Assembly: GCA_963205235.1 (NCBI GenBank)
Contig: CAUJIP010000046.1
Span: 1 to 64,000, forward strand
DNA length: 64,000 nt
Reading direction: 5' to 3'
Source of the DNA: Pseudomonadota bacterium
GTDB lineage: Bacteria; Pseudomonadota; Alphaproteobacteria; Rhodobacterales; Rhodobacteraceae
Shown here piece by piece: positions 1-64,000 of the stretch. Made by a program: the position numbers and the translations under genes. Within the stretch, counting starts at the first letter, position 1, and the number at the start of each line of letters is the position of its first letter. The notes below the pieces were generated by a model. That model was not told where the DNA came from and did no database searches. It saw nothing but the letters and a program-made list of their open reading frames with translations.

Positions 1-2
1 GC

Positions 3-89
3 GACGGGTCCTACCAGAGGATCGTGATCGGCATCGCCCTCGTCCTCGCCGTCTGGCTGGACATCGTTTACCGCAAGCGCGTCAAGTAA
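3..89 (+). CDS. C-terminal end of sugar (probably xylose) ABC transporter permease, truncated by window start
   Basis: Open frame from window start ending ...GIALVLAVWLDIVYRKRVK*, typical XylH/RbsC-type C-terminus, 12 nt upstream of the ABC ATPase ATG. Confidence 0.7.
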   Translation, partial: DGSYQRIVIGIALVLAVWLDIVYRKRVK

Positions 90-101
90 GGGGACAGGAC
101 A

Positions 102-866
102 ATGGTAGACAGAACCGGAACCCCGCTGGTCGAACTGCGTGACATCTCGATCGCCTTCGGCGGGATCAAGGCCGTGGATCACGTCACGGTCGATCTTTAC
201 CCCGGCGAAGTCGTGGGCCTTCTGGGCCACAATGGCGCGGGCAAGTCGACGCTGATCAAGTGCCTGTCGGGCGCCTATCAAAAGGACAGCGGCCAGATCC
301 TGATCAACGGGCAAGAGGTCGAGATCAAGGATCCCCGCGATGCCCGCGCCCAGAACATCGAGACGATCTATCAGACGCTGGCCTTGGCCGACAACGTCGA
401 TGCGGCCTCGAACCTGTTCCTTGGGCGGGAAATCGTGAACAAATGGGGCTTTCTGGACGATGCCCAGATGGAGGCGGAAACCAGCAAGATCATGGGTCGC
501 CTCAACCCCAACTTCAAAAAGTTCAACGTGCCCGTGTCGGCCCTGTCCGGCGGTCAGCGCCAGTCGGTCGCCATCGCCCGCGCGGTCTATTTCAACGCCA
601 AGATCCTGATCATGGACGAACCGACCGCAGCACTTGGGCCGCATGAAACCCAGATGGTGGCCGAACTGATCCAAGAGCTTAAGGCGCAGGGTCTTGGCAT
701 CTTCCTGATCGAACATGACATCCACAACGTGATGAAGCTGTGCGACCGTGCCTCGGTCATGAAGAACGGCCAGCTTGTCGGCACGGTGGACGTCAACGAA
801 GTGACCGATGACGACATCCTGGGCATGATCATCCTGGGCAAGAAGCCGGCGCATCTGGCCGCGTGA
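102..866 (+). CDS. Sugar ABC transporter ATP-binding protein (xylose/ribose type)
   Basis: Walker [10 protein letters not shown], signature LSGGQRQ, Walker [12 protein letters not shown]; followed by xylB and xylA. Confidence 0.93.
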
Positions 867-2305
867 TGTATATCGGGCTTGATCTGGGCACGTCCGGCCT
901 GAAGGGCGTGCTGATCGGCGAGGACCAGAAGGTCCTTGCCGAAGCCACCGCGCCGCTGGCCGTCTCGCGACCCGAAGAAGGGCATAGCGAGCAAGCGCCC
1001 TCCGACTGGATTTCTGCGGCGGAAACGGTGTTTGACCGGCTCTCGGCGCAAAAGGGGCTGGCCAGGGTAAAGGGCATCGGGCTTTCGGGCCACATGCATG
1101 GCGCAACCCTTCTGGACAAACGGGATGAGGTGCTGCGGCCCTGCATCCTTTGGAACGACACCCGGTCCCATCTTGAGGCGTCCGAACTGGACAGCGATCC
1201 GGATTTTCGGCGGCTGACCGGCAATATCGTCTTTCCGGGCTTTACCGCACCCAAGCTCTTGTGGGTCGCACGGCATGAACCGGCAATCCGCGCGCGGGTG
1301 GCCAAGGTGTTGCTGCCAAAGGATTACCTGCGCTTCTGGCTGACGGGCGAACATGTCGGCGAGATGTCGGATGCCGCAGGCACCAGTTGGCTGGATACCG
1401 GACGGCGCGACTGGTCGGATGTGCTTTTGGCAAAGACCGGGCTGGACCGTGGGCACATGCCGCGTCTGGTCGAAGGCTCGGAAGTCTCGGGCGTCCTGCG
1501 CGAGGCTCTGGCTGCCCGCTGGGGCCTGCCGAAGGGCGTGATCGTGGCGGGCGGTGGCGGTGACAATGCGGCTGCGGGCGTCGGCGTGGGCGTGGTGCGC
1601 GCGGGTGAGGCATTTGTTTCGCTTGGCACAAGCGGCGTGCTGTTCGCGGCCAATGACGGCTATCAGCCTGACCCGGCGACGGCGGTGCATACGTTCTGCC
1701 ATGCCTTGCCGAACACCTGGCACCAGATGGGCGTGATCCTTGCCGCCACCGACGCCTTGAACTGGTATGCGCGGCTGGTGGGATGCGACGTCGCCAAGTT
1801 GACGGGCGAGCTTGGGGCGCTGCAAGCCCCCGGCAAGACCCAGTTCCTGCCCTATCTCGGGGGCGAGCGGACGCCGTTGAACTCGGCTTCCGTGCGCGGT
1901 GCCTTTGTCGGCCTTGAACATGCGACCGACCGTCAGGCCGGAACGCGCGCGGTGCTGGAGGGCGTGACCTATGCCATCCGCGACTGCCGTGATGCGCTGG
2001 CTGCGACCGGCACCCGGCTCGATCATCTTCTGGCCGTGGGTGGCGGGTCGAAATCGGACTACTGGCTGAAGCTGATTGCAACCGCCCTGGATTGCCCGGT
2101 CGCCCTGCCCGTCGCTGGCGACTTCGGCGGGGCCTTTGGTGCCGCGCGGTTGGCCATCATGGCCGCGACCGGAGCCGGGGCCGAGATCGCCACGCTGCCC
2201 AAGATCGCGCGGGTGATCGAGCCCGAAGCCGCACTTTCCGACGCCATGGACGCAGGGGCCGCCCGGTTCCGCGCCGCACAATCCGCCATCAAGGACCTGA
2301 CATGA
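863..2305 (+). CDS. xylB: Xylulokinase
   Basis: FGGY kinase: [42 protein letters not shown]; overlaps xylA by ATGA. Confidence 0.95.
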
Positions 2306-3603
2306 CCGAGTTTTTCAAAGGCATCCCGCAGATCAAGTATGAGGGGCCGTCCTCGACCAATGAATTCGCCTTCCGGCACTACAACCCGGACGAAGTGGTC
2401 ATGGGCAAGCGGCTGGAGGATCACCTGCGTTTTGCCGTCGCCTACTGGCACAGCTTTGCCTGGCCAGGCGGCGACCCGTTCGGCGGGCAGACCTTTGAAC
2501 GCCCGTGGTTCGGCGACGACATGGCGAAGGCCAAGCTCAAGGCCGACGTTGCTTTCGAGATGTTCGATATCCTGGGCGTGCCCTTCTATTGCTTCCACGA
2601 CGCCGACATGCGGCCCGAAGGGGCGACTTTTGCCGAAAGCCTGAAGAACCTGAACGAAGTCGCGGATTATCTTGAGGGCAAACAGGCCAAGCACAAGGCA
2701 AAGCTTCTGTGGGGCACGGCGAACCTGTTCAGCCACCGCCGCTGGATGTCCGGGGCGGCAACGAACCCCGATCCCGACGTCTACGCCTATGCCGCCGCGA
2801 CGGTGAAGGCGAACATGGATGTGACCCAGCGCCTGGGTGGCCAGAACTATGTGCTGTGGGGCGGGCGCGAGGGCTATGAGACCCTGCTGAACACCGACCT
2901 TTCCGCCGAACGCGCCCATGCCGGTCGGTTCTTGCAGCAAGTGGTCGAATACAAGCACAAGATCGGCTTCAAGGGTGCGATTCTGATCGAACCAAAACCG
3001 CAGGAGCCGTCAAAGCACCAGTATGATTATGACGTGGCCACGGTCTACGGCTTCCTCAAGGACTTCGGGCTGGAGCGTGAGGTTCAGGTGAACATCGAAC
3101 AGGGCCATGCGATCCTTGCAGGGCATTCCTTCGAACATGAAATCGCCCTGGCAGCCAGCCTTGGTATCTTTGGTTCGATCGACATGAACCGGAACGACTA
3201 CCAATCCGGCTGGGACACCGACCAATTCCCGAACAACCATGCGGAAAAGGCCGTGGCCTTCTACGAAATCCTTCGCGCGGGTGGTTTCAAGACCGGCGGC
3301 GTGAACTTTGACGCCAAGATCCGCCGCCAGTCGCTTGACCCCGAGGATCTGATCTTGGCCCACGTCGGCGGCATGGACACGTGCGCCCGTGCGCTGAAAG
3401 CCGCCGCCGCGCTTATGGAAAGCGGCGAGATGGAAGCCGCCCGCAAGGCCCGCTACGCCGGCTGGGACGCACCCGCCGCCAAGGCCATGCTGACCGGAAG
3501 CCTGGATCAGGCCGCCGCGCGCGTCATCGCAGAAAAGATCGAGCCGCAACCGAAATCCGGGCGGCAGGAAAGATTGGAAAACCTGTGGAACCGCTTCATC
3601 TGA
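2302..3603 (+). CDS. xylA: Xylose isomerase
   Basis: [31 protein letters not shown]..., [46 protein letters not shown]. Confidence 0.97.
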
Positions 3604-4892
3604 ACCGCCGCAGCCTGCTTCTGGCGAGCGCGGCGCTGCTGCTTCCCCTGCCCGCCCTGGCCGAAGACAGGCCCGCTGCGGAAGAGGTGGTTTTGAAATG
3701 GTATCGGCTGATCCTTGAACTGATCCGCCATACCGCGACCTATTCGCCCCCCGTCGCCAGCCGCGCCTTTGCCTATCTGGGCGTGGCCCTGTGGGAAGGC
3801 GTTGCCCAGTCGCGCGGGCTGACCAGCCTTGCCGGACAGGTGAACAGCCTGACCTCGCCCCCTGCCCCGCCCGGCCCGCTGGACGAGGCCGCTTTGGTCC
3901 ATGCGGTCCTGTCGTCGGCAACGGCGGCGCTGTTCTTCAACACTGGCCCGACCGGCCAGCGCGCCATGGCGGCAATGACCCGCAAGCTGGGCGAGAAGGT
4001 GGCCGCAGGACTTGACCCGACCCTTGTGAAGACCAGCGAGGATCACGGCGCGGCACTGACAGCCCATATCCTCGCTTGGGCCGAAACCGACGGCGGAGCG
4101 CATATCGAGAGCCTCGGTTTCCCGGCGGAATGGAAGCTGACCGACGGGCCCGCGCACTGGGTGCCGACCAACGCGATCCGGCTGCAGCAGACGCCGCTTC
4201 TGCCCAATTGGGGCACGGTGCGGACCTTCGCCGTAACTGGCGATCTGCCTTGCGGGTTGGAACCGCCGCCGGAATATTCGGAAGACCCGGCCAGCGCGTT
4301 CTTTGCTGAAGCAATAGAAGTCTATGACACCGGCGTTTCGCTGACGGATGAGCAGAAGCTCATCGCCCGCTTCTGGTCGGATGACCCGATGCTGTCGCCC
4401 ACGCCGCCGGGGCACTGGGCCTCGATCCTGATCGAAATTGCCACACGCGACGCCTTGCCGGTGGACCGGCTGGCCGATGCCCTGGCGCGTCTTGGCATGG
4501 CGGTGGCAGATGCCTTCATCGTCTGCTGGCGGGTGAAGTTCGAAGTCGATCTGGTCCGCCCCGTCACCTATATCCGCCGTCTGATCGACCCGAAATTCGA
4601 ACCTTTGCTGAATACCCCGCCCTTCCCGGAATATCCTTCGGGCCATTCCAGCCAATCGGGCGCGGCCTATGCCGTGCTTGAGGCGATCTTCGGACAAGAC
4701 TTCGCCTTCGACGATGCCACCCACGAAGCAGACGGTCTTCCCGTCCGCACCTTCCCCTCGTTCAAGGCTGCGGCGGAAGAGGCGGCAATCTCGCGGCTAT
4801 ATGGTGGTATCCATTTCCGCGCGGCAATCGAGAATGGCCTTACCCAGGGCGAATGCGTTGCAGAGTTTGCGAACAGGCTGAAAACGCTATGA
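3585..4892 (+). CDS. Vanadium-dependent haloperoxidase / PAP2-superfamily exported protein
   Basis: Signal-like N-terminus [21 protein letters not shown]; active-site pattern K-x6-RP (KFEVDLVRP), PSGHS and SRLYGGIHF; start (GTG 3585) overlaps the end of xylA. Confidence 0.8.
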
Positions 4893-6436
4893 AAAAGTTC
4901 GTCCTTCTTGCTTTGGCTTCCACGGCGCTTTCCCTTCCGGCATTCGCCGATGGCCCGGTCGTCCCGCAATTCGTCGAAGAAACCGCAAGTGCGGGGTTCG
5001 ACCACACGTTCGCCGGCGAATGGGAATTCGTCGTCGGTGGCGGGACGGCGATCTTTGACTGTTCGGGCGATGGTCTACCTGAGATCTTTGTTGCGGGTGG
5101 TACTAACGCTTCTGCCCTATTCCTGAACGAAAGTTCGGAAACGCTGGCTTTGCGCAAGGCCGATGCCTCGGGGCTTGAGATCGACATGGTCTCAGGCGCC
5201 TATCCGCTGGATATCGACGCCGACGGAATCACCGATCTGGCTGTCTTGCGGGTGGGCCAATCGCGGTTGATGAAGGGGCAAGGGGACTGCAAATTCACCG
5301 ATGCCAGCGCGGACTGGGGATTTCAGGCACATGACCTGTGGAACACGGCCTTTGCCGCAACCTGGGAACATGGTGCGGATTGGCCGACGCTGGCTTTCGG
5401 CAGCTATATCGACCGCACACAGGAAGATTTCCCTTGGGGCAACTGCACGGAAAACCTGCTTTATCGTGGCACAGGCGGCAAGTTCGCAGCCCCAGCAGAG
5501 CTGAAACCTTCATTCTGCACCCTGTCGATGCTGTTTACCGACTGGAACCGCTCTGGCACGCCTGCGCTGCGGGTGTCGAACGACCGCGAGTATTACAAGG
5601 GCGGGCAAGAACAGCTTTGGCATGTCGAGCCGGGGGCCGAGCCGGTGCTTTACACCGAGGCGGAAGGCTGGAAAAAGCTGAAGATCTGGGGGATGGGCAT
5701 CGCCAGCCGCGATGTGGATGGGGACAGCTATCCCGAATATTTCCTGACCTCGATGGCTGACAACAAGCTGCAATTTCTGGCCACACCGGGGCCCGATGCA
5801 AAACCGCAATACTCCGATCAGGCCTTCAAGCGTGGCGTGACAGCGCATCAGCCCTACACCGGCGACGACAAGCGCCCCTCGACCGCTTGGCACGCGCAGT
5901 TTGGCGATGTGAACAACGACGGCTGGGCCGATCTGTTCGTGGTGAAGGGCAATGTCTGGGAAATGCCTGACTTTGCGCAGGAAGACCCGAACAACCTGCT
6001 TTTGGGACAGGAAGACGGCACCTTCGTCGAATCCGGTGACAAGGCCGGGGTTGCCTCGATGCTGGAAGGGCGCGGCGGGGCTTTGGTCGACCTGAACGGC
6101 GATGGCCTGCAGGACATGGTGGTAGTGAACCGCAACGGTCCGTCGCAGCTTTGGCGGAATGCAGGGGTTGCGGGCAACTGGGTCGCGATCAAACCGCAGA
6201 TGCAGGGTGCGAACCGCGACGCGGTGAACGCTTGGGTCGAGGTGCGGACGGGTGACCGGGTGCAACGTCAGGAAGTGCTGATCGGCGGCGGGCAGGCAGG
6301 AGGGATCCTGGTGCCCCTGCACTTCGGCCTTGGCGATGCGACGACGGCGGAAGCGCGGGTCATCTGGCCGGATGGGACCGAAGGCGACTGGGTGCCAGTC
6401 ACTCTGGGGCAGGTCAACCTGGTTGAAGCCCCTTAA
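4889..6436 (+). CDS. CRTAC1-family exported protein (VCBS/FG-GAP repeats + ASPIC/UnbV C-terminus)
   Basis: Signal peptide [20 protein letters not shown]; repeated DxDxDGxxDL motifs (DIDADGITDLAV, DVNNDGWADLFV, DLNGDGLQDMVV); ATGA overlap with preceding gene. Confidence 0.85.
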   Translation: MKKFVLLALASTALSLPAFADGPVVPQFVEETASAGFDHTFAGEWEFVVGGGTAIFDCSGDGLPEIFVAGGTNASALFLNESSETLALRKADASGLEIDMVSGAYPLDIDADGITDLAVLRVGQSRLMKGQGDCKFTDASADWGFQAHDLWNTAFAATWEHGADWPTLAFGSYIDRTQEDFPWGNCTENLLYRGTGGKFAAPAELKPSFCTLSMLFTDWNRSGTPALRVSNDREYYKGGQEQLWHVEPGAEPVLYTEAEGWKKLKIWGMGIASRDVDGDSYPEYFLTSMADNKLQFLATPGPDAKPQYSDQAFKRGVTAHQPYTGDDKRPSTAWHAQFGDVNNDGWADLFVVKGNVWEMPDFAQEDPNNLLLGQEDGTFVESGDKAGVASMLEGRGGALVDLNGDGLQDMVVVNRNGPSQLWRNAGVAGNWVAIKPQMQGANRDAVNAWVEVRTGDRVQRQEVLIGGGQAGGILVPLHFGLGDATTAEARVIWPDGTEGDWVPVTLGQVNLVEAP

Positions 6437-6481
6437 CGAAACCTAAACGTCCACAACCAACTTCTTGATTTCATTGAACCG

Positions 6482-6516
6482 AAACCGGCTGCCCAGCGTG
6501 GGCAGCCGGTTTCTTC
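6482..6516 (+). terminator. Intrinsic terminator
   Basis: Perfect 13-bp stem AAACCGGCTGCCC-AGCGT-GGGCAGCCGGTTT followed by cttctt, after the CRTAC1-like gene. Confidence 0.85.
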
Positions 6517-6524
6517 TTACGGGG

Positions 6525-7526
6525 TCAGAGGACTTCCGAGACCATGACCACCCGCTTTTCGGCGACCGATTTCACCGCCGCGTCGGCCAGCGCCAGCGCG
6601 ATCAGCCCATCCTCACCCGACGGCTCAGCCTTGCCCTTGCCGGACAGGGCCGCGATGAAAGTGGCGATTTCGGCGGCATAGGCCTCGGTATAGCGGGTCA
6701 TGAAGAAATCATGCAGCGGCGGGCGGGTATAGCCCAAGCTGGACGCGATCTCGATCGACACCGGCCGCTGGTTCTCCGCCGCGACCATCCCGTTCGAGCC
6801 ATGCACCTCGATCCGCTGATCATACCCATAGGTCGCGCGCCGCGAGTTCGAAATCATCGCCTGCTTGCCGGTCGCTGTTTTCAGCATCACCTGAACGCTG
6901 TCGAAATCCCCGGCCTTGCCGATTTCCGGATCGACCAGCACGGCGGCGGTGGCGACGACTTCGGTGACTTCCTCGCCCAGAAGGAAGCGGGCCATGTCGA
7001 AGTCATGGATCGTCATGTCGCGGAAGATCCCGCCCGACCGTTTGATATAGTCGACCGGCGGCGCACCCGGATCGCGCGAGGTGATGGTGACCATCTCGAC
7101 CTTGCCGATGGCACCCTTGTCGATCTCGGCCCGGACGGCCTTGAAATGCGGGTCGAAGCGGCGGTTGAAGCCGACCATCAGGGTGCCCTTGTGGGCGCGG
7201 ACAACCTCAAGGCACTGCTTCACGCGGGCAAGCGACAGGTCGATGGGTTTCTCACAGAACACCGCTTTCCCGGCCTTGACGAAACGCTCGATCAGGTCGG
7301 CGTGGGTGTCGGTCGGGGTGCAGATCACCACGGCGTCGATATCCTTGGCGGCAAGGATCGCGTCGATGGTGCGGACATCGCAGCCATACTGATCAGCAAT
7401 CGCCTGCGCTGCCGCAGGCATCGCGTCGGCCACGGCCACCAACTTGGCCGATGCATCCCCCGTCACCGCCTTGGCATGGACCTTGCCAATGCGACCTGCC
7501 CCCAGAAGTCCGAACCGAACTGCCAT
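6525..7526 (-). CDS. iolG: Inositol 2-dehydrogenase (Gfo/Idh/MocA family)
   Basis: MAVRFGLLGAGRIGKVHAKAV, CEKPIDLS, SGGIFRDMTIHDFDMARFL; divergent from the rpiR/iol genes. Confidence 0.9.
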   Translation of the reverse strand: MAVRFGLLGAGRIGKVHAKAVTGDASAKLVAVADAMPAAAQAIADQYGCDVRTIDAILAAKDIDAVVICTPTDTHADLIERFVKAGKAVFCEKPIDLSLARVKQCLEVVRAHKGTLMVGFNRRFDPHFKAVRAEIDKGAIGKVEMVTITSRDPGAPPVDYIKRSGGIFRDMTIHDFDMARFLLGEEVTEVVATAAVLVDPEIGKAGDFDSVQVMLKTATGKQAMISNSRRATYGYDQRIEVHGSNGMVAAENQRPVSIEIASSLGYTRPPLHDFFMTRYTEAYAAEIATFIAALSGKGKAEPSGEDGLIALALADAAVKSVAEKRVVMVSEVL

Positions 7527-7555
7527 TTTCGCCCCCTGCGGCATCGGCCGCTTTA

Positions 7556-7578
7556 CATGATGGAATATTTGTTCCATC
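7556..7578. promoter_or_regulatory. Putative RpiR-type iol operator (site 1) in iolG/rpiR intergenic region
   Basis: CATGATGGAATATTTGTTCCATC; contains GGAA-N6-TTCC; shares the extended core with the site at 8451-8473. Confidence 0.7.
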
Positions 7579-7616
7579 GCTAACGCATCCGCTTCGAAGG
7601 CTCAAGGGACAATTGC

Positions 7617-8429
7617 ATGACCAATCCCGCCGCACCCGACACCGTGGACGAATTCCGCCAGCGGCTGGCCGCACTTGGCCCTTTGCCCAAGCGGCTGCAG
7701 CAATGCGCCGATCATCTGGCTGGCAATCTGGACCGGATCGCGGTTTCGACGGTGGCCGAGCTTGCGGCCGGCGCGCAGGTGCCGCCTTCGGCGTTGATGC
7801 GGTTTTGTCAGATCATGGGGTTCCACGGGTTTTCCGACCTGCAGCGCCTGTTCCGCGATGCTATTGGCGGGGGCTTGCCCGACTATGCCACCCGATTGCG
7901 GAACCTGAAGACGGAAGGAGCGGATCAGCCGGGGGCTTTGGTCGCGGAGTTCATTGAATCGGGGCGGCAGTCGCTGGAAAATCTGGCCAGAACGCTGGAC
8001 GAAGCAGCGCTTTCCCGCGCGGTGGAGCTGTGCCGGGCAGCGGGAACCCTGCATCTGATCGGCTTGCGCCGGGCGTTTCCGGTTGCTTCTTACCTGGCCT
8101 ATGTCTGCGAAAAGCTGTCGATTCCGGCGATGCTGCATGAAGGCGTGGGCGGGTTGTCCCTGTCACAGGCGCTGCGTCCCGATGATGCGCTGTTGGCCAT
8201 TTCCTTTGCCCCCTATTCCTCCGAAACCCTTGGTCTGGTGGAAAAGGCCAGCGCTTTGGGGCTTCCGGTCGTTGCGCTGACCGACAGCCTGACCGGCCCG
8301 CTGGCCAAGGGGGCGCAGGTCGTTCTGACGGTCGAGGAGGTGGATTTTGGGGCCTTCCGGGCGCTTTCGGCGACACTGGCGCTGGCGCTTGGCTTTGCAG
8401 TAGCGCTTGCTGCAGCGCGGGCGACATAG
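7617..8429 (+). CDS. MurR/RpiR family transcriptional regulator, probable inositol-catabolism repressor
   Basis: N-terminal HTH_6 (STVAELAAGAQVPPSALMRFCQIMGFHGFSDLQRLFRD) plus SIS domain; adjacent to iol genes. Confidence 0.88.
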   Translation: MTNPAAPDTVDEFRQRLAALGPLPKRLQQCADHLAGNLDRIAVSTVAELAAGAQVPPSALMRFCQIMGFHGFSDLQRLFRDAIGGGLPDYATRLRNLKTEGADQPGALVAEFIESGRQSLENLARTLDEAALSRAVELCRAAGTLHLIGLRRAFPVASYLAYVCEKLSIPAMLHEGVGGLSLSQALRPDDALLAISFAPYSSETLGLVEKASALGLPVVALTDSLTGPLAKGAQVVLTVEEVDFGAFRALSATLALALGFAVALAAARAT

Positions 8430-8450
8430 GGGCTTCCCTTCGAGGCAGAA

Positions 8451-8473
8451 ATAGAATAAATATTCCATCATGG
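8451..8473. promoter_or_regulatory. Putative RpiR-type iol operator (site 2) upstream of iolC
   Basis: Reverse complement CCATGATGGAATATTTATTCTAT matches CATGATGGAATATTTrTTC of site 1. Confidence 0.65.
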
Positions 8474-8493
8474 ACTCGGGATGGACAAAGCGC

Positions 8494-10395
8494 ATGAAAG
8501 ACCTTGACGTCATCACCATCGGCCGCGCGTCGGTTGACCTATACGGCGGCCAGGTTGGCGGGCGGCTTGAGGATATGGCCAGCTTCCAGAAATACATCGG
8601 TGGTTCGCCCACCAACATCGCCGCAGGCACCGCGCGGCTGGGCATGCGCTCGGCCCTGATCACCCGGGTCGGCAACGAACACATGGGCCGCTTCATCCGC
8701 GAGGAACTGGCGCGCGAAGGCGTCGATGTTTCGGGCGTGGTGACCGACCCCGAGCGGCTGACGGCGCTGGTGCTGTTGGGCATTCGCGACGACAAGCAGT
8801 TCCCGCTGATCTTCTACCGGGAAAACTGCGCCGACATGGCCTTGTGCGAGGATGACATCGACGAAGGCCAGATCGCGCGGACGCGGTCGGTCGTGGCGAC
8901 GGGCACCCACCTGTCGCATCCCCGGACTGAGGCGGCGGTGCTGAAGGCGCTGCGTCTGGCTCGTCAACACGGCGCGCGGACGGCGCTGGATATCGACTAT
9001 CGCCCGAACCTTTGGGGTCTTGCGGGCCATGGAGATGGCGAAAGCCGGTTCATCGAAAGCGCCAAGGTGACCGCCAAGCTGCAGGCAACGCTGCATCTGT
9101 TCGACCTGATCGTCGGCACAGAAGAGGAATTTCACATCGCAGGCGGCACCACGGACACCATCGCTGCGTTGCGCGCCGTGCGCGCCGTGTCCAAGGCGGC
9201 GCTCGTTTGCAAACGCGGGCCGATGGGGGCCGTGGCCTTCACCGGCGCGGTCCCGGACAGCCTGGATGAGGGCGAGGCCGGCCCCGGCTTTCCGATCGAA
9301 GTCTTCAATGTGCTGGGTGCAGGCGACGGGTTCATGTCGGGCCTGATGCGGGGTTGGATGGACGATGAGGCCTGGCCCAGGACGCTGGCCTATGCCAATG
9401 CCTGCGGGGCCTTTGCGGTTTCCCGCCACGGCTGCACCCCGGCCTATCCGTCGTGGGAGGAATTGCAGTTCTTCCTGAAGCGCGGCGTCGTGACCCCTGC
9501 CCTTCGCCACGACCCCGCGCTGGAGCAGATCCACTGGTCGACCAACCGTCGCAAGGATTGGGCCGAGGTGCGCGCCTTTGCCTTTGACCACCGCCTTCAG
9601 CTTGAGGAAGTGCCGGGGGCGACGGTCGAAAAGATCGGTGCGTTCAAGGAGTTGTGCCTTGCCGCGATGGAACGGGTTGCCGGGGGCCGTGCGGGCTTTG
9701 GCATCCTGTGCGACAACCGTCTGGGCAAGTCGGCGCTGCACAAGGCGGCGGGCAAGGGCATCTGGATCGGGCGTCCCGTCGAGTGGCCGGGTTCGCGCCC
9801 GCTGCGGCTGGAACCCGAACTTGGGCCGGATTTCGGGGGCCTGTCGGAATGGCCGTTGGAGCATGTCGTCAAGGTCTTGTGCTTTTGCCACCCCGATGAC
9901 CCGGCCTCGATGAGCGCGGATCAGGAAGACACGCTGATCCGTCTGTTCAACGCCTGCCGCCGCAACCGGCTGGAAATGCTGCTGGAAATCATCCCGTCCA
10001 AGGTCGGGCCTATCGCCGAAGACACCAACGCCAAGCTGATCCAGCGCATCTATGATCTGGGGATCTATCCCGACTGGTGGAAGCTGGAGCCGCTGCAAAC
10101 CGCCGAAGCCTGGCGCGCGACCTGTGCAGCCATTTCGGCGCGCGATCCCCATGTGCAGGGCATCGTCGTGCTGGGGCTGGGTCAGGGTGAAGATGAGCTT
10201 GCCAGCGCCTTCCGCCTTGCCGCCACCGAGCCTTTGGTCAAAGGCTTTGCCGTGGGTCGCACGATCTTTGCCAAGGCCGCCGCCGACTGGATGGCGGGCA
10301 AGCTGGACGACCAGTCTGCAATCGCCATGATGGCGGACAACTTCGCGCGGCTTTGCGCGGTCTGGGATGCGGCACGCGCCGCCAAGGGGGAATGA
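8494..10395 (+). CDS. iolC: 5-dehydro-2-deoxygluconokinase fused to DUF2090 aldolase-like domain
   Basis: PfkB kinase half (GRASVDLYGGQVGGRLEDM..., NVLGAGDGFMSGLMRGW) plus C-terminal DUF2090-type half; upstream in-frame ATG at 8470 overlaps the predicted operator. Confidence 0.9.
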   Translation: MKDLDVITIGRASVDLYGGQVGGRLEDMASFQKYIGGSPTNIAAGTARLGMRSALITRVGNEHMGRFIREELAREGVDVSGVVTDPERLTALVLLGIRDDKQFPLIFYRENCADMALCEDDIDEGQIARTRSVVATGTHLSHPRTEAAVLKALRLARQHGARTALDIDYRPNLWGLAGHGDGESRFIESAKVTAKLQATLHLFDLIVGTEEEFHIAGGTTDTIAALRAVRAVSKAALVCKRGPMGAVAFTGAVPDSLDEGEAGPGFPIEVFNVLGAGDGFMSGLMRGWMDDEAWPRTLAYANACGAFAVSRHGCTPAYPSWEELQFFLKRGVVTPALRHDPALEQIHWSTNRRKDWAEVRAFAFDHRLQLEEVPGATVEKIGAFKELCLAAMERVAGGRAGFGILCDNRLGKSALHKAAGKGIWIGRPVEWPGSRPLRLEPELGPDFGGLSEWPLEHVVKVLCFCHPDDPASMSADQEDTLIRLFNACRRNRLEMLLEIIPSKVGPIAEDTNAKLIQRIYDLGIYPDWWKLEPLQTAEAWRATCAAISARDPHVQGIVVLGLGQGEDELASAFRLAATEPLVKGFAVGRTIFAKAAADWMAGKLDDQSAIAMMADNFARLCAVWDAARAAKGE

Positions 10396-12224
10396 TGGGC
10401 AACACGGTCCGTTTGACGGCCGCTCAGGCCATGGTGCGCTGGTTGTCGGTGCAGATGACCGATCAGGGCGACCGGTTCATCGACGGCATCTGGGCGATCT
10501 TTGGTCATGGCAATGTGGCCGGGATCGGCGAGGCGCTGCATGCCCACCGCGACGTGTTTCCGACCTGGCGCGGCCAGAACGAACAGACCATGGCGCATGC
10601 CGCGATAGCCTATGCCAAGACGCATGGCCGCAAGCGGGCGATGGCGGTGACGACTTCCATCGGGCCGGGGGCGACGAACCTGGTCACGGCAGCCGCGCTG
10701 GCCCATGTGAACCGGTTGCCGGTCCTGTTTATCCCCGGAGATATCTTCGCCAGCCGCGCGCCCGACCCGGTTCTGCAGCAGATCGAGGATTTTGATGATG
10801 CGACCGTGTCGGCGAACGATTGCTTCCGCCCGGTGGTTCGCTATTTCGACCGGATCTCGCGGCCCGAGCATATCCTGACCGCCCTGCCCCGCGCCTTGCG
10901 GGTGATGACGGACCCCGCGAATTGCGGGCCGGTCTGTCTTGCCTTCTGTCAGGACACCCAGGCCGAGGCCTATGATTACCCGGTGGAATTCTTCACCCCC
11001 AAGGTCTGGCACATCCGCCGCCCGGAACCCGACCAGCGCGAACTGGAAGCGGCGATTGCGGCGATCCGCGCGGCGAAGCATCCGCTGATCGTCGCCGGTG
11101 GCGGTGTGATCTATTCCGGGGCGGAAGCCACGCTTCTGGACTTTGCCCGCAAGCACAACATCCCGCTGGTCGAAAGCCAGGCCGGGAAGGGTGCTGTCGA
11201 CTGGGAGGAACCGCTGCACTATGGCTCACCGGGGGTGACCGGCACGGGTTGCGGCAATGCGCTGGCGGCCAAAGCGGATCTGGTGATCGGCGTCGGCACG
11301 CGGTTTCAGGACTTTACCACCGGCAGCTGGACGGTGTTCAGCGCCCCCGGTCGCAAGCTTCTGTCGATCAACATCCACGGCTATGACGCGGCCAAACGCG
11401 GCTCGCAGGGGCTGGTGGGCGATGCCAAGGTCTGTCTGGAAAAGATCAGCGCGGCCTTGGGCGGGCACCGCTTTGCCGATCCTGATGCCGCTGTCCGCAA
11501 GGACTGGTTCGCCACCACAGATGCGCTGATGGCAGCCCCCGGTTCGAACACCCTGCCGACCGATGCGCAGGTGATCGGCGCGGTGCAGCGGCAGACCGGC
11601 AAGCAATCGGTCGTGATATGTGCCGCTGGCACCATGCCCGGCGCTCTCCACGTCCTGTGGCGGGCGGCGCAGGGCGGCTATCACATGGAATACGGTTATT
11701 CCTGCATGGGATATGAGATTGCCGGAGCAATGGGCATCAAGATGGCCCAGCCGCAAAAGGACGTGATCTGCATGGTCGGTGACGGGTCCTACATGATGGC
11801 CAACAGCGAGTTGGCGACCGCCGTGATGATGGGCATTCCCTTCACCGTGGTCCTGACCGACAACCGCGGCTATGGCTGCATCAACCGGCTGCAAAAGGCC
11901 ACGGGCGGCGCGCCCTTCAACAACCTTCTGGACGACAGCTATCACGTCAACCCGGCTGACATCGACTTTGTCGCGCATGCCGGGTCGATGGGGGCGATTG
12001 CGAAGAAGGCGGACTCGATTGCCGAACTTGAGGCGATGATGGCCGAGGCAAAGACCGCCACCCGCCCGACCGTGATCGTGATCGACACCGATCCGATGCC
12101 CGGCACCGGCGCAGGCGGCACCTGGTGGGAAGTGGCGGTTCCGGAAGTGTCCGACCGCAAGGAAGTGAACGAGGCCCGCAAGGGCTATGAATCCGCGACC
12201 AAGGCCCAGTGGCTGGTCAACTGA
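10392..12224 (+). CDS. iolD: 3D-(3,5/4)-trihydroxycyclohexane-1,2-dione acylhydrolase (decyclizing), ThDP enzyme
   Basis: MMGNTVRLTAAQAMVRWLS, GDGSYMMANSELATAV ThDP motif; ATGA overlap with iolC. Confidence 0.95.
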   Translation: MMGNTVRLTAAQAMVRWLSVQMTDQGDRFIDGIWAIFGHGNVAGIGEALHAHRDVFPTWRGQNEQTMAHAAIAYAKTHGRKRAMAVTTSIGPGATNLVTAAALAHVNRLPVLFIPGDIFASRAPDPVLQQIEDFDDATVSANDCFRPVVRYFDRISRPEHILTALPRALRVMTDPANCGPVCLAFCQDTQAEAYDYPVEFFTPKVWHIRRPEPDQRELEAAIAAIRAAKHPLIVAGGGVIYSGAEATLLDFARKHNIPLVESQAGKGAVDWEEPLHYGSPGVTGTGCGNALAAKADLVIGVGTRFQDFTTGSWTVFSAPGRKLLSINIHGYDAAKRGSQGLVGDAKVCLEKISAALGGHRFADPDAAVRKDWFATTDALMAAPGSNTLPTDAQVIGAVQRQTGKQSVVICAAGTMPGALHVLWRAAQGGYHMEYGYSCMGYEIAGAMGIKMAQPQKDVICMVGDGSYMMANSELATAVMMGIPFTVVLTDNRGYGCINRLQKATGGAPFNNLLDDSYHVNPADIDFVAHAGSMGAIAKKADSIAELEAMMAEAKTATRPTVIVIDTDPMPGTGAGGTWWEVAVPEVSDRKEVNEARKGYESATKAQWLVN

Positions 12225-12235
12225 GAGAGACAACA

Positions 12236-13132
12236 ATGATCCAATTCGGCACCAACCCCATCGCCTGGGCCAATGACGACGACCGCAGCATCGGCGCGGA
12301 TATCCCGACCGCCCGCATCCTGGACGAGGCCGGTCGCCAGATCGGTTTCGACGGGATCGAAAACGGTCACCGCTGGCCGGATGAGCCCGAGGCGCTGCGC
12401 GCGCTGCTGGCCGCGAACGGGCTGAAGTTCATCTCGGGCTGGTATTCGACGGAACTTCTGGTCCGCTCGGTCGCGGATGAGATCGCGAACGCGCAACACC
12501 ACATCGCCAAACTGAAGCACAACGCGTGCCGCGTGATGATCGTCTGCGAGACCTCGAACGCGATCCATGGCGACGCCAACAAGGCGGTCAACGACCGGCC
12601 CCGGCTGAGTGCTGCCGAGATGGTGGCATTTGGCGCAAAACTTGAGGAATTCGCGGCCTACCTCACCTCGCAGGGCCTGACGCTGGTCTATCACCACCAC
12701 ATGGGCACCATCGTCGAAAGTCCGGAAGAAATCGACGCCTTCATGGCCGCGACCGGCCCGCATACGCATCTTCTGTTCGATGCCGGTCACTGCGCCTTTG
12801 GCGGTGGCGATCCGGTCAAGGTCCTGACCAAACACCTGTCGCGCGTGCGGCATTTCCACGCCAAGAACATCCGCCCTGCAATCACCGCAAAGGTGCGGGC
12901 CGAAGGCTGGTCCTTCCTGAAAGGCGTGGTCGAAGGCGCCTTCACCGTTCCCGGCGATCAAGAGGGCGGGGTCGACTTTGGCCCGCTGCTGAAGCTTCTG
13001 AAGACGGCCAACTACGACGGCTGGATCGTGATCGAGGCGGAACAGAACCCGTCGGTGCGCAATCCGCTTTTGTACCAGACCCTTGGCCTTGCGACCCTGA
13101 AGCGCCTGAGCCGGGAAGCGGGCCTGATCTGA
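12236..13132 (+). CDS. iolE: Myo-inosose-2 dehydratase
   Basis: MIQFGTNPIAWANDDDRSIGADIPTARILDEAGRQIGFDGIENGHRWP; TIM-barrel, iol operon position. Confidence 0.93.
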   Translation: MIQFGTNPIAWANDDDRSIGADIPTARILDEAGRQIGFDGIENGHRWPDEPEALRALLAANGLKFISGWYSTELLVRSVADEIANAQHHIAKLKHNACRVMIVCETSNAIHGDANKAVNDRPRLSAAEMVAFGAKLEEFAAYLTSQGLTLVYHHHMGTIVESPEEIDAFMAATGPHTHLLFDAGHCAFGGGDPVKVLTKHLSRVRHFHAKNIRPAITAKVRAEGWSFLKGVVEGAFTVPGDQEGGVDFGPLLKLLKTANYDGWIVIEAEQNPSVRNPLLYQTLGLATLKRLSREAGLI

Positions 13133-13320
13133 TGTTCGACTTCAGCCATCCCTGGTATCAACCTTTGTACCGCCGGATCGGCGTCGTTCTGGTTTGCCTT
13201 GCCCTGTTCGCGATGGATGCCTGGTCGGGAAACCCGTTCTGGATGATCCTGTTCGGGGCGGCAACCGTGCTTACGTTCTGGAAGCTGATCCTGACCTTCA
13301 AGCCTGACAACAAGGACTAG
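13132..13320 (+). CDS. Small membrane protein of unknown function inside the iol operon
   Basis: 62 aa, MFDFSHPWYQPLYRRIGVVLVCLALFAMDAWSGNPFWMILFGAATVLTFWKLILTF..., two hydrophobic segments, 1-nt overlap with iolE. Confidence 0.75.
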   Translation: MFDFSHPWYQPLYRRIGVVLVCLALFAMDAWSGNPFWMILFGAATVLTFWKLILTFKPDNKD

Positions 13321-13323
13321 ACC

Positions 13324-14130
13324 ATGACCGACCTTCATCGCAAACCTTCGGGAAATCATGGCCTTGTCCACGACATCACAGCCGAAGGCGCAGGTTGGGG
13401 ATATGTGGGTTTTCAGCTTTACCGATTGGCGGCGGGCGAAAGCGCCAGTGGCAACCTTGGGACAGATGAGGCGATCCTTGTCTGGGTCGAGGGGAAGGGA
13501 AACCTTAAAGGCGCGGGGCGCGACTGGGGTTTTCTCGGCGACCGGATGGACGTCTTCGAACGCACCCCGCCGCATTGCGTCTATCTGCCGGGCGGGTCCG
13601 ATTGGGCGGTAACGGCGACGACTGATCTGGTGCTGGCGGTCTGCCTTGCACCGGCCAAGGGCAACTATCCGGCGGCGCAGATCGGCCCGGTGGGGATCGA
13701 ACTGACCCCGCGTGGCAAGGGCACCAACACCCGCTACGTGAACAACATCGCGATGGAAGGTCGCGACGTGGCAGGCAGCCTTCTGGTGACCGAGGTCTTC
13801 ACCCCGTCAGGCCATTGGTCCAGCTATCCCAGCCACCGGCATGACGAGGATGACTTTCCCCGCATGACCTATCTGGAGGAAACCTATTACCACCGTCTGA
13901 ACCCCGCCCAAGGGTTCGGCATCCAGCGGGTCTATACCGAAGACGGCGCGCTGGACCAGACGATGGCTGTGAAGAACCATGATGTCGTGCTGGTGCCCAA
14001 GGGCCACCACCCCTGCGGCGCGCCCTATGGCTATGACATGTATTACCTGAACGTCATGGCCGGTCCGCTGCGGAAGTGGCGGTTCAAGAACGACCCCGAC
14101 CACGACTGGATTGCCCAGCGGGACGCCTGA
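13324..14130 (+). CDS. iolB: 5-deoxy-glucuronate isomerase
   Basis: SYPSHRHDEDDFP, PKGHHPCGAPYGYDMYYLNVMAGP. Confidence 0.95.
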   Translation: MTDLHRKPSGNHGLVHDITAEGAGWGYVGFQLYRLAAGESASGNLGTDEAILVWVEGKGNLKGAGRDWGFLGDRMDVFERTPPHCVYLPGGSDWAVTATTDLVLAVCLAPAKGNYPAAQIGPVGIELTPRGKGTNTRYVNNIAMEGRDVAGSLLVTEVFTPSGHWSSYPSHRHDEDDFPRMTYLEETYYHRLNPAQGFGIQRVYTEDGALDQTMAVKNHDVVLVPKGHHPCGAPYGYDMYYLNVMAGPLRKWRFKNDPDHDWIAQRDA

Positions 14131-14979
14131 TCAGCCTGCAGTGAAAAACGGTTTCACTGTCATTGTCTGCGGTAGCGGAACGCCCATCCGCGTCAGGATG
14201 GACGGGGCCAGCGCCAGTTGGTCAAGCACCTCATCCTCGGGTGGCAGCGCGCTGTCCCCGAAGTAGTAGAAGGCGAAATCGCGCTGATCCTCTCCCGTGC
14301 CGCCATGATGGCCGCGCGCATCTTGCCCGTGGTCGGCGGTGACGATCACCTCGTACCCGGCCTTGCGCCAGCGGTGGATGAAGGGGGCCAGCGTCCCGTC
14401 CATCCGGTAGCAGGCATCGTCCATCTCTTCGCAGTCGTGATAGAACCGGTGCCCCATGCTGTCCAAGGTGCAGGTGTGCAGGATGCCGTAGTCGATCCCC
14501 TTGACCTCGCACAAACGGGTCAGCGTGCCGAACAGGTCATAATCGGCGGGGGTCATCTGGTTGTAGCCGGAATCGCCAAACATCGTATGGAACCGGCCAT
14601 GGGTGATCGGCCCGCCCGGCTCGTCATATTCGATGTCGCGGACCACGTCGAAGGGCGAGCGGTTGAAGAACTCCGACCAGAAGCTGTGCGTGACCGCCCC
14701 GGTGATCTTGCCGGCCTTGGTCAACTCGCTGAAGACATCGGGGAATTCCAACCGCCGCAGCCCCGAATTGTCCCAGATCCGGTGCACCTGTGGCGGCAGG
14801 CCAGTGTGGATCGAGGCATAGCAGGAACCCGAGGTCGAAGGCAGCACCGCCCGCATCCGCCGCACCCGCGCCTCGCCATTCGCGACCCAGCCTTCAAGGT
14901 TGCCGAACAGCCGCCGCCAGTTCCGGTAGGGCACGCCGTCAAGGATGATCAGCAGAAGTTTGGTCATGGTTTCATCCAT
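14131..14979 (-). CDS. Alkaline-phosphatase-superfamily phosphodiesterase/nucleotide pyrophosphatase
   Basis: LLLIILDGVPYRNWRRLF, LPSTSGSCYASIHTG, TCTLDSMGH, VIVTADHGQDARGHHGG. Confidence 0.85.
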   Translation of the reverse strand: MDETMTKLLLIILDGVPYRNWRRLFGNLEGWVANGEARVRRMRAVLPSTSGSCYASIHTGLPPQVHRIWDNSGLRRLEFPDVFSELTKAGKITGAVTHSFWSEFFNRSPFDVVRDIEYDEPGGPITHGRFHTMFGDSGYNQMTPADYDLFGTLTRLCEVKGIDYGILHTCTLDSMGHRFYHDCEEMDDACYRMDGTLAPFIHRWRKAGYEVIVTADHGQDARGHHGGTGEDQRDFAFYYFGDSALPPEDEVLDQLALAPSILTRMGVPLPQTMTVKPFFTAG

Positions 14980-15052
14980 CCCTCATCAGCCCTGATGGGC
15001 CTCTTCGGTGCGCGCCCAGCGAGAAAGCCCGTCAGGGCTGCCGAGCGCCCCT

Positions 15053-16693
15053 TCAGTTCCCTGCACTTTCCATCTTGCGATGTGCGATGACCTTTTCCAG
15101 CCAGCCCACCTCCATCTCAGGGACGGATGACAGAAGCAGGTCGGTGTAATCGTCAAACGGCGGTTCCAGCACGTCGGATTTCTGGCCGTAGCGCACCACC
15201 GCGCCTTTGAACATCACCGCGATCTTGTCGGAAATCGCGCGCACCGTCGCCAGGTCATGGGTGATGAACAGATAGGCCACGTTCGCCTCGGCCTGCAGGT
15301 TCAACAACAGCTTCAGGATGCCGTCCGCGACCAGCGGGTCCAGCGCCGAAGTCACCTCGTCGCAGATGATCAGCTTGGGGTTTGCCGCCAACGCCCGGGC
15401 GATGCAAACCCGCTGCTTCTGCCCGCCCGACAGTTCCGCCGGATAGCGGTCGGCAAAACCCTTGCCCATCTCGATATGGTCCAGAAGGTCCTGCACCCGG
15501 CGGTCGCGTTCGGCCCCCTTGAGACCGAAGTAGAACTCCAACGGCCGCCCGATGATCGTGCCCACCGTCTGGCGCGGGTTCATCGCGGTGTCTGCCATCT
15601 GATAGATCATCTGGATTTCGCGCAGGTCGTCCTTGGTCCGCCCCGCTAGATTGGGCGACAGGGTCCGGCCATTGAACACCATCCGACCCGATGTCGGCGG
15701 CAAAAGCCCGGTGATTGCGCGGGCGAGGGTCGATTTGCCCGACCCGCTTTCCCCCACCACCGCCAGCGTCTGGCCCGGAGGCAGTTCCACCGAGATATTC
15801 TTCAACACGTCGAAATTCGTGCCGCGATAGCGGGCGGTCACATTCTGCACTTGCAGGATAGGGGCTGAAGGCGGTTTTTCCTGATGTTCGATCCCACGGA
15901 CCGAGACCAGCGCCTTGGTATAGTCCTCACGCGGGGCGGTGATGATCTGCCCGGTCTCGCCCAGCTCGACCATCCGGCCATGGCGCAGGACCATGATCTC
16001 ATCCGCGACCTGTGCCACGACGGCAAGGTCGTGCGTGATATAAAGCGCCGCAACCTGCGTATCCCGGATCGCCTCCTTGATCGCGGCAAGCACGTCGATC
16101 TGGGTCGTCACGTCCAGCGCGGTCGTCGGTTCGTCAAAGATCACCAGGTCCGGCTTGGGGCACAGCGCCATCGCCGTCATGCAGCGCTGCAACTGTCCAC
16201 CCGAGACCTGATGCGGATAGCGGCTGCCGATGGTGTCGGGGTTCGGCAGGCCAAGCTTGCGGAACAATGCGCGCGCGCGCGCCTCGGCCTCGGGCTTTTG
16301 CATCAGGCCGTGTGACAGGCTGGTTTCGATCACCTGCTCCATGATCTGCTTGGCCGGGTTGAAACTGGCGATGGCGGACTGCGAGACATAGGTGACCTCG
16401 CGCCCGCGCAAGCTGCGCAGGGCCTTGGCGTCGGCCAACCGGATTTCACGGCCATTCAGGTGGATCGTGCCCCCGGTCAGTCGCACCCCACCACGCCCAA
16501 AGGACATGGCGGACAGGCCGATGGTCGATTTCCCCGCCCCCGATTCGCCGATCAGGCCAAGGACCTTGCCGCGTTTCAGGGTCAGGTCGACGCCATGCAC
16601 CAGCGTCACATTCTTCGGCGGCTCACCCGGCGGATAGGACGTGGCCTCGATCACAAGGCCCTTCATTGCAAGAAGCGTGTCGTCAGCCACCAC
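15053..16693 (-). CDS. Peptide-type ABC transporter ATP-binding protein, two ABC domains in one chain (DppD-DppF fusion type)
   Basis: Two Walker A ([18 protein letters not shown]) and two signatures (VSGGQLQRC, LSGGQKQRV). Confidence 0.93.
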   Translation of the reverse strand: MVADDTLLAMKGLVIEATSYPPGEPPKNVTLVHGVDLTLKRGKVLGLIGESGAGKSTIGLSAMSFGRGGVRLTGGTIHLNGREIRLADAKALRSLRGREVTYVSQSAIASFNPAKQIMEQVIETSLSHGLMQKPEAEARARALFRKLGLPNPDTIGSRYPHQVSGGQLQRCMTAMALCPKPDLVIFDEPTTALDVTTQIDVLAAIKEAIRDTQVAALYITHDLAVVAQVADEIMVLRHGRMVELGETGQIITAPREDYTKALVSVRGIEHQEKPPSAPILQVQNVTARYRGTNFDVLKNISVELPPGQTLAVVGESGSGKSTLARAITGLLPPTSGRMVFNGRTLSPNLAGRTKDDLREIQMIYQMADTAMNPRQTVGTIIGRPLEFYFGLKGAERDRRVQDLLDHIEMGKGFADRYPAELSGGQKQRVCIARALAANPKLIICDEVTSALDPLVADGILKLLLNLQAEANVAYLFITHDLATVRAISDKIAVMFKGAVVRYGQKSDVLEPPFDDYTDLLLSSVPEMEVGWLEKVIAHRKMESAGN

Positions 16694-17498
16694 GGCCCCC
16701 TTTCAGGCTTGAGGTCCGGGTCAGGATCCAGTCGGCAACAAGGTTGACGCTGATCGCCAGCGACAGGATCGCAAAGGCGGGCAGCAGGGCGGCGGACTTG
16801 CCTTGGGTAATCCCGATCTTGTTTTCCTGCAGCATGCCACCCCAGTCGGTCAGCGGCGGCTGGATGCCAAGCCCAAGGAACGACAGGGTCGAGATGAAGA
16901 GAACCGCGAAGATGAAGCGCAGGCCGAATTCGGCGACCAGCGGCGACAGGGCATTGGGCAGGATTTCCCGGAAGATGACCCAGGTGCCCTTTTCGCCACG
17001 CAGGCGGGCGGCCTCGACATAGTCCATCACGGCGATATCCGCAGCGACCGCACGCGACAGGCGGAAGACGCGGGTGGAATCCAAGAGACCCATGATCAGG
17101 ATCAACACGATCAGGTTCGGCGACATGATTGTCAGCACCACCAGCGCGATGATCAGCGACGGCACGGCCATGACAAGATCGACCAGCCGTGACAGGCCCT
17201 GATCGATCCATCCGCCCTGAACGGCGGCGGTAAAGCCAAGGAAGGCCCCCAGCGAGAAAGACAGGATCGACGAGGCCAGCGCCACGAAGATGGTGATCTG
17301 CGCGCCAAAGATCAGGCGTGACAGGATATCCCGGCCGATGGTGTCGGTGCCCAGCCAGTGGGTGGCGGACATCCCCTCCCATTGCGCGCCAGAGCTGTCG
17401 CCCACGGCATAGGGCGCCAGCCATTGCGCGAAAATGGCAACAAACAGGAACATGCCTGTAAGGGTCAGGCCGATCAGGGCGGAAATGGGTATCCTCAT
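16683..17498 (-). CDS. Peptide-type ABC transporter permease (DppC-like)
   Basis: WLGTDTIGRDILSRLIFGAQI, EAARLRGEKGTWVIFREILPNALSPLV. Confidence 0.92.
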   Translation of the reverse strand: MRIPISALIGLTLTGMFLFVAIFAQWLAPYAVGDSSGAQWEGMSATHWLGTDTIGRDILSRLIFGAQITIFVALASSILSFSLGAFLGFTAAVQGGWIDQGLSRLVDLVMAVPSLIIALVVLTIMSPNLIVLILIMGLLDSTRVFRLSRAVAADIAVMDYVEAARLRGEKGTWVIFREILPNALSPLVAEFGLRFIFAVLFISTLSFLGLGIQPPLTDWGGMLQENKIGITQGKSAALLPAFAILSLAISVNLVADWILTRTSSLKGGRGG

Positions 17499-17508
17499 TT
17501 CGGGTGCC

Positions 17509-18465
17509 TCATTTCGGGTGTCTCAGGCGCGGGTTCGACAGGATGCCGATGATGTCGGCAGCCATGTTCAGGAAGATGTAGACAGCAGCAAAGATCAGCC
17601 CGACCGCCTGCACGACCGGCAGGTCACGCTTGGTCACATGGTCGACCAGATACTTGCCAAGGGCGTTATAGCTGAACACGACCTCGACCACGACGACACC
17701 GACGACCAGATAGGCCAAGTTCAGCATCACCACCGACACGACCGGCGCGATGGCGTTGGGGAAAGCATGGCGCCAGACAACCTGCATAGGTGTCAGGCCC
17801 TTCAGTTCGGCAGTTTCGATATAGGCCGATTGCATGACGTTCAGGATCGCCGCGCGGGTCATCCGCATCATGTGTGCTAGGACGACCATCACCAGCACGA
17901 TCACCGGCAGCGCAATGGCGTGCAGCTTTTCCCAGAACCCCATGCCTGGAAGCACAAGCGAGACGGGCTGGAAGATCGGGAAGACCTGGGTCAGGAAGAA
18001 GATCACGAAATAGGCCGCCACGAATTCGGGCAGGCTGATCGTGGTCAGCGTGATTGCCGAGATCAGCTTGTCGGGCCAGCGCCCGGCATAGCGGGCGGCG
18101 ATGGTGCCCAGCAGGATCGCCAACGGAACGGCAATCACAGCGGCACTTCCAGCCAGGAACAGCGTGTTCCCCAGCTTGGATCCGATCGACTTCGCGATAT
18201 CCGCCTTGTTGGTCAGGGCCGTGCCCAGATCGCCGGTCAGGATACCGCCGAGCCAGTGGAAATAGCGCGTCAGCGCGGGTTGATCCAACCCCATCTCGGC
18301 GCGCAGATTTTCCAGCGCTTGCGGCGTTGCCGACTGGCCAAGGATGGCCTGTGCGGTATCCCCCGGCAGCGCCTCGACGCCAAGAAAGATCACCACCGAG
18401 ATGATCAGAAGGAGGACGAGGCCCAGCGCAATGCGCTGGACCACAAGTTTAAGGACGGGGTGCAT
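17509..18465 (-). CDS. Peptide-type ABC transporter permease (DppB-like)
   Basis: MRMTRAAILNVMQSAYIETAELKGLTPMQVVWRHAFPNAIAPVVSVV. Confidence 0.92.
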   Translation of the reverse strand: MHPVLKLVVQRIALGLVLLLIISVVIFLGVEALPGDTAQAILGQSATPQALENLRAEMGLDQPALTRYFHWLGGILTGDLGTALTNKADIAKSIGSKLGNTLFLAGSAAVIAVPLAILLGTIAARYAGRWPDKLISAITLTTISLPEFVAAYFVIFFLTQVFPIFQPVSLVLPGMGFWEKLHAIALPVIVLVMVVLAHMMRMTRAAILNVMQSAYIETAELKGLTPMQVVWRHAFPNAIAPVVSVVMLNLAYLVVGVVVVEVVFSYNALGKYLVDHVTKRDLPVVQAVGLIFAAVYIFLNMAADIIGILSNPRLRHPK

Positions 18466-18471
18466 GTCCCG

Positions 18472-20061
18472 TCAGGCCGTCAGCCAGCACTTGTTCAGTG
18501 CCGTGCCGTTCATCAGCGTGCCTTGCGGATCGGCGATCCAGCCAGCGACTTCGGCGCGGCGGCCTTCGACCCAGTCGTTGAACATCGGCAGGATCAGGCC
18601 GCCTTCGTCGCGCACGATATGCGCCATTTCCGAATACATGCCCTTGCGCTTGGCCGCGTCCAGTTCGCCCCGTGCTGCAATAAGCAGTTCGTCGAAATGG
18701 GCGTTCTTGAACTTGGTGTCGTTCCAGTCGGCAGTCGACAGATAGGCGGTCGTGTACATCTGGTCCTGCACCGGACGCCCACCCCAATACGAGGCGCAGA
18801 ATGGCTGCACGTTCCAGACGTTGGACCAATAGCCATCATCCGGCTCGACCTGAACCTGCAGCGGAATGCCCGCGGCATTGGCCGAAGCGGCAAAAAGGTT
18901 CGCCGCATCGACAGCGCCGGGGAAAGCGCCCGGAGCGGTGCGCAGGATGATCGGGCTGCCATCGTGGCCGGTCTTGGCGTAATATTCTGCCGCCTTGGCC
19001 GCGTCGTATTCGCGCTGCTCGATGCTGTCGTCAAACAGCGGATAAGCACCGTTGATCGGGAAGTCGTTCCCGCGCGAGCCATAGCCGCCCAGCACCTTGT
19101 CGACCAGCTCTTGCCGGTTGACCGCCATCTTCAACGCCATCCGCATGTCGTTGTTGTCGAAGGGGGCCTTGTCGACATGCATGATGAACACATAGTGGCC
19201 GGGACCAGCCGCGCGTTCGATCACGATACCGGCGTCGCCTTTCAGCGTCTCGACGATCTTGGGATCGACGCGGCTGATCATTTGAACCTGACCGGCCTGA
19301 ATTGCCGCCGAACGGGCGGTGTCGTCGTTGATCGTCAGAACCTCGACCGTATCGGCATGGCCGCGGCTCGAGTCCCAATAGTTGGCGTGCTTTTCAAAGG
19401 TGGTGATCACGCCCGGCTCGGTCGCGACAACCTTGTAAGCCCCGGTCCCGTTGCCAGCAGCAGGCGCATCGACGCCACCACCGGGCTGAACGACCAGATG
19501 ATAGTCGGCGATCAGGAACGGCAAGTCGGCGTTGGCCGCAGTAAGTTTCATCGTGACCATGTCACCTTCGGCGGTCACTTCGCTGATGCCCTGAACGATG
19601 CCCAGCGCGCCTGACTGCGCCTTTTCGTCGGTGTGGCGCTTGATCGTGGCAACCACGTCATCCGCCGTCACCGTGCCGCCGCCATGGTATTCCACGCCCG
19701 AACGGATCTTGAACTTCCATTCCGTCGCATCGGCGTTCGATGACGCTTCCTCGGCAAGCCGCATCTCGACCGCGCCATTCGCATCCACATCGACCAGGGT
19801 TTCGCCCCAGGTGCGGTTGATCATGTAGGGCACGTCCGATGCCGCCAGCGCCGGATCCAGCGAGTCGGTGCTTTGACCGCCTGCCACGCCTGCGCGGATC
19901 GTGCCGCCCTTGACCGGCTCATCCGCCAGCGCCGCCTTGGAGAACAAGGCACCGGCCAGACCAGCAGAAAGCCCCATGGCTGTCGTGCGGCCCACGAATT
20001 CGCGGCGGGTCATCCTGCCCTTGCGAACGCGTGCAATCATCAGGTCCAATTGTTCGGACAT
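18472..20061 (-). CDS. Peptide-type ABC substrate-binding protein (SBP_bac_5, Tat-type signal), paralog 1
   Basis: Tat-like TRREFVGRTTAMGLSAGLAGALFSKAALA; SBP family 5 body; tandem paralog of 20129-21727. Confidence 0.92.
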   Translation of the reverse strand: MSEQLDLMIARVRKGRMTRREFVGRTTAMGLSAGLAGALFSKAALADEPVKGGTIRAGVAGGQSTDSLDPALAASDVPYMINRTWGETLVDVDANGAVEMRLAEEASSNADATEWKFKIRSGVEYHGGGTVTADDVVATIKRHTDEKAQSGALGIVQGISEVTAEGDMVTMKLTAANADLPFLIADYHLVVQPGGGVDAPAAGNGTGAYKVVATEPGVITTFEKHANYWDSSRGHADTVEVLTINDDTARSAAIQAGQVQMISRVDPKIVETLKGDAGIVIERAAGPGHYVFIMHVDKAPFDNNDMRMALKMAVNRQELVDKVLGGYGSRGNDFPINGAYPLFDDSIEQREYDAAKAAEYYAKTGHDGSPIILRTAPGAFPGAVDAANLFAASANAAGIPLQVQVEPDDGYWSNVWNVQPFCASYWGGRPVQDQMYTTAYLSTADWNDTKFKNAHFDELLIAARGELDAAKRKGMYSEMAHIVRDEGGLILPMFNDWVEGRRAEVAGWIADPQGTLMNGTALNKCWLTA

Positions 20062-20089
20062 CGTCTTCTCCCTACCAGTTTGTTTATTG

Positions 20090-20114
20090 GGGGGCGGTCG
20101 TTTTCGCCGCCCCC
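20090..20114 (-). repeat. Intercistronic hairpin between the two substrate-binding-protein genes
   Basis: GGGGGCGG-TCGTTTTCG-CCGCCCCC, perfect 8-bp stem, no U-tract. Confidence 0.7.
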
Positions 20115-20128
20115 TCAGAATCGCAAGC

Positions 20129-21727
20129 TTAGGCGGTCAGCCAGCATTTAGACAACGCAAATCCGTTCATCATCGTGCCCTGCGGGTTTGCCACCCAGCC
20201 ACCAACCTCGGCGCGGCGACCTTCGACCCAGTCGTTGAACATCGGCGCGATCAGGCCACCCTCGTCGCGCAGGATGGTTGCCATTTCCGAATACAGGCCC
20301 TTGCGCTTGGCCCCATCAAGTTCGCCCCGCGCGGCAAGCAGAAGCTCGTCGAACTTGGCGTTCTTGAAGCGGGTGTCGTTCCATTCTGCGGTCGACAGAT
20401 AGGCGGTGGTGTACATCTGGTCCTGCACCGGACGCCCCCCCCAATACGAGGCGCAGAACGGGGCAACGTTCCAGACGTTCGACCAATAGCCGTCATCCGG
20501 CTCGACCTGGATCTGCAGCGGGATGCCTGCCGCATTGGCCGAAGACGCAAACAGGTTGGCTGCGTCGACAGCACCGGGGAATGCGCCCGGAGCGACCTGC
20601 AGCATGATCGGCGACCCGTCATGGCCGGACTTGGCATAGAACTCGGCCGCCGCCGCCGCATCGTATTCGCGCTGCGGGATGGTTTCGTCGAACAGCGGAT
20701 AGGCCGCGTTGATCGGGAAGTCGTTCCCGCGCGATCCCAGCCCGCCCAGCACCTTGTCGACCAGTTCCTGCCGGTTGATCGCCAGTTTCAAGGCCATCCG
20801 CAGGTCGTTGTTGTCGAACGGTGCCTTGTCGCAATGCATGATGAAGACATAGTGGCCGGGGCCCGCCGCGCGTTCGATGACCACACCGGTATCGCCCGAC
20901 AACGAGGCAACGGTCTTGGGATCAACCCGGTCGATCATGTGGACCTGGCCTGCCTGCAACGCAGCGATGCGGGCGGTGTCGTCGTTGATCACCAGAATCT
21001 CGACGCCGTCTGCATGGCCACGGGTCGAATCCCAGTAGTTGGCATTCTTCTCGAAGGTGGTGATGACACCCGCTTCGTTCGAGGTGATCTTGTAAGGCCC
21101 GGTCCCGTTGCCCGCTGCCGGATCGTCGACGCCGCCACCGGGCTGGATGATCAGGTGATAGTCGGCGATCAGGAACGGCAGGTCGGCGTTGGCCGAGGCC
21201 AGTTTCAGCGTGACCATGTCGCCTTCCGCCGACATCTCGCTGATGCCCTGCACGATGCCCAGCGCACCGGACTGTGCCTTTTCGTCGGTATGACGCTTCA
21301 GCGTGGCAATCACGTCATCCGCCGTGACCGTGCCGCCGCCGTGGAATTCGACGCCCGACCGGATCTTGAATTTCCACTCGGTCGCATCGGCGTTCGAGGA
21401 CACCTCTTCGGCAATCCTCATCTCGACGGTGCCGGTTTCGCTGACATCAACCAGGCATTCGCCCCAGGTCCGCAGGATAGAGAACGGGGCCGGCGATGCC
21501 GACAGCGCCGGGTCAAGCGTGTTGGTGCTTTCGCCGCCCGACATGCCAAGGCGCAGCGTGCCGCCCTTGACCGGCTCGTCCGCCAGTGCGGCCTTGGAGA
21601 ACAGCGCGCCAGCAAGCGCCGCCGAAACGCCAAGTGCCGTCGTGCGGCCCACGAATTCGCGCCGCGTCATCCGGCCCTTCTTCGCCTGACCGATCATCCA
21701 GTCCAGCTGGTTGTGCTTGTCACTCAT
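20129..21727 (-). CDS. Peptide-type ABC substrate-binding protein (SBP_bac_5, Tat-type signal), paralog 2
   Basis: MSDKHNQLDWMIGQAKKGRMTRREFVGRTTALGVSAALAGALFSKAALA; near-colinear with paralog 1 throughout. Confidence 0.92.
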   Translation of the reverse strand: MSDKHNQLDWMIGQAKKGRMTRREFVGRTTALGVSAALAGALFSKAALADEPVKGGTLRLGMSGGESTNTLDPALSASPAPFSILRTWGECLVDVSETGTVEMRIAEEVSSNADATEWKFKIRSGVEFHGGGTVTADDVIATLKRHTDEKAQSGALGIVQGISEMSAEGDMVTLKLASANADLPFLIADYHLIIQPGGGVDDPAAGNGTGPYKITSNEAGVITTFEKNANYWDSTRGHADGVEILVINDDTARIAALQAGQVHMIDRVDPKTVASLSGDTGVVIERAAGPGHYVFIMHCDKAPFDNNDLRMALKLAINRQELVDKVLGGLGSRGNDFPINAAYPLFDETIPQREYDAAAAAEFYAKSGHDGSPIMLQVAPGAFPGAVDAANLFASSANAAGIPLQIQVEPDDGYWSNVWNVAPFCASYWGGRPVQDQMYTTAYLSTAEWNDTRFKNAKFDELLLAARGELDGAKRKGLYSEMATILRDEGGLIAPMFNDWVEGRRAEVGGWVANPQGTMMNGFALSKCWLTA

Positions 21728-21823
21728 TGCATCTCTCCCGGTTTGACCCCAGAGGGCTTTTTGTTGACTCACCGATCAATAAAGCCCCGGTGCAGCGGGC
21801 TGGCAATTGATATTTTCGCAGGC

Positions 21824-23863
21824 TCAGACAAACCTGCGTTCGACCTTCTCGTCCCAGTGGCGCTCATAGACCTTGTCGGCGCCCTCCCAGGCCGTCAGCC
21901 GCGCCACCATCCGCAGGTGGGTGGCCGAGGCGGTCATCTCGGCTTCCGCCTCGGTCCGGACCGACCACCCGCCGCGCGACAGGCGCTGCTCCCAGACATG
22001 ATGCGCACGGGCGGACAGGGGATCGTCGGGATGGATCTCCCAGCGCTCGGTCAGGCTTTCGCCACTGACCAGCCCATGCGTCAGGTTTTCGCAATCGCCC
22101 TCATCCGTGACAACGACCAGCGTCTGCCTGCCGCTCAAAAGGTCGCGCTCGACATAGCGCCGGTTTTCGCCCTGCCGCAGCACCCGGTGCGCCCAGGGCC
22201 GCGCATGCTCGGCGGGTGGAGGCTCCCATTCCGCCGCATCAGCGCCCCGATGCACCGGCAGGGTCAGGCTCCCCCCCGTCACCGTCAGCACCCCCGCCTC
22301 GGGCGAGGGCCAGACGAAGGGCCAGTAGCTGTTGGACAACGCGAGCCGCAGCCGGTGTCCCGCCGCCAGCCGATAGCCCATCTGGTCGATGGCAAAGGCC
22401 ACCTCGACCCCCTGCCCCGGCACCATCGGCTCCGGCGCCTCCCGGCTGTCGCGATGACACAGGTTCAGCATCCCATGCGCGATCCGGACCGATGATCCAT
22501 CAGGCGCCAGGTCGCAAAGCCGCGCCACCACAAACCCAAGCGGCTTGTCCGACGACAGCTTCAACCGCAATTCCGCCGCGCCCAGAAGCTGCAAGTCCTC
22601 GGCCAATACCTCACCGTCAAAACACAGGGACAGCGCGTCATCGCCCGCCTGATCCCCCGGCATCTCGGCATTCAGCCCCATCGGGAAGAACTCGCCCGCC
22701 TCAAGCCCAAGGGTCTGCGGCGTCGCTACCGCAAGCGAGAACTCCGCTGCGCTTTCATCTTTGCTCAAATATCCTGCGGGGGTGCGGGGGTGCAAAACCC
22801 CCGCTCCGACAGAAGCCAGATGCAGAACCTCTGCCGTCACGCGGGGCGAAGGCCACGCACCTTCGGCAACCCAATGCCCCGCCCGGTGCTTCGGGCTCGC
22901 GTCCGGCGGTTCGGAATGCAAGATATAGGCGCGATAGGCCGGATCGGCCTCGGCTCCGTTTTCGATGCCTTTCAGCCAACGGTCCCACCAGCGGATCGCC
23001 ATTTGCAAGAACCCGACTTTCGGGCCGGGAACGGCGGTATGGGGGTATTGGTGAACCCAAGGCCCCATCACCCCCTTGGTCGGCGCGGGCGAATGTTCGA
23101 CCAGCGCCGCGACCGTGTTCATGTAATTGTCGGCCCAACCGCCCCAGATCATCGCCGGAACAATGTTCCGCCCCCAATCCTCCCCGATCGAGCCATGTTT
23201 CCAATAGGCATCGCGCGACTGGTGGCTGGCCCAGCGCGGCGCAAGCCAGGGCATCGCCTCCAGCCGCCGCAGCCAGTCGCCGCGCCAGTCGTTGCGCAGC
23301 AAAGGGTCCGGTGGGCGCGACGAATAGGCCAGCATCACCGCCCCCCAGCCGAAATTCTCGCCCAGCAGGGTGCCGCCCTTGAAATGGATGTCATCGGCAA
23401 AGCGGTCCGTCGTCGAACAGACCGACACCACCGCTTTCAACGCGGGCGGCTGGCGGAACGCGGTCTGCAGGCAGTTGAAGCCGCCCCAGCTTTTCCCCAT
23501 CATCCCCACATTGCCCGAACACCAGGGCTGACGCGACAGCCAGTCGATCACCGCCTCAGCGTCGCGCAACTCCTGCTCGGAATACTCATCCGTCATCAGC
23601 CCCTGACTGTCGCCATTACCGCGCATGTCAACACGGACGCAGGCATAGCCATGGCCCGCCACATAGGCATGCATCATCTCGTCGCGCGGCAGGGTCCCGT
23701 CGCGCTTGCGATAGGGGATGTATTCCAGCACCGCCGGAACCGGGTTTGCCCCCGCATCCTCGGGCATCCAGACCCGGGCTGACAGCCGCACCCCGTCAGG
23801 CATCGGAATGCCCATATCCTCGTGCGCGACAATGCGGCAGGGAAAGTCTTCGCGGATCGTCAT
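21824..23863 (-). CDS. CocE/NonD family hydrolase (X-Pro dipeptidyl-peptidase-like)
   Basis: MPDGVRLSARVWMPEDAG, VDMRGNGDSQGL, MMGKSWGGFNCLQTA (GxSxGG nucleophile elbow), C-terminal jelly-roll. Confidence 0.88.
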   Translation of the reverse strand: MTIREDFPCRIVAHEDMGIPMPDGVRLSARVWMPEDAGANPVPAVLEYIPYRKRDGTLPRDEMMHAYVAGHGYACVRVDMRGNGDSQGLMTDEYSEQELRDAEAVIDWLSRQPWCSGNVGMMGKSWGGFNCLQTAFRQPPALKAVVSVCSTTDRFADDIHFKGGTLLGENFGWGAVMLAYSSRPPDPLLRNDWRGDWLRRLEAMPWLAPRWASHQSRDAYWKHGSIGEDWGRNIVPAMIWGGWADNYMNTVAALVEHSPAPTKGVMGPWVHQYPHTAVPGPKVGFLQMAIRWWDRWLKGIENGAEADPAYRAYILHSEPPDASPKHRAGHWVAEGAWPSPRVTAEVLHLASVGAGVLHPRTPAGYLSKDESAAEFSLAVATPQTLGLEAGEFFPMGLNAEMPGDQAGDDALSLCFDGEVLAEDLQLLGAAELRLKLSSDKPLGFVVARLCDLAPDGSSVRIAHGMLNLCHRDSREAPEPMVPGQGVEVAFAIDQMGYRLAAGHRLRLALSNSYWPFVWPSPEAGVLTVTGGSLTLPVHRGADAAEWEPPPAEHARPWAHRVLRQGENRRYVERDLLSGRQTLVVVTDEGDCENLTHGLVSGESLTERWEIHPDDPLSARAHHVWEQRLSRGGWSVRTEAEAEMTASATHLRMVARLTAWEGADKVYERHWDEKVERRFV

Positions 23864-23956
23864 GGAACCCCCCGGTTTGACGTCATCAGATCATGCGTTC
23901 CCGTTCCAACCGCAGCCCGTTCGCGGCAGGTCATCCCCCGGAAACGACATCAATCC

Positions 23957-25942
23957 TCAGCCCTCTGGCACCAGAGCCAGAACCCGCATCGGGCTTCCCG
24001 TGCCGTGCTTGATCTTCAACGGCGGCACGATCAGCACCGCACCTTTCGGCGGCAGCTGATCCAGATTGCACAGGCTGGCGATCCCGAAGCAGTTGTCCCG
24101 GTGCAGATAGTTATGCGCCGGGTAAGGCGGGCTGAACTTGCCCGCCATCCCCGCATCCGTGCCGATGCATTGCGTGCCCCAGCCGACAATCCCGCGCGAC
24201 AGAAGATAGTCGATGCAGTCGGTCGACGGCCCCGGCGAATGCGAGCCGTCTTCCAGCGGATCAGGGTCTTGGTTCAGGAACAGCTCCACATCGTGGGCGC
24301 GGCGCTCCCAGTCGGTGCGCATCACCACCCATTCGCCGGGGTTGATCGCCCCGTGCTTCCGCTCCCATGCCTTCACCCCTTCCGCCGTCAGCAGGAAATC
24401 GGGGTCGGCGGCGGCATCGGCGGAACAGTCGATCACGTTGACCGGCGCGATCAGCCGCTGCACATCCAGCGTGTCGGTATAGCCGTCAGGGAAATCCTTG
24501 CCCGACAGCCAATGGTGCGGCGCATCGAAATGGGTGCCCGAGTGTTCGCCCAGTTCCAGCCAGTTCCAGGCCCAGAACGGCCCGTCCTTGTCGTACTCGC
24601 TGATCCGGTGGATCACGATGGGCGGGGTGTCCTTGGCGATGTCCTTCGGCAGCCGCAGAAGCGGAGTCTCCGGCCCCAGCACGGCGGTGCAGTCCACCAC
24701 CCGCACCTTGCCCGACAGAAGCCCCGCACCCAAGGCCCCCAACACTTCCGCCGGGTTCCCCTGCACCGCAGACTGCACGCCCCTTCCCGCAAAGCGCGAC
24801 TTGCGCCGCCGCATCGTGTCCCGCGCAATGTCGAAAACCGCGTCAATCGCCGCCTCATCCGTCACGATCCCCGGCGACAGCCGCAGGATATGACCCCGGA
24901 AGTCGACCGAATAGCCCTCGACGCCCAAGGCACCGACCACCGCAGCAGCTTCGGCCCTGTCCGGCATCCGCAGCATCGCCGCCCCCCCGCGCCGATCCGC
25001 CTCACGCGGGCCAAGAAGGGGCAGGTCCAGGGCATCGGCGTGATGGATGATCCGGTCCACCATCTTGCGGTTGCGCGCTGCAATCGCCGCCTGATCCTGC
25101 GCTGCAAACCAGCGGATCGCGGGCAGGCTGGCAATCGCGGCCACCGACCCCGGCGTGCCGGTATCGAACCGCCGGATGTCCGGCGCATATTGGAACTTGT
25201 CCAGGTCCCAGGAGAACGGGTTGTTCTGGCTGAACCAGCCGCGCCCTTCCGGCTGCAATTCGGGGATCAGCGCCTTGTCGGCATACAGAACCCCTGCCCC
25301 CGGCGTGCCGCACAGCCATTTCAGGCTGGTCGAGATCATGAAATCGACGCGCGGGTTCTGCACGTCGAACGGGATCAGCCCCACGGCTTGCGTGATATCG
25401 GCCACCATCAGACTGCCCATCACCCGCCCATGTGCCACCAGCGAAGGGTAATCCATCCGCGCCGAGGCGGTCGAGGTCACCCAGGTCAGCAGCGACAGCG
25501 CCACGTTGCGGTCCCAATGGGCGATGAAATCTTCGGTCTCAACCCAAGCCTTGCCGTCAGACATCGGCACGGTGACCAACTCGAACCCGATCTTCGGTGC
25601 CAAACCCGCCAGCAGGAAATGCAGGCTGGGAAAGCAATCCGCGCCGACCAGGACCTTCTTGCCGCGCAACAGCCCCTCGGGCAGCGCCCGGATGATCTTG
25701 TGCAGCCCGTCAGTCACGTTGTCGACATGGGTGATCGAGCCCTTGGGCGCATTCATCAGCCGCCCCCACGCCTCAAGATAATCCTGCCGCTTGCGCAGCA
25801 CATAGCCCCACTGCTTGTCGTTCGGGGCCGACCACACCGTCGCATAATCCGCCATCGCGGCAGCAAGATCGGCCTCCTTGCCGGGATACATCCCGATGGA
25901 GTGATACAGGAAATACCCGCCAGGGTCGGTGTTCGGCAGCAT
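23957..25942 (-). CDS. Fusion protein: kynureninase-like PLP (class V aminotransferase-fold) domain + cyclase / kynurenine-formamidase-like domain
   Basis: PLP half with FMISTSLKWLCGTPGAGVLYA (Lys-bearing kynureninase-type motif); C-terminal half with cyclase metal motif EHSGTHFDAPHHWLSG; continuous frame with no stop between them. Confidence 0.88.
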   Translation of the reverse strand: MLPNTDPGGYFLYHSIGMYPGKEADLAAAMADYATVWSAPNDKQWGYVLRKRQDYLEAWGRLMNAPKGSITHVDNVTDGLHKIIRALPEGLLRGKKVLVGADCFPSLHFLLAGLAPKIGFELVTVPMSDGKAWVETEDFIAHWDRNVALSLLTWVTSTASARMDYPSLVAHGRVMGSLMVADITQAVGLIPFDVQNPRVDFMISTSLKWLCGTPGAGVLYADKALIPELQPEGRGWFSQNNPFSWDLDKFQYAPDIRRFDTGTPGSVAAIASLPAIRWFAAQDQAAIAARNRKMVDRIIHHADALDLPLLGPREADRRGGAAMLRMPDRAEAAAVVGALGVEGYSVDFRGHILRLSPGIVTDEAAIDAVFDIARDTMRRRKSRFAGRGVQSAVQGNPAEVLGALGAGLLSGKVRVVDCTAVLGPETPLLRLPKDIAKDTPPIVIHRISEYDKDGPFWAWNWLELGEHSGTHFDAPHHWLSGKDFPDGYTDTLDVQRLIAPVNVIDCSADAAADPDFLLTAEGVKAWERKHGAINPGEWVVMRTDWERRAHDVELFLNQDPDPLEDGSHSPGPSTDCIDYLLSRGIVGWGTQCIGTDAGMAGKFSPPYPAHNYLHRDNCFGIASLCNLDQLPPKGAVLIVPPLKIKHGTGSPMRVLALVPEG

Positions 25943-26054
25943 GTCTGGTGTCCCCCTTGCCCCAATCTTGGGCCAAGCGAGGCTGGACCGCCACCAAAGG
26001 GAAATCAAGGCCCCCCGCCGAGATTATTTTAAACCTGAAATGTCGTGAGCGACG

Positions 26055-27047
26055 TCAGACACTATCTGCGACCCATGCCTTGTGGCAGGCCAGTCCGTGC
26101 TTCGAGTTGCCCTGCAAAAGCGGCACCTGATCCGCGCAATCGGCATCGGCCAGACCGCAGCGGGTGCGGAAGACGCACCCCGATGGTGGTCGGAAGGGCG
26201 AGGGCAGGTCGCCGTCCAGCGGGATCACCCGCTTCGCCCGCTCGGCCTTGGGGTCCGGGATCGGCACCGCCGACAACAGCGCCTTGGTATAAGGATGCGC
26301 CGCATGGCTGAAAAGTTCGGTCGAGGATGCCTCTTCCATCACGCGCCCCAGATACAGCACCATCACCCGGTCCGAGATGTGGCGCACTACCGACAGGTCA
26401 TGCGCGATGAAGACCATCGCCAGCCCCAACTCCCGCTGCAATTCGGCCAGCAGGTTGATCACCTGCGCCTGGATCGAGACATCAAGCGCCGAAACCGGTT
26501 CGTCACAGATCAGCAGCTTCGGCTCCACGATAAGCGCGCGGGCAATCCCGATCCGCTGGCACTGACCGCCGGAAAATTCATGCGGATAGCGGTTGATCTG
26601 GTTCGGCAACAGCCCGACCCGCTCCATCATCCCCTGCACCCGCGCCTTCACTTCGGCGCGCGACAGGTCGGGGTGATGGGTGCGCAGGGGTTCGGCGATG
26701 ATCTGGCCCACGGTCATCCTTGGGTTCAGGCTGGCCAGCGGGTCCTGAAACACCATCTGGATTTCGCGGCGATAGGGCAGCATCGCGCGGGGTGCCAGCG
26801 ACAGCAGGTCGGTCTTGCCTTGCCAAAGCACTCGCCCCTCAGCCGGAACCATGCGGATCAGCGCGCGGGCAAGGGTGGACTTGCCACAGCCGGATTCGCC
26901 CACGATCCCCAGTGTTTCGCCGGGGTTCAGCGTGAATGACACCCCGTTCACCGCCCGCAACTGGCGCGGTTCTGTCCAGGGCATGTCGCCCTCACCCCGG
27001 ATGGCAAAGGTGACCGACAGGTCGCGGACATCCAGAAGCGGGGTCAT
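26055..27047 (-). CDS. Oligopeptide ABC transporter ATP-binding protein (OppF/DppF-like)
   Basis: [33 protein letters not shown]-terminal [14 protein letters not shown]. Confidence 0.93.
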
Positions 27048-28015
27048 GCCAGCACCTCCACCGTCCGGTGGCAGGCCCGCGCCCGGCCGGGGGCGAAATC
27101 CCGCAAAACCGGGGTTTCAGCCTCGCAATCCTCGCCCGCATGCGCACAGCGCGGGGCGAATGGACAGCCTTTCGGCGCGCGCGCCATGTTCGGCGGCTGG
27201 CCGGGGATGGTGACCAACGCCTCGCCATGCACCACGTCCAGCCGGGGGATCGCTCCAATCAACCCGCGGGTATAGGGATGCGAGGGGCTTTCAAACAGCG
27301 GATCGACCGGAGCCTTCTCCATCACTCGGCCGCCATACATCACCATCACCTCGCGGCAGAACCCGGCGATGACGCCAAGGTCATGCGTCACCAGCACGGT
27401 GGCCATGCCTAACTCGGCCTGCAACTCGCGCAGCAACTGCATGATCTGCGCCTGCACCGTCACATCAAGCGCGGTCGTCGGCTCGTCCGCGATCAAGATG
27501 TCGGGGCGGCACAGAAGGCTCATCGCGATCAGCACGCGCTGGCGCATGCCCCCGGAAAATTCATGCGGGTAAAGCCGCACCCGTGCGCGTGCTTCGGGGA
27601 TCTTCACCGCATCCAGCATCCGCACCGCCTCGGCCACGGCATCCGCCTTCGAGATGCCCTTGTGATGGGTCAGAACCTCGGCCATCTGGTCAGACACCCG
27701 CATATAGGGGTTTAGGCTGGTCATCGGGTCTTGAAACACCATCGCGATCCGCGCCGCCCTGATCCGGTTCAACGCCGCCACCGGCGCTCCGATCAGCTCC
27801 ACCCCATCAAACCGGGCCGAGCCACTGGCCCGCCCGTTCCGCGCCAAAAGCCCCATGATCGCGAACAAAAGCTGCGACTTGCCCGACCCGCTTTCGCCGA
27901 CGATGCCCAGCGTATCGCCCTTTTCCAAGGCGAAACTGACCCCGTTCACCGCCGAGATCACCCCATCCGGCGTGTCGAACCGGACCGACAGGTCCTTTAC
28001 CTCCAGCAACGCCAT
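27044..28015 (-). CDS. Oligopeptide ABC transporter ATP-binding protein (OppD/DppD-like)
   Basis: [46 protein letters not shown]. Confidence 0.93.
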
Positions 28016-28016
28016 C

Positions 28017-28940
28017 TTAACGGTCCTTAGGATCAAGCGCGTCGCGCAACCCGTCGCCGACGAAATAGAAGGCGTAAAGCGTCACGACAAAGAACCCGAA
28101 GGGAAACCAAAGCTGCCACATCGCGCCTTGGGTGATCGCCTTCGATCCCTCGGAAATCAGCGCGCCAAGCGAGGTCAGGGGTTCCTGCACCCCAAGACCA
28201 AGGAAGGAAATGAAGCTTTCGGTCATGATCATGTCAGGCACCAGCAGCGTGGCATAGACCGCGACGATGCCCAAGAGGTTCGGCACGATATGGCGAAAGA
28301 TGATCTTCCAGCCCGGAACGCCGCTGGCTCGTGCCGCCTCGATATATTCCTTGTGTTTCAAGGATATGGTCTGCCCCCGTACGATCCGCGCCATGCCCAG
28401 CCAGGATAGAAGCCCGATCCCGATGAAGATCATGACCATTGACCGCCCGAACATGACCAGCAGCAGGATCAGCACGAACATGAACGGGATTGCGAACAGG
28501 ATATCCACGATCCGCATCATGATCTGGTCGGTCCGCCCGCCGACATAGCCCGCGACAGCGCCATATATCGTGCCGACGACGACGGCGATGAAGGTCCCGA
28601 CCAGCCCCACCATCAGCGAAACCCGCGTGCCCTGCGCGGTGCGGGCGAACTGGTCGCGCCCCAGATCATCGGTGCCGAAGTAGTGGCCGTTCTCGAACGA
28701 CGGCATCCCCATCGTCGCGGCCGACCCGATCACGTTGAAGTCGATCTCTTCATTGCTCCACGCGGCAATCCATTCGCCGGTGAACGAAAACACCGCGATC
28801 AGCACCAGAAGCACCAACCCCGCCACCGCCGCCTTGTTGCGCAGGAACCGCCGCCGGGCATCCGCCCAAAGCGACCGGCCCTTTACCTCGTCCAGTGGCA
28901 GGCTCTCCAGCCCCCTGCCCCGCAGGCTTGCGCTTACCAT
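28017..28940 (-). CDS. Oligopeptide ABC transporter permease (OppC-like)
   Basis: [51 protein letters not shown]; start taken at ATG 28940 (MVSASLRG...). Confidence 0.9.
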
Positions 28941-28942
28941 GG

Positions 28943-29866
28943 TTAGTACCGGATCTTGGGGTCGATCCAAGCATACAGGATATCGACCAGAAGGTTGAAG
29001 AAGATGGTCAGCGCACCGACCAGAATGGTGATCCCCAGCATGACCGAATAGTCCCGGTTCAGCGCGGAATCGACGAAGGACTTGCCGATGCCACCGGTCG
29101 AAAAATACTGGTCCACCACCACCGATCCGGTGATCATCCCCACAAAGGCCGGGCCAAGGTACGACATCACCGGCAGCATCGCCGGTTTCAGCGCGTGGCG
29201 GGTGATCACCTTCCATTCCGGCAGCCCCTTGGCGCGGGCCGTGCGAATGTGGTTCGAGGTCAGCACCTCAAGCATCGAAGACCGCATGATCCGCGCGATC
29301 GACGCGATATAGGCCGTCGACAGTGCGATCACCGGCATGACCAGATACTGCCACTGCCCATCCTCCCAGCCGCCGCCGGGCAGCCAGCCCAGCTTCAGCG
29401 TGAAGACCAGCACCAGCACCGGTGCCAGCACGAAGCCGGGCAACACCGCCCCCGCGATGGCCAGCGACAGGACCAGATAATCGGCCCAAGAGTTCTGCTT
29501 GATCGCGGCGATGACCCCGGAGAGCACACCCAGCGCGGTGGCGACGACAAAGCTCCAGAACCCATAGACCAGCGTCACCGGAAAGCCCTGCGCCAGAATG
29601 TCGTTGACCGTGCGGTCCTTGTATTTGAATGACACCCCGAAATCGAAGTGGAAGATCAACCCTTTCAGGTAGATTAGCACCTGTTTCCACAGCGGCTCAT
29701 CCAGCCCGTATTTGGCGTTCAGATTGGCCAGCACCTCGGCGGGCAGCTTCCGCTCGCCGGTAAAGGGGCCACCAGGGGCCGCATGCATCAGGATCGCCGA
29801 AGCGACGATCAGGATCAGAAGGGTCGGGATGGCGACGAGCAGTCGCTTGAAGATGTAGGACAGCAT
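28943..29866 (-). CDS. Oligopeptide ABC transporter permease (OppB-like)
   Basis: MLSYIFKRLLVAIPTLLILIVASAILMHAAPGGPF; ARAKGLPEWKVITRHALKPAMLPVMSYLGP. Confidence 0.93.
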   Translation of the reverse strand: MLSYIFKRLLVAIPTLLILIVASAILMHAAPGGPFTGERKLPAEVLANLNAKYGLDEPLWKQVLIYLKGLIFHFDFGVSFKYKDRTVNDILAQGFPVTLVYGFWSFVVATALGVLSGVIAAIKQNSWADYLVLSLAIAGAVLPGFVLAPVLVLVFTLKLGWLPGGGWEDGQWQYLVMPVIALSTAYIASIARIMRSSMLEVLTSNHIRTARAKGLPEWKVITRHALKPAMLPVMSYLGPAFVGMITGSVVVDQYFSTGGIGKSFVDSALNRDYSVMLGITILVGALTIFFNLLVDILYAWIDPKIRY

Positions 29867-29874
29867 GATGTGGC

Positions 29875-29898
29875 GGGGGCAGTCCGAAAACCGCCCCC
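29875..29898 (-). repeat. Intercistronic hairpin between oppA-like and oppB-like genes
   Basis: GGGGGC-N12-GCCCCC between the substrate-binding-protein stop and the permease start. Confidence 0.6.
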
Positions 29899-29906
29899 TT
29901 CCCCGA

Positions 29907-31520
29907 TCATTCGGCCACGCGATAGATGTCTTTCAGATACCAGTTGCCAAAGACGTTGTGGCTGGCATAGCCGCGGATATCGGCCTTCAGCATCCGGCTG
30001 GAGGTATAGTGATAGATCGGGATGATCGGCATGTCGGCGGCCAGCAGCTTTTCCGCCTCGGTATAGTTCGGCTGCGGATCGGCCATGGTCTTCGACTCAG
30101 CCATCAGCTTGTCATAGGCTTCCGACATATAGGCCACGTCGTTGAAGCCCGAAGACGAGGTGAACAGGTCCAAAAAGGTCGACGCCTCGTTATAGTCACC
30201 GCACCAGGCCGACCGCGCCAGTTCATAGGTGCGTTCATGCATGATGTCGGAATGGACCTTCCATTCCATGTTGTTCAGCGTCAGCTCGACCCCGATGGCC
30301 TTGTAGAATTGCTGCACCGCGATGGCGATCTTCTTGTGCCCTTCGTCGGTGTTGTAGTTCAGCGTCAGCTTCAGGGGATTGTCCGGGCCATAGCCCGCCT
30401 CGGCCAGCAGGGCCTTGGCCTTTTCGTTCCGCTCTTCCTGCGTCCAGGTCGCATAGTCGACTTCTGGCACGGTGAACCCAGCCATGGCCGCCGGGGTCAG
30501 GGTATAGGCCGGGATCTGGCCCGATTGCAGGATCTTGTCGGTGATGATGTTGCGATCAACTGCATAGGACAGGGCCAGACGAACGCGCGGGTCCTTCAGC
30601 GCCTCGGGGCCTTTCTCGGCATCCATGTTCATCAGGTAGTAATAGGTGCAGGCACGCGGCGCGCTGAATGCTTCATCGGGCCGGTCCGCAGAAAGCTGAG
30701 GATACATGCCCGACGGGATCGCCACATTGTCCAGCTCGCCCGCGTCATAGCGCGTCAGCGCGATGGAGTTGTCATTGATCGTCAGGAACACGCCCGTTTC
30801 AAGCACGGTCGCCGCATCGTTCCAGTAATTGTGGTTGCGGCTGACGACGACTTTTTCCCCCGGCTTGTGTTCGCTCAGCACATAGGCGCCGTTGCCGACC
30901 AGATTGCCCGGATCAGTCCATTTCGCCCCGAAGGCGTCGATGGTGGCCTTGTGGACCGGCAAAAGCGCCGAATGCACCGTCATCTTCACGAAGTAGGGCA
31001 AGGGCTGGGCCAGTTTGACCTCAAGCGTCAGGTCATCGACCGCCTTGACGCCCAGATCGGTCGGGGGCTTTTCCCCGGCAATGACCGCCGTCGCATTCTC
31101 GATCTGCGCCAGCTCCGCATACCAGGCATAGGACGAGGCGGTGGCCGGGTCCGCCAGCCGCTGCCAGGCATAGACATAATCCCCCGCCGTCACCGGATCG
31201 CCGTTCGACCACTTGGACTCGGGCCGCAGATGGAAAGTATAGGTCAACTTGTCGTCGCTGACCGTGTAATCCAAGGCCCCGGCGGGGATAAGATCACCAT
31301 TGTCCGCCTCGGTATAAAGCCCTTCGAACAACTGCCGCGCGACATCGCTGTCCTCGACCGACTCGATCAACTGCGGGTCCAGCGTCGCCGTCGCATCCAG
31401 AAGCCAGAACGAAAAGCTCTGGTTTTCCGCAAGCGTATCGGCCGGATCGACCGTGGCGGCAAAGGCCGCGCCTGCGATGGTTGTGGACAGCAGCGTCGCA
31501 AGAAGCAGGTGTCGGGTCAT
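29907..31520 (-). CDS. Oligopeptide ABC transporter substrate-binding protein (OppA-like)
   Basis: Signal peptide MTRHLLLATLLSTTIAGAAFA; SBP_bac_5 body, C-term NVFGNWYLKDIYRVAE. Confidence 0.93.
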   Translation of the reverse strand: MTRHLLLATLLSTTIAGAAFAATVDPADTLAENQSFSFWLLDATATLDPQLIESVEDSDVARQLFEGLYTEADNGDLIPAGALDYTVSDDKLTYTFHLRPESKWSNGDPVTAGDYVYAWQRLADPATASSYAWYAELAQIENATAVIAGEKPPTDLGVKAVDDLTLEVKLAQPLPYFVKMTVHSALLPVHKATIDAFGAKWTDPGNLVGNGAYVLSEHKPGEKVVVSRNHNYWNDAATVLETGVFLTINDNSIALTRYDAGELDNVAIPSGMYPQLSADRPDEAFSAPRACTYYYLMNMDAEKGPEALKDPRVRLALSYAVDRNIITDKILQSGQIPAYTLTPAAMAGFTVPEVDYATWTQEERNEKAKALLAEAGYGPDNPLKLTLNYNTDEGHKKIAIAVQQFYKAIGVELTLNNMEWKVHSDIMHERTYELARSAWCGDYNEASTFLDLFTSSSGFNDVAYMSEAYDKLMAESKTMADPQPNYTEAEKLLAADMPIIPIYHYTSSRMLKADIRGYASHNVFGNWYLKDIYRVAE

Positions 31521-31786
31521 CAGGGTCCTCCTGGGATTTGGGCCAGCTCCGGGCATGGCGTGATCGCTTCAGACTAGACCCGGATTTCAGCCTGTCCAGC
31601 CAATCTCGTTCGGTTGGCGTGACGTCGTTTCGTCAAACTGCCAGTCCCACCCTGCGAAATGCCCGACACATCAGACAATGCGCAACCGTTCATGGCAATC
31701 TGCCACTGCCACAGCATCGGCTTAGCAGGAAAACCCGGCCTGCCGAAGTCATGCGCCCAACCTGTCGATGGGCCGAAGGCGATGGC

Positions 31787-33097
31787 TTACACCGGGGTCG
31801 CCCCGGTAGAGGACGAAGCCTCGCGTTGCAGAACAGCCGCGAAGAACCCGTCGGTATCGTGGCGCGCAGGGGTCAGCGACAGGAAATCGGGGTGGTCCGA
31901 AGTCGTCACGTGTGCCGCGACCCTTTGCAGCGGTACGACCGAAAAGCCCGGGTTCGCAGCAAGAAACGCCGCCACTTGCGCCTCGTTCTCCTCGACCAGC
32001 ATCGAGCAGGTCGCATAGACAAGCCTACCGCCCGGCTTTACCAGGCGCGCCGCACTTGCCAGGATCCGGGCCTGCAGGGCCACAAGGGTCTGCAGCCCCA
32101 GTTCCGGCGCACGCCAACGGGCGTCGGGATTGCGTCTCCAGGTGCCCGTGCCGCTGCAGGGCGCATCGACCAGCACGCGATCAAACCCGCCCTTGTGGCG
32201 CTTGATCCAGCGGTCCGTTTCACTGGCCAGAACCCGGGTCTCGGCATTGTGCAGCCCCGCGCGACGCAACCGTTCGGCACAGCGCTTCAGCCGGGCCTCG
32301 TTCACGTCGCAGGCGATGATGTGCCCCTTGTTCAGCATCTGCGCCGCGATGGCCAAGGTCTTGCCGCCCGCTCCCGCGCAGAAATCGACCACGCGCTCGC
32401 CGGGCCGGGCATCGACCAGAAGCGCCACCATCTGCGAGCCTTCGTCCTGAATCTCGATCTCGCCCGTCTTCAGACCCGGCAACCGCGCCAGGGAAAGCCG
32501 TTCGCGGATCCGGATGCCCTGCGGCGCAAGCCTGGTCGCCTCGGCCCGAAGACCAAGGTCCTTCAATCCGCGCAGCACGGTCGGCCGCGTCGATCTCATC
32601 GGATTGACCCGCAGGTCCAGCGGCGCCGGCGAAAGGGTCGCCGCCATCTCGGTCGCGAATGCCGCCCCAAAGCGCTGACGAAGCGGGCCAACCGCCCAAT
32701 CGGGACATTCCAGACGCAGCTCTTCCGCCATGTCGGGATGATCGATCCCGGAACCGCGCAATTGCCGCACCAGCGCAAGCTCCGCCTCGCTCAGCGCCTT
32801 CGCCCCGGCGAAAAGCCGTTTCATCTGGACCGCGCCCTGCCCCTCGGCCAGGGCCAGCCAGGCCAGCAGACGGTTGCGGGGCGTGTCGGGGCTTGCCAGC
32901 CGTTCCAGCCACCAACCCAGCCGGGCCCGATGCCGAAGCAGCGCATGAAGCAGGTCAAGCACCGCCCCCTGATCCCTTTCGCCAAAAGGCCGACGGCTTC
33001 GGAAAAAGGCCGATACGACGGCATCCGCCGGGCGCGCGGCACTTTCGACTTCACTCAAAAGATCAAGTGTCGCTTGCGCGCTTATGGCTGAGATCAC
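31787..33097 (-). CDS. RsmB/NOP-family RNA (cytosine-5) methyltransferase
   Basis: VVDFCAGAGGKTLAIAAQM, VDAPCSGTGTWRRNPDARW, YATCSMLVEENEAQV. Confidence 0.92.
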   Translation of the reverse strand: MISAISAQATLDLLSEVESAARPADAVVSAFFRSRRPFGERDQGAVLDLLHALLRHRARLGWWLERLASPDTPRNRLLAWLALAEGQGAVQMKRLFAGAKALSEAELALVRQLRGSGIDHPDMAEELRLECPDWAVGPLRQRFGAAFATEMAATLSPAPLDLRVNPMRSTRPTVLRGLKDLGLRAEATRLAPQGIRIRERLSLARLPGLKTGEIEIQDEGSQMVALLVDARPGERVVDFCAGAGGKTLAIAAQMLNKGHIIACDVNEARLKRCAERLRRAGLHNAETRVLASETDRWIKRHKGGFDRVLVDAPCSGTGTWRRNPDARWRAPELGLQTLVALQARILASAARLVKPGGRLVYATCSMLVEENEAQVAAFLAANPGFSVVPLQRVAAHVTTSDHPDFLSLTPARHDTDGFFAAVLQREASSSTGATPV

Positions 33098-33332
33098 GAT
33101 CAGACAGTCAGGTTAGGGATGTTAAGCGGCACCGTCGCAAAGGGTCCAGTCCCTGCCTGCACCATCAGGCCAGTCACCGAAAGCCTTGCGACACAGGTCA
33201 CGTCTTTACCCAGAACCCCCGCCCTTGCCAACCGGCATTCACAGGTTCAACCGTCGTGCCGGGACTGGTGGGTGATGTCGAAATCCAACGCCGGAACCTT
33301 CCGGATGTCATCGACCGTCATCTGCGGAAAAC

Positions 33333-33409
33333 TGGTGGCGAGGGGGGGACTCGAACCCCCGACCCTGCGATTATGAGTCGCATGCTCTAACCAACTGAGC
33401 TACCTAGCC
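33333..33409 (-). tRNA. tRNA with CAU anticodon (elongator Met or Ile2)
   Basis: 77 nt GGCTAGGTAGCTCAGTTGGTTAGAGCATGCGACTCATAATCGCAGGGTCGGGGGTTCGAGTCCCCCCCTCGCCACCA; cloverleaf arms and encoded CCA present. Confidence 0.95.
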
Positions 33410-33630
33410 ACTGCGGCGCGGATTAAGGGTGCAGGCGGGCAAGGTCAAGGGTGAATCGCAGGCTTTCGTCGGGGCCGGGTTCGGGCCGCTCATCGCGCCC
33501 TTCGTTCGCTCTTTGCTGCGGCACGGTCCGCCGGGGCCGTTCCATCCCGGATCGCCGCCCACGTTTGCCGATCCACCGAAAGACTAGGCCCCGAAAGCGA
33601 AAAGCGCGCGCAAGAGAGCGATGAGCGCCC

Positions 33631-35631
33631 CTAATGCGCCACCCTTGGTCGGCCCGAGGCGGTGACCGTCACCTTGGCCTCGATGAACATCTGACGGCCC
33701 TCGATCTCGACCTCACGCACATCGCGGTCGACCGTCAGGCGCAGGTCGACTGCCCCCGCCTCCCGCGCGCGGGACGAGGCTTCCCCGGTCAACGCCGCCT
33801 CCAGCGCCGCAAGGGCGGCCTCGGACGAGGTAAAGCTTTCGATCCCGCTGGCCAGATGCGCCACGAACCGCCCCTCGGCGGGCGAAGATACCGTGCCTGT
33901 CACCCTTTGGCTGACCTGCCCCGCCACCGCGCCAATCGCATTCGCGACCCCGGCATGTTCGGGCAGGATCATCGGGCAATGCAGCCGCTCACCCACCGCG
34001 CCGTAATAGGACGGCGCACTGGCGCCCAACCCGATCACCGGCACGCCCAGCTTGACGCTTACCTCGACGACGCCGCGATGCTGCGCCAGTCCGGCCTTGG
34101 CCAGCCGATGCTGCGCCAGCGCCTGGGGTATCTCGCCCGCAAAGCCGACATCTTCACCGAAGGCGGCTTCCAGCAGGCAATCCACCGTCTGCTGCGTCAA
34201 CTGGTCAACGACCCCCTGCGCAAAGACCTGCGGCCCGGTGGCGAACCTTTCGCCCGCGCCCGTCCGCCGCTTGGCGATCAGCCGCAGCGCCTTTTCCGCC
34301 GCTTCCCCGTCCCAGCTGTCCAACCGCCCCAGGACGTGGCTTGCATCCGACGGCGTGACCCCGGAGATCATCACCAGCCCGCGCGCCACCAGCCGTTCCA
34401 GCGCTGCCACTTCCAGTCGTGAGGTCAGCGCAGCGGCCATTGGCATGGGCTCGGTGATCCGGTCCAGCACCGCAATGTCGCGCGCATTCAACCCGCCCCG
34501 CTGGCCTGCCATCGGCACGACGAAACGCCCGTCCATTTCCCCGGCGGTTTCCGAAGACAACCACCGATCCAGCGCAGCATGCACCATCGGCCCATGCGTC
34601 ACCGCCAAAAGCGACACCGGGATCAACCGGCGCGGCCCAAGCCGCAAGCCACCCGTCAGCCCCTCGGTCACCAGATGCACTTCACTGTCACCGCCAAGGC
34701 CCGTGGTCCGCATCGCCACCGCCTCGACCATGGTGCGGAACCCACCGACGCGCGCGCCTTCGGGGTCAATCTCGGGCAAACCGCCGCGCAGCAGGGCCAC
34801 ATCGGTCGTCGTCCCGCCGATATCGCTGACCAGCGCATCCGACGCCCCCGTCAGCCAGCGCGCGCCGACGATGCTGGCGGCAGGGCCAGAGAGGATTGTC
34901 TCGATCGGACGCTCCCGCACCATGGCCGCCGAAATCAGCGCACCGTCACCGCGCACGACCATCAAAGGCGCATGGATGCCCACCGCCTCAAGATGCCGTT
35001 CGCAGGCTGCAACCAACCGGTCGATCATCCCGATCAGCCGCGCGTTCAACACAGCCGTCAGCGCCCGCTTCGGACCGTTCAGATTGGCGGAAAGTTCATG
35101 GCTGCAAGTGACGGGCCGACCAGTGACACGCCGGATCAGATCGCGCGCCGCCACTTCATGCGCCGGGTTCCGCGTCGCAAAGCTGGACGCCACCGCAAAG
35201 CCCGACACCTGATCCCCCAGATCGCGGAGCGCGCGTTCCAACCCGGCAAGGTCAAGCGCCGCAGCCTCGGTTCCGGCATGGGTGTGACCGCCCGTCAAGG
35301 TCACCACCGGATCGCCCTTCAAGGCCTCGGTCAGGTTTGCCCGCGCCAGATCGCCCGCGTCAAAGCCGATGAAGACCAGCGCCACCCGCGCGCCCTGCCC
35401 TTCCACCAGCGCATTGGTGGCCAGCGTCGTCGACAGCGACACCAGCGCCACGTCCGAAGCCTTGACCCCCGCCGCCGCAATCGCCGCATCGACCGCCTCG
35501 CCAATCCCGACGGCAAGGTCATGGCGGCTGGTCAGCGCCTTTGCCTTGCCCAGGACAAGGTTCGCTGCCTCATCCAGGATCACGGCATCCGTATAGGTGC
35601 CACCCGTATCGACGCCCAGAAAATAGGCCAT
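33631..35631 (-). CDS. Hydantoinase/oxoprolinase family protein, HyuA-type subunit
   Basis: MAYFLGVDTGGTYTDAVILDE, SDIGGTTTDVALLRGG, FSGPAAS-type (LSGPAASIVGA). Confidence 0.88.
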   Translation of the reverse strand: MAYFLGVDTGGTYTDAVILDEAANLVLGKAKALTSRHDLAVGIGEAVDAAIAAAGVKASDVALVSLSTTLATNALVEGQGARVALVFIGFDAGDLARANLTEALKGDPVVTLTGGHTHAGTEAAALDLAGLERALRDLGDQVSGFAVASSFATRNPAHEVAARDLIRRVTGRPVTCSHELSANLNGPKRALTAVLNARLIGMIDRLVAACERHLEAVGIHAPLMVVRGDGALISAAMVRERPIETILSGPAASIVGARWLTGASDALVSDIGGTTTDVALLRGGLPEIDPEGARVGGFRTMVEAVAMRTTGLGGDSEVHLVTEGLTGGLRLGPRRLIPVSLLAVTHGPMVHAALDRWLSSETAGEMDGRFVVPMAGQRGGLNARDIAVLDRITEPMPMAAALTSRLEVAALERLVARGLVMISGVTPSDASHVLGRLDSWDGEAAEKALRLIAKRRTGAGERFATGPQVFAQGVVDQLTQQTVDCLLEAAFGEDVGFAGEIPQALAQHRLAKAGLAQHRGVVEVSVKLGVPVIGLGASAPSYYGAVGERLHCPMILPEHAGVANAIGAVAGQVSQRVTGTVSSPAEGRFVAHLASGIESFTSSEAALAALEAALTGEASSRAREAGAVDLRLTVDRDVREVEIEGRQMFIEAKVTVTASGRPRVAH

Positions 35632-35719
35632 GCTGCCCCCCAGTCCCTGCCTCAGTCCCCGCTTTGGTCCTTTGGGCAGCTAGTGCAGGATCACCCTCCT
35701 GTCACCCCCGGAAGCGACA

Positions 35720-36964
35720 TCATTCCCGTCGGCGACGGCGATGGGCGGGGGGAAGCTTCAGCATCTCGCGGTACTTGGCGACAGTGCGGCGTGCCAGCGG
35801 TGTGCCCCCATCCGCCAGACGCGCCGCCAGCGCTTCGTCCGACAGGGGCGCGCGCGGGTCCTCGGCGGCGATCAACCGCGCCAGCCGCTCGCGCAGCGCC
35901 GCCGCCGAAAGCCCGCCTTCGCGCGGGGCTTGCGTGAACAGCGCCCGCAGCCACCATGTCCCGCGCGGGGTGTCGACCGAAGCCCCGGCGATGACCCGGC
36001 TGACCGTGCTTTCATTCAAGCCAAGCGCTTCGGCCACCTCGGCCATCGTCATCGGTTGCAGCGCCGCCGCCCCAAGCTCCAGCGCCTCGGACTGGCGGGT
36101 CAGAACCTCTTGCGCGACAGAAAGCAGGGTAGAGTTGCGGCCCTCGATCATCTTGACCATGGACCGCGCCGCGGAAAAACCCTTGCCCCGCCCCGGTGCC
36201 ACAGAAACCGCAGGCAGGGCCGAGCGGTTCAGCGCGATGGTCCAGCCATTCGCGGATTTTTCGGCAATCAGATCGGGTTCCCGGATCGGTGCCGCCAGCA
36301 CTTCGAACCGTGCGCCCGGCTTTGGATCATAGCTGCGCAGCCGCCCAAGAATGGTCCGCACCTCGGCAGCACTTGCGCCAATCTCACGGGAAAGCCGGTC
36401 GATGTCGCCCCGCGCCAACAACTCCAGCCGGTCAAGCACGCCTTCCATCACCCAGCAGAATTCTTCGGCATCCCGCGCCTGCAACCGCAGGCATTCCGCC
36501 AGATTGCGGGCAAACAGGCCCGAAGGCTCGGCGCGTTCCTGCAACCGTATCAGCATGGCTTCGGTCGCAGCCAGATTTGCCCCGGCCTCGCGCGCGATGT
36601 CCTGCAGGGGGCGGCCCAGCCAGCCCGTCGGCTCCAGCGCGCCAATCAATGCCTCGACGATCCGGGCCTCCTTGGCGTCAAGGTCCATCGCCGCAACCAT
36701 GTCCAAAAGATGTGCCACAAGACTTTGTGCGGCGGCCACCGGTTCGGACCGGTCACCCGCGTCGGCAAAAGCCGCCTTCCAACGCGGCAGCCAGTCCTGC
36801 ACCGGCGGTCGTGTCAGAACAAGCTGAGGGTTCTCGGCTGCCATCTCCTCCAGTTGCTTGGTCAGGCTTTCGGCATCGGCGCGCAGAATCCCGATCGAGG
36901 TCAAAAGCCCCGTCGTCAGCGCCATCCGCTGCGTCTGCTGTACCGTGACCCGGCTTCGCGCCAT
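35720..36964 (-). CDS. rpoN: RNA polymerase sigma-54 factor
   Basis: Region I QQTQRMALTTGLLTSIGILRADAESLTKQLEEMAAENPQLVL; RpoN box ARRTVAKYREML; HTH LNESTVSRVIAG. Confidence 0.92.
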   Translation of the reverse strand: MARSRVTVQQTQRMALTTGLLTSIGILRADAESLTKQLEEMAAENPQLVLTRPPVQDWLPRWKAAFADAGDRSEPVAAAQSLVAHLLDMVAAMDLDAKEARIVEALIGALEPTGWLGRPLQDIAREAGANLAATEAMLIRLQERAEPSGLFARNLAECLRLQARDAEEFCWVMEGVLDRLELLARGDIDRLSREIGASAAEVRTILGRLRSYDPKPGARFEVLAAPIREPDLIAEKSANGWTIALNRSALPAVSVAPGRGKGFSAARSMVKMIEGRNSTLLSVAQEVLTRQSEALELGAAALQPMTMAEVAEALGLNESTVSRVIAGASVDTPRGTWWLRALFTQAPREGGLSAAALRERLARLIAAEDPRAPLSDEALAARLADGGTPLARRTVAKYREMLKLPPAHRRRRRE

Positions 36965-37070
36965 CCGACCCTGTTCCCCTGGCTTTCCCGGGAATGGTTT
37001 CCACGAAGCATCCGCTTGCGCAAGTCTTGGTCGACACACCCGACATCAGCCCAAGGCCACACTGGGCAGG

Positions 37071-38738
37071 TCAGGCAAAGACCCCCTCGCAATACCACCG
37101 GTCGGCTACCGCCCCGCCTTGGCCATAGAACAGCCAAAGCCGCATGCCCCCCTCTGCCTCGACCCGCCAGTAATCCCGCATCCCGCCGCGCCAGTCGGGG
37201 TCCTCGAACCACCACTCCGGCTGCAACCGTTCCGGCCCTGCGGCCATCCGCACCGCGAACTCACGCCGCCGCCAGCGGAACCGGGCGGGGATTTCGGGGG
37301 TTTCGGGGGCCTCGACCGGCTCGGGGCGGAACATGATCAGCGGGCGGGGGCCGGGTGGCGCGGGCCAGGGGCCGTCATGCGGCTGGCTCCAGGCCGCCAT
37401 CACCACCTGCGCCGCCTTGGCCGGCACATGGCTTTCCGCCGGATGCAACCGCAAGACCGCCTCGGTTCCCAGCCGCGCGCCCAGCCGCCCGATCAGATCG
37501 TCAACCGCCTGCGACGAGACCGGCTTTGCGCGCCCCATCGCCCGTTCCGTCACCTCGATCTGCCCGCGATGCTGCAGCGCGCTGACCGCTTCGGTGGCCA
37601 TTGCCTCCAGCCGCAGACAGTCGATGCCGAAGCCCGCGTCGATCTGGTCCAGCTTCAGATGCAGCAGCGGACGGATCCGGTCCGGACTGTCTGCCGCCCG
37701 CGCAAGGCCCACCTCGACCGCCGCCACTCCGCCATCGGCGCGGAACGCCTGCAACGCCACCCGCCGCACCCCCCGCCCCTTGGCGCGCAGCTTGTCGCAA
37801 AAGGGCGGCAAGAGCCGGTCCAGCGCCGCCTCGACGTCCGAGCGCAGCCCGATCGGGTCGGGCAAGGTCAGCCGCACCGCGAAATGCATCGGCGGACGCG
37901 CGGGGCTGACCGGTTCCGGCTCCATCCCCAGCGCCTGATCCAGCCGCTTCAGCACATCCGCGCCAAAGCGTCGGGCCAGCGCCGCCCGCGGCAATCCCAT
38001 GATTTCGCCCACCCGGCGCAGACCCAGCCGCATCAGCCGTTCGACCACATCCGGGGCCAGCCGCAGCGCCGCCAGCGGCAGGTCTGACAGCGCCTCATAG
38101 GGCCGCCCCGACGGGGCGATCACCGCCGCCTCGGCCCCGCGCATGGGCACCGGACGCGGTGTCGCTCCACCCCGCTCCCAGCCCCGGCGCTTGGCCGCCC
38201 GCGACCGCGTCGCCCGCGCCTCCTGGTCAATCGCATCGCCCGACCGCACCGGCGCCACCCCAGTCCTGGCATAGCGCGCCAGGGCCCAGGCCGCCCCCGG
38301 CGTATCGGCAATCGCCGCGCGCAGGGTCAGCCCCAACCCTTCGCAATCCTCCGCCACCCGCGCCAGCACCGCCTCTTCCCCGCCGAAAAGATGCGCCGAT
38401 CCGCTCAGGTCGATCATCAGCCCAGCCGGAGGTTCCTCGGCGACCCAGGGCGAAAACCGGCCCGCCCAGCGCCGCAATGTCATCAGAAACTGCGCCTCGC
38501 CCGGCGGATCGGCGGCAACGGTCAGAAGCCCCGGACAGATCGCCGTGGCGTCCCGCAAGGGCTGGCCCAGCGCCAGACCCAGACCCTCGGCCTCGAGCGA
38601 CAGCGACACCAGCACCTGCGCGCCGTTCCTGTCCCCCACCACCGCCAAAGGCGCAGGCAAGGCATCGCCGCGCCGCCGCTGCACCCGTTCAGCCGCCAAC
38701 CGTGGAAACCAGATCGAAAGGATGCGCTTTCCCGCCAT
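37071..38738 (-). CDS. imuB: Y-family DNA polymerase-like protein ImuB
   Basis: RILSIWFPRLAAERVQRR, MIDLSGSAHLFGGEEAVLARV, LPLAALRLAPDVVERLMRLGLRRVGEIMGLPRAALARRFG. Confidence 0.88.
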   Translation of the reverse strand: MAGKRILSIWFPRLAAERVQRRRGDALPAPLAVVGDRNGAQVLVSLSLEAEGLGLALGQPLRDATAICPGLLTVAADPPGEAQFLMTLRRWAGRFSPWVAEEPPAGLMIDLSGSAHLFGGEEAVLARVAEDCEGLGLTLRAAIADTPGAAWALARYARTGVAPVRSGDAIDQEARATRSRAAKRRGWERGGATPRPVPMRGAEAAVIAPSGRPYEALSDLPLAALRLAPDVVERLMRLGLRRVGEIMGLPRAALARRFGADVLKRLDQALGMEPEPVSPARPPMHFAVRLTLPDPIGLRSDVEAALDRLLPPFCDKLRAKGRGVRRVALQAFRADGGVAAVEVGLARAADSPDRIRPLLHLKLDQIDAGFGIDCLRLEAMATEAVSALQHRGQIEVTERAMGRAKPVSSQAVDDLIGRLGARLGTEAVLRLHPAESHVPAKAAQVVMAAWSQPHDGPWPAPPGPRPLIMFRPEPVEAPETPEIPARFRWRRREFAVRMAAGPERLQPEWWFEDPDWRGGMRDYWRVEAEGGMRLWLFYGQGGAVADRWYCEGVFA

Positions 38739-38762
38739 GCTTTCCGGCCATGCGTTCCAAAT

Positions 38763-38777
38763 GTTCCTCTTATGTTC
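38763..38777 (-). promoter_or_regulatory. LexA box (alphaproteobacterial GTTC-N7-GTTC)
   Basis: GTTCCTCTTATGTTC, 25 nt upstream of the imuB start codon. Confidence 0.85.
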
Positions 38778-38915
38778 ACGTCATGCCATCCCCGCCCCAC
38801 CCTGTCGAGTCCCTCATCACAGCAGATGACATCTGCGTGAGAGCACAACTCCAAGGCTACCGCGACCGAATGTCGCGCCTATAGTGGCCAAAGCCAAACC
38901 TCAGGGAGCCAAACA

Positions 38916-39362
38916 ATGAAATTCGCCAAAGCCTTGCTGATCAGTGCCGTCCTCGCCTCCGGGGTCGCTTATGCCGAAGAGATGGAGCCGACCGACCCCG
39001 CCGCCATCGCCCGCGAGGAACTGATGGGTACCATCGGCAAGAACATCGGCATCGTCGGCGACATGGCCGGAGGCAAGACCGCCTATGACGCCGCCGCCGC
39101 CGAAGCAGCCAAGGCAGCACTGGTCGAAGCTACGGCCAAGATCGAAGCAACCTTCATGGATCAGGGCGCTGCAGACCCGGCTTCCGCCGCAAAACCCGAA
39201 ATCTGGGCAAACTGGGATGACTTCCTGGTCAAGGCCAAAGCCGCCAGCGACGCCGCAGGCGCGCTTGACGTCTCCTCTGCCGAAGCTATCGGCGCGGGCA
39301 TGGGTGCCCTTGGCGGGGCCTGCAAGGACTGCCACACCACCTACCGCATGGCCAAGGAATAA
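38916..39362 (+). CDS. Periplasmic cytochrome c (c'/c556-like)
   Basis: Signal peptide MKFAKALLISAVLASGVAYA; C-terminal heme motif CKDCH followed by TTYRMAKE. Confidence 0.87.
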   Translation: MKFAKALLISAVLASGVAYAEEMEPTDPAAIAREELMGTIGKNIGIVGDMAGGKTAYDAAAAEAAKAALVEATAKIEATFMDQGAADPASAAKPEIWANWDDFLVKAKAASDAAGALDVSSAEAIGAGMGALGGACKDCHTTYRMAKE

Positions 39363-39392
39363 GCCTCGGGCCTAAAGTCCGGCCTTCCTATG

Positions 39393-39429
39393 GGCGTCTC
39401 CGTGACTTCACGGAGGCGCCCTTTTCGTT
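39393..39429 (+). terminator. Intrinsic terminator after cytochrome c gene
   Basis: GGGCGTCTCCGTGA-CT-TCACGGAGGCGCCC then TTTTCGTTT. Confidence 0.85.
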
Positions 39430-39717
39430 TCAGCCGCACCAGACCCGCGCGATCCGATCATCCCGCCCCAACTCGATGTTCAGCCGCCCCGGCGCATAGT
39501 CCATCGTCACCGGCATGCCAAAGCCGATCACCCGCACCGGCTGGCTGAAACGCATGCCCTGCAGCACGGATTCGGGCTGTCCCACCAGCCCCTGCAAAGC
39601 GCCCGCCCCGCAACTGTCTGCGCCCCCCGTATCCCCTCCCCCTGGCGGGGGAACCGGGACAACACAGGCAGAAACCGCAAGGGGCAGCAGGAAAACGGCG
39701 AAAAGCGAAACTTTCAT
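39430..39717 (-). CDS. Small lipoprotein-like I78-family peptidase inhibitor
   Basis: [25 protein letters not shown]...; C-terminal [19 protein letters not shown] typical of the I78 family. Confidence 0.75.
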
Positions 39718-39787
39718 GGTCGAATCCCCGATTGATTTCCAACCCAGTTTCGCACAGCTTGCCGCCATACCAAGGGAGGATTTCCAA

Positions 39788-40923
<1,136 letters not shown>

Positions 40924-40924
<1 letters not shown>

Positions 40925-41331
40925 TGCTCCGGCAGGCGCTTGCCCTGATCGCAGGCGCCTGCTGTCTTGCCTCTCCTGCCTTGGCGCAGGCCGTCCCGAA
41001 AATCTTCCCGCTGGGAGAGATCGAATACGGCCTGACCATCATCCCGTTTGACGGCCCCGACATCCTTGCAGTCGAACGCTTCGAAGTCTCGGGCCTTCCC
41101 GCCCTGAAGGTGGAACTCGACCCCCGGCTTGACGCGCTGATTGCCCAAGCCACCCGGCAGCAGTCCAGCTGGACGATCAAGCTTAACCTCTGCGGTCGCC
41201 AGATGATCGACGCCCGCATTCAGGAACCCCTGATCGCCGCCGTCTTCCTTGTCACCTTCCCCACGCCCGCCGAAGCCGACGCCGTCGCCGAAAGCTTCCG
41301 TTCCCCGCCCTGCGCGCTGACCCTGTCCTGA
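40924..41331 (+). CDS. Exported hypothetical protein coupled to the formaldehyde dehydrogenase gene
   Basis: 135 aa with signal peptide MLRQALALIAGACCLASPALAQA; 1-nt overlap with upstream stop. Confidence 0.75.
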
Positions 41332-41410
41332 TCGCAGGGCCCTGCCATCCAGGGCCAAGGGGCTGGACGCCCCCCGCCCTTCCTGCGACTGTCGCGGGAT
41401 GGAGGTCCCA

Positions 41411-42142
41411 ATGCCCGCAGACACCCGTTCCCAGCGCCTTGCCGTCCTGATCGACGCCGACAACATCCCCGCCCGCCATATCGAGGCCGTGCTGGACGAA
41501 ATCGCCGAACATGGCGAACCCTCGGTCCGACGGGTCTATGGCGACTGGTCAAGCCAAGCCCTTGGCCAGTGGAAGGAAAAAGCCCGCAGCCTTGGCCTTG
41601 TGATGCACCAGCAGTCGGCCAACACCAAAGGCAAGAACGCCAGCGACATCGGCCTTGTCATCGACGCGATGGACATCCTGCATGCAGGCAAGGTCGATGG
41701 CTTTGTCCTTGTGTCCTCGGACAGTGATTTCACCCGACTGGCAAGTCGCATCCGCGAAGACGGGCTGCAGGTCATCGGGGTCGGCGAAAAGAAGACACCC
41801 GAAAGCCTGCGCAATGTCTGCAACCGTTTTCTCTTCCTTGAAAACCTGACCGCCGCCCCGGAACCCGTGGCCGACGCCGCAACCCCGGCCCGGCCCGCCA
41901 AGGTTGAAAAAGACCCGCCCTCCAAGGCGATCCCGCTGATCCTTGCCGCGATGAAGAAGATCGGCATCGAGGAGGACACCTATTCCCTTGGCCAGCTTGG
42001 CCAGTTCCTGACCCAGCTTTACCCCGATTTCGACAGCCGCAGCTATGGCAGCGCGAAACTCTCCGATCTTCTGAAACGCACCGGCCGGTTTGACGTGCAA
42101 AAGGGCGAAGGCAACCACCTGATGGTGCGCGACAAGGCGTAA
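41411..42142 (+). CDS. NYN-domain putative ribonuclease with C-terminal OST-HTH/LOTUS domain
   Basis: RLAVLIDADNIPARHIEAVLDEI, KNASDIGLVIDAMDIL, VLVSSDSDFTRLASRIRE; C-term YSLGQLGQFLTQLYPDFDSRSYGSAKLSDLLKRTGRFDV. Confidence 0.87.
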   Translation: MPADTRSQRLAVLIDADNIPARHIEAVLDEIAEHGEPSVRRVYGDWSSQALGQWKEKARSLGLVMHQQSANTKGKNASDIGLVIDAMDILHAGKVDGFVLVSSDSDFTRLASRIREDGLQVIGVGEKKTPESLRNVCNRFLFLENLTAAPEPVADAATPARPAKVEKDPPSKAIPLILAAMKKIGIEEDTYSLGQLGQFLTQLYPDFDSRSYGSAKLSDLLKRTGRFDVQKGEGNHLMVRDKA

Positions 42143-42147
42143 CCAAA

Positions 42148-42178
42148 GGTCCGCTCTTCCCTCCCTTGCGGGCGGACC
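42148..42178 (+). terminator. Hairpin after NYN/LOTUS gene (probable terminator)
   Basis: GGTCCGC-N17-GCGGACC perfect 7-bp stem 6 nt after the stop codon. Confidence 0.5.
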
Positions 42179-42182
42179 TCGC

Positions 42183-42255
42183 TTGCGCAGCGGTAAGTCC
42201 CGTCAGGGGTGCTAACTTGCGCAGCGAAAAGCCCCGTCAGGGGCGATGAGCGGCC
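42183..42255 (-). repeat. Tandem copies of a terminator-like short repeat downstream of the RidA gene
   Basis: TTGCGCAGCGGTAAGTCCCGTCAGGGG... then TTGCGCAGCGAAAAGCCCCGTCAGGGGCGATGAGCGGCCC; reads as GCCCCTGACGGGGCTTTTCGC hairpin + T-run on the minus strand. Confidence 0.7.
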
Positions 42256-42738
42256 CTACTCCACCTCGACCGTCACCCAGGTCTCGAAACAGACCCCGTT
42301 CGCCAGCGCCATCACCCCGATCGTCGCCCGCCCACCAAGGCCACGCTCGGGTCCGAAGACTTCGACGAAGAGGTCGGACAACCCGCTTGAGACCTTGTGC
42401 ACCTCCTCGAATTCCGGCGTGCAGACGACGAAGTTCAGGCTGCGGACAATCCCCTTGACCCGGTCCAGCGACCCCACCGCCTGCCGGATGCCGCCCAGCA
42501 CGTTCAACCCGGTGCGTCGGGCAGCCTGATAGCCTTCTTCGACTGTCACATCCTTGCCAAGCCGCCCCTTGTGGGTGATCTCCACCCCGCGTTGCGCCAC
42601 ATGGCCCGAAAGGAACAACAAGCTGCCCACCCGGTGATAGGGCTTCATCGTGCCGTATTCGGCCCCGTAATAGCCGTCGCGGTCAAAGTCGGGGATATCA
42701 AAGCCCATCTCAATGGCCAGCTTTTCAGGGGATGTCAT
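42256..42738 (-). CDS. RidA family protein
   Basis: RVGSLLFLSGHVAQRG, YQAARRTGLNVLGGIRQAVGSLDRVKGIVRSLNFVVCTPEF. Confidence 0.9.
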   Translation of the reverse strand: MTSPEKLAIEMGFDIPDFDRDGYYGAEYGTMKPYHRVGSLLFLSGHVAQRGVEITHKGRLGKDVTVEEGYQAARRTGLNVLGGIRQAVGSLDRVKGIVRSLNFVVCTPEFEEVHKVSSGLSDLFVEVFGPERGLGGRATIGVMALANGVCFETWVTVEVE

Positions 42739-43002
42739 CGCGCGCTCCTTTTTCCCCGATCCTGCCCCGGCAGGGCGATTCGCCGCCATGGTTAATTGCT
42801 TGTGCCGCCCCAAGGGGGGCAAGACTAAAGGAAGACAAAAGCAAGACGAAAGGAAGACGCCTATCTACCGCCGATCCCCGCCGATTAACCCAGCGTTCGC
42901 AAAGGCTTGCCGGGTTTCAGCAGCAATGAACGCCCGCTCTCTCGAAATCCGCATTCACCATTTCGCAACCTTCCCCTAGCCTGCCGGGGAATGGAGCATG
43001 CA

Positions 43003-44034
43003 ATGACAGAAATTTCCCTTGGCCTCGACACGTTCGGTGATGTCTCGCTTGGCCCCGATGGCAAGCCGCAGGCGATGGACCGGACCCTGCGCGAAGTGCT
43101 GGACCAGGCGACTCTGGCCGACGAAATCGGCATTGATTTCATCGGTTTGGGCGAACACCACCGCCCCGATTTCGCGATTTCCGCGCCCGAAATCGTGCTG
43201 GCCGCCATCGCTGGTCGCACCTACCGGATCAAGCTTGGCACTGCCGTCACCGTGCTTTCGACCGACGATCCGGTCCGCGTGTTCCAGCGCTTTTCCACTC
43301 TGAACGCGCTTTCCAACGGTCGGGCCGAACCGATCCTTGGGCGCGGGTCCTTTACCGAAAGTTACCCGCTTTTCGGCCACGATCTGCAAGACTATGACCG
43401 GCTTTTCGAGGAACGCCTTGATATCTTTGCCAAACTTGTCCGCGACCCTAAGGTGACATGGTCCGGTGAAACCCGCAGCCCGTTGAAAAACCAACAGGTT
43501 TTCCCGCCCTTGGGCCAGCCGATGACGGTCTGGGTCGGTGTGGGCGGCAGCCCGGAAAGCGTGGTTCGCGTCGTGCGGCAGGACCTGCAACTGATGCTGG
43601 CGATCATCGGCGGCGACGCCATGCGCTTTGCGCCCTATGTCGACCTTTACCACCGCGCCTGCGCGCAAATGGAAAAACCTGTTCGCGACATCGGGGTTCA
43701 TTCTCCCGGCTTCGTCGCGGAAACGGATGAGAAGGCACAGGAAATTCTTTGGCCGCACTACGCCGACATGTTTGGCCGCATTGGCCGCGAACGGGGCTGG
43801 CCTCCGGTCACCAAAGACCGCTACCTGTCCGAAGTCCACCACGGCGCGCTCTACGTCGGCTCGCCCGAGACGGTTGCCCGCAAGATTGCCAAGACAATCC
43901 AAGGGCTTGGCATCCAGCGCTTTGACATGAAATACTCGACCGGCCCGGTGCCGCACACAGCGCTGATGGAGTGTATCCGCCTTTACGGCGAAAAGGTCAT
44001 CCCGATGGTCAAGGACATTCTGGCCAAAGGCTAA
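43003..44034 (+). CDS. LLM class flavin-dependent oxidoreductase
   Basis: SLGLDTFGDV..., ADEIGIDFIGLGEHHRPDFAISAPEIVLAAIAGRTYRIKLGTAVTVLS. Confidence 0.9.
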   Translation: MTEISLGLDTFGDVSLGPDGKPQAMDRTLREVLDQATLADEIGIDFIGLGEHHRPDFAISAPEIVLAAIAGRTYRIKLGTAVTVLSTDDPVRVFQRFSTLNALSNGRAEPILGRGSFTESYPLFGHDLQDYDRLFEERLDIFAKLVRDPKVTWSGETRSPLKNQQVFPPLGQPMTVWVGVGGSPESVVRVVRQDLQLMLAIIGGDAMRFAPYVDLYHRACAQMEKPVRDIGVHSPGFVAETDEKAQEILWPHYADMFGRIGRERGWPPVTKDRYLSEVHHGALYVGSPETVARKIAKTIQGLGIQRFDMKYSTGPVPHTALMECIRLYGEKVIPMVKDILAKG

Positions 44035-44070
44035 GACAAGGAAGGGTTGGCAACACGGCTCACCCCGCCC

Positions 44071-44970
44071 TCAAGCCCCCAGATGTTGCGTACCCCGCTT
44101 GGCGGCAAGCAACATCTGGTGTTGTCTCTCGCGAAACCGGGCCCGATCCTCGGCCGAATATTCCTGCGCACAGGCCGGGCAGCAGACGCCCTCTTCGTAA
44201 ACCGGGTCCGCCTGATCTTCCGGCGTGACCGGCCGCCGACAGGCCCCGCAACTGTCATAGCCACCGGGCACCAGCCCATGCCCGACCGACACCCGGTCAT
44301 CGAAAACAAAGCACTGCCCCTGCCACAGACTTTCGGTTTCGGGCACGTCTTCAAGGTATTTCAGGATGCCACCCTTCAGGTGGTAAACCTCATTAAGCCC
44401 TTGGCCCAAAAGGTAATTCGTCGACTTCTCACACCGGATACCCCCGGTGCAGAACATGGCAATCCGCTTGCCTGCAAACTCATCCCGATGGCTTTGCCAC
44501 CAATCAGGAAACTCGCCAAAGGCCCGCGTTCCCGGATCAACCGCACCCTGAAAGGTTCCGATGGCAACCTCGTAATCGTTGCGGGTGTCTATCACCACGG
44601 TCTCCGGATCCGAGATCAGCGCGTTCCAATCCGCAGGTGCCACATAATTCCCGACCCGCGCCAAAGGATCAACGTCGGGCAGGCCCATCGTGACAATCTC
44701 GCGCTTCAGCTTTACCTTCATCCGCCCGAAAGGCATTGAATCCGCAGGGCTTTCCTTCCACTCCAGCCCTTCGCACCCCGGCAGCGCCCGGATGGCGGCA
44801 AGGGCGGCATCAATGCCTTCGCGGCTTCCCGCGATGGTCCCGTTGATCCCCTCGGCGGCCAGCAGAAGCGAGCCCTTTACCCCATGCGCAAGGCAGGTCT
44901 CCAGAAGCGCGGGCTTCAAGGCTGCGGGGTCGGGGAAGCGGGTGAATTGATACAGGGCGGCGACGATCAT
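44071..44970 (-). CDS. trhO: Rhodanese-domain tRNA uridine(34) hydroxylase (TrhO/YceA)
   Basis: [44 protein letters not shown], rhodanese [12 protein letters not shown]; zinc-type Cys motifs at C-term. Confidence 0.9.
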
Positions 44971-45072
44971 GATCGCCCCCCTTACCGCCGAAGCACGGTA
45001 TTTTTCAAGCGCTTGCTTGACGCACCCCTCTGCCACACCTTACCCAAGTGGAAAGACTTGCAAGAGGCCGCC

Positions 45073-45681
45073 ATGAAAGCCGCGAACGAAGCCCTGATCG
45101 TGATCGACGTGCAGAATGATTTCTGCCCCGGCGGTGCCCTGGCCGTGGCCGGGGGTGATGAAATCATCAGCCGGATCAACGGGTTGATGGGTGATTACCA
45201 GACCATCGTCCTGACACAGGATTGGCACCCGTCGAATCATGCCAGCTTTGCGGCCAACCACCCCGGCGCAGCCCCGTTCAGCCTGACCCAGATGCCCTAT
45301 GGCCCGCAGGTCCTGTGGCCCACCCACTGCGTGCAAGGCACAGATGGTGCCGCTTTCCACAACGCCCTGCGCACCGATCCGGCCCATCTGGTGATCCGCA
45401 AGGGATTTCGGCCAAAGATCGACAGCTATTCCGCCTTCTTCGAAAATGACCGGACCACCGCCACCGGCCTTGACGGATACCTTCGCGACCGGGGGATCAC
45501 CGCGATCACGCTGGTCGGCCTTGCGACCGACTATTGCGTCGCCTACTCGGCCCTCGATGCGGCCCGTCTGGGGTTCAAAGCCACGGTTCTGGAAGGGGCC
45601 TGCCGGGCGATTGACCTGAACGGCTCGTTGGCCCAAGCCCGCGACCTGATGCGCGCAGCTGGCGTCGCGCTGGAGGCCTGA
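45073..45681 (+). CDS. pncA: Nicotinamidase
   Basis: LIVIDVQNDFCPGGALAVAGGDEI, LTQDWHPSNHASFA, LVGLATDYCVAYSALDAARLG. Confidence 0.95.
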   Translation: MKAANEALIVIDVQNDFCPGGALAVAGGDEIISRINGLMGDYQTIVLTQDWHPSNHASFAANHPGAAPFSLTQMPYGPQVLWPTHCVQGTDGAAFHNALRTDPAHLVIRKGFRPKIDSYSAFFENDRTTATGLDGYLRDRGITAITLVGLATDYCVAYSALDAARLGFKATVLEGACRAIDLNGSLAQARDLMRAAGVALEA

Positions 45682-45684
45682 CCC

Positions 45685-46974
45685 TTGGATATTGCAACCC
45701 GCGTCTGGGACCACAAGTGGAAGATCGACCCGATCGTGCGGTCACTGATAGACACAGACTTTTACAAGCTGCTGATGTGTCAGTCTATTTTTCGAAACAA
45801 GCCCAAGACCAACGTCGTGTTCAGCCTGATCAACCGGTCCTCCAAGGTCCGTCTGGCCGAACTGATCGACGAAGGTGAATTGCGCGAACAACTGGACCAT
45901 GTCCGCACCATCCAACTTGCACGGGGCGAAAGCACTTGGCTGCGCGGGAACACGTTCTACGGCAAACGCCAGATGTTCCGGCCCGATTTCATGGAATGGT
46001 TCGAAAAGCTGCGCCTGCCGCCATATCATCTGGAAAAGCGCGACGGGCAGTTTGAACTGACCTTCGAAGGGGCCTGGCCCGAGGTCATGCTATGGGAAAT
46101 CCCCGCCCTTGCCATCCTGATGGAACTGCGCAGCCGCGCGGTTCTGGACGACATGGGCAAGTTCGAATTGCAGGTGCTTTACGCCCGCGCCATGACCCGC
46201 GCCTGGGAAAAGATCGAGCGGCTGAAGAAGATCGACGGCTTGAAGATCGCCGATTTCGGCACGCGGCGACGGCATGGGTTCCTGTGGCAGGACTGGGCCG
46301 TGCAGGCGATGCAGGAAGGGTTGGGGTCGAAATTCATCGGCACCTCGAACTGCCGCATCGCCATGCGCCGGGATATCGAGGCGATTGGGACCAATGCCCA
46401 TGAATTGCCGATGGTTTACAGTGCCTTGGCAGATAGCGACGCAGAACTGAAGCAAGCCCCCTATCAGGTTCTGGCCGATTGGCAGGACGAACACGAAGGC
46501 AACCTGCGGATCATCCTGCCCGACACCTATGGCACTGAAGGCTTCCTGAAGAATGCCCCGGATTGGCTGGCGGGCTGGACGGGTATCCGGATTGACAGCG
46601 GCGACCCGGCCAAGGGGGCGGAAACCGCGATCCGCTGGTGGCAGGACCGCGGCGAGGACCCGCGCGAAAAGCTGGTGATCTTTTCCGACGGGCTGGATGT
46701 GGATTCAATCGAGGCTTTGCACGCCCAGTTCCACGGCCGGGTCAAAGTGTCCTTCGGTTGGGGGACAATGCTGACCAACGACTTCCGGGGCTTGGTGCCG
46801 GACGATGCGCTTGCCCCGTTCAGCCTGGTCTGCAAGGCGTTGTCAGCGAACGGTCGCCCGACGGTCAAGCTTTCGGACAACCCGGCCAAGGCCATGGGAC
46901 CAAAGGACGAAATCGAACGCTACAAGCGGGTCTTCGGTGTTGGCGCGCAAGAGGCGCAGGCGGTCGTGGTCTGA
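45685..46974 (+). CDS. pncB: Nicotinate phosphoribosyltransferase
   Basis: SLIDTDFYKLLMCQSIFR, FGTRRRHGFLWQDWAVQAM, IRIDSGDPAKGAE; TTG start proposed. Confidence 0.95.
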   Translation: MDIATRVWDHKWKIDPIVRSLIDTDFYKLLMCQSIFRNKPKTNVVFSLINRSSKVRLAELIDEGELREQLDHVRTIQLARGESTWLRGNTFYGKRQMFRPDFMEWFEKLRLPPYHLEKRDGQFELTFEGAWPEVMLWEIPALAILMELRSRAVLDDMGKFELQVLYARAMTRAWEKIERLKKIDGLKIADFGTRRRHGFLWQDWAVQAMQEGLGSKFIGTSNCRIAMRRDIEAIGTNAHELPMVYSALADSDAELKQAPYQVLADWQDEHEGNLRIILPDTYGTEGFLKNAPDWLAGWTGIRIDSGDPAKGAETAIRWWQDRGEDPREKLVIFSDGLDVDSIEALHAQFHGRVKVSFGWGTMLTNDFRGLVPDDALAPFSLVCKALSANGRPTVKLSDNPAKAMGPKDEIERYKRVFGVGAQEAQAVVV

Positions 46975-46978
46975 CCCG

Positions 46979-47995
46979 TTACATGAACCGCGCGCCGATC
47001 ACATAGAACGCCGCCGCCATCGCCGCCGAGGCCGGGATGGTGATGATCCAGGCCCAGACGATCTGACCGGCAATGCCCCAACGCACGGCATGCACCCGGC
47101 GCGCGGACCCAACCCCGACAATCGCCGAGGTGATCGTGTGAGTGGTCGAGACTGGAATGCCAAGATAGGTCGCGCCGAACAGGGTCATCGCCCCGGCTGT
47201 TTCGGCGCAGGCCCCCTGCATCGGGGTCAGGCGGGTGATCTTTGACCCCATCGTATGCACGATCCGCCAGCCGCCCAGCATGGTGCCCACGCCCATCACG
47301 GTAAAGCAGGACAGCACGACCCAGGCTGGCACCGTGAATTCCGCGTAGTAGCCGTTGGCATAAAGCAGCACGGCAATGATCCCTGCGGTCTTCTGCGCGT
47401 CGTTCGAGCCATGGCCGATGGAATACAGCGCCGAGGTGAAAAGCTGCAGCTTGCGGAAAAAACCTTCCGTGCGGGCCGGATTGGCGCGGACGAAAAGCCA
47501 GCTGATCAGCACGACCAGCAGGATGCCCAGCACAAACCCGGTCACCGGCGACAGGACGATGGCAACCAGCGTCTTGGAAAGCCCACCCCAGACAATCGCC
47601 GAAAACCCGGCCTTCGCGACCCCGGCCCCGATGATCCCGCCCACCAGCGCATGCGACGAGGACGAGGGGATTCCCAGCCGCCAGGTGATCACGTTCCAGG
47701 TGATCGCCCCCATCAGTGCGCCGAAGATCACGGCGTTCGTCACCATCTCGGGGTTGATCAATCCCTTGCCGATGGTCGAGGCGACCTTGGCTTCAAAACC
47801 GAAGTAATGGCCGATGAAATAGGCGGCAAAGTTGAAGAACGCGGCCCAAAGGACGGCATAGAATGGCGACAGGACGCGGGTCGAAACCACGGTCGCAATC
47901 GCGTTTGCCGCGTCATGCATGCCGTTCAGAAGGTCAAAGAACAGCGCGACTGCGATCAGGAAGACCAGAAGGAAAGTGACCGATGTCGGGTCCAT
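46979..47995 (-). CDS. Inorganic phosphate transporter (PiT family)
   Basis: LFFDLLNGMHDAANAIATVVSTRVLSP, GSNDAQKTAGIIAVLL, GIPVSTTHTITSAIVGVG. Confidence 0.95.
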   Translation of the reverse strand: MDPTSVTFLLVFLIAVALFFDLLNGMHDAANAIATVVSTRVLSPFYAVLWAAFFNFAAYFIGHYFGFEAKVASTIGKGLINPEMVTNAVIFGALMGAITWNVITWRLGIPSSSSHALVGGIIGAGVAKAGFSAIVWGGLSKTLVAIVLSPVTGFVLGILLVVLISWLFVRANPARTEGFFRKLQLFTSALYSIGHGSNDAQKTAGIIAVLLYANGYYAEFTVPAWVVLSCFTVMGVGTMLGGWRIVHTMGSKITRLTPMQGACAETAGAMTLFGATYLGIPVSTTHTITSAIVGVGSARRVHAVRWGIAGQIVWAWIITIPASAAMAAAFYVIGARFM

Positions 47996-48005
47996 CGCCG
48001 CGCCC

Positions 48006-48650
48006 TCAGACGTGTTCGATGACGATGTCGCTCATCACATGAGCCACATCTTCGAACCGGTCGCAGACCTTTTCCAGATGGTCGTAAAGTTCCGCCCCGA
48101 CGACAAAGGCAAGCGCGTCAGACTTTGGCGTGGCCTTGAACAGCTCTTTCAGGCCGGTGTCGTTCAACTGGTCCGACTGTTCTTCGATCCGGCTGATCTC
48201 TCCGACCATCTGGTGCAGCCGCGACGAGTTCGCACCGATGTTGCGCATGAGGGGCAGCGCCTCGGCCACGATGTTCGACAGAAGGATCACCCGGTCGCCC
48301 ATGGCCCGCATGTTGGTCTGAAAGCTGGTGACATCGTACAGCATCACCACCTTGCCGGTCTTGTTCATCTGGTCAATGGCATCATCCAGCGCGCTGGACA
48401 GCGCCTTGATGTCCGACCGGTCGAAGGGCGTGATAAAGCTGCGGCGGATCGACTGCATCACCTCATAGCTGATCTGGTCGGCCTCTTCCTCTTGCGTCGA
48501 AAGTCGCGCGCATTTGTCGGCGATATTGTCGCCACCCTCGAGGATCGCGCGCAGGGTCAGCGCCGCCTCTTGCGACTTTTTCGCCTGCGCTTCGAACAGG
48601 TTAAAGAAATTGTCCGAGCGCGGCATGATCGCTCTGATGATCTTGAACAT
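48006..48650 (-). CDS. DUF47 family (PhoU-like) protein
   Basis: MFKIIRAIMPRSDNFFNLFEAQAKKSQEAA..., EEEADQISYEVMQSIRRSFITPFDRSDIKAL; upstream of and adjacent to pit. Confidence 0.92.
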   Translation of the reverse strand: MFKIIRAIMPRSDNFFNLFEAQAKKSQEAALTLRAILEGGDNIADKCARLSTQEEEADQISYEVMQSIRRSFITPFDRSDIKALSSALDDAIDQMNKTGKVVMLYDVTSFQTNMRAMGDRVILLSNIVAEALPLMRNIGANSSRLHQMVGEISRIEEQSDQLNDTGLKELFKATPKSDALAFVVGAELYDHLEKVCDRFEDVAHVMSDIVIEHV

Positions 48651-48751
48651 GATGTCTCCTGGAATATGCGGGCGCAGCACCCGGTTCAGACTGTCCTTTC
48701 GGGCATCGCTATCCAGTCACAGAAGTTTTGGCAATCCGTTACAGGCGCGGA

Positions 48752-49660
48752 TCAGGGGCCCAGCACCGTTTCCGCACAACGGACGGCGCGGGCAAGGTGG
48801 CTTTGGTGGATCGGGTCATCCGGCAGCAACCGGGGCATGGTCCAGCCGACCGAGGCCAGAGTTCGGGCCATGGTGAAGGCATCCACCATCGCGACATCGG
48901 TCGTGCCATAGCCCGCCATCAAGGCATCCCGCAGGGCCGGAAATTCGGGCAGGGCCAGCACCTGCACCAGCGCGGTGCCAAGATCATAAAGCCGGAAGCC
49001 AAAGCCTGAATCGTCGAAATCGATCAAAGAAACCGAATGTTCGTTTACAAGAACGTTCTCGCGCAGGACGTCGGCGTGGATCAACCCGGTGTCGCCGCCG
49101 ATCAGACGTTCGCGCAAGGCATCGCGGGCGCGGACAAGCATCCGGCGCTGGTCGGGGCTGGCGGCGGGATGGTCCCAGAACCGGCCCCAGAACGGCGTTT
49201 CGCCGACCAGACCGTCGCGGTCCCAGCTTGGGCGGACAAAGCCTTGCGGCAGGGTCAGGCCATCGGTCACCCTATGCAGGCTGCGCAACAGCTCGCCCAG
49301 CTTGTGGTAAAGTTGGGCAACATCGGCCACCGGGCGCGCGAAGGGCAAACCAGCCTCGCCAAGGGCCTCGCCCTCCATCCAGCTGATTGCCGATGCGTGG
49401 CGGCCATCCTGCAGCGGAACCAGCAAGCGGCCATCCTGCGCCGGAATCGCAGCTGGAATTGGCAGACCCGACCGGGCGAGTTCGGCACACCACCAAAGTT
49501 CCGAGCCTATGGCATCCGCCGACTGATAGCCCGCCCGGTGCAAGCGCAAGGCCGCCCGGCCAGACGGCAGCGCCATTTCATAGACATGGTTTTCCCGGTC
49601 GCGCAGGGTGCAGGTGATCCGCCCGCCCCAAAGTGTTGCGGCTGCTTCGGCGGGGGTCAT
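48752..49660 (-). CDS. Aminoglycoside/homoserine-kinase-type phosphotransferase
   Basis: ENHVYEMALPSGRAALRLHR, GLIHADVLRENVLVNEHSVSLIDFDDSGFGFRLYDLG (Brenner-type HxDxxxxN and DFDD). Confidence 0.87.
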   Translation of the reverse strand: MTPAEAAATLWGGRITCTLRDRENHVYEMALPSGRAALRLHRAGYQSADAIGSELWWCAELARSGLPIPAAIPAQDGRLLVPLQDGRHASAISWMEGEALGEAGLPFARPVADVAQLYHKLGELLRSLHRVTDGLTLPQGFVRPSWDRDGLVGETPFWGRFWDHPAASPDQRRMLVRARDALRERLIGGDTGLIHADVLRENVLVNEHSVSLIDFDDSGFGFRLYDLGTALVQVLALPEFPALRDALMAGYGTTDVAMVDAFTMARTLASVGWTMPRLLPDDPIHQSHLARAVRCAETVLGP

Positions 49661-50079
49661 TCCTCGCCCTCGACCTTGCCGCGAAGCGCCTTGACCTCGC
49701 CCCGCTGGGTCTTGGCGGCGATACGACGGCGCTGGCTGCCCAATGTCGGCTTGGTCGCGATCCGCCGTTTGGGGGCGATCAGGGCTTGCCGGATCAGTTC
49801 GGCCAGCCGTTCACGGGCAAGTTCGCGATTCTGCGCCTGGCTGCGGGTGTCTTCGACCTGGATCACCAGCGCCCCTTCGGTGGTCCAGCGCCGACCGGCC
49901 AGCCGCTTCAGCCGCGCCTTGACTGCCGGGGTCAGATTCGGGGATCGGTCCGCCTCGAACCGCAGTTCGACAGCGGTCGAGACCTTGTTGACGTTCTGCC
50001 CCCCCGGCCCCGAGGCGCGCATGAAGCTTTCCGACAATTCCCAGTCGGCAATCGCGATGGTTTCGGTGACATGCAGCAT
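49657..50079 (-). CDS. arfB: Alternative ribosome-rescue factor ArfB (peptidyl-tRNA hydrolase, YaeJ)
   Basis: SFMRASGPGGQNVNKVSTAVELRF (GGQ), basic C-terminal tail RRRIAAKTQRGEVKALRGKVEGEE. Confidence 0.94.
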   Translation of the reverse strand: MLHVTETIAIADWELSESFMRASGPGGQNVNKVSTAVELRFEADRSPNLTPAVKARLKRLAGRRWTTEGALVIQVEDTRSQAQNRELARERLAELIRQALIAPKRRIATKPTLGSQRRRIAAKTQRGEVKALRGKVEGEE

Positions 50080-50100
50080 GTGGGCAAGCTATTCGGGGTT

Positions 50101-50140
50101 TCGCAAAAGAGAAAGGGCTGCCGATGCTGGCAACCCTTTC
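50101..50140 (-). terminator. Intrinsic terminator between the short ORF and arfB
   Basis: Minus strand GAAAGGGTTGCC-AGCATC-GGCAGCCCTTTC followed by TCTTTTGCG; 12-bp stem with one G:U. Confidence 0.85.
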
Positions 50141-50210
50141 CGAGATCCAAGGAGATGGGCCAGTTAGGGCATCCAAATCCAATCGGTGGTTTATCTTCCA
50201 GGGGCTGCCC

Positions 50211-50267
50211 TTAGAAAATACGCCCCCCGACTGTCCCGACACCTCTCTCCAATATCACTCTAGACAC
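50211..50267 (-). CDS. Putative 18-codon leader/small ORF (GTG start) with near-maximal Shine-Dalgarno
   Basis: Minus strand GAAAGGAGGTGATCCA|GTG TCT AGA GTG ATA TTG GAG AGA GGT GTC GGG ACA GTC GGG GGG CGT ATT TTC TAA (MSRVILERGVGTVGGRIF); AGGAGG 7 nt before GTG. Confidence 0.6.
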   Translation of the reverse strand: MSRVILERGVGTVGGRIF

Positions 50268-50283
50268 TGGATCACCTCCTTTC
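50268..50283 (-). promoter_or_regulatory. 16-nt perfect complement to the 16S rRNA 3' end (extended Shine-Dalgarno)
   Basis: Plus strand TGGATCACCTCCTTTC equals the conserved alphaproteobacterial 16S 3' terminus; minus strand reads GAAAGGAGGTGATCCA directly before GTG. Confidence 0.8.
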
Positions 50284-50304
50284 AAAATGGTTGCCGATAA
50301 GGGG

Positions 50305-50333
50305 GAGCGTGACACAGATTTTGTGTTTGTCAA
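50305..50333 (-). promoter_or_regulatory. Possible promoter for the short leader transcript
   Basis: Minus-strand -35 TTGACA (50333-50328) with a weak -10 candidate (ACGCTC) 17 nt downstream. Confidence 0.4.
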
Positions 50334-50339
50334 AACAAT

Positions 50340-50960
50340 TTACGCTACCCGTGCGGCAAGTTTTCGAACGGCCAGCCGGAATGGCATCAGCGCGAAGACA
50401 GCCAGAAGAAGCTTGACCATCCAGTCACCCAGCGCCAGCGAGACCCAGAACGGGGCTTCGGACCCGATACCCAGAAGCGGGGTCGGGGCAGTGGCCCACG
50501 AGACGTCATTGCCGGGCTCAAGAAAGGTCAGTGCAGCGGAAAAGGCAACGGTGAAGAAGATCGCCGTATCCAGTGTGGACGATATCACCGGCGAGATCAG
50601 CGGAGCCTTCCACCAAAGCCCGTTGCGGAACCGGTTGAAGACCGCAATGTCCAGAAGCTGGGCGCACAGGAACGCAAGGCCCGAACCCAGGGCGACACGG
50701 AGGCTGACCAGGGGGCCGAACTCGCCCATGATCTGCGTGCCGATGAAGGAACAGAGAATCCCGGTGCCAAAGCCCACGAACACAATCTTGCGGGCGGCGG
50801 CGGGGCCGTCCAGCCGGTTCGCGATCTCGGTCACCAGGAACGAGAACGGATAGGTCAGCGCGCCCCAGGTCAGGAAGGCGCCAAGCGGGTATTGGACAAG
50901 GATGTTCGAGGTGACGACAATCACCGTCATGGCGATGACGCCAGGAAGAAGGAAGCGCAT
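50340..50960 (-). CDS. Queuosine precursor transporter (VUT/YhhQ family)
   Basis: VIVVTSNILVQYPL, TYPFSFLVTEIANRLDG, multi-TM, SSTLDTAIFFTVAF; start uncertain (ATG 50960 or 51017). Confidence 0.87.
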   Translation of the reverse strand: MRFLLPGVIAMTVIVVTSNILVQYPLGAFLTWGALTYPFSFLVTEIANRLDGPAAARKIVFVGFGTGILCSFIGTQIMGEFGPLVSLRVALGSGLAFLCAQLLDIAVFNRFRNGLWWKAPLISPVISSTLDTAIFFTVAFSAALTFLEPGNDVSWATAPTPLLGIGSEAPFWVSLALGDWMVKLLLAVFALMPFRLAVRKLAARVA

Positions 50961-51059
50961 GGGTATGACCGTTTTGACAAGGTTGCGGAAACTTGGCCCC
51001 GCAGGCCTTGCGGTCAACGGGACGGGCGCGGGCTATACCGGCCCTGCCCGCCTGTCAAC

Positions 51060-51959
51060 TTATTCCGCGTCCAGAACGGCCTGACACTGGTCCGGCAGGT
51101 CAGCCATGGTGAATTCGCGCGCGCCCTTTTTCTTGGGCTGATCCTCGTCCTTCGGCTTCTTCTTGTCGCCGGTCTCTTTCGGAGGATCAAGGAAGTCGGT
51201 CACCCACCACATCAAGGTGTCGTCGCAGCCGTCTCCGCCATTCGAAAGATCGGCCACCGTGGGGGTCTGGGTCTCGCACAGCCGTGCGCCCTTGGGGCAT
51301 TTCAGGCGGACGTGGAAATGGGTGTCATGTCCCGCGACCGGACGGATTTTCTGCAGCCATTTCTTGTCTTTCTTCTTCGCGGTCTTGCATATCTCGATCT
51401 TGACGGCGGCGGCCACGAAAATCCGGTCGACACGCGGGTCAAGGGCGGCCTGTTTCAAAAGCTCGCGGTGGACCGAGGTCCAGTTATCGGTCACCGACTT
51501 CTGGTCCGCCGACCGGACCGGGATCGAGCTGATGTCCTCTCGTTCCGATTCCGTCAGCGACAGGCTTGCCGGTGGCAGGAACCAGATGTCGGCATCAAGC
51601 CCGATCTGGTGGCTGGCGTGACCCGAGGTCATCGGTCCGCCGCGCGGCTGGCTCATGTCGCCGATGTAAAGGCCTTTGCCAAAGCCGATGTCACGGGCGG
51701 TGGCGGACAAGTCCATCAGGAACTGCACAAGGTCAGGCTGGCCGTAATGGCGGTTGCGCGACAGGCGCATCGCTTGCCATGTGTCACCGCTTTCCGGCAG
51801 TTCCATCATCCCGGCGCCGCAGCCCTTGGCATAAGACCCGATCGGCATCGGATCCTGCAAAGACGGCAAGGCCTTGGCCCCGAAAAGCTGGTTGGCAAGA
51901 TCCTCGGCCCCCGCAGGAACCGCAAGACAAAGCGTCAGGACAAGGCTGCGAACAAACAT
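51060..51959 (-). CDS. mepA: Penicillin-insensitive murein endopeptidase
   Basis: Signal peptide; GDMSQPRGGPMTSGHASHQIGLDADIW, HDTHFHVRLKCP. Confidence 0.93.
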   Translation of the reverse strand: MFVRSLVLTLCLAVPAGAEDLANQLFGAKALPSLQDPMPIGSYAKGCGAGMMELPESGDTWQAMRLSRNRHYGQPDLVQFLMDLSATARDIGFGKGLYIGDMSQPRGGPMTSGHASHQIGLDADIWFLPPASLSLTESEREDISSIPVRSADQKSVTDNWTSVHRELLKQAALDPRVDRIFVAAAVKIEICKTAKKKDKKWLQKIRPVAGHDTHFHVRLKCPKGARLCETQTPTVADLSNGGDGCDDTLMWWVTDFLDPPKETGDKKKPKDEDQPKKKGAREFTMADLPDQCQAVLDAE

Positions 51960-53329
51960 CAGGACACCATCTCGCCTTTGGGTTTGACCCAGATTAGCAG
52001 GATCAACCCGATGAGAAACAACAGAATGATCGGCGAAATCCCCAGTCGCGCCGATCCGCTGATCGTGGTGGCAATCGTGATCAGCGTCGGCGCGATGAAG
52101 CTGGTGACCTTGCCGGACAGGGCGAAAAGCCCGAAGGCCTCGGTCGCGCGGTCGGGGGTGGTGTGGCGCAGGACCATCGTCCGGCTTGCCGCCTGCAACG
52201 GCCCGCCCGCAGCCCCGATCAACCCGCCACAGATGTAGAAGATGATGTCGGGCGTGGTCGAGGCCGGGTCCAGCGCAAAGCCCCAGACCTGCTCGCGGTC
52301 CATCCCCACGATCACGGCGCAGACCAGAAGCAGCACGATCAGGCACCCGACGATCACCGGCTTTGGCCCGAACCGCGCGTCCAGCCGCCCGCCGATCCAG
52401 CTTGCCAGCATCGCGGTGACCCCGCCCAGAATGCCGAAAACCCCGATCTGCGTGATCGACCAGCCCAGCACGTTAGACGCATAGACCCCGCCAAAGGCAT
52501 AGATCCCGGTCAGCGCGTCACTGTAGGACAGGGCCGAGATCAGGAAGCTGCGCAAGCTGCCGCGATAACGCAAGCTGCGGATCGTGTCGCGCAGGCTGGC
52601 CAGTGCCGGGCGGATGCGCAACGCACCTGCCCCGCCATGTGGTTCGCGCACCCAAAGCGCGAAGGGGATCATGAAAATCACGAACCAGATCGCCGAGAAT
52701 GGCCCGACAAACCGCGTGCCCTCACGCGCTTCGGTGTCAAAGCCGAACAGGGGATCGATGCCGATCAACGTCTTGCCGGTGTCGGCATTGTCGGCGAACA
52801 GCGACAGCATGACGAACAGCGCCACCAGCCCGCCCAGATAGCCGAAGGCAAAGCCTGACCCCGAGATTTTGCCAATGTCATCGCCCTCGGCCAGAGTCGG
52901 CATCAGCGCGTTGGTGAAGATCGTGGCGAATTCCATGCCGATCAGGCCGATCCCGAACCAGATCGCCGCATTGCGCAGCATGTCGATCTCGGCCCCCGGT
53001 GCCAGATGCCACAGGCTCCAGGCGGCAAGGACATAGAAGACGGAAAAGACATAGACCCAGACCAGACGCCGCCCGGTGCCTTGCGCGATGGCCCCCAGCA
53101 CCGGTGCCAATCCCGCAATGATCAGCGAGAAGATCGCATACCAGAAGCCCCACAGCGACTGCGCTGCCGCCTTGGCGGCCTCGGCCTCAAGGCCAAGCCC
53201 CATGTAATAGCCGCGCGCCACTTCGGCAAAATAGGGGCCGAAGATGAAGGTCAGCAGCAGCGTGTTATAGGGCTGGCTGGCCCAGTCAAAGAAGTACCAG
53301 CCCCAGATCCGTTTCCGCGCGCTGACCAT
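51959..53329 (-). CDS. MFS transporter (UMF1/Atg22-like)
   Basis: WGWYFFDWASQPYNTLLLTFIFGPYF and 12-TM pattern. Confidence 0.9.
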   Translation of the reverse strand: MVSARKRIWGWYFFDWASQPYNTLLLTFIFGPYFAEVARGYYMGLGLEAEAAKAAAQSLWGFWYAIFSLIIAGLAPVLGAIAQGTGRRLVWVYVFSVFYVLAAWSLWHLAPGAEIDMLRNAAIWFGIGLIGMEFATIFTNALMPTLAEGDDIGKISGSGFAFGYLGGLVALFVMLSLFADNADTGKTLIGIDPLFGFDTEAREGTRFVGPFSAIWFVIFMIPFALWVREPHGGAGALRIRPALASLRDTIRSLRYRGSLRSFLISALSYSDALTGIYAFGGVYASNVLGWSITQIGVFGILGGVTAMLASWIGGRLDARFGPKPVIVGCLIVLLLVCAVIVGMDREQVWGFALDPASTTPDIIFYICGGLIGAAGGPLQAASRTMVLRHTTPDRATEAFGLFALSGKVTSFIAPTLITIATTISGSARLGISPIILLFLIGLILLIWVKPKGEMVS

Positions 53330-53387
53330 GCCCGTCCCCTTGTTTTGCCCAAGTGAAGCCGGAAAGCCCGACCGGCGCAAGCCAAGC

Positions 53388-53918
53388 TTAGCGCTTCGGC
53401 GGCCAGGGTCGGATGGCATCGGCCTTGATCCAGGCCTGAACCCAGTCGGGCAAGGCCGGGCTTTCCAGCGAAACCCCCGCCGCCCGCGCCAGTTCCACCG
53501 GCGGCACAATTCCGGCATTCGACGTGATCGCCGACCGGATCAGCACATGCGAGGTGCAGTCATCCCGCCGCCACATCGACTGTTCATTGTAGATGAACCG
53601 GTCATCCCAGCCGATGCAGCGGCTGTGCATTGTCAGGCGGGTAAAGGCCGTCACCCGCTTGCGATAGCGCACCGAAGACCCGGCGACCGCCATTCCCCAG
53701 CCCTTGGCCAGCAAAAGCCGGTCCAGATCGGTCCGCAGGCCAAGAGCGGTGCGGCCAAAGTCGAACAGCGTCAGCGTGCGGCCGTTGTTCAGCTCTGCCC
53801 AAGGATCAAGGTCCCAGGGCCAGCAGACGTGCTGGCTGACATGGAGGTCAAAAAGCCCCAGCTTCGACGCACGGCGGGCAGCCAGCACTTCCTTCATATG
53901 GCGCAGAAAGGGGTACAT
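53388..53918 (-). CDS. 4HBT-like acyl-CoA thioesterase family protein
   Basis: DLHVSQHVCWPWDLDPWAELNNGRTLTLFDFGRTALG hot-dog fold type pattern. Confidence 0.75.
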   Translation of the reverse strand: MYPFLRHMKEVLAARRASKLGLFDLHVSQHVCWPWDLDPWAELNNGRTLTLFDFGRTALGLRTDLDRLLLAKGWGMAVAGSSVRYRKRVTAFTRLTMHSRCIGWDDRFIYNEQSMWRRDDCTSHVLIRSAITSNAGIVPPVELARAAGVSLESPALPDWVQAWIKADAIRPWPPKR

Positions 53919-54068
53919 CGGCGTCTCCGGTCTTTGGCGCAGCCCTGCCCCACCGCAAGCTTTCCGTCAAGCTTGACACCGGGCACGAAACTCGGGCCAT
54001 TGCCCGCAAGCCGGGCTCGGGGTAATCACGGCGACAACAGATTGCGGACATGAAGGACCAAGCCCCCA

Positions 54069-54344
54069 ATGATAGCCCTGCGCGACACGCTGCTTTTGGT
54101 TCTGTCCATCGTGCGCTGGACGATCCTGATCCATTTTCTGATGTCCTGGCTGATATCCTTTCAGGTCCTGAACATCCGCCAGCCGCTGGTCGCACAGGCC
54201 TGGGATGCGCTGAACCGGCTGTTGCAACCGGTCTATCGCCAGATCCGGCGGTTCGTGCCAACCGTATCGGGAATCGACTTTTCGCCGGTGCTTTTGCTGA
54301 TCGCGATCTTCTTCCTTGAACGTCTGGTGGCGACGCAGCTCTGA
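54069..54344 (+). CDS. YggT family membrane protein
   Basis: VRWTILIHFLMSWLISF..., LLQPVYRQIRRFVPTVSGIDFSPVLLLIAIFFLERL. Confidence 0.9.
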   Translation: MIALRDTLLLVLSIVRWTILIHFLMSWLISFQVLNIRQPLVAQAWDALNRLLQPVYRQIRRFVPTVSGIDFSPVLLLIAIFFLERLVATQL

Positions 54345-54358
54345 CCAAGGGCCGTCAC

Positions 54359-56404
54359 ATGGACCGCGCCGCGACGCTTTTGCATTCCGTTTTCGGGTTC
54401 CCCGATTTCCGGCCCGGTCAGGCCGAGATCGTTCAGGCCGTGCTGGACGGGAAGAACACGCTGGCCATCATGCCGACTGGCGGGGGCAAGTCGCTTTGCT
54501 TTCAGCTTCCGGCCCTCTGCCGTGACGGGGTGACGGTCGTCATCTCGCCGCTGATTGCCCTGATGCGTGACCAGGTCCGCGCGCTGAAGGCCGCTGGGGT
54601 CGAGGCGGGGGCGCTGACCTCGGGCAATACCGAGGAAGAGACGGAAGAGGTCTTTGCCGCCATTGATGAGGGTAAGCTGAAGCTTCTGTACATCGCGCCG
54701 GAACGGCTGGCCTCGGGCGGGGCACTGACGCTGCTGCGCCGGGCGCGTTGCAGCCTGATCGCGGTGGACGAGGCGCATTGCGTCAGCCAGTGGGGCCATG
54801 ACTTCCGCCCCGATTATCTGCGCATCGGGGAACTGCGCCGCACGCTGAACGTGCCGCTTGCCGCCTTTACCGCCACCGCGGACGAGGAAACCCGGGCCGA
54901 AATCGTCACCCGTCTGTTTGACGGGGCAGCACCCGCCACCTTCCTGCGCGGGTTTGATCGGCCGAACATCCACCTTGCCTTCGCCGTCAAGGACAAGCCG
55001 CGCGACCAGCTTCTGCGCTTTGCCAAGGCCCGGAAAGGGCAGTCGGGGATCGTCTATGCCGCGACGCGCTCAAAGACCGAAACCCTGGCCCAGGCCCTGC
55101 GCGAGGCCGGGCACGAAGCGGTGGCCTATCACGCGGGGCTTGAGGCCGATGATCGGCGGCGGGTCGAAGCCCGGTTCCAGCGTGAGGACGGGTTGATCGT
55201 GGTGGCGACGGTCGCCTTTGGCATGGGGATCGACAAGCCCGATATCCGTTGGGTCGCTCATGCCGACCTGCCGAAGTCGATCGAAAGCTATTACCAGGAA
55301 ATCGGCCGCGCCGGTCGTGATGGCCTGCCCGCCGAGACGCTGACCCTGTACGGCGCCGAGGATATCCGCCTGCGCCGCAGCCAGATCGACGAAGGCGCCG
55401 CCCCCGGTGACCGCAAGGCCGCCGACCACGTCCGGCTGAACGCGCTTTTGGGTCTGGCCGAGGCTTTGGGATGCCGCCGACAGGTCCTGTTGGGCTATTT
55501 CGGCGAAACCTCCGAACCTTGCGGAAATTGCGACCTTTGCGACCGTCCGGCGCAGCTTTTCGATGCGACCGACGCCGTCCGCAAAGCGCTGTCGGCAATC
55601 CTGCGGACGGGAGAGTGGTTCGGTGCGGGGCATCTGATCGACATCCTGACCGGGTCGGCGACGCCCAAGGTGCAGGAAAAGGGCCACGATCAGCTACCGA
55701 CCTTTGCCGTCGGGCGCGAGCTTTCGAAACCCGCCTGGGGCGCGGTCTTCCGGCAGATGATGGGGCGCGACCTGGTGCGGCCCGACACCGACCGGCACGG
55801 CGCGCTGAGGATGACCGAGGCCGCACGTCCCGTGCTGCGGGGCGAGGCTCAGGTGGTGCTGCGCCGCGATACGGTGGTGGCGGCGGACGAGGATCGGCCC
55901 ATGGTCCGGGCGCAGGTCGCGGATGAGGATCTGGGGCTGCTGGCGCTGTTGAAGGCCAAGCGGCGGGCGCTGGCCGAGACGCAGAATGTCCCGGCCTATG
56001 TGGTCTTTCCCGACAAGACGCTGATCGAGATGGCCGAGAAGAAACCGGCGACGCTGGACCAGATGGCGGGGATCAGCGGGGTCGGCGCGCGGAAGCTGGA
56101 AAGCTATGGCCAGGTGTTCCTTGAGGCGATCAACGGCGCGGGGGACCAGATGCACCCCAGCCGGAAACGGCTGATCGGGCGACCGGAGGCCGGGCTTTTC
56201 GACCGGCTGGCCGAGGTCCAGCTTCAGCTGGCGCGGGGTGAGGATGGGACCGGGAAATATCTGGTCTGCACCCAGTCCACGCTGCGCCAGATTGTCGAGC
56301 GGCGGCCGGGAAGTCTGGCCGAGATGGAGACGATCGGCGGGATGGGCGAGCAGAAACTGGAGCGGTTCGGGGCGGCGTTTCTTGACCTGCTGCGAGAGGG
56401 GTAG
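54359..56404 (+). CDS. recQ: ATP-dependent DNA helicase RecQ
   Basis: FGFPDFRPGQAEIVQAVLDGKNTLAIMPTGGGKSLCFQLPAL, DEAHCVSQWGHDFRPDY, ATVAFGMGIDKPDIRWVAHADLPKSIESYYQEIGRAGRDG, RQC Cys motif, two HRDC-like segments. Confidence 0.96.
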   Translation: MDRAATLLHSVFGFPDFRPGQAEIVQAVLDGKNTLAIMPTGGGKSLCFQLPALCRDGVTVVISPLIALMRDQVRALKAAGVEAGALTSGNTEEETEEVFAAIDEGKLKLLYIAPERLASGGALTLLRRARCSLIAVDEAHCVSQWGHDFRPDYLRIGELRRTLNVPLAAFTATADEETRAEIVTRLFDGAAPATFLRGFDRPNIHLAFAVKDKPRDQLLRFAKARKGQSGIVYAATRSKTETLAQALREAGHEAVAYHAGLEADDRRRVEARFQREDGLIVVATVAFGMGIDKPDIRWVAHADLPKSIESYYQEIGRAGRDGLPAETLTLYGAEDIRLRRSQIDEGAAPGDRKAADHVRLNALLGLAEALGCRRQVLLGYFGETSEPCGNCDLCDRPAQLFDATDAVRKALSAILRTGEWFGAGHLIDILTGSATPKVQEKGHDQLPTFAVGRELSKPAWGAVFRQMMGRDLVRPDTDRHGALRMTEAARPVLRGEAQVVLRRDTVVAADEDRPMVRAQVADEDLGLLALLKAKRRALAETQNVPAYVVFPDKTLIEMAEKKPATLDQMAGISGVGARKLESYGQVFLEAINGAGDQMHPSRKRLIGRPEAGLFDRLAEVQLQLARGEDGTGKYLVCTQSTLRQIVERRPGSLAEMETIGGMGEQKLERFGAAFLDLLREG

Positions 56405-56506
56405 AAACTGTCCAGCGCGGGCAGTTTCTCGACCCACATCTTTTCAATGGGTTGCCGGACCGCGTTCACCAATGGTTAACACATGACAGCGCGACCAGAC
56501 CCATGT

Positions 56507-59038
56507 TCAGGCCGCATCTTCCGAGACCATCAAGGGCGGTCGCGCCCCACGCGGGCAGAATTCGGCAAGCGCGCCTTCGATGGCTGTCTTGCGCAGGGGT
56601 TTGGTCAGATAGCGGTCGATCCCGGCGGCAAGGATGCCTTCGGCGTCACCATCCATCGCGTGCGCGGTCAGCGCGACAATCGGCACGTTCGAACCCAGGG
56701 CGCGGATCGTGCGGGCGGCCTCTTTTCCATCCATCTCGGGCATCGAGATATCCATGAAGATCATGTCGGGGTGGAAGCTTTGGAAGAGGTCAACCGCGAT
56801 GCGGCCATTGTCGGCGAAGACAAGGTCGATATCCATTTCACGCACCATTTTCTGGAACACGAGCTGGTTGGTGCGGTTGTCTTCCGCCGCCAGAACCCGC
56901 ATCTGCCGCAGGTCAGAGGCCGGGATCGGCGGCAGGTCCACAACTTCGGCGGCGGGCGGTGCGGTCAGCGCCTGCAAGTGCCGGTAAAGGTCCGAGCGCA
57001 GGATCGGTTTTTGCAGGATCGCGGCAAAGTCGCGGGCGGCATCGCCAAGTCCGACCGGGCTGGAAGATAGAAGCATCACCGGCAGGGTAGTCCCAGCGGC
57101 ACGGATCGCGGCCAGAAGCGCCACACCGTCCATTTCCGGCATGGCGTGATCGGTCAGGACAACATCATAGGGCGGATCGGCGGCAAGGTGTTCCAACGCC
57201 TCGGCCCCGGTGCGGCAGAGGGTGACTTCGATCCCGCAGGGGGCAAGTTGACGTTCAAGGATGGTGCGATTGATGAACTGGTCATCGACAGCCAGCACGC
57301 GGCGCACAGAGACCGGAACCGGAATTCGCCCCGCATCTTCGGCAACGGGAAGGACGATGCGGAAGCCGAAGCTGGAGCCTTTGCCAAACTCGCTGTCGAC
57401 CCAGACTTCGCCGCCCATCAGTTCGATCAGGCGGCGGGTGATGGCAAGGCCAAGGCCGGTGCCTTCAAACTTGCGGTTCCGGTCATCCTCGACCTGATTG
57501 AATTCGCCAAAGACGTGGTCAAGGTGTTCGGGCGCGATGCCGATGCCGGTGTCTTCGACTGTGACATGCAAAGTCTGGCTTTGGCCGTCATTTTCCACCC
57601 CGACGACGCGGGTCATCACATGGCCTTTTTCGGTGAACTTGACCGCATTGCCGATCAGGTTGGTCAAAATCTGCCGCAAGCGGCCCGGATCGCCGACAAA
57701 GCGGGTCGGCAGGAACATGTCGAAGTCGATCATCAGGTCGATGCCCTTTTCCCGCGCGCGGGGTTGCAGAAGCATCGTCACCTCATGAATCGTGCGTTCG
57801 AAATCAAAGGGTTCGGGGCGCAGGGTCAGACGTTCCGCCTCGATCTTCGAATAGTCGAGGATGTCGTTGATGATGACCAAAAGCGCCTCACCCGACGAGC
57901 GGATGGTTTCGGCAAAAAGGCGCTGTTCGTCGGTCAGCGCGGTGTCGCACAGAAGTTCAGCCATGCCGACGACGCCGTTCATCGGCGTGCGGATTTCATG
58001 GCTCATGTTGGCAAGGAAGGCGGATTTGGCGCGGTTCGCCGCCTCGGCCGCCTTGCGCGCGGCGTCAAGAGCAGTCTGCTGGTCGCGCAGCGTGGTGATG
58101 TCGGTGCGCAACCCGACCCGGCCGCCATCAGGGGTGACATGGTCGGATTCCAGCACCACCCGGCCCCCGGCCAGCACATTTTCAGCGACGGTGTTGGCAG
58201 ACCGAAAATCGGCCAGCCGTTCGGCGAGCCAGTCTTCTTCCCTGCCGATGGCGTCGGGGACATGGCTGTTGGCCAAACCGTGGCGAAGCAGGTCTTCGAA
58301 GCTGACGCCGGGGATCATGGCGGGGGCGCTGTCGGGGAACATCTCACGATACCGCTGGTTGCAGGCCAAAAGCTTTTCCTCCCTGTCGAAAAGAACAAAT
58401 CCATCGGGCAACACTTCGATAGCCGCCCAGATGCGCATCTGTTCGGTGATGTCGATGGCCAGAGACACGAGGTCCCCGTCATTGGCGCGACGATCCTGCA
58501 GCTTGATCCAGGTGCCATTGCGCAGCTTGAGTGTGACCGGTTCAATCGGGTCGGTTTCGATGCGGGCACGCATGCGGGTGACAAAATCGGCGGGGCTTTC
58601 GCCCAGCAGATCAAGCACATGGTCGGCAAGGATGGCGAGCATGTCGTCATAGGGGATGCCGGGGGCGACGGGATGGCCGTCAAACCATGTCAGCCAGGCC
58701 TGGTTGGCAGTGCCAAGTTTCATCGCGGTGTCAAAGACGGCGAACCCGTCCTTGACCGTGTTGATCGCGTCCCAAAGCCTGCGTTCGGCCATGACCGCAG
58801 CGGTATGGGCGCGGTCAAGGTCTTCGACAAAGCGCAGGTTCTGGTCTTTCAGAAGCTCGGCCTCGGACAGGGCGGTGCGCACGACATGGCGCTGTTCGAC
58901 GATCTGGTCGGAAAGCGAACGCGCGTGGATCGCCAGCTTTTCGTTGGCGGCGAAAAGTTCGCGGCTTTTCTGTTCCAGAAGGCGTTCTGCCGCAAGCCTT
59001 GCGCGCCGTTCCCGAAGCAGACGGTCCGAAATATCCAT
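56507..59038 (-). CDS. Hybrid sensor histidine kinase (PAS-type sensors, HisKA-HATPase, two REC domains)
   Basis: FLANMSHEIRTPMNGVVGMAEL, GTGLGLAITRRLIELMGGE; two receiver domains (VVLTDHAMPEMDG, MIFMDISMPEMDG). Confidence 0.93.
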   Translation of the reverse strand: MDISDRLLRERRARLAAERLLEQKSRELFAANEKLAIHARSLSDQIVEQRHVVRTALSEAELLKDQNLRFVEDLDRAHTAAVMAERRLWDAINTVKDGFAVFDTAMKLGTANQAWLTWFDGHPVAPGIPYDDMLAILADHVLDLLGESPADFVTRMRARIETDPIEPVTLKLRNGTWIKLQDRRANDGDLVSLAIDITEQMRIWAAIEVLPDGFVLFDREEKLLACNQRYREMFPDSAPAMIPGVSFEDLLRHGLANSHVPDAIGREEDWLAERLADFRSANTVAENVLAGGRVVLESDHVTPDGGRVGLRTDITTLRDQQTALDAARKAAEAANRAKSAFLANMSHEIRTPMNGVVGMAELLCDTALTDEQRLFAETIRSSGEALLVIINDILDYSKIEAERLTLRPEPFDFERTIHEVTMLLQPRAREKGIDLMIDFDMFLPTRFVGDPGRLRQILTNLIGNAVKFTEKGHVMTRVVGVENDGQSQTLHVTVEDTGIGIAPEHLDHVFGEFNQVEDDRNRKFEGTGLGLAITRRLIELMGGEVWVDSEFGKGSSFGFRIVLPVAEDAGRIPVPVSVRRVLAVDDQFINRTILERQLAPCGIEVTLCRTGAEALEHLAADPPYDVVLTDHAMPEMDGVALLAAIRAAGTTLPVMLLSSSPVGLGDAARDFAAILQKPILRSDLYRHLQALTAPPAAEVVDLPPIPASDLRQMRVLAAEDNRTNQLVFQKMVREMDIDLVFADNGRIAVDLFQSFHPDMIFMDISMPEMDGKEAARTIRALGSNVPIVALTAHAMDGDAEGILAAGIDRYLTKPLRKTAIEGALAEFCPRGARPPLMVSEDAA

Positions 59039-59221
59039 TCGCTTCCAACCACGATTCCATCGCCGCCTGATGGGCGCGCAAGGGGCCCCAAGGTCGGGTT
59101 TTCGCGACTAGCTTCGCTGATCGGGATGAACCAATCCTTAAGATGGACCAGTCCCGCCAAGCTTGCCATGCGGTGGCTTGGCATGCGACAGTCAAGGCAA
59201 TCGATCAGGGAGGCGTATTTG

Positions 59222-62200
59222 ATGCGTTGGTTTTTGCAAGCCGTTGTCGGAGCGGTATTTTTTGCGTGTTCCGGCCTTGCCTTCGCTCAGGATCTGATTC
59301 CCGAGCGGAGATTCGTCGTTACGCTGGATCAGGACCTGCCGGGGGGCGATGTCAGTTCGATCTTCGACACCACGGTCGAGGCTTGCGAACGCGCCTGCGC
59401 CACCAACGCCCGCTGCACCGCCTATGTCTACAACACCAAGAACGGGTCCTGTTTCGTCAAGAACGATCCGGGCGCGGGAGAGTATTTCGCCGGGGCCAAT
59501 TCGGCCTATGTGATCGAGGCAGACGAAGCTGTCCTGAAGGCTGCGGCAGAGCGTCGGGCCGAGCTGAGCTTCCTGATGGATTGGGATATTTCCTCGGCAT
59601 TCGACCAGGCGACGGGCCTGGGTCGGCAGCACACGACCGGGCCGTGGACGGCGGAAGATCACCTGCAAGCAGCCCTTGATGCCGAAAATTCGCGGGCCTG
59701 GGCTGATGCGGCGGCTTACACCGGGGCGGCGCTGAACCTGACGGACGATGCCGGAACCTGGGGTGACTTCGCCCGCCGCCAGCTTGAGGCCGGGCGGGCA
59801 AGTCCGGACAATCAGTGGTATTTCTACAATCAGGCGCTGATGTCTTCGATCAACGCCTATCTGCGGGCCGAAGACCCGGCGCTGCGCCACACGATCCTTG
59901 TGGGGATGGGCGACGCGCTGGAAGCCAATGGCCGGGGCCGCGACAAGGTGCAGGCGCTGCGGCTTGCGCAGTCCTTGCAGGAACGGACCGATACGGCGGC
60001 GGCACTGGAAGAGGCCATCGCGCTTTACGGGTTCCGCATCACCGAGACCTTGGTGCAGTCCGACCTTGCCCGCCCACGCATCTGCGCGACCTTCTCGGAA
60101 GATCTGGCTGCGACGGGCGTGGACTATTCGACCTATGTCGAACTGACCGAACCCGGAATGGTGGTGGAAAATGGCGGCTATCGGCAGCTTTGCGTGGGCG
60201 GGCTGGAACATGGCAAGCGCTATACCGTGACCTTTCGCGAGGGGCTTCCGGCTGCCGATGGCCAGGCCATGGCGAAATCGGTCGAAGTCTCGCAATACAT
60301 CCGCGACCGTTCGCCCATGGTCAGCTTTCCGGGGCGCGGCTACGTGTTGCCGAAGTCGACCGATGCTGCCCTGCCGGTCGAGACGGTGAACACCGAAAAG
60401 CTTGACCTGACGCTTTACCGTGTCACGGACCGCAACCTGTTGCGGTCGATCCAGGACTATTACTTCGGCGCGCCGATCCCGACCTATTCCGAGTATTATT
60501 TCACCGAGGGCGTGGGCGAGGAGCTGTGGAACGGCACGGCCACGGTCGCGCAAGAGGTGAACAAGGACGTCACCAGCCGCCTGCCGATGGACGAGGCGCT
60601 GAACGGTCTTCCGGCGGGCATCTATGCCGTCAAGGCCGCCGTGCCGGGGGTCGATCCCTATACGATTGCGCCGGCCTGGCAGTGGTTCGTGATCTCGGAT
60701 CTTGGGATCACCACGATGTCGGGCACCGACGGGCTGCATGTCTTTGTCCGCTCGCTTGGCACGGCCGAGGCCAAGGTTGGCGTCACGGTCGAACTTCTGA
60801 ACGTGTCGAACGCCATTCTGGGCACCGCCACGACCGACGAACAGGGCTATGCCCGGTTTGATGCGGGTCTGACCCGTGGTCTGGCCGGGTCCGCCCCGGC
60901 GATGGTTGTGGTGAAGGAGGGCGATCAGGACATTTCCTTCCTGTCGCTGACCGACCCGGAATTCGACCTTTCGGATCGTGGAGTCGAGGGGCGCGAAGCC
61001 GCACCGCCGGTTGACGTGTTCCTGACCACCGACCGGGGTGCCTATCGCGCGGGCGAAACGGTCTATGTGACCGCCCTGTCGCGGGACGCCGAACAGACAT
61101 CGGTCGAAGGCCTGCCGCTGACAGCGATTCTGATGCGGCCCGATGGAGTGGAATATTCCCGCCAACTCGTCGAGGATCAGGGCGCAGGCGGTCATGTGTT
61201 TGGCCTGCCCATCGCCGGGTCAGCCCCGCGCGGGGTCTGGCGGCTTGAACTTTACGCCGATCTGGAAGCCCCGGCTTTGGCCGACAAGACTTTTCTGGTC
61301 GAGGACTTCCTGCCCGAACGCATCGACTTTGACCTGAGCATGGGCGATGGGCCGTTGTCGCTGGGCGCGGAAGAAGCGCCTGAACTGACGCTGGAGGCCA
61401 AGTATCTGTTCGGCGCACCGGGTGCAGGGCTGGCCATCGAAGGCGAAGTGCTGCTTGGCGCGGCGCAGGGTCTGGAAGACTTTCCCGGCTATGTCTTTGG
61501 CCGCTATGACCAGCCCTTCAGCGCGCAGATGAACGCGCTGGAAGCCGCCGAAACCGACGAGGCGGGCAAGGCGGTGGTTCCGGTCTATCTGCCAGAGATC
61601 GAGGATTCGTACCGCCCGCTTGAGGCCAAGGTGACAGTGCGCGTCTCGGAAGGCTCGGGCCGGCCGGTGGAGCGGTCGATCACCAAGACCCTGACCCCGG
61701 CGGCAAAGATGATCGGGGTGAAGCCGATGTTCGACTGGGTGGTTGCCGAAGGCAGCGAAGCCCGGTTCCAGCTGATTGCTCTGGATTCGGACCTGAAGCA
61801 AAGCGCGATGGACGTCAGCTGGCAGGTGGTTCGGGTCGAGTACGACTATCAATGGTATCAGTCTTACGGCAACTGGAACTGGGAGCCGATTGTCTCACGG
61901 ACCCCGGTCGCCCAGGGCGATGCCAAGCTTGGGGCTGATCCGGTAGAAATTGCCGCCAAACTTGACTGGGGCAATTATGAGCTGATCTTGCAGGAAACCG
62001 GCGGCGGCAAGGCCGTGACGACGACCGAGTTCTATGCCGGTTGGTATGCGCCCGCCGATACCTCGGCCACGCCCGACACGCTGGAACTGTCCCTGGACAA
62101 GGATGCCTACAAACCCGGTGACACCGCGACGCTGCGGATCGTGCCCCGCGCGGCGGGAACGGCGCTGATCACGGTATTGTCGAACCGGCTGGTGTCGATG

Positions 62201-64000
62201 AAGGCCGTTGAGGTGACGGAGGGCGAAAACCTGATCGAACTGCCGGTCACGGATGAATGGGGCGCGGGGGTCTATGTGACCGCCTCGGTCCTGCGTCCGA
62301 TGGATGTGGCCGCCGGTCGCAACCCGGCGCGGGCACTGGGCCTGACCCATGCCAGCATCGACCCCGGTGTCAAGGCGCTGACCGCCACGGTAGACGTCGC
62401 CGCCGAGGTTGCCCCGCGCGGGCCTTTGGATGTGGCAGTCAAGGTTGACGGTGTTGCCGCAGGCGAAACCGCCTATGTCACGATCGCCGCGGTGGATGTG
62501 GGCATTCTGAACCTGACCGGTTTCGAGGCCCCCGATCCGCAGGGCTATTACTTTGGCCAGCGGCGTCTGGGCGTCGGCATCCGCGACATCTATGGTCGGC
62601 TGATCGACGGGCTGAACGGGGCCAAGGGCGAAGTCCGCTCGGGCGGGGACGCAGGCGCGCAGGCGCGGTTGAACGCCCCACCCCCGACGGAAGAACTGGT
62701 CGCCTATTTCAGCGGCCCGGTGACGGTGGGGGCGGATGGTTATGCCCGCACCAGCTTTGATCTGCCCAGCTTCAACGGCACGGTAAAGGTCATGGCCGTC
62801 GCCTGGTCGAAGACCGGGGTCGGTCAGGCCAATGCGGATGTGCTGGTGCGCGATCCGGTGGTGGTCACCGCTTCGGTGCCGCGTTTCCTGTCGCCGGGCG
62901 ACAGTTCGCGTCTGCTGCTGGAGATCGTGCATGCGACCGGCCCGTCGGGCAAGATGGCGCTGGAGGTCAAAGCCGATGGCCTGACACTTGGCGCGGTGCC
63001 CGCCAGCTTTGATCTGGCCGACAATGGCAAGGCCGAATTCGAGGTGCCGATCACTGCCGATGCCGTGGGCCTGAAGTCCATCGACATAAGTCTGACGACG
63101 CCGGATGGCAAGGTTCTGAAAAAGACCCTGCAAATCCCGGTGCAGGTCAATGACCCGGAAGTCGTGCGCATCTCGCGGCTGGAGCTGAAATCGGGCGAAA
63201 CCTTCACCTTTGACGGCAATGTCTTCGCCGATCTGGTGCCCGGTTCAGGCAAGGCAACGATGGCCGTCGGGCCGCTGGCCCGGTTGAACGCGCCGGGTCT
63301 GCTGGCCGCCCTTGACCGCTATCCCTATGGCTGCACCGAACAGATGACCAGCCGCGCCCTGCCGTTGATCTATTTCGACGAGGTCGCCAAGGTCATGGAC
63401 CTGAAAGGGGCCGAGGATCTGCAAAAGCGGATCGACGAGGCTGTGGTCGAGATTCTGGCCAATCAATCCTCGTCCGGGGCCTTCGGGCTTTGGGGTCCGG
63501 CGGAGGGCGATTTCTGGCTGGATGCCTATGTCACCGATTTCCTGAGCCGGGCCAAGGCGCAGGGCTATCAGGTGCCGGAACTGGCGCTGCGCAACGCGCT
63601 GGCGAACCTGCGCAATCAGGTGAACTATGCGCCCGACTTCACGTCAGACGTGAATGGCGGGGGCGAGGCGCTGGCCTATGCCTTGATGGTGCTGGCCCGT
63701 GAAGGGGCGGCGGCTGTGGGCGACCTGCGCTACTATGCCGATGTGAAGGGCGATGATTTCTCGACCCCCATCGCGCAGGCACAACTGGGTGCGGCTTTGG
63801 CCAGCTATGGTGATCAGGCCCGCGCGGATGCGATGTTCCGCAAAGCCGCCGCCAAGCTTGAGGCACTGGCCGGTCCCGACGCCGCCCAGATCTGGCGGGT
63901 CGACTATGGCACGACTTACCGCGATGCGGCAGCCGTGCTGGCGCTGGCCGTCGAGGCCGGATCTACGGCGGTGGATCGTGAGGCGCTGACTGACCGGATT
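59222..64000 (+). CDS. Alpha-2-macroglobulin family protein with N-terminal PAN/Apple domain, 3'-truncated by window end (absent from the supplied ORF track)
   Basis: Continuous frame 2 from ATG 59222 (MRWFLQAVVGAVFFACSGLAFAQ); PAN-like CERACATNARCTAYVYNTKNGSCFVKN; MG domains; thioester motif YPYGCTEQM (CTEQ at 63332-63343). Confidence 0.9.
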   Translation, partial: MRWFLQAVVGAVFFACSGLAFAQDLIPERRFVVTLDQDLPGGDVSSIFDTTVEACERACATNARCTAYVYNTKNGSCFVKNDPGAGEYFAGANSAYVIEADEAVLKAAAERRAELSFLMDWDISSAFDQATGLGRQHTTGPWTAEDHLQAALDAENSRAWADAAAYTGAALNLTDDAGTWGDFARRQLEAGRASPDNQWYFYNQALMSSINAYLRAEDPALRHTILVGMGDALEANGRGRDKVQALRLAQSLQERTDTAAALEEAIALYGFRITETLVQSDLARPRICATFSEDLAATGVDYSTYVELTEPGMVVENGGYRQLCVGGLEHGKRYTVTFREGLPAADGQAMAKSVEVSQYIRDRSPMVSFPGRGYVLPKSTDAALPVETVNTEKLDLTLYRVTDRNLLRSIQDYYFGAPIPTYSEYYFTEGVGEELWNGTATVAQEVNKDVTSRLPMDEALNGLPAGIYAVKAAVPGVDPYTIAPAWQWFVISDLGITTMSGTDGLHVFVRSLGTAEAKVGVTVELLNVSNAILGTATTDEQGYARFDAGLTRGLAGSAPAMVVVKEGDQDISFLSLTDPEFDLSDRGVEGREAAPPVDVFLTTDRGAYRAGETVYVTALSRDAEQTSVEGLPLTAILMRPDGVEYSRQLVEDQGAGGHVFGLPIAGSAPRGVWRLELYADLEAPALADKTFLVEDFLPERIDFDLSMGDGPLSLGAEEAPELTLEAKYLFGAPGAGLAIEGEVLLGAAQGLEDFPGYVFGRYDQPFSAQMNALEAAETDEAGKAVVPVYLPEIEDSYRPLEAKVTVRVSEGSGRPVERSITKTLTPAAKMIGVKPMFDWVVAEGSEARFQLIALDSDLKQSAMDVSWQVVRVEYDYQWYQSYGNWNWEPIVSRTPVAQGDAKLGADPVEIAAKLDWGNYELILQETGGGKAVTTTEFYAGWYAPADTSATPDTLELSLDKDAYKPGDTATLRIVPRAAGTALITVLSNRLVSMKAVEVTEGENLIELPVTDEWGAGVYVTASVLRPMDVAAGRNPARALGLTHASIDPGVKALTATVDVAAEVAPRGPLDVAVKVDGVAAGETAYVTIAAVDVGILNLTGFEAPDPQGYYFGQRRLGVGIRDIYGRLIDGLNGAKGEVRSGGDAGAQARLNAPPPTEELVAYFSGPVTVGADGYARTSFDLPSFNGTVKVMAVAWSKTGVGQANADVLVRDPVVVTASVPRFLSPGDSSRLLLEIVHATGPSGKMALEVKADGLTLGAVPASFDLADNGKAEFEVPITADAVGLKSIDISLTTPDGKVLKKTLQIPVQVNDPEVVRISRLELKSGETFTFDGNVFADLVPGSGKATMAVGPLARLNAPGLLAALDRYPYGCTEQMTSRALPLIYFDEVAKVMDLKGAEDLQKRIDEAVVEILANQSSSGAFGLWGPAEGDFWLDAYVTDFLSRAKAQGYQVPELALRNALANLRNQVNYAPDFTSDVNGGGEALAYALMVLAREGAAAVGDLRYYADVKGDDFSTPIAQAQLGAALASYGDQARADAMFRKAAAKLEALAGPDAAQIWRVDYGTTYRDAAAVLALAVEAGSTAVDREALTDRI

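Follow-up and report, generated by a model that had tools for sequence, protein, structure and literature searches.

Isatin hydrolase B owes its name to its substrate in vitro, and its cellular role is only presumed. The isatin hydrolases carry a GLAS or GLQC signature at a place where the kynurenine formamidase KynB has I(L/I)E, with a second metal ligand (PMC6117287). Isatin is also met in the degradation of auxin. The iad route ends with the conversion of isatin to isatinic acid and then to anthranilate, and the iad loci carry MarR as well as the subunits of IOR, an indolepyruvate-ferredoxin-oxidoreductase-type enzyme made of alpha and beta subunits (PMC9613470, PMC12633357). Tryptophan breaks down to five major products, among them kynurenine, N-formylkynurenine, oxindolylalanine and dioxindolylalanine (PMC8228365). 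The pyridoxal phosphate (PLP) aminotransferases Aro8 and TyrB couple the beta carbon of L-alanine to isatin, giving a product of m/z 237, and kynureninase (KynU) is cited in the same work as natively forming a nucleophilic aminoacrylate (PMC13397446). Read from its mass and from the reaction described, this product would be dioxindolylalanine.

The gene discussed here associates these themes in a single chain. It lies in a contig of a Rhodobacteraceae genome, of which we analysed a stretch of 64,000 nucleotides (the window). Located on the minus strand at 23957..25942, it runs from ATG to TGA through 661 codons without an internal stop, and codes for a PLP domain followed by an isatin hydrolase domain, as seen from the open reading frame, Pfam, a search of the PDB and the relatives. 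The original prediction of an uninterrupted reading frame at this place, joining a PLP domain to a cyclase-family metal hydrolase, proved right: Pfam places Aminotran_5 at residues 61-343 (E 8.6e-23) and Cyclase at residues 417-597 (E 2e-31), both above the curated cut-offs, and the two motifs then singled out can be read at residues 205-217 (TSLKWLCGTPGAG) and 466-478 (EHSGTHFDAPHHW). In the alignment, a poorly conserved linker (residues about 380-398, 24749..24805, minus strand) separates the domains. The same chain, with the same domain order, is found uninterrupted in about 50 other Rhodobacteraceae genomes at 70-91% identity, and further fused copies came to light when the family was searched genome by genome. 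In an even draw of 397 genomes of the family, used for all co-occurrence counts, the PLP half is present in 51; about 15 of these have the fusion, the others mostly a stand-alone gene of about 370-400 amino acids. A tree of the PLP half gathers all 51 fused rows in a single clade of 55 (SH-aLRT 97), where three genuine stand-alone genes are nested (L101, L102, L103), the fourth non-fused row (L052) being merely cut by a contig end. This pattern fits a single fusion event, after which the hydrolase half was lost a few times. That an assembly error or a frameshift joined two genes, an idea to which the stand-alone relatives of both halves might lend some colour, has practically no chance of being right and was rejected, given the unbroken chain in about 50 independent genomes and the one supported clade of fused rows. 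An AlphaFold model of the whole fusion, built with 26 close relatives, reached a pLDDT of only 49 and was left out of the analysis.

The C-terminal half (residues about 399-661 and the stop, 23957..24748, minus strand) was delimited by Pfam, the PDB search and alignment. A phmmer comparison with the PDB puts isatin hydrolase B of Labrenzia aggregata first (4j0n, 439 bits, E 1.8e-130); three isatin hydrolases A (5nmp, 5nna, 5nnb) come next, and the best of the remaining cyclase-family matches is much lower, at 78 bits. The manganese site and catalytic motif HxGTHxDxPxH (His467, His471, Asp473, His477; 24512..24544, minus strand) was located by alignment and by comparison with the published enzyme (PMC6117287). 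The metal ligands His467, His471 and Asp473 are kept, as is the catalytic Asp-His-His set (D596, H610 and H477, equivalent to Asp193, His207 and His79 of LaIHA), which is invariant in the alignment of fusions. The aromatic pocket is kept as well, with W457, W459, W478 and Y607 standing for the WxW/FxW motif and the equivalents of Trp84 and Phe209/Tyr204. No loss of a metal or catalytic residue was thus seen in this half. Among the fused rows, 54 of 55 have the metal motif in the form HxG[T/A]HxDxPxH, and at least one fused row (L045) ends before the motif. By motif comparison, residues 620-623 (24074..24085, minus strand) occupy the signature position of isatin hydrolase B; the sequence there is GIAS in the window and in one further fused row, and GLAS in 52 of 55. 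With respect to the published motif, the change of leucine to isoleucine is, to judge by the sequence, a conservative one. The I(L/I)E motif of KynB is missing there, and the half scores 20.6 bits with the curated arylformamidase model TIGR03035, the cut-off of which is 223. Because 4j0n is the top match, the published residues and signature are kept and TIGR03035 fails, the C-half is very probably an isatin hydrolase, presumably manganese-dependent. A metal hydrolase of the cyclase family with intact metal residues had been expected and is what we find; its earlier identification as a kynurenine formamidase has to be given up. This agrees with the distribution in the family, where 121 of the 188 genomes with a tryptophan dioxygenase (TDO) have no isatin hydrolase, so that this enzyme is not the formamidase of the family. 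A role as KynB, considered for isatin hydrolase, was set aside as unlikely on the same count.

The N-terminal half (residues 1-379, 24805..25942, minus strand) is a PLP domain of fold type I, assigned from Pfam, profiles, alignment and a structural model. Its best single-sequence match is kynureninase 1qz9, which is also the best match of a profile of the family (230.6 bits, the next non-kynureninase family being at 112) and the best fold match of a model of the PLP half built from a wider alignment (pLDDT 95.6, TM 0.85). With the curated kynureninase model TIGR01814, however, the N-half reaches 42.6 bits for a cut-off of 246.4, against 282.3 for the genome's own KynU. To compare residues, 83 rows (51 fused and 32 stand-alone) were aligned with this KynU. 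All keep Lys208, the expected Schiff-base lysine (codon 25319..25321, minus strand), Asp182, Trp236 of the GWF motif, Thr263 (serine in one row) and Arg354 (codon 24881..24883, minus strand), which aligns with the kynureninase arginine that binds the carboxylate of the substrate. In all 83, by contrast, the kynureninase tyrosine preceding the PLP lysine is replaced by leucine (Leu207) and the histidine of DxxH by glutamine (Gln185). In the alignment of the PLP family, furthermore, the aspartate after FPS is mostly leucine, isoleucine, valine or asparagine, and the histidine of GWxGH is glutamine. Cleavage of the kynureninase type is known to use the very tyrosine that this family has lost, a point against the reaction proposed below. 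The residues kept and those replaced together suggest that an amino acid pocket remains, with altered chemistry. The expectation of a kynureninase-like PLP domain therefore stands for the fold, the PLP lysine, the aspartate and the arginine, not for kynureninase identity: on alignment and profile grounds, this half shares the kynureninase fold without being a kynureninase, and forms a separate PLP family. The relatives bear no other database label than 'aminotransferase class V-fold'.

The reading first given to the gene was a fusion of the KynB and KynU activities of tryptophan catabolism. Kynurenine formamidase and kynureninase acting in one chain on N-formylkynurenine would suit the folds of the two halves, and the genome leaves room for such a protein, as it holds just two PF04199 proteins, both isatin hydrolases, and a genome-wide search found no cyclase-family KynB. 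Yet the same genome has, on a different contig (L082, G000:C57), a canonical kynA adjacent to a true kynU. No kynA is visible in the window, as had been remarked, but the statement does not extend to the genome. This separate pair implies that the PLP half is a paralogous protein of different function, and that the fusion does not replace the kynurenine pathway. Adding the model scores, the tyrosine and histidine lost throughout the relatives, GIAS in place of the KynB motif, and the many TDO genomes devoid of isatin hydrolase, the KynU-KynB reading was rejected as very unlikely. Even less credible is a variant where the PLP half would cleave N-formylkynurenine or a similar N-acyl kynurenine and the hydrolase half deacylate the resulting N-acylanthranilate. 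This too would make two consecutive steps, leading to anthranilate, and in L103 TDO and kynU are found near a stand-alone PLP gene; but coupling to IOR demands a 2-oxo acid, not anthranilate, and the pocket conserved in the hydrolase half is specific for isatin.

What the PLP half is associated with, beyond its fused partner, can be read from the genomes. Isatin hydrolase B is present in 46 of the 51 genomes with the PLP half and in 22 of the 346 others (p 2e-37, Fisher, 397 genomes), and when fused genomes are left out it is still found in 31 of 36 (p 3e-26), these p-values being too small because the loci share ancestry and their independence is overstated. IOR alpha follows the same trend (47 of 51 against 48 of 346). 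Both IOR genes lie within the stretch around the fusion in 11 of 50 fused loci, and in 10 of these 11 the alpha gene starts between -1 and 6 bp from the stop of the fusion. Around the fusion in the window neither the IOR genes nor MarR are found; in this genome IOR alpha and beta, with MarR, are on another contig (L083). A label of IOR alpha in L121 (26% identity, 1146 amino acids) was set aside as that of a distant paralog. Stand-alone PLP genes cluster with isatin hydrolase, IOR, MarR and genes for 2-aminobenzoyl-CoA: of 30 loci, 8 have isatin hydrolase within 10 kb, 6 have IOR beta and 6 have a bifunctional salicylyl-CoA 5-hydroxylase, which is of the 2-aminobenzoyl-CoA monooxygenase/reductase type (1266 bits against 1078). 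Two cases outside the family point the same way. On a Caballeronia plasmid, the PLP gene is accompanied by a Liv-type transporter, a porin, IOR alpha and beta, a thioesterase, the bifunctional salicylyl-CoA 5-hydroxylase and MarR, together with an A-type isatin hydrolase (GLQC motif, 48% identical to the domain in the window), and G702 has the PLP gene with a porin, an amino acid permease, HpcH, IOR alpha and beta, and isatin hydrolase. Since the B-type is its companion elsewhere, the PLP gene is seen with isatin hydrolases of either type. We consider it likely that both halves serve one pathway to isatinate, a compound that the original prediction had listed among substrates to try and that matches the identity of the C-half. 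The association has exceptions. At the thresholds used, neither isatin hydrolase nor IOR was detected in the PLP-positive genomes G070, G229, G345 and G368, and G156 has IOR without isatin hydrolase; the product of the PLP enzyme may therefore not always be isatin. In G229 the neighbours of the PLP gene are instead genes for tryptophan dioxygenase, for kynureninase and for the 2-aminobenzoyl-CoA route.

Several further features of these loci deserve a mention. The L083 region of the same genome (G000:C45:76000-92000) is a second isatin hydrolase cluster, with a stand-alone enzyme, and contains, next to the IOR and MarR genes, two CrtI/CrtO-like FAD oxidoreductases, an Opp-type transporter, a luciferase-like monooxygenase and a flavin reductase. 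In relatives from Tabrizicola and Rhodobacter (L006, L007, L013, L019, L027, L041, L049, L050), a cytochrome P450, a glutamine-synthetase-like protein and a 2Fe-2S ferredoxin are encoded just upstream of the fusion, with a possible part in forming or activating its substrate. An HpcH/HpaI aldolase, a CoA-transferase family protein and a GFO/IDH/MocA oxidoreductase recur downstream in about 12 loci (L012, L008, L011, L023 and others).

In the window, the surroundings are as had been described. The fusion belongs to a run of genes on the minus strand, identified with Pfam and curated models: directly upstream, a peptide importer OppA-OppB-OppC-OppD-OppF (26055..31556); 93 bp downstream, a CocE/NonD hydrolase of the peptidase S15 type with S15/PepX_C domains (21824..23863), possibly a peptide- or acyl-releasing partner; and beyond it (14131..21772) a second peptide-type ABC set, composed of two family-5 binding proteins, two permeases and a double ATPase, with a phosphodiesterase-like gene. 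L003, the closest relative, has the same gene order downstream of the fusion, CocE/NonD gene included. Transporters vary among loci (Opp, SBP3-type, TRAP, Liv, permease), amino acid or peptide types being commonest, and Opp recurs with an M20 peptidase near the PLP gene in L004, L139, L124 and L127. A dedicated pathway for an imported substrate, as first suggested, is consistent with this peptide-uptake setting, the cargo being probably an amino acid derived from tryptophan; N-formylkynurenine does not suit an N-half that is no kynureninase and a C-half that is an isatin hydrolase. Elsewhere in the window, inositol-catabolism-like genes occupy about 8500-14130 on the plus strand (a TPP enzyme at 10392-12224, a xylose-isomerase-like TIM barrel at 12236-13132 and KduI/IolB at 13324-14130). 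On the minus strand (33631-37039), a hydantoinase/oxoprolinase-type protein (33631-35631) adjoins a sigma-54 factor gene (35720-37039). An open frame on the plus strand (57146-64000) runs off the end of the window, with bacterial alpha-2-macroglobulin and PAN domains; the gene itself probably begins beyond the histidine kinase gene at 56507-59038 (minus strand).

We infer the substrate of the PLP half as follows. An arginine that binds a carboxylate in a PLP enzyme points to an amino acid, and if isatin is to arise through a kynureninase-type cleavage between Cbeta and Cgamma, this amino acid would be dioxindolylalanine. The PLP domain would bind dioxindolyl-L-alanine (3-hydroxy-2-oxindolyl-alanine) by its alpha-carboxylate, through Arg354, and by its amino group, through Lys208-PLP. 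Loss of the alpha proton would lead to a ketimine, and a kynureninase-like retro-aldol step would break the Cbeta-Cgamma bond, the 3-hydroxyl becoming the ketone at C3, so as to release isatin and an alanine enamine that ends as L-alanine. The fused manganese-dependent domain would then open isatin to isatinate. To judge from the enzyme class and the adjoining 2-aminobenzoyl-CoA genes, isatinate, a 2-oxo acid, would be oxidatively decarboxylated by the IOR-type enzyme to 2-aminobenzoyl-CoA, which would enter the 2-aminobenzoyl-CoA monooxygenase/reductase and a beta-oxidation-like route. In the source genome the amino acid would probably be imported within peptides, via the flanking Opp systems. 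That the fusion is a bifunctional catabolic enzyme for an amino acid of oxidised tryptophan, with an exact PLP substrate and an order of steps that we deduce, has in our view an even chance. The complete proposal, slightly less assured, is a new PLP activity, a dioxindolylalanine lyase forming isatin and alanine and fused to isatin hydrolase, which would open a route from oxidised tryptophan to 2-aminobenzoyl-CoA beside the kynurenine pathway in Rhodobacteraceae and some Burkholderiales.

Two other schemes keep the isatin pathway and change the role of the PLP domain. The hydrolase could act first, opening the lactam of dioxindolylalanine or of a relative, and the PLP domain could then yield isatinate and alanine directly. 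The products would be the same, for the same IOR step, and the ring-opened intermediate would be more kynurenine-like, which suits a kynureninase fold; the pocket and signature that the hydrolase half retains are those of isatin hydrolases, however, and 22 genomes of the family have free isatin hydrolases without a PLP gene, which makes this order rather improbable. It is also conceivable, if on balance unlikely, that the PLP domain catalyses something else, a beta-lyase reaction, a transamination or the cleavage of a conjugate, on another amino acid derived from indole or auxin, for example an oxidised conjugate of indole-3-acetate with an amino acid, the fusion reflecting a wider isatin pathway that the two halves share. 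IOR and MarR are typical of the iad loci for auxin degradation, the M20 peptidases and Opp systems mentioned above would find a place, and so would the PLP genomes that have neither isatin hydrolase nor IOR. Against this, the published iad loci that we covered mention no PLP enzyme, a fusion favours consecutive steps, and the PLP gene pairs with two types of isatin hydrolase.

If cleavage of dioxindolylalanine to isatin is indeed the reaction, it would assign a substrate and a reaction to a PLP family now known by its fold label alone, and explain the source of isatin in bacteria whose starting compound is neither auxin nor indole. Oxidised tryptophan residues, which are common products of light and oxidants, would become a dedicated nutrient, and the leftovers of tryptophan would have a second route beside the classical kynurenine pathway. 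The reverse reaction is sought for making gamma-hydroxy amino acids (PMC13397446). Within the literature that could be searched, which includes few subscription papers, we found no description of the fusion, of the PLP family or of the proposed activity, and no paper that deals with isatin hydrolase and kynureninase together, with isatinate alongside anthranilate and pyridoxal, or with dihydrokynurenine and kynureninase. Both folds are known already; their fusion, this PLP family and its suggested activity are apparently new.

Set against the systems with which we began, the locus combines familiar parts in an unusual way. With isatin hydrolases B (4j0n) and A (5nmp, 5nna, 5nnb), the C-half aligns over its full length, including metal, catalytic, pocket and signature residues, but the known enzymes are stand-alone, whereas here the isatin hydrolase is the C-terminal half of a PLP protein. 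Kynureninase (1qz9, 3e9k) is the nearest solved family for the N-half, with which it has in common the fold, the PLP lysine and aspartate, the tryptophan of GWF, the GT motif and the carboxylate arginine; it differs by a score far below the curated threshold and by the replacements of tyrosine, histidine and aspartate, in a genome that has a true KynU besides. The iad loci of Variovorax, Bradyrhizobium and Ruegeria pomeroyi resemble the proposed pathway in isatin, isatinic acid, IOR and MarR (PMC9613470, PMC12633357), yet they start from indole-3-acetate with a Rieske oxygenase, while a PLP gene implies an amino acid as the substrate. As for Aro8 and TyrB, their coupling of alanine to isatin is a non-native side activity of enzymes from another PLP subfamily (PMC13397446), and the reaction that we propose for the PLP half would be its reverse.

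Follow-up and report, generated by a model that had tools for sequence, protein, structure and literature searches.

In E. coli, where arfA is regulated by trans-translation, expression of this rescue factor depends on translation status. Among small bacterial RNAs, rnTrpL/peTrpL of Sinorhizobium meliloti is an attenuator-derived dual-function sRNA (PMC10117765), and Staphylococcus aureus uses an extended pairing between the Shine-Dalgarno (SD) sequence and the anti-SD for initiation on small ORFs (PMC13009471). In Caulobacter, 75.4% of genes lack an SD (PMC4117421). The Caulobacter sRNA CC2171, annotated as non-coding, gives its name to the Rfam family RF01867, in which MH_s33 of Mesorhizobium huakuii is also listed (PMC5596092); a search of the open-licence literature returned no functional study of CC2171.

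We analysed an element located between yhhQ and arfB in a 64,000-nucleotide stretch of Rhodobacteraceae DNA (contig CAUJIP010000046.1, the window). Like rnTrpL, it would be a short RNA, of alphaproteobacterial origin, that carries a terminator and is translated over a tiny frame. However, rnTrpL is leaderless and acts as the Trp attenuator of trpE, whereas the element described here has an extreme SD, with neither an amino-acid run nor a fixed downstream operon. As in S. aureus, the potential pairing extends past the core toward the start codon, but only about two extra pairs are involved there, against about 16–17 potential pairs here, to which an internal competitor strand is added.

A compact unit between yhhQ and arfB

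The features of the locus, all on the minus strand, are as follows.

50340..50960, minus: yhhQ-type queuosine precursor transporter, upstream neighbour, named from the preliminary description and from gene position
50306..50333, minus: putative promoter, with a TTGACA -35 (50333-50328), a 16-nt spacer and a weak candidate -10, CACGCT (50311-50306)
50268..50283, minus: extended SD GAAAGGAGGTGATCCA, complementary to the whole 16S rRNA 3' tail
50211..50267, minus: 18-codon ORF MSRVILERGVGTVGGRIF, with a GTG start and a TAA stop
50248..50271, minus: start-codon hairpin P2, 50271-50265 with 50254-50248, codons 2-4 in the loop
50201..50210, minus: post-stop segment GGGCAGCCCC, predicted (MFE) to form a small GGG-CAGC-CCC hairpin
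50151..50164, minus: internal 16S-tail mimic ACTGGCCCATCTCC, identical to GCTGGATCACCTCC at 10 of 14 positions; forms the 3' strand of P1
50157-50151 with SD 50279-50273, minus: helix P1
50142..50144, minus: 3' strand to codons 3-4 (partners 50260-50258), directly upstream of the terminator
50105..50141, minus: intrinsic terminator, stem of 12-13 bp (50141-50110), 6-nt loop, T-rich tail TTTCTCTTTT
50086..50091, minus: -10-like box TAGCTT, 12 nt ahead of the arfB ATG; may serve as a leaderless promoter of arfB
49657..50079, minus: arfB, ATG at 50079, downstream neighbour outside the RNA unit
33333-33409, minus: tRNA-Met (CAU), the sole tRNA gene within the window

The promoter -35, the anti-SD complement, the GTG ORF, GGGCAGCCCC and the terminator reported in the preliminary description are thus all present on this strand. 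Together they make up a compact unit of transcription, conserved in Rhodobacterales, that combines a putative promoter of its own with an extreme SD, a translated-looking ORF and a terminator. The promoter block, TTGACA..AAATCTGTG.CA..CT (also TTGACA..TGTG.CA..CT), is kept over 144 Rhodobacterales elements; it is by conservation only that we assign it as the putative promoter of the RNA, the candidate -10 being weak. The anti-SD complement measures 16 nt, or 17 nt when the G of the GTG start is counted, and GAAAGGAGGTGATCCA followed by this G is the exact reverse complement of the 16S tail CTGGATCACCTCCTTTC, with a predicted duplex energy of -32.8 kcal/mol. This tail was confirmed on plasmid-borne Rhodobacteraceae rRNA operons, at 100% in Cereibacter sphaeroides, Gemmobacter aquarius and Rhodobacter sp. 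CZR27; in genomes it was readable in 0 of 21, presumably because it is masked. The terminator hairpin, which a generic terminator scan left unflagged because the tail TTTCTCTTTT is interrupted, is both conserved and covarying, with a median energy of about -20 kcal/mol in relatives.

Distribution and kinship with CC2171

In the genome of 3.79 Mb, the 15-mer AAAGGAGGTGATCCA has a single occurrence, against about 0.007 expected by chance. With at most one mismatch, AAAGGAGGTGATCCAGTG was found in 285 of 397 Rhodobacteraceae genomes, nearly always in a single copy, while the reversed pattern gave no match among the same 397 genomes. The sequence elements are real, far beyond chance. A frequent SD variant in genomes of the family is GGAGGTGGTCCA, an A to G change that still allows pairing to the 16S tail, by way of a G-U pair. 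In a scan of named genomes, at least 120 loci were recovered from Rhodobacterales, Rhizobiales-type genera (Nitratireductor, Pelagibacterium, Stappia and Afifella among the matches listed), Alphaproteobacteria of marine origin and a small number of MAGs with other labels; in Pelagibacterium luteolum, an FMN riboswitch lies shortly downstream of the element (L093:5129-5280). Class-wide, a strict pattern was found in 12 of 296 genomes, which is an underestimate, as shown by the RF01867 count (39 of 197 class genomes), and sampling by pattern favours elements with canonical SDs.

When the element was submitted to cmscan, no family scored above its cut-off. At a relaxed threshold, the best match was RF01867 (25.0 bits), aligned over the full model (1-159/159) with an E-value of 0.0016 for 351 bases searched. 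Both the window element and the top Rhodobacteraceae element (36.2 bits) stay below the gathering score of 75 bits, and a search of the window's own genome with RF01867 gave no match at 0.001 genome-wide; by Rfam's own rule, the window element is therefore not a member of RF01867. Another Rfam match, to ctRNA_p42d, is terminator-like and likely due to chance. The 5' motif and the 3' terminator hairpin of RF01867 are both present in the window element, and eight class-wide elements align along the full model (E 2.8e-7 to 0.01). Two of the 39 genomes bearing RF01867 matches are Rhodobacteraceae (G056 and G211), and there the matches lie directly upstream of arfB (E 7.9e-6 and 4.7e-5 genome-wide); among 14 well-known control genomes, Caulobacter alone was matched. 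Two RF01867-like matches were seen in each of the class genomes G406, G425 and G531, so paralogues may exist outside Rhodobacterales. Given the full-length alignment and the matches of its relatives, we regard the window element as a homologue of RF01867, and the view that no such arfB leader was known has to be amended, since a related family stands in Rfam. CC2171 and the Rhodobacterales elements share an identical 5' motif, CAAC..GAAAGGAGGUGAUCCAGUGUCU, and a common arrangement, in which the SD is followed by the start, the folded body and the terminator; unlike CC2171, the latter have a frame fixed at 18 codons and, as a partner for the SD, an internal mimic of the 16S tail.

A conserved start, frame and stop

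Although CC2171 is annotated as non-coding, an ORF signature is seen in the RF01867 family too. When the start codon was left as NNN in the search pattern, it read ATG, GTG or TTG in all 12 class-wide matches; the one-mismatch variants of the family that touch the start codon are, among those listed, all ATG; and RF01867 matches with a readable SD start with ATG in nine cases and with GTG in nine others. The ORF is 18 codons long in 136 of the 144 Rhodobacterales elements. At codon 19 the three stops interchange (TGA 56, TAG 50, TAA 30), and TGG, expected 20.2 times from independent columns, was never observed, while stops interrupt the two remaining frames in 83 and 77 of the 144 elements. 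Variability, in contrast, is the same over codon positions 1, 2 and 3 (entropy of 0.79, 0.80 and 0.80 bits): we found no third-position excess, the mark of purifying selection on codons, in the Rhodobacterales elements. In other orders of Alphaproteobacteria the peptide is unrelated (MSSE..., MSHCH...). Since start, frame and stop are kept while codon positions vary equally, translation appears to be selected and the peptide does not. From these patterns, the element is probably translated, with conservation of its start, frame, length and stop.

Rare codons (AGA, ATA, ACA) are extremely frequent in the 18-codon frame, whose CAI of 0.22 is below that of all 17-codon windows of eight window genes. 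We considered a sensor of rare-codon tRNAs and rejected it: across relatives, values are comparably low in the other frames (0.31 and 0.28, versus 0.25 in frame), so the rare codons reflect composition.

Fold and covariation

Compared with 200 dinucleotide shuffles, none of which folded equally well, the RNA is more stable (z = -3.8). Covariation scores, for which no phylogenetic null model was used, come from 128 non-redundant Rhodobacterales elements aligned with MAFFT. The top covarying pair of columns joins the first base of codon 4 to a base that closely precedes the terminator (93 GC, 31 AU and 3 GU among 128), and swapping the strands of this codons 3-4 helix between genomes weakens the pairing (z = -8.6). 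The pairing is only 3 bp long in the window; in other Alphaproteobacteria, the homologous closing helix is longer and covaries through wholly different sequences, such as AGUGAGAU/AUCUCAC and CAUUGUC/GACAAUG (z = -9, 55 elements). Because the codons 3-4 helix crosses P1, the two would form a pseudoknot or belong to alternative folds.

A conserved block that is an addition of Rhodobacterales, CCUAACYGGCCCAUCUCC (CCTAACYGGCCCATCTCC), is identical to the 16S tail at 10 of 14 positions. P1 is paired in 96.8% of the cells of the alignment, against 53–64% in slid controls; this alignment count is what supports P1, as the count of strands found by pattern (98/100) is circular. The support is one-sided (G-U compatible) and includes no true covariation because the SD is invariant. 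P2 is paired in 97% of cells over 128 sequences and also appears in the MFE structure. Sequestration of the SD would be lineage-specific, since predictions for other Alphaproteobacteria leave it unpaired. The earlier proposal that access of the ribosome would alter the fold is retained in spirit, but not in its form of an arfB attenuator.

Relation to arfB and alternative explanations

The preliminary description presented the element as a cis-acting, translation-sensing attenuator of arfB, in which GGCAGCCC would serve as antiterminator. Within Rhodobacterales, 108 of the 144 elements adjoin arfB, with 11–201 nt (31 in many cases) between terminator and ATG. In the least biased set, however, arfB is directly downstream in only 39 of 63 loci, among the matches listed; it follows the element in none of 42 cases outside Rhodobacterales, and Paracoccus-type genomes, as well as others, retain yhhQ and the element without arfB. 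We sought a common neighbour outside Rhodobacterales and found none, the largest cluster holding 4 of 60 elements; in the Rhizobiales-type L074, L163 and L180, the gene directly upstream is one that we take to be acsA-like (acetyl-CoA synthetase). The GCAGC-like segment after the stop also recurs in elements that are not linked to arfB, and its proposed pairing does not coevolve: native pairs of GGCAGCCC with the terminator are weaker than swapped ones (-12.74 versus -13.20 kcal/mol, z = +2.8), and 300 of 300 swaps are at least as good as the native combination. The anti-SD strand, tried as antiterminator against the 5' arm of the terminator, also gave a negative swap test (z = +4.6). Moreover, the terminator lies about 70 nt past the stop, beyond the footprint of a ribosome, and arfB has a candidate leaderless promoter of its own: a TAnnnT box starting at -16 to -11 (peak at -12/-13) precedes 44% of the 91 arfB genes linked to the element and 33% of the 15 unlinked ones, against 5% of shuffles. 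Given these boxes, arfB most likely has a transcript of its own, begun at a leaderless promoter that overlaps the region of the terminator; they also suggest that the arfB rescue factor of Rhodobacteraceae is often leaderless. An arfB transcription start overlapping the terminator, named at the outset as an outcome that would speak against the attenuator, is thus predicted by a box found with and without the element. As the arfB start is only 25 nt past the terminator tail, some low read-through from the RNA promoter into arfB is possible. The regulation of E. coli arfA (PMC10107115) likewise concerns a rescue factor, but our analysis gave no support for regulation of arfB by the element, and we hold the attenuator to be highly unlikely.

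It is also highly unlikely that the element is a 3'-UTR or terminator of yhhQ, the upstream gene for queuosine precursor uptake, instead of an independent gene: yhhQ does lie directly upstream in 61 of the 63 loci of the least biased set, at a median of 62 nt (among the matches listed), but the element has its own conserved promoter block and other neighbours in other Alphaproteobacteria. The fixed length and a motif recognisable across Rhodobacterales, MSRVILERGVGTV, would suit a functional 18-residue micro-protein whose translation relies on a strong SD, with RNA structure in a secondary role; against this stand the lack of third-position excess, the unrelated peptides of other Alphaproteobacteria (MSSE..., MSHCH...) and a codon adaptation that is very low in all three frames, which points to a constraint at the nucleotide level, and we hold such a peptide function to be very unlikely. 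An un- or rarely translated sponge for 30S subunits, which would capture 16S tails and lower SD-led initiation, could draw on a complement that spans the whole single-stranded tail with a predicted -32.8 kcal/mol; yet start, frame and stop are conserved, none of which a pure sponge would need, and this explanation is unlikely.

Discussion

We consider it highly probable that the element constitutes a small RNA gene of its own, placed between yhhQ and arfB and representing the branch that Rhodobacterales hold in a family of CC2171 homologues, and that it acts as a ribosome-gated short mRNA/sRNA in which the act of coding matters and the peptide does not. In such an RNA, the internal copy of the 16S tail would hold the SD, and codons 3-4 would pair just before the terminator. 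The real 16S tail would outcompete the internal mimic, the predicted energies being -32.8 kcal/mol for the former and -17.8 kcal/mol for the latter; on this difference, the 30S subunit is expected to open the RNA. Initiation at the GTG would follow, and the ribosome would unfold the 5' half, reaching the stop immediately ahead of the apical GGGCAGCCC hairpin. The output could be a stabilization of the RNA by bound ribosomes, access of other mRNAs to the exposed 3' strand, which is C-rich and resembles an anti-SD, or the drawing off or buffering of 30S subunits. A more specific version, rather doubtful in our view, would make the element a riboswitch-like sensor with the ribosome as ligand: free 30S subunits would displace the mimic, and the RNA would report or buffer them and shift initiation toward leaderless mRNAs such as that of arfB.

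A little-studied Rfam sRNA family thus extends far beyond its curated membership, and this RF01867-related family bears a signature of translation, with start, frame and stop, without selection on the peptide. Many genes of the class lack an SD, and this is the setting in which the proposed ribosome-interacting RNA would operate. In Rhodobacterales, an SD that complements the whole 16S tail, together with a mimic of that tail, offers a testable case of an RNA whose job may be its interaction with the ribosome.
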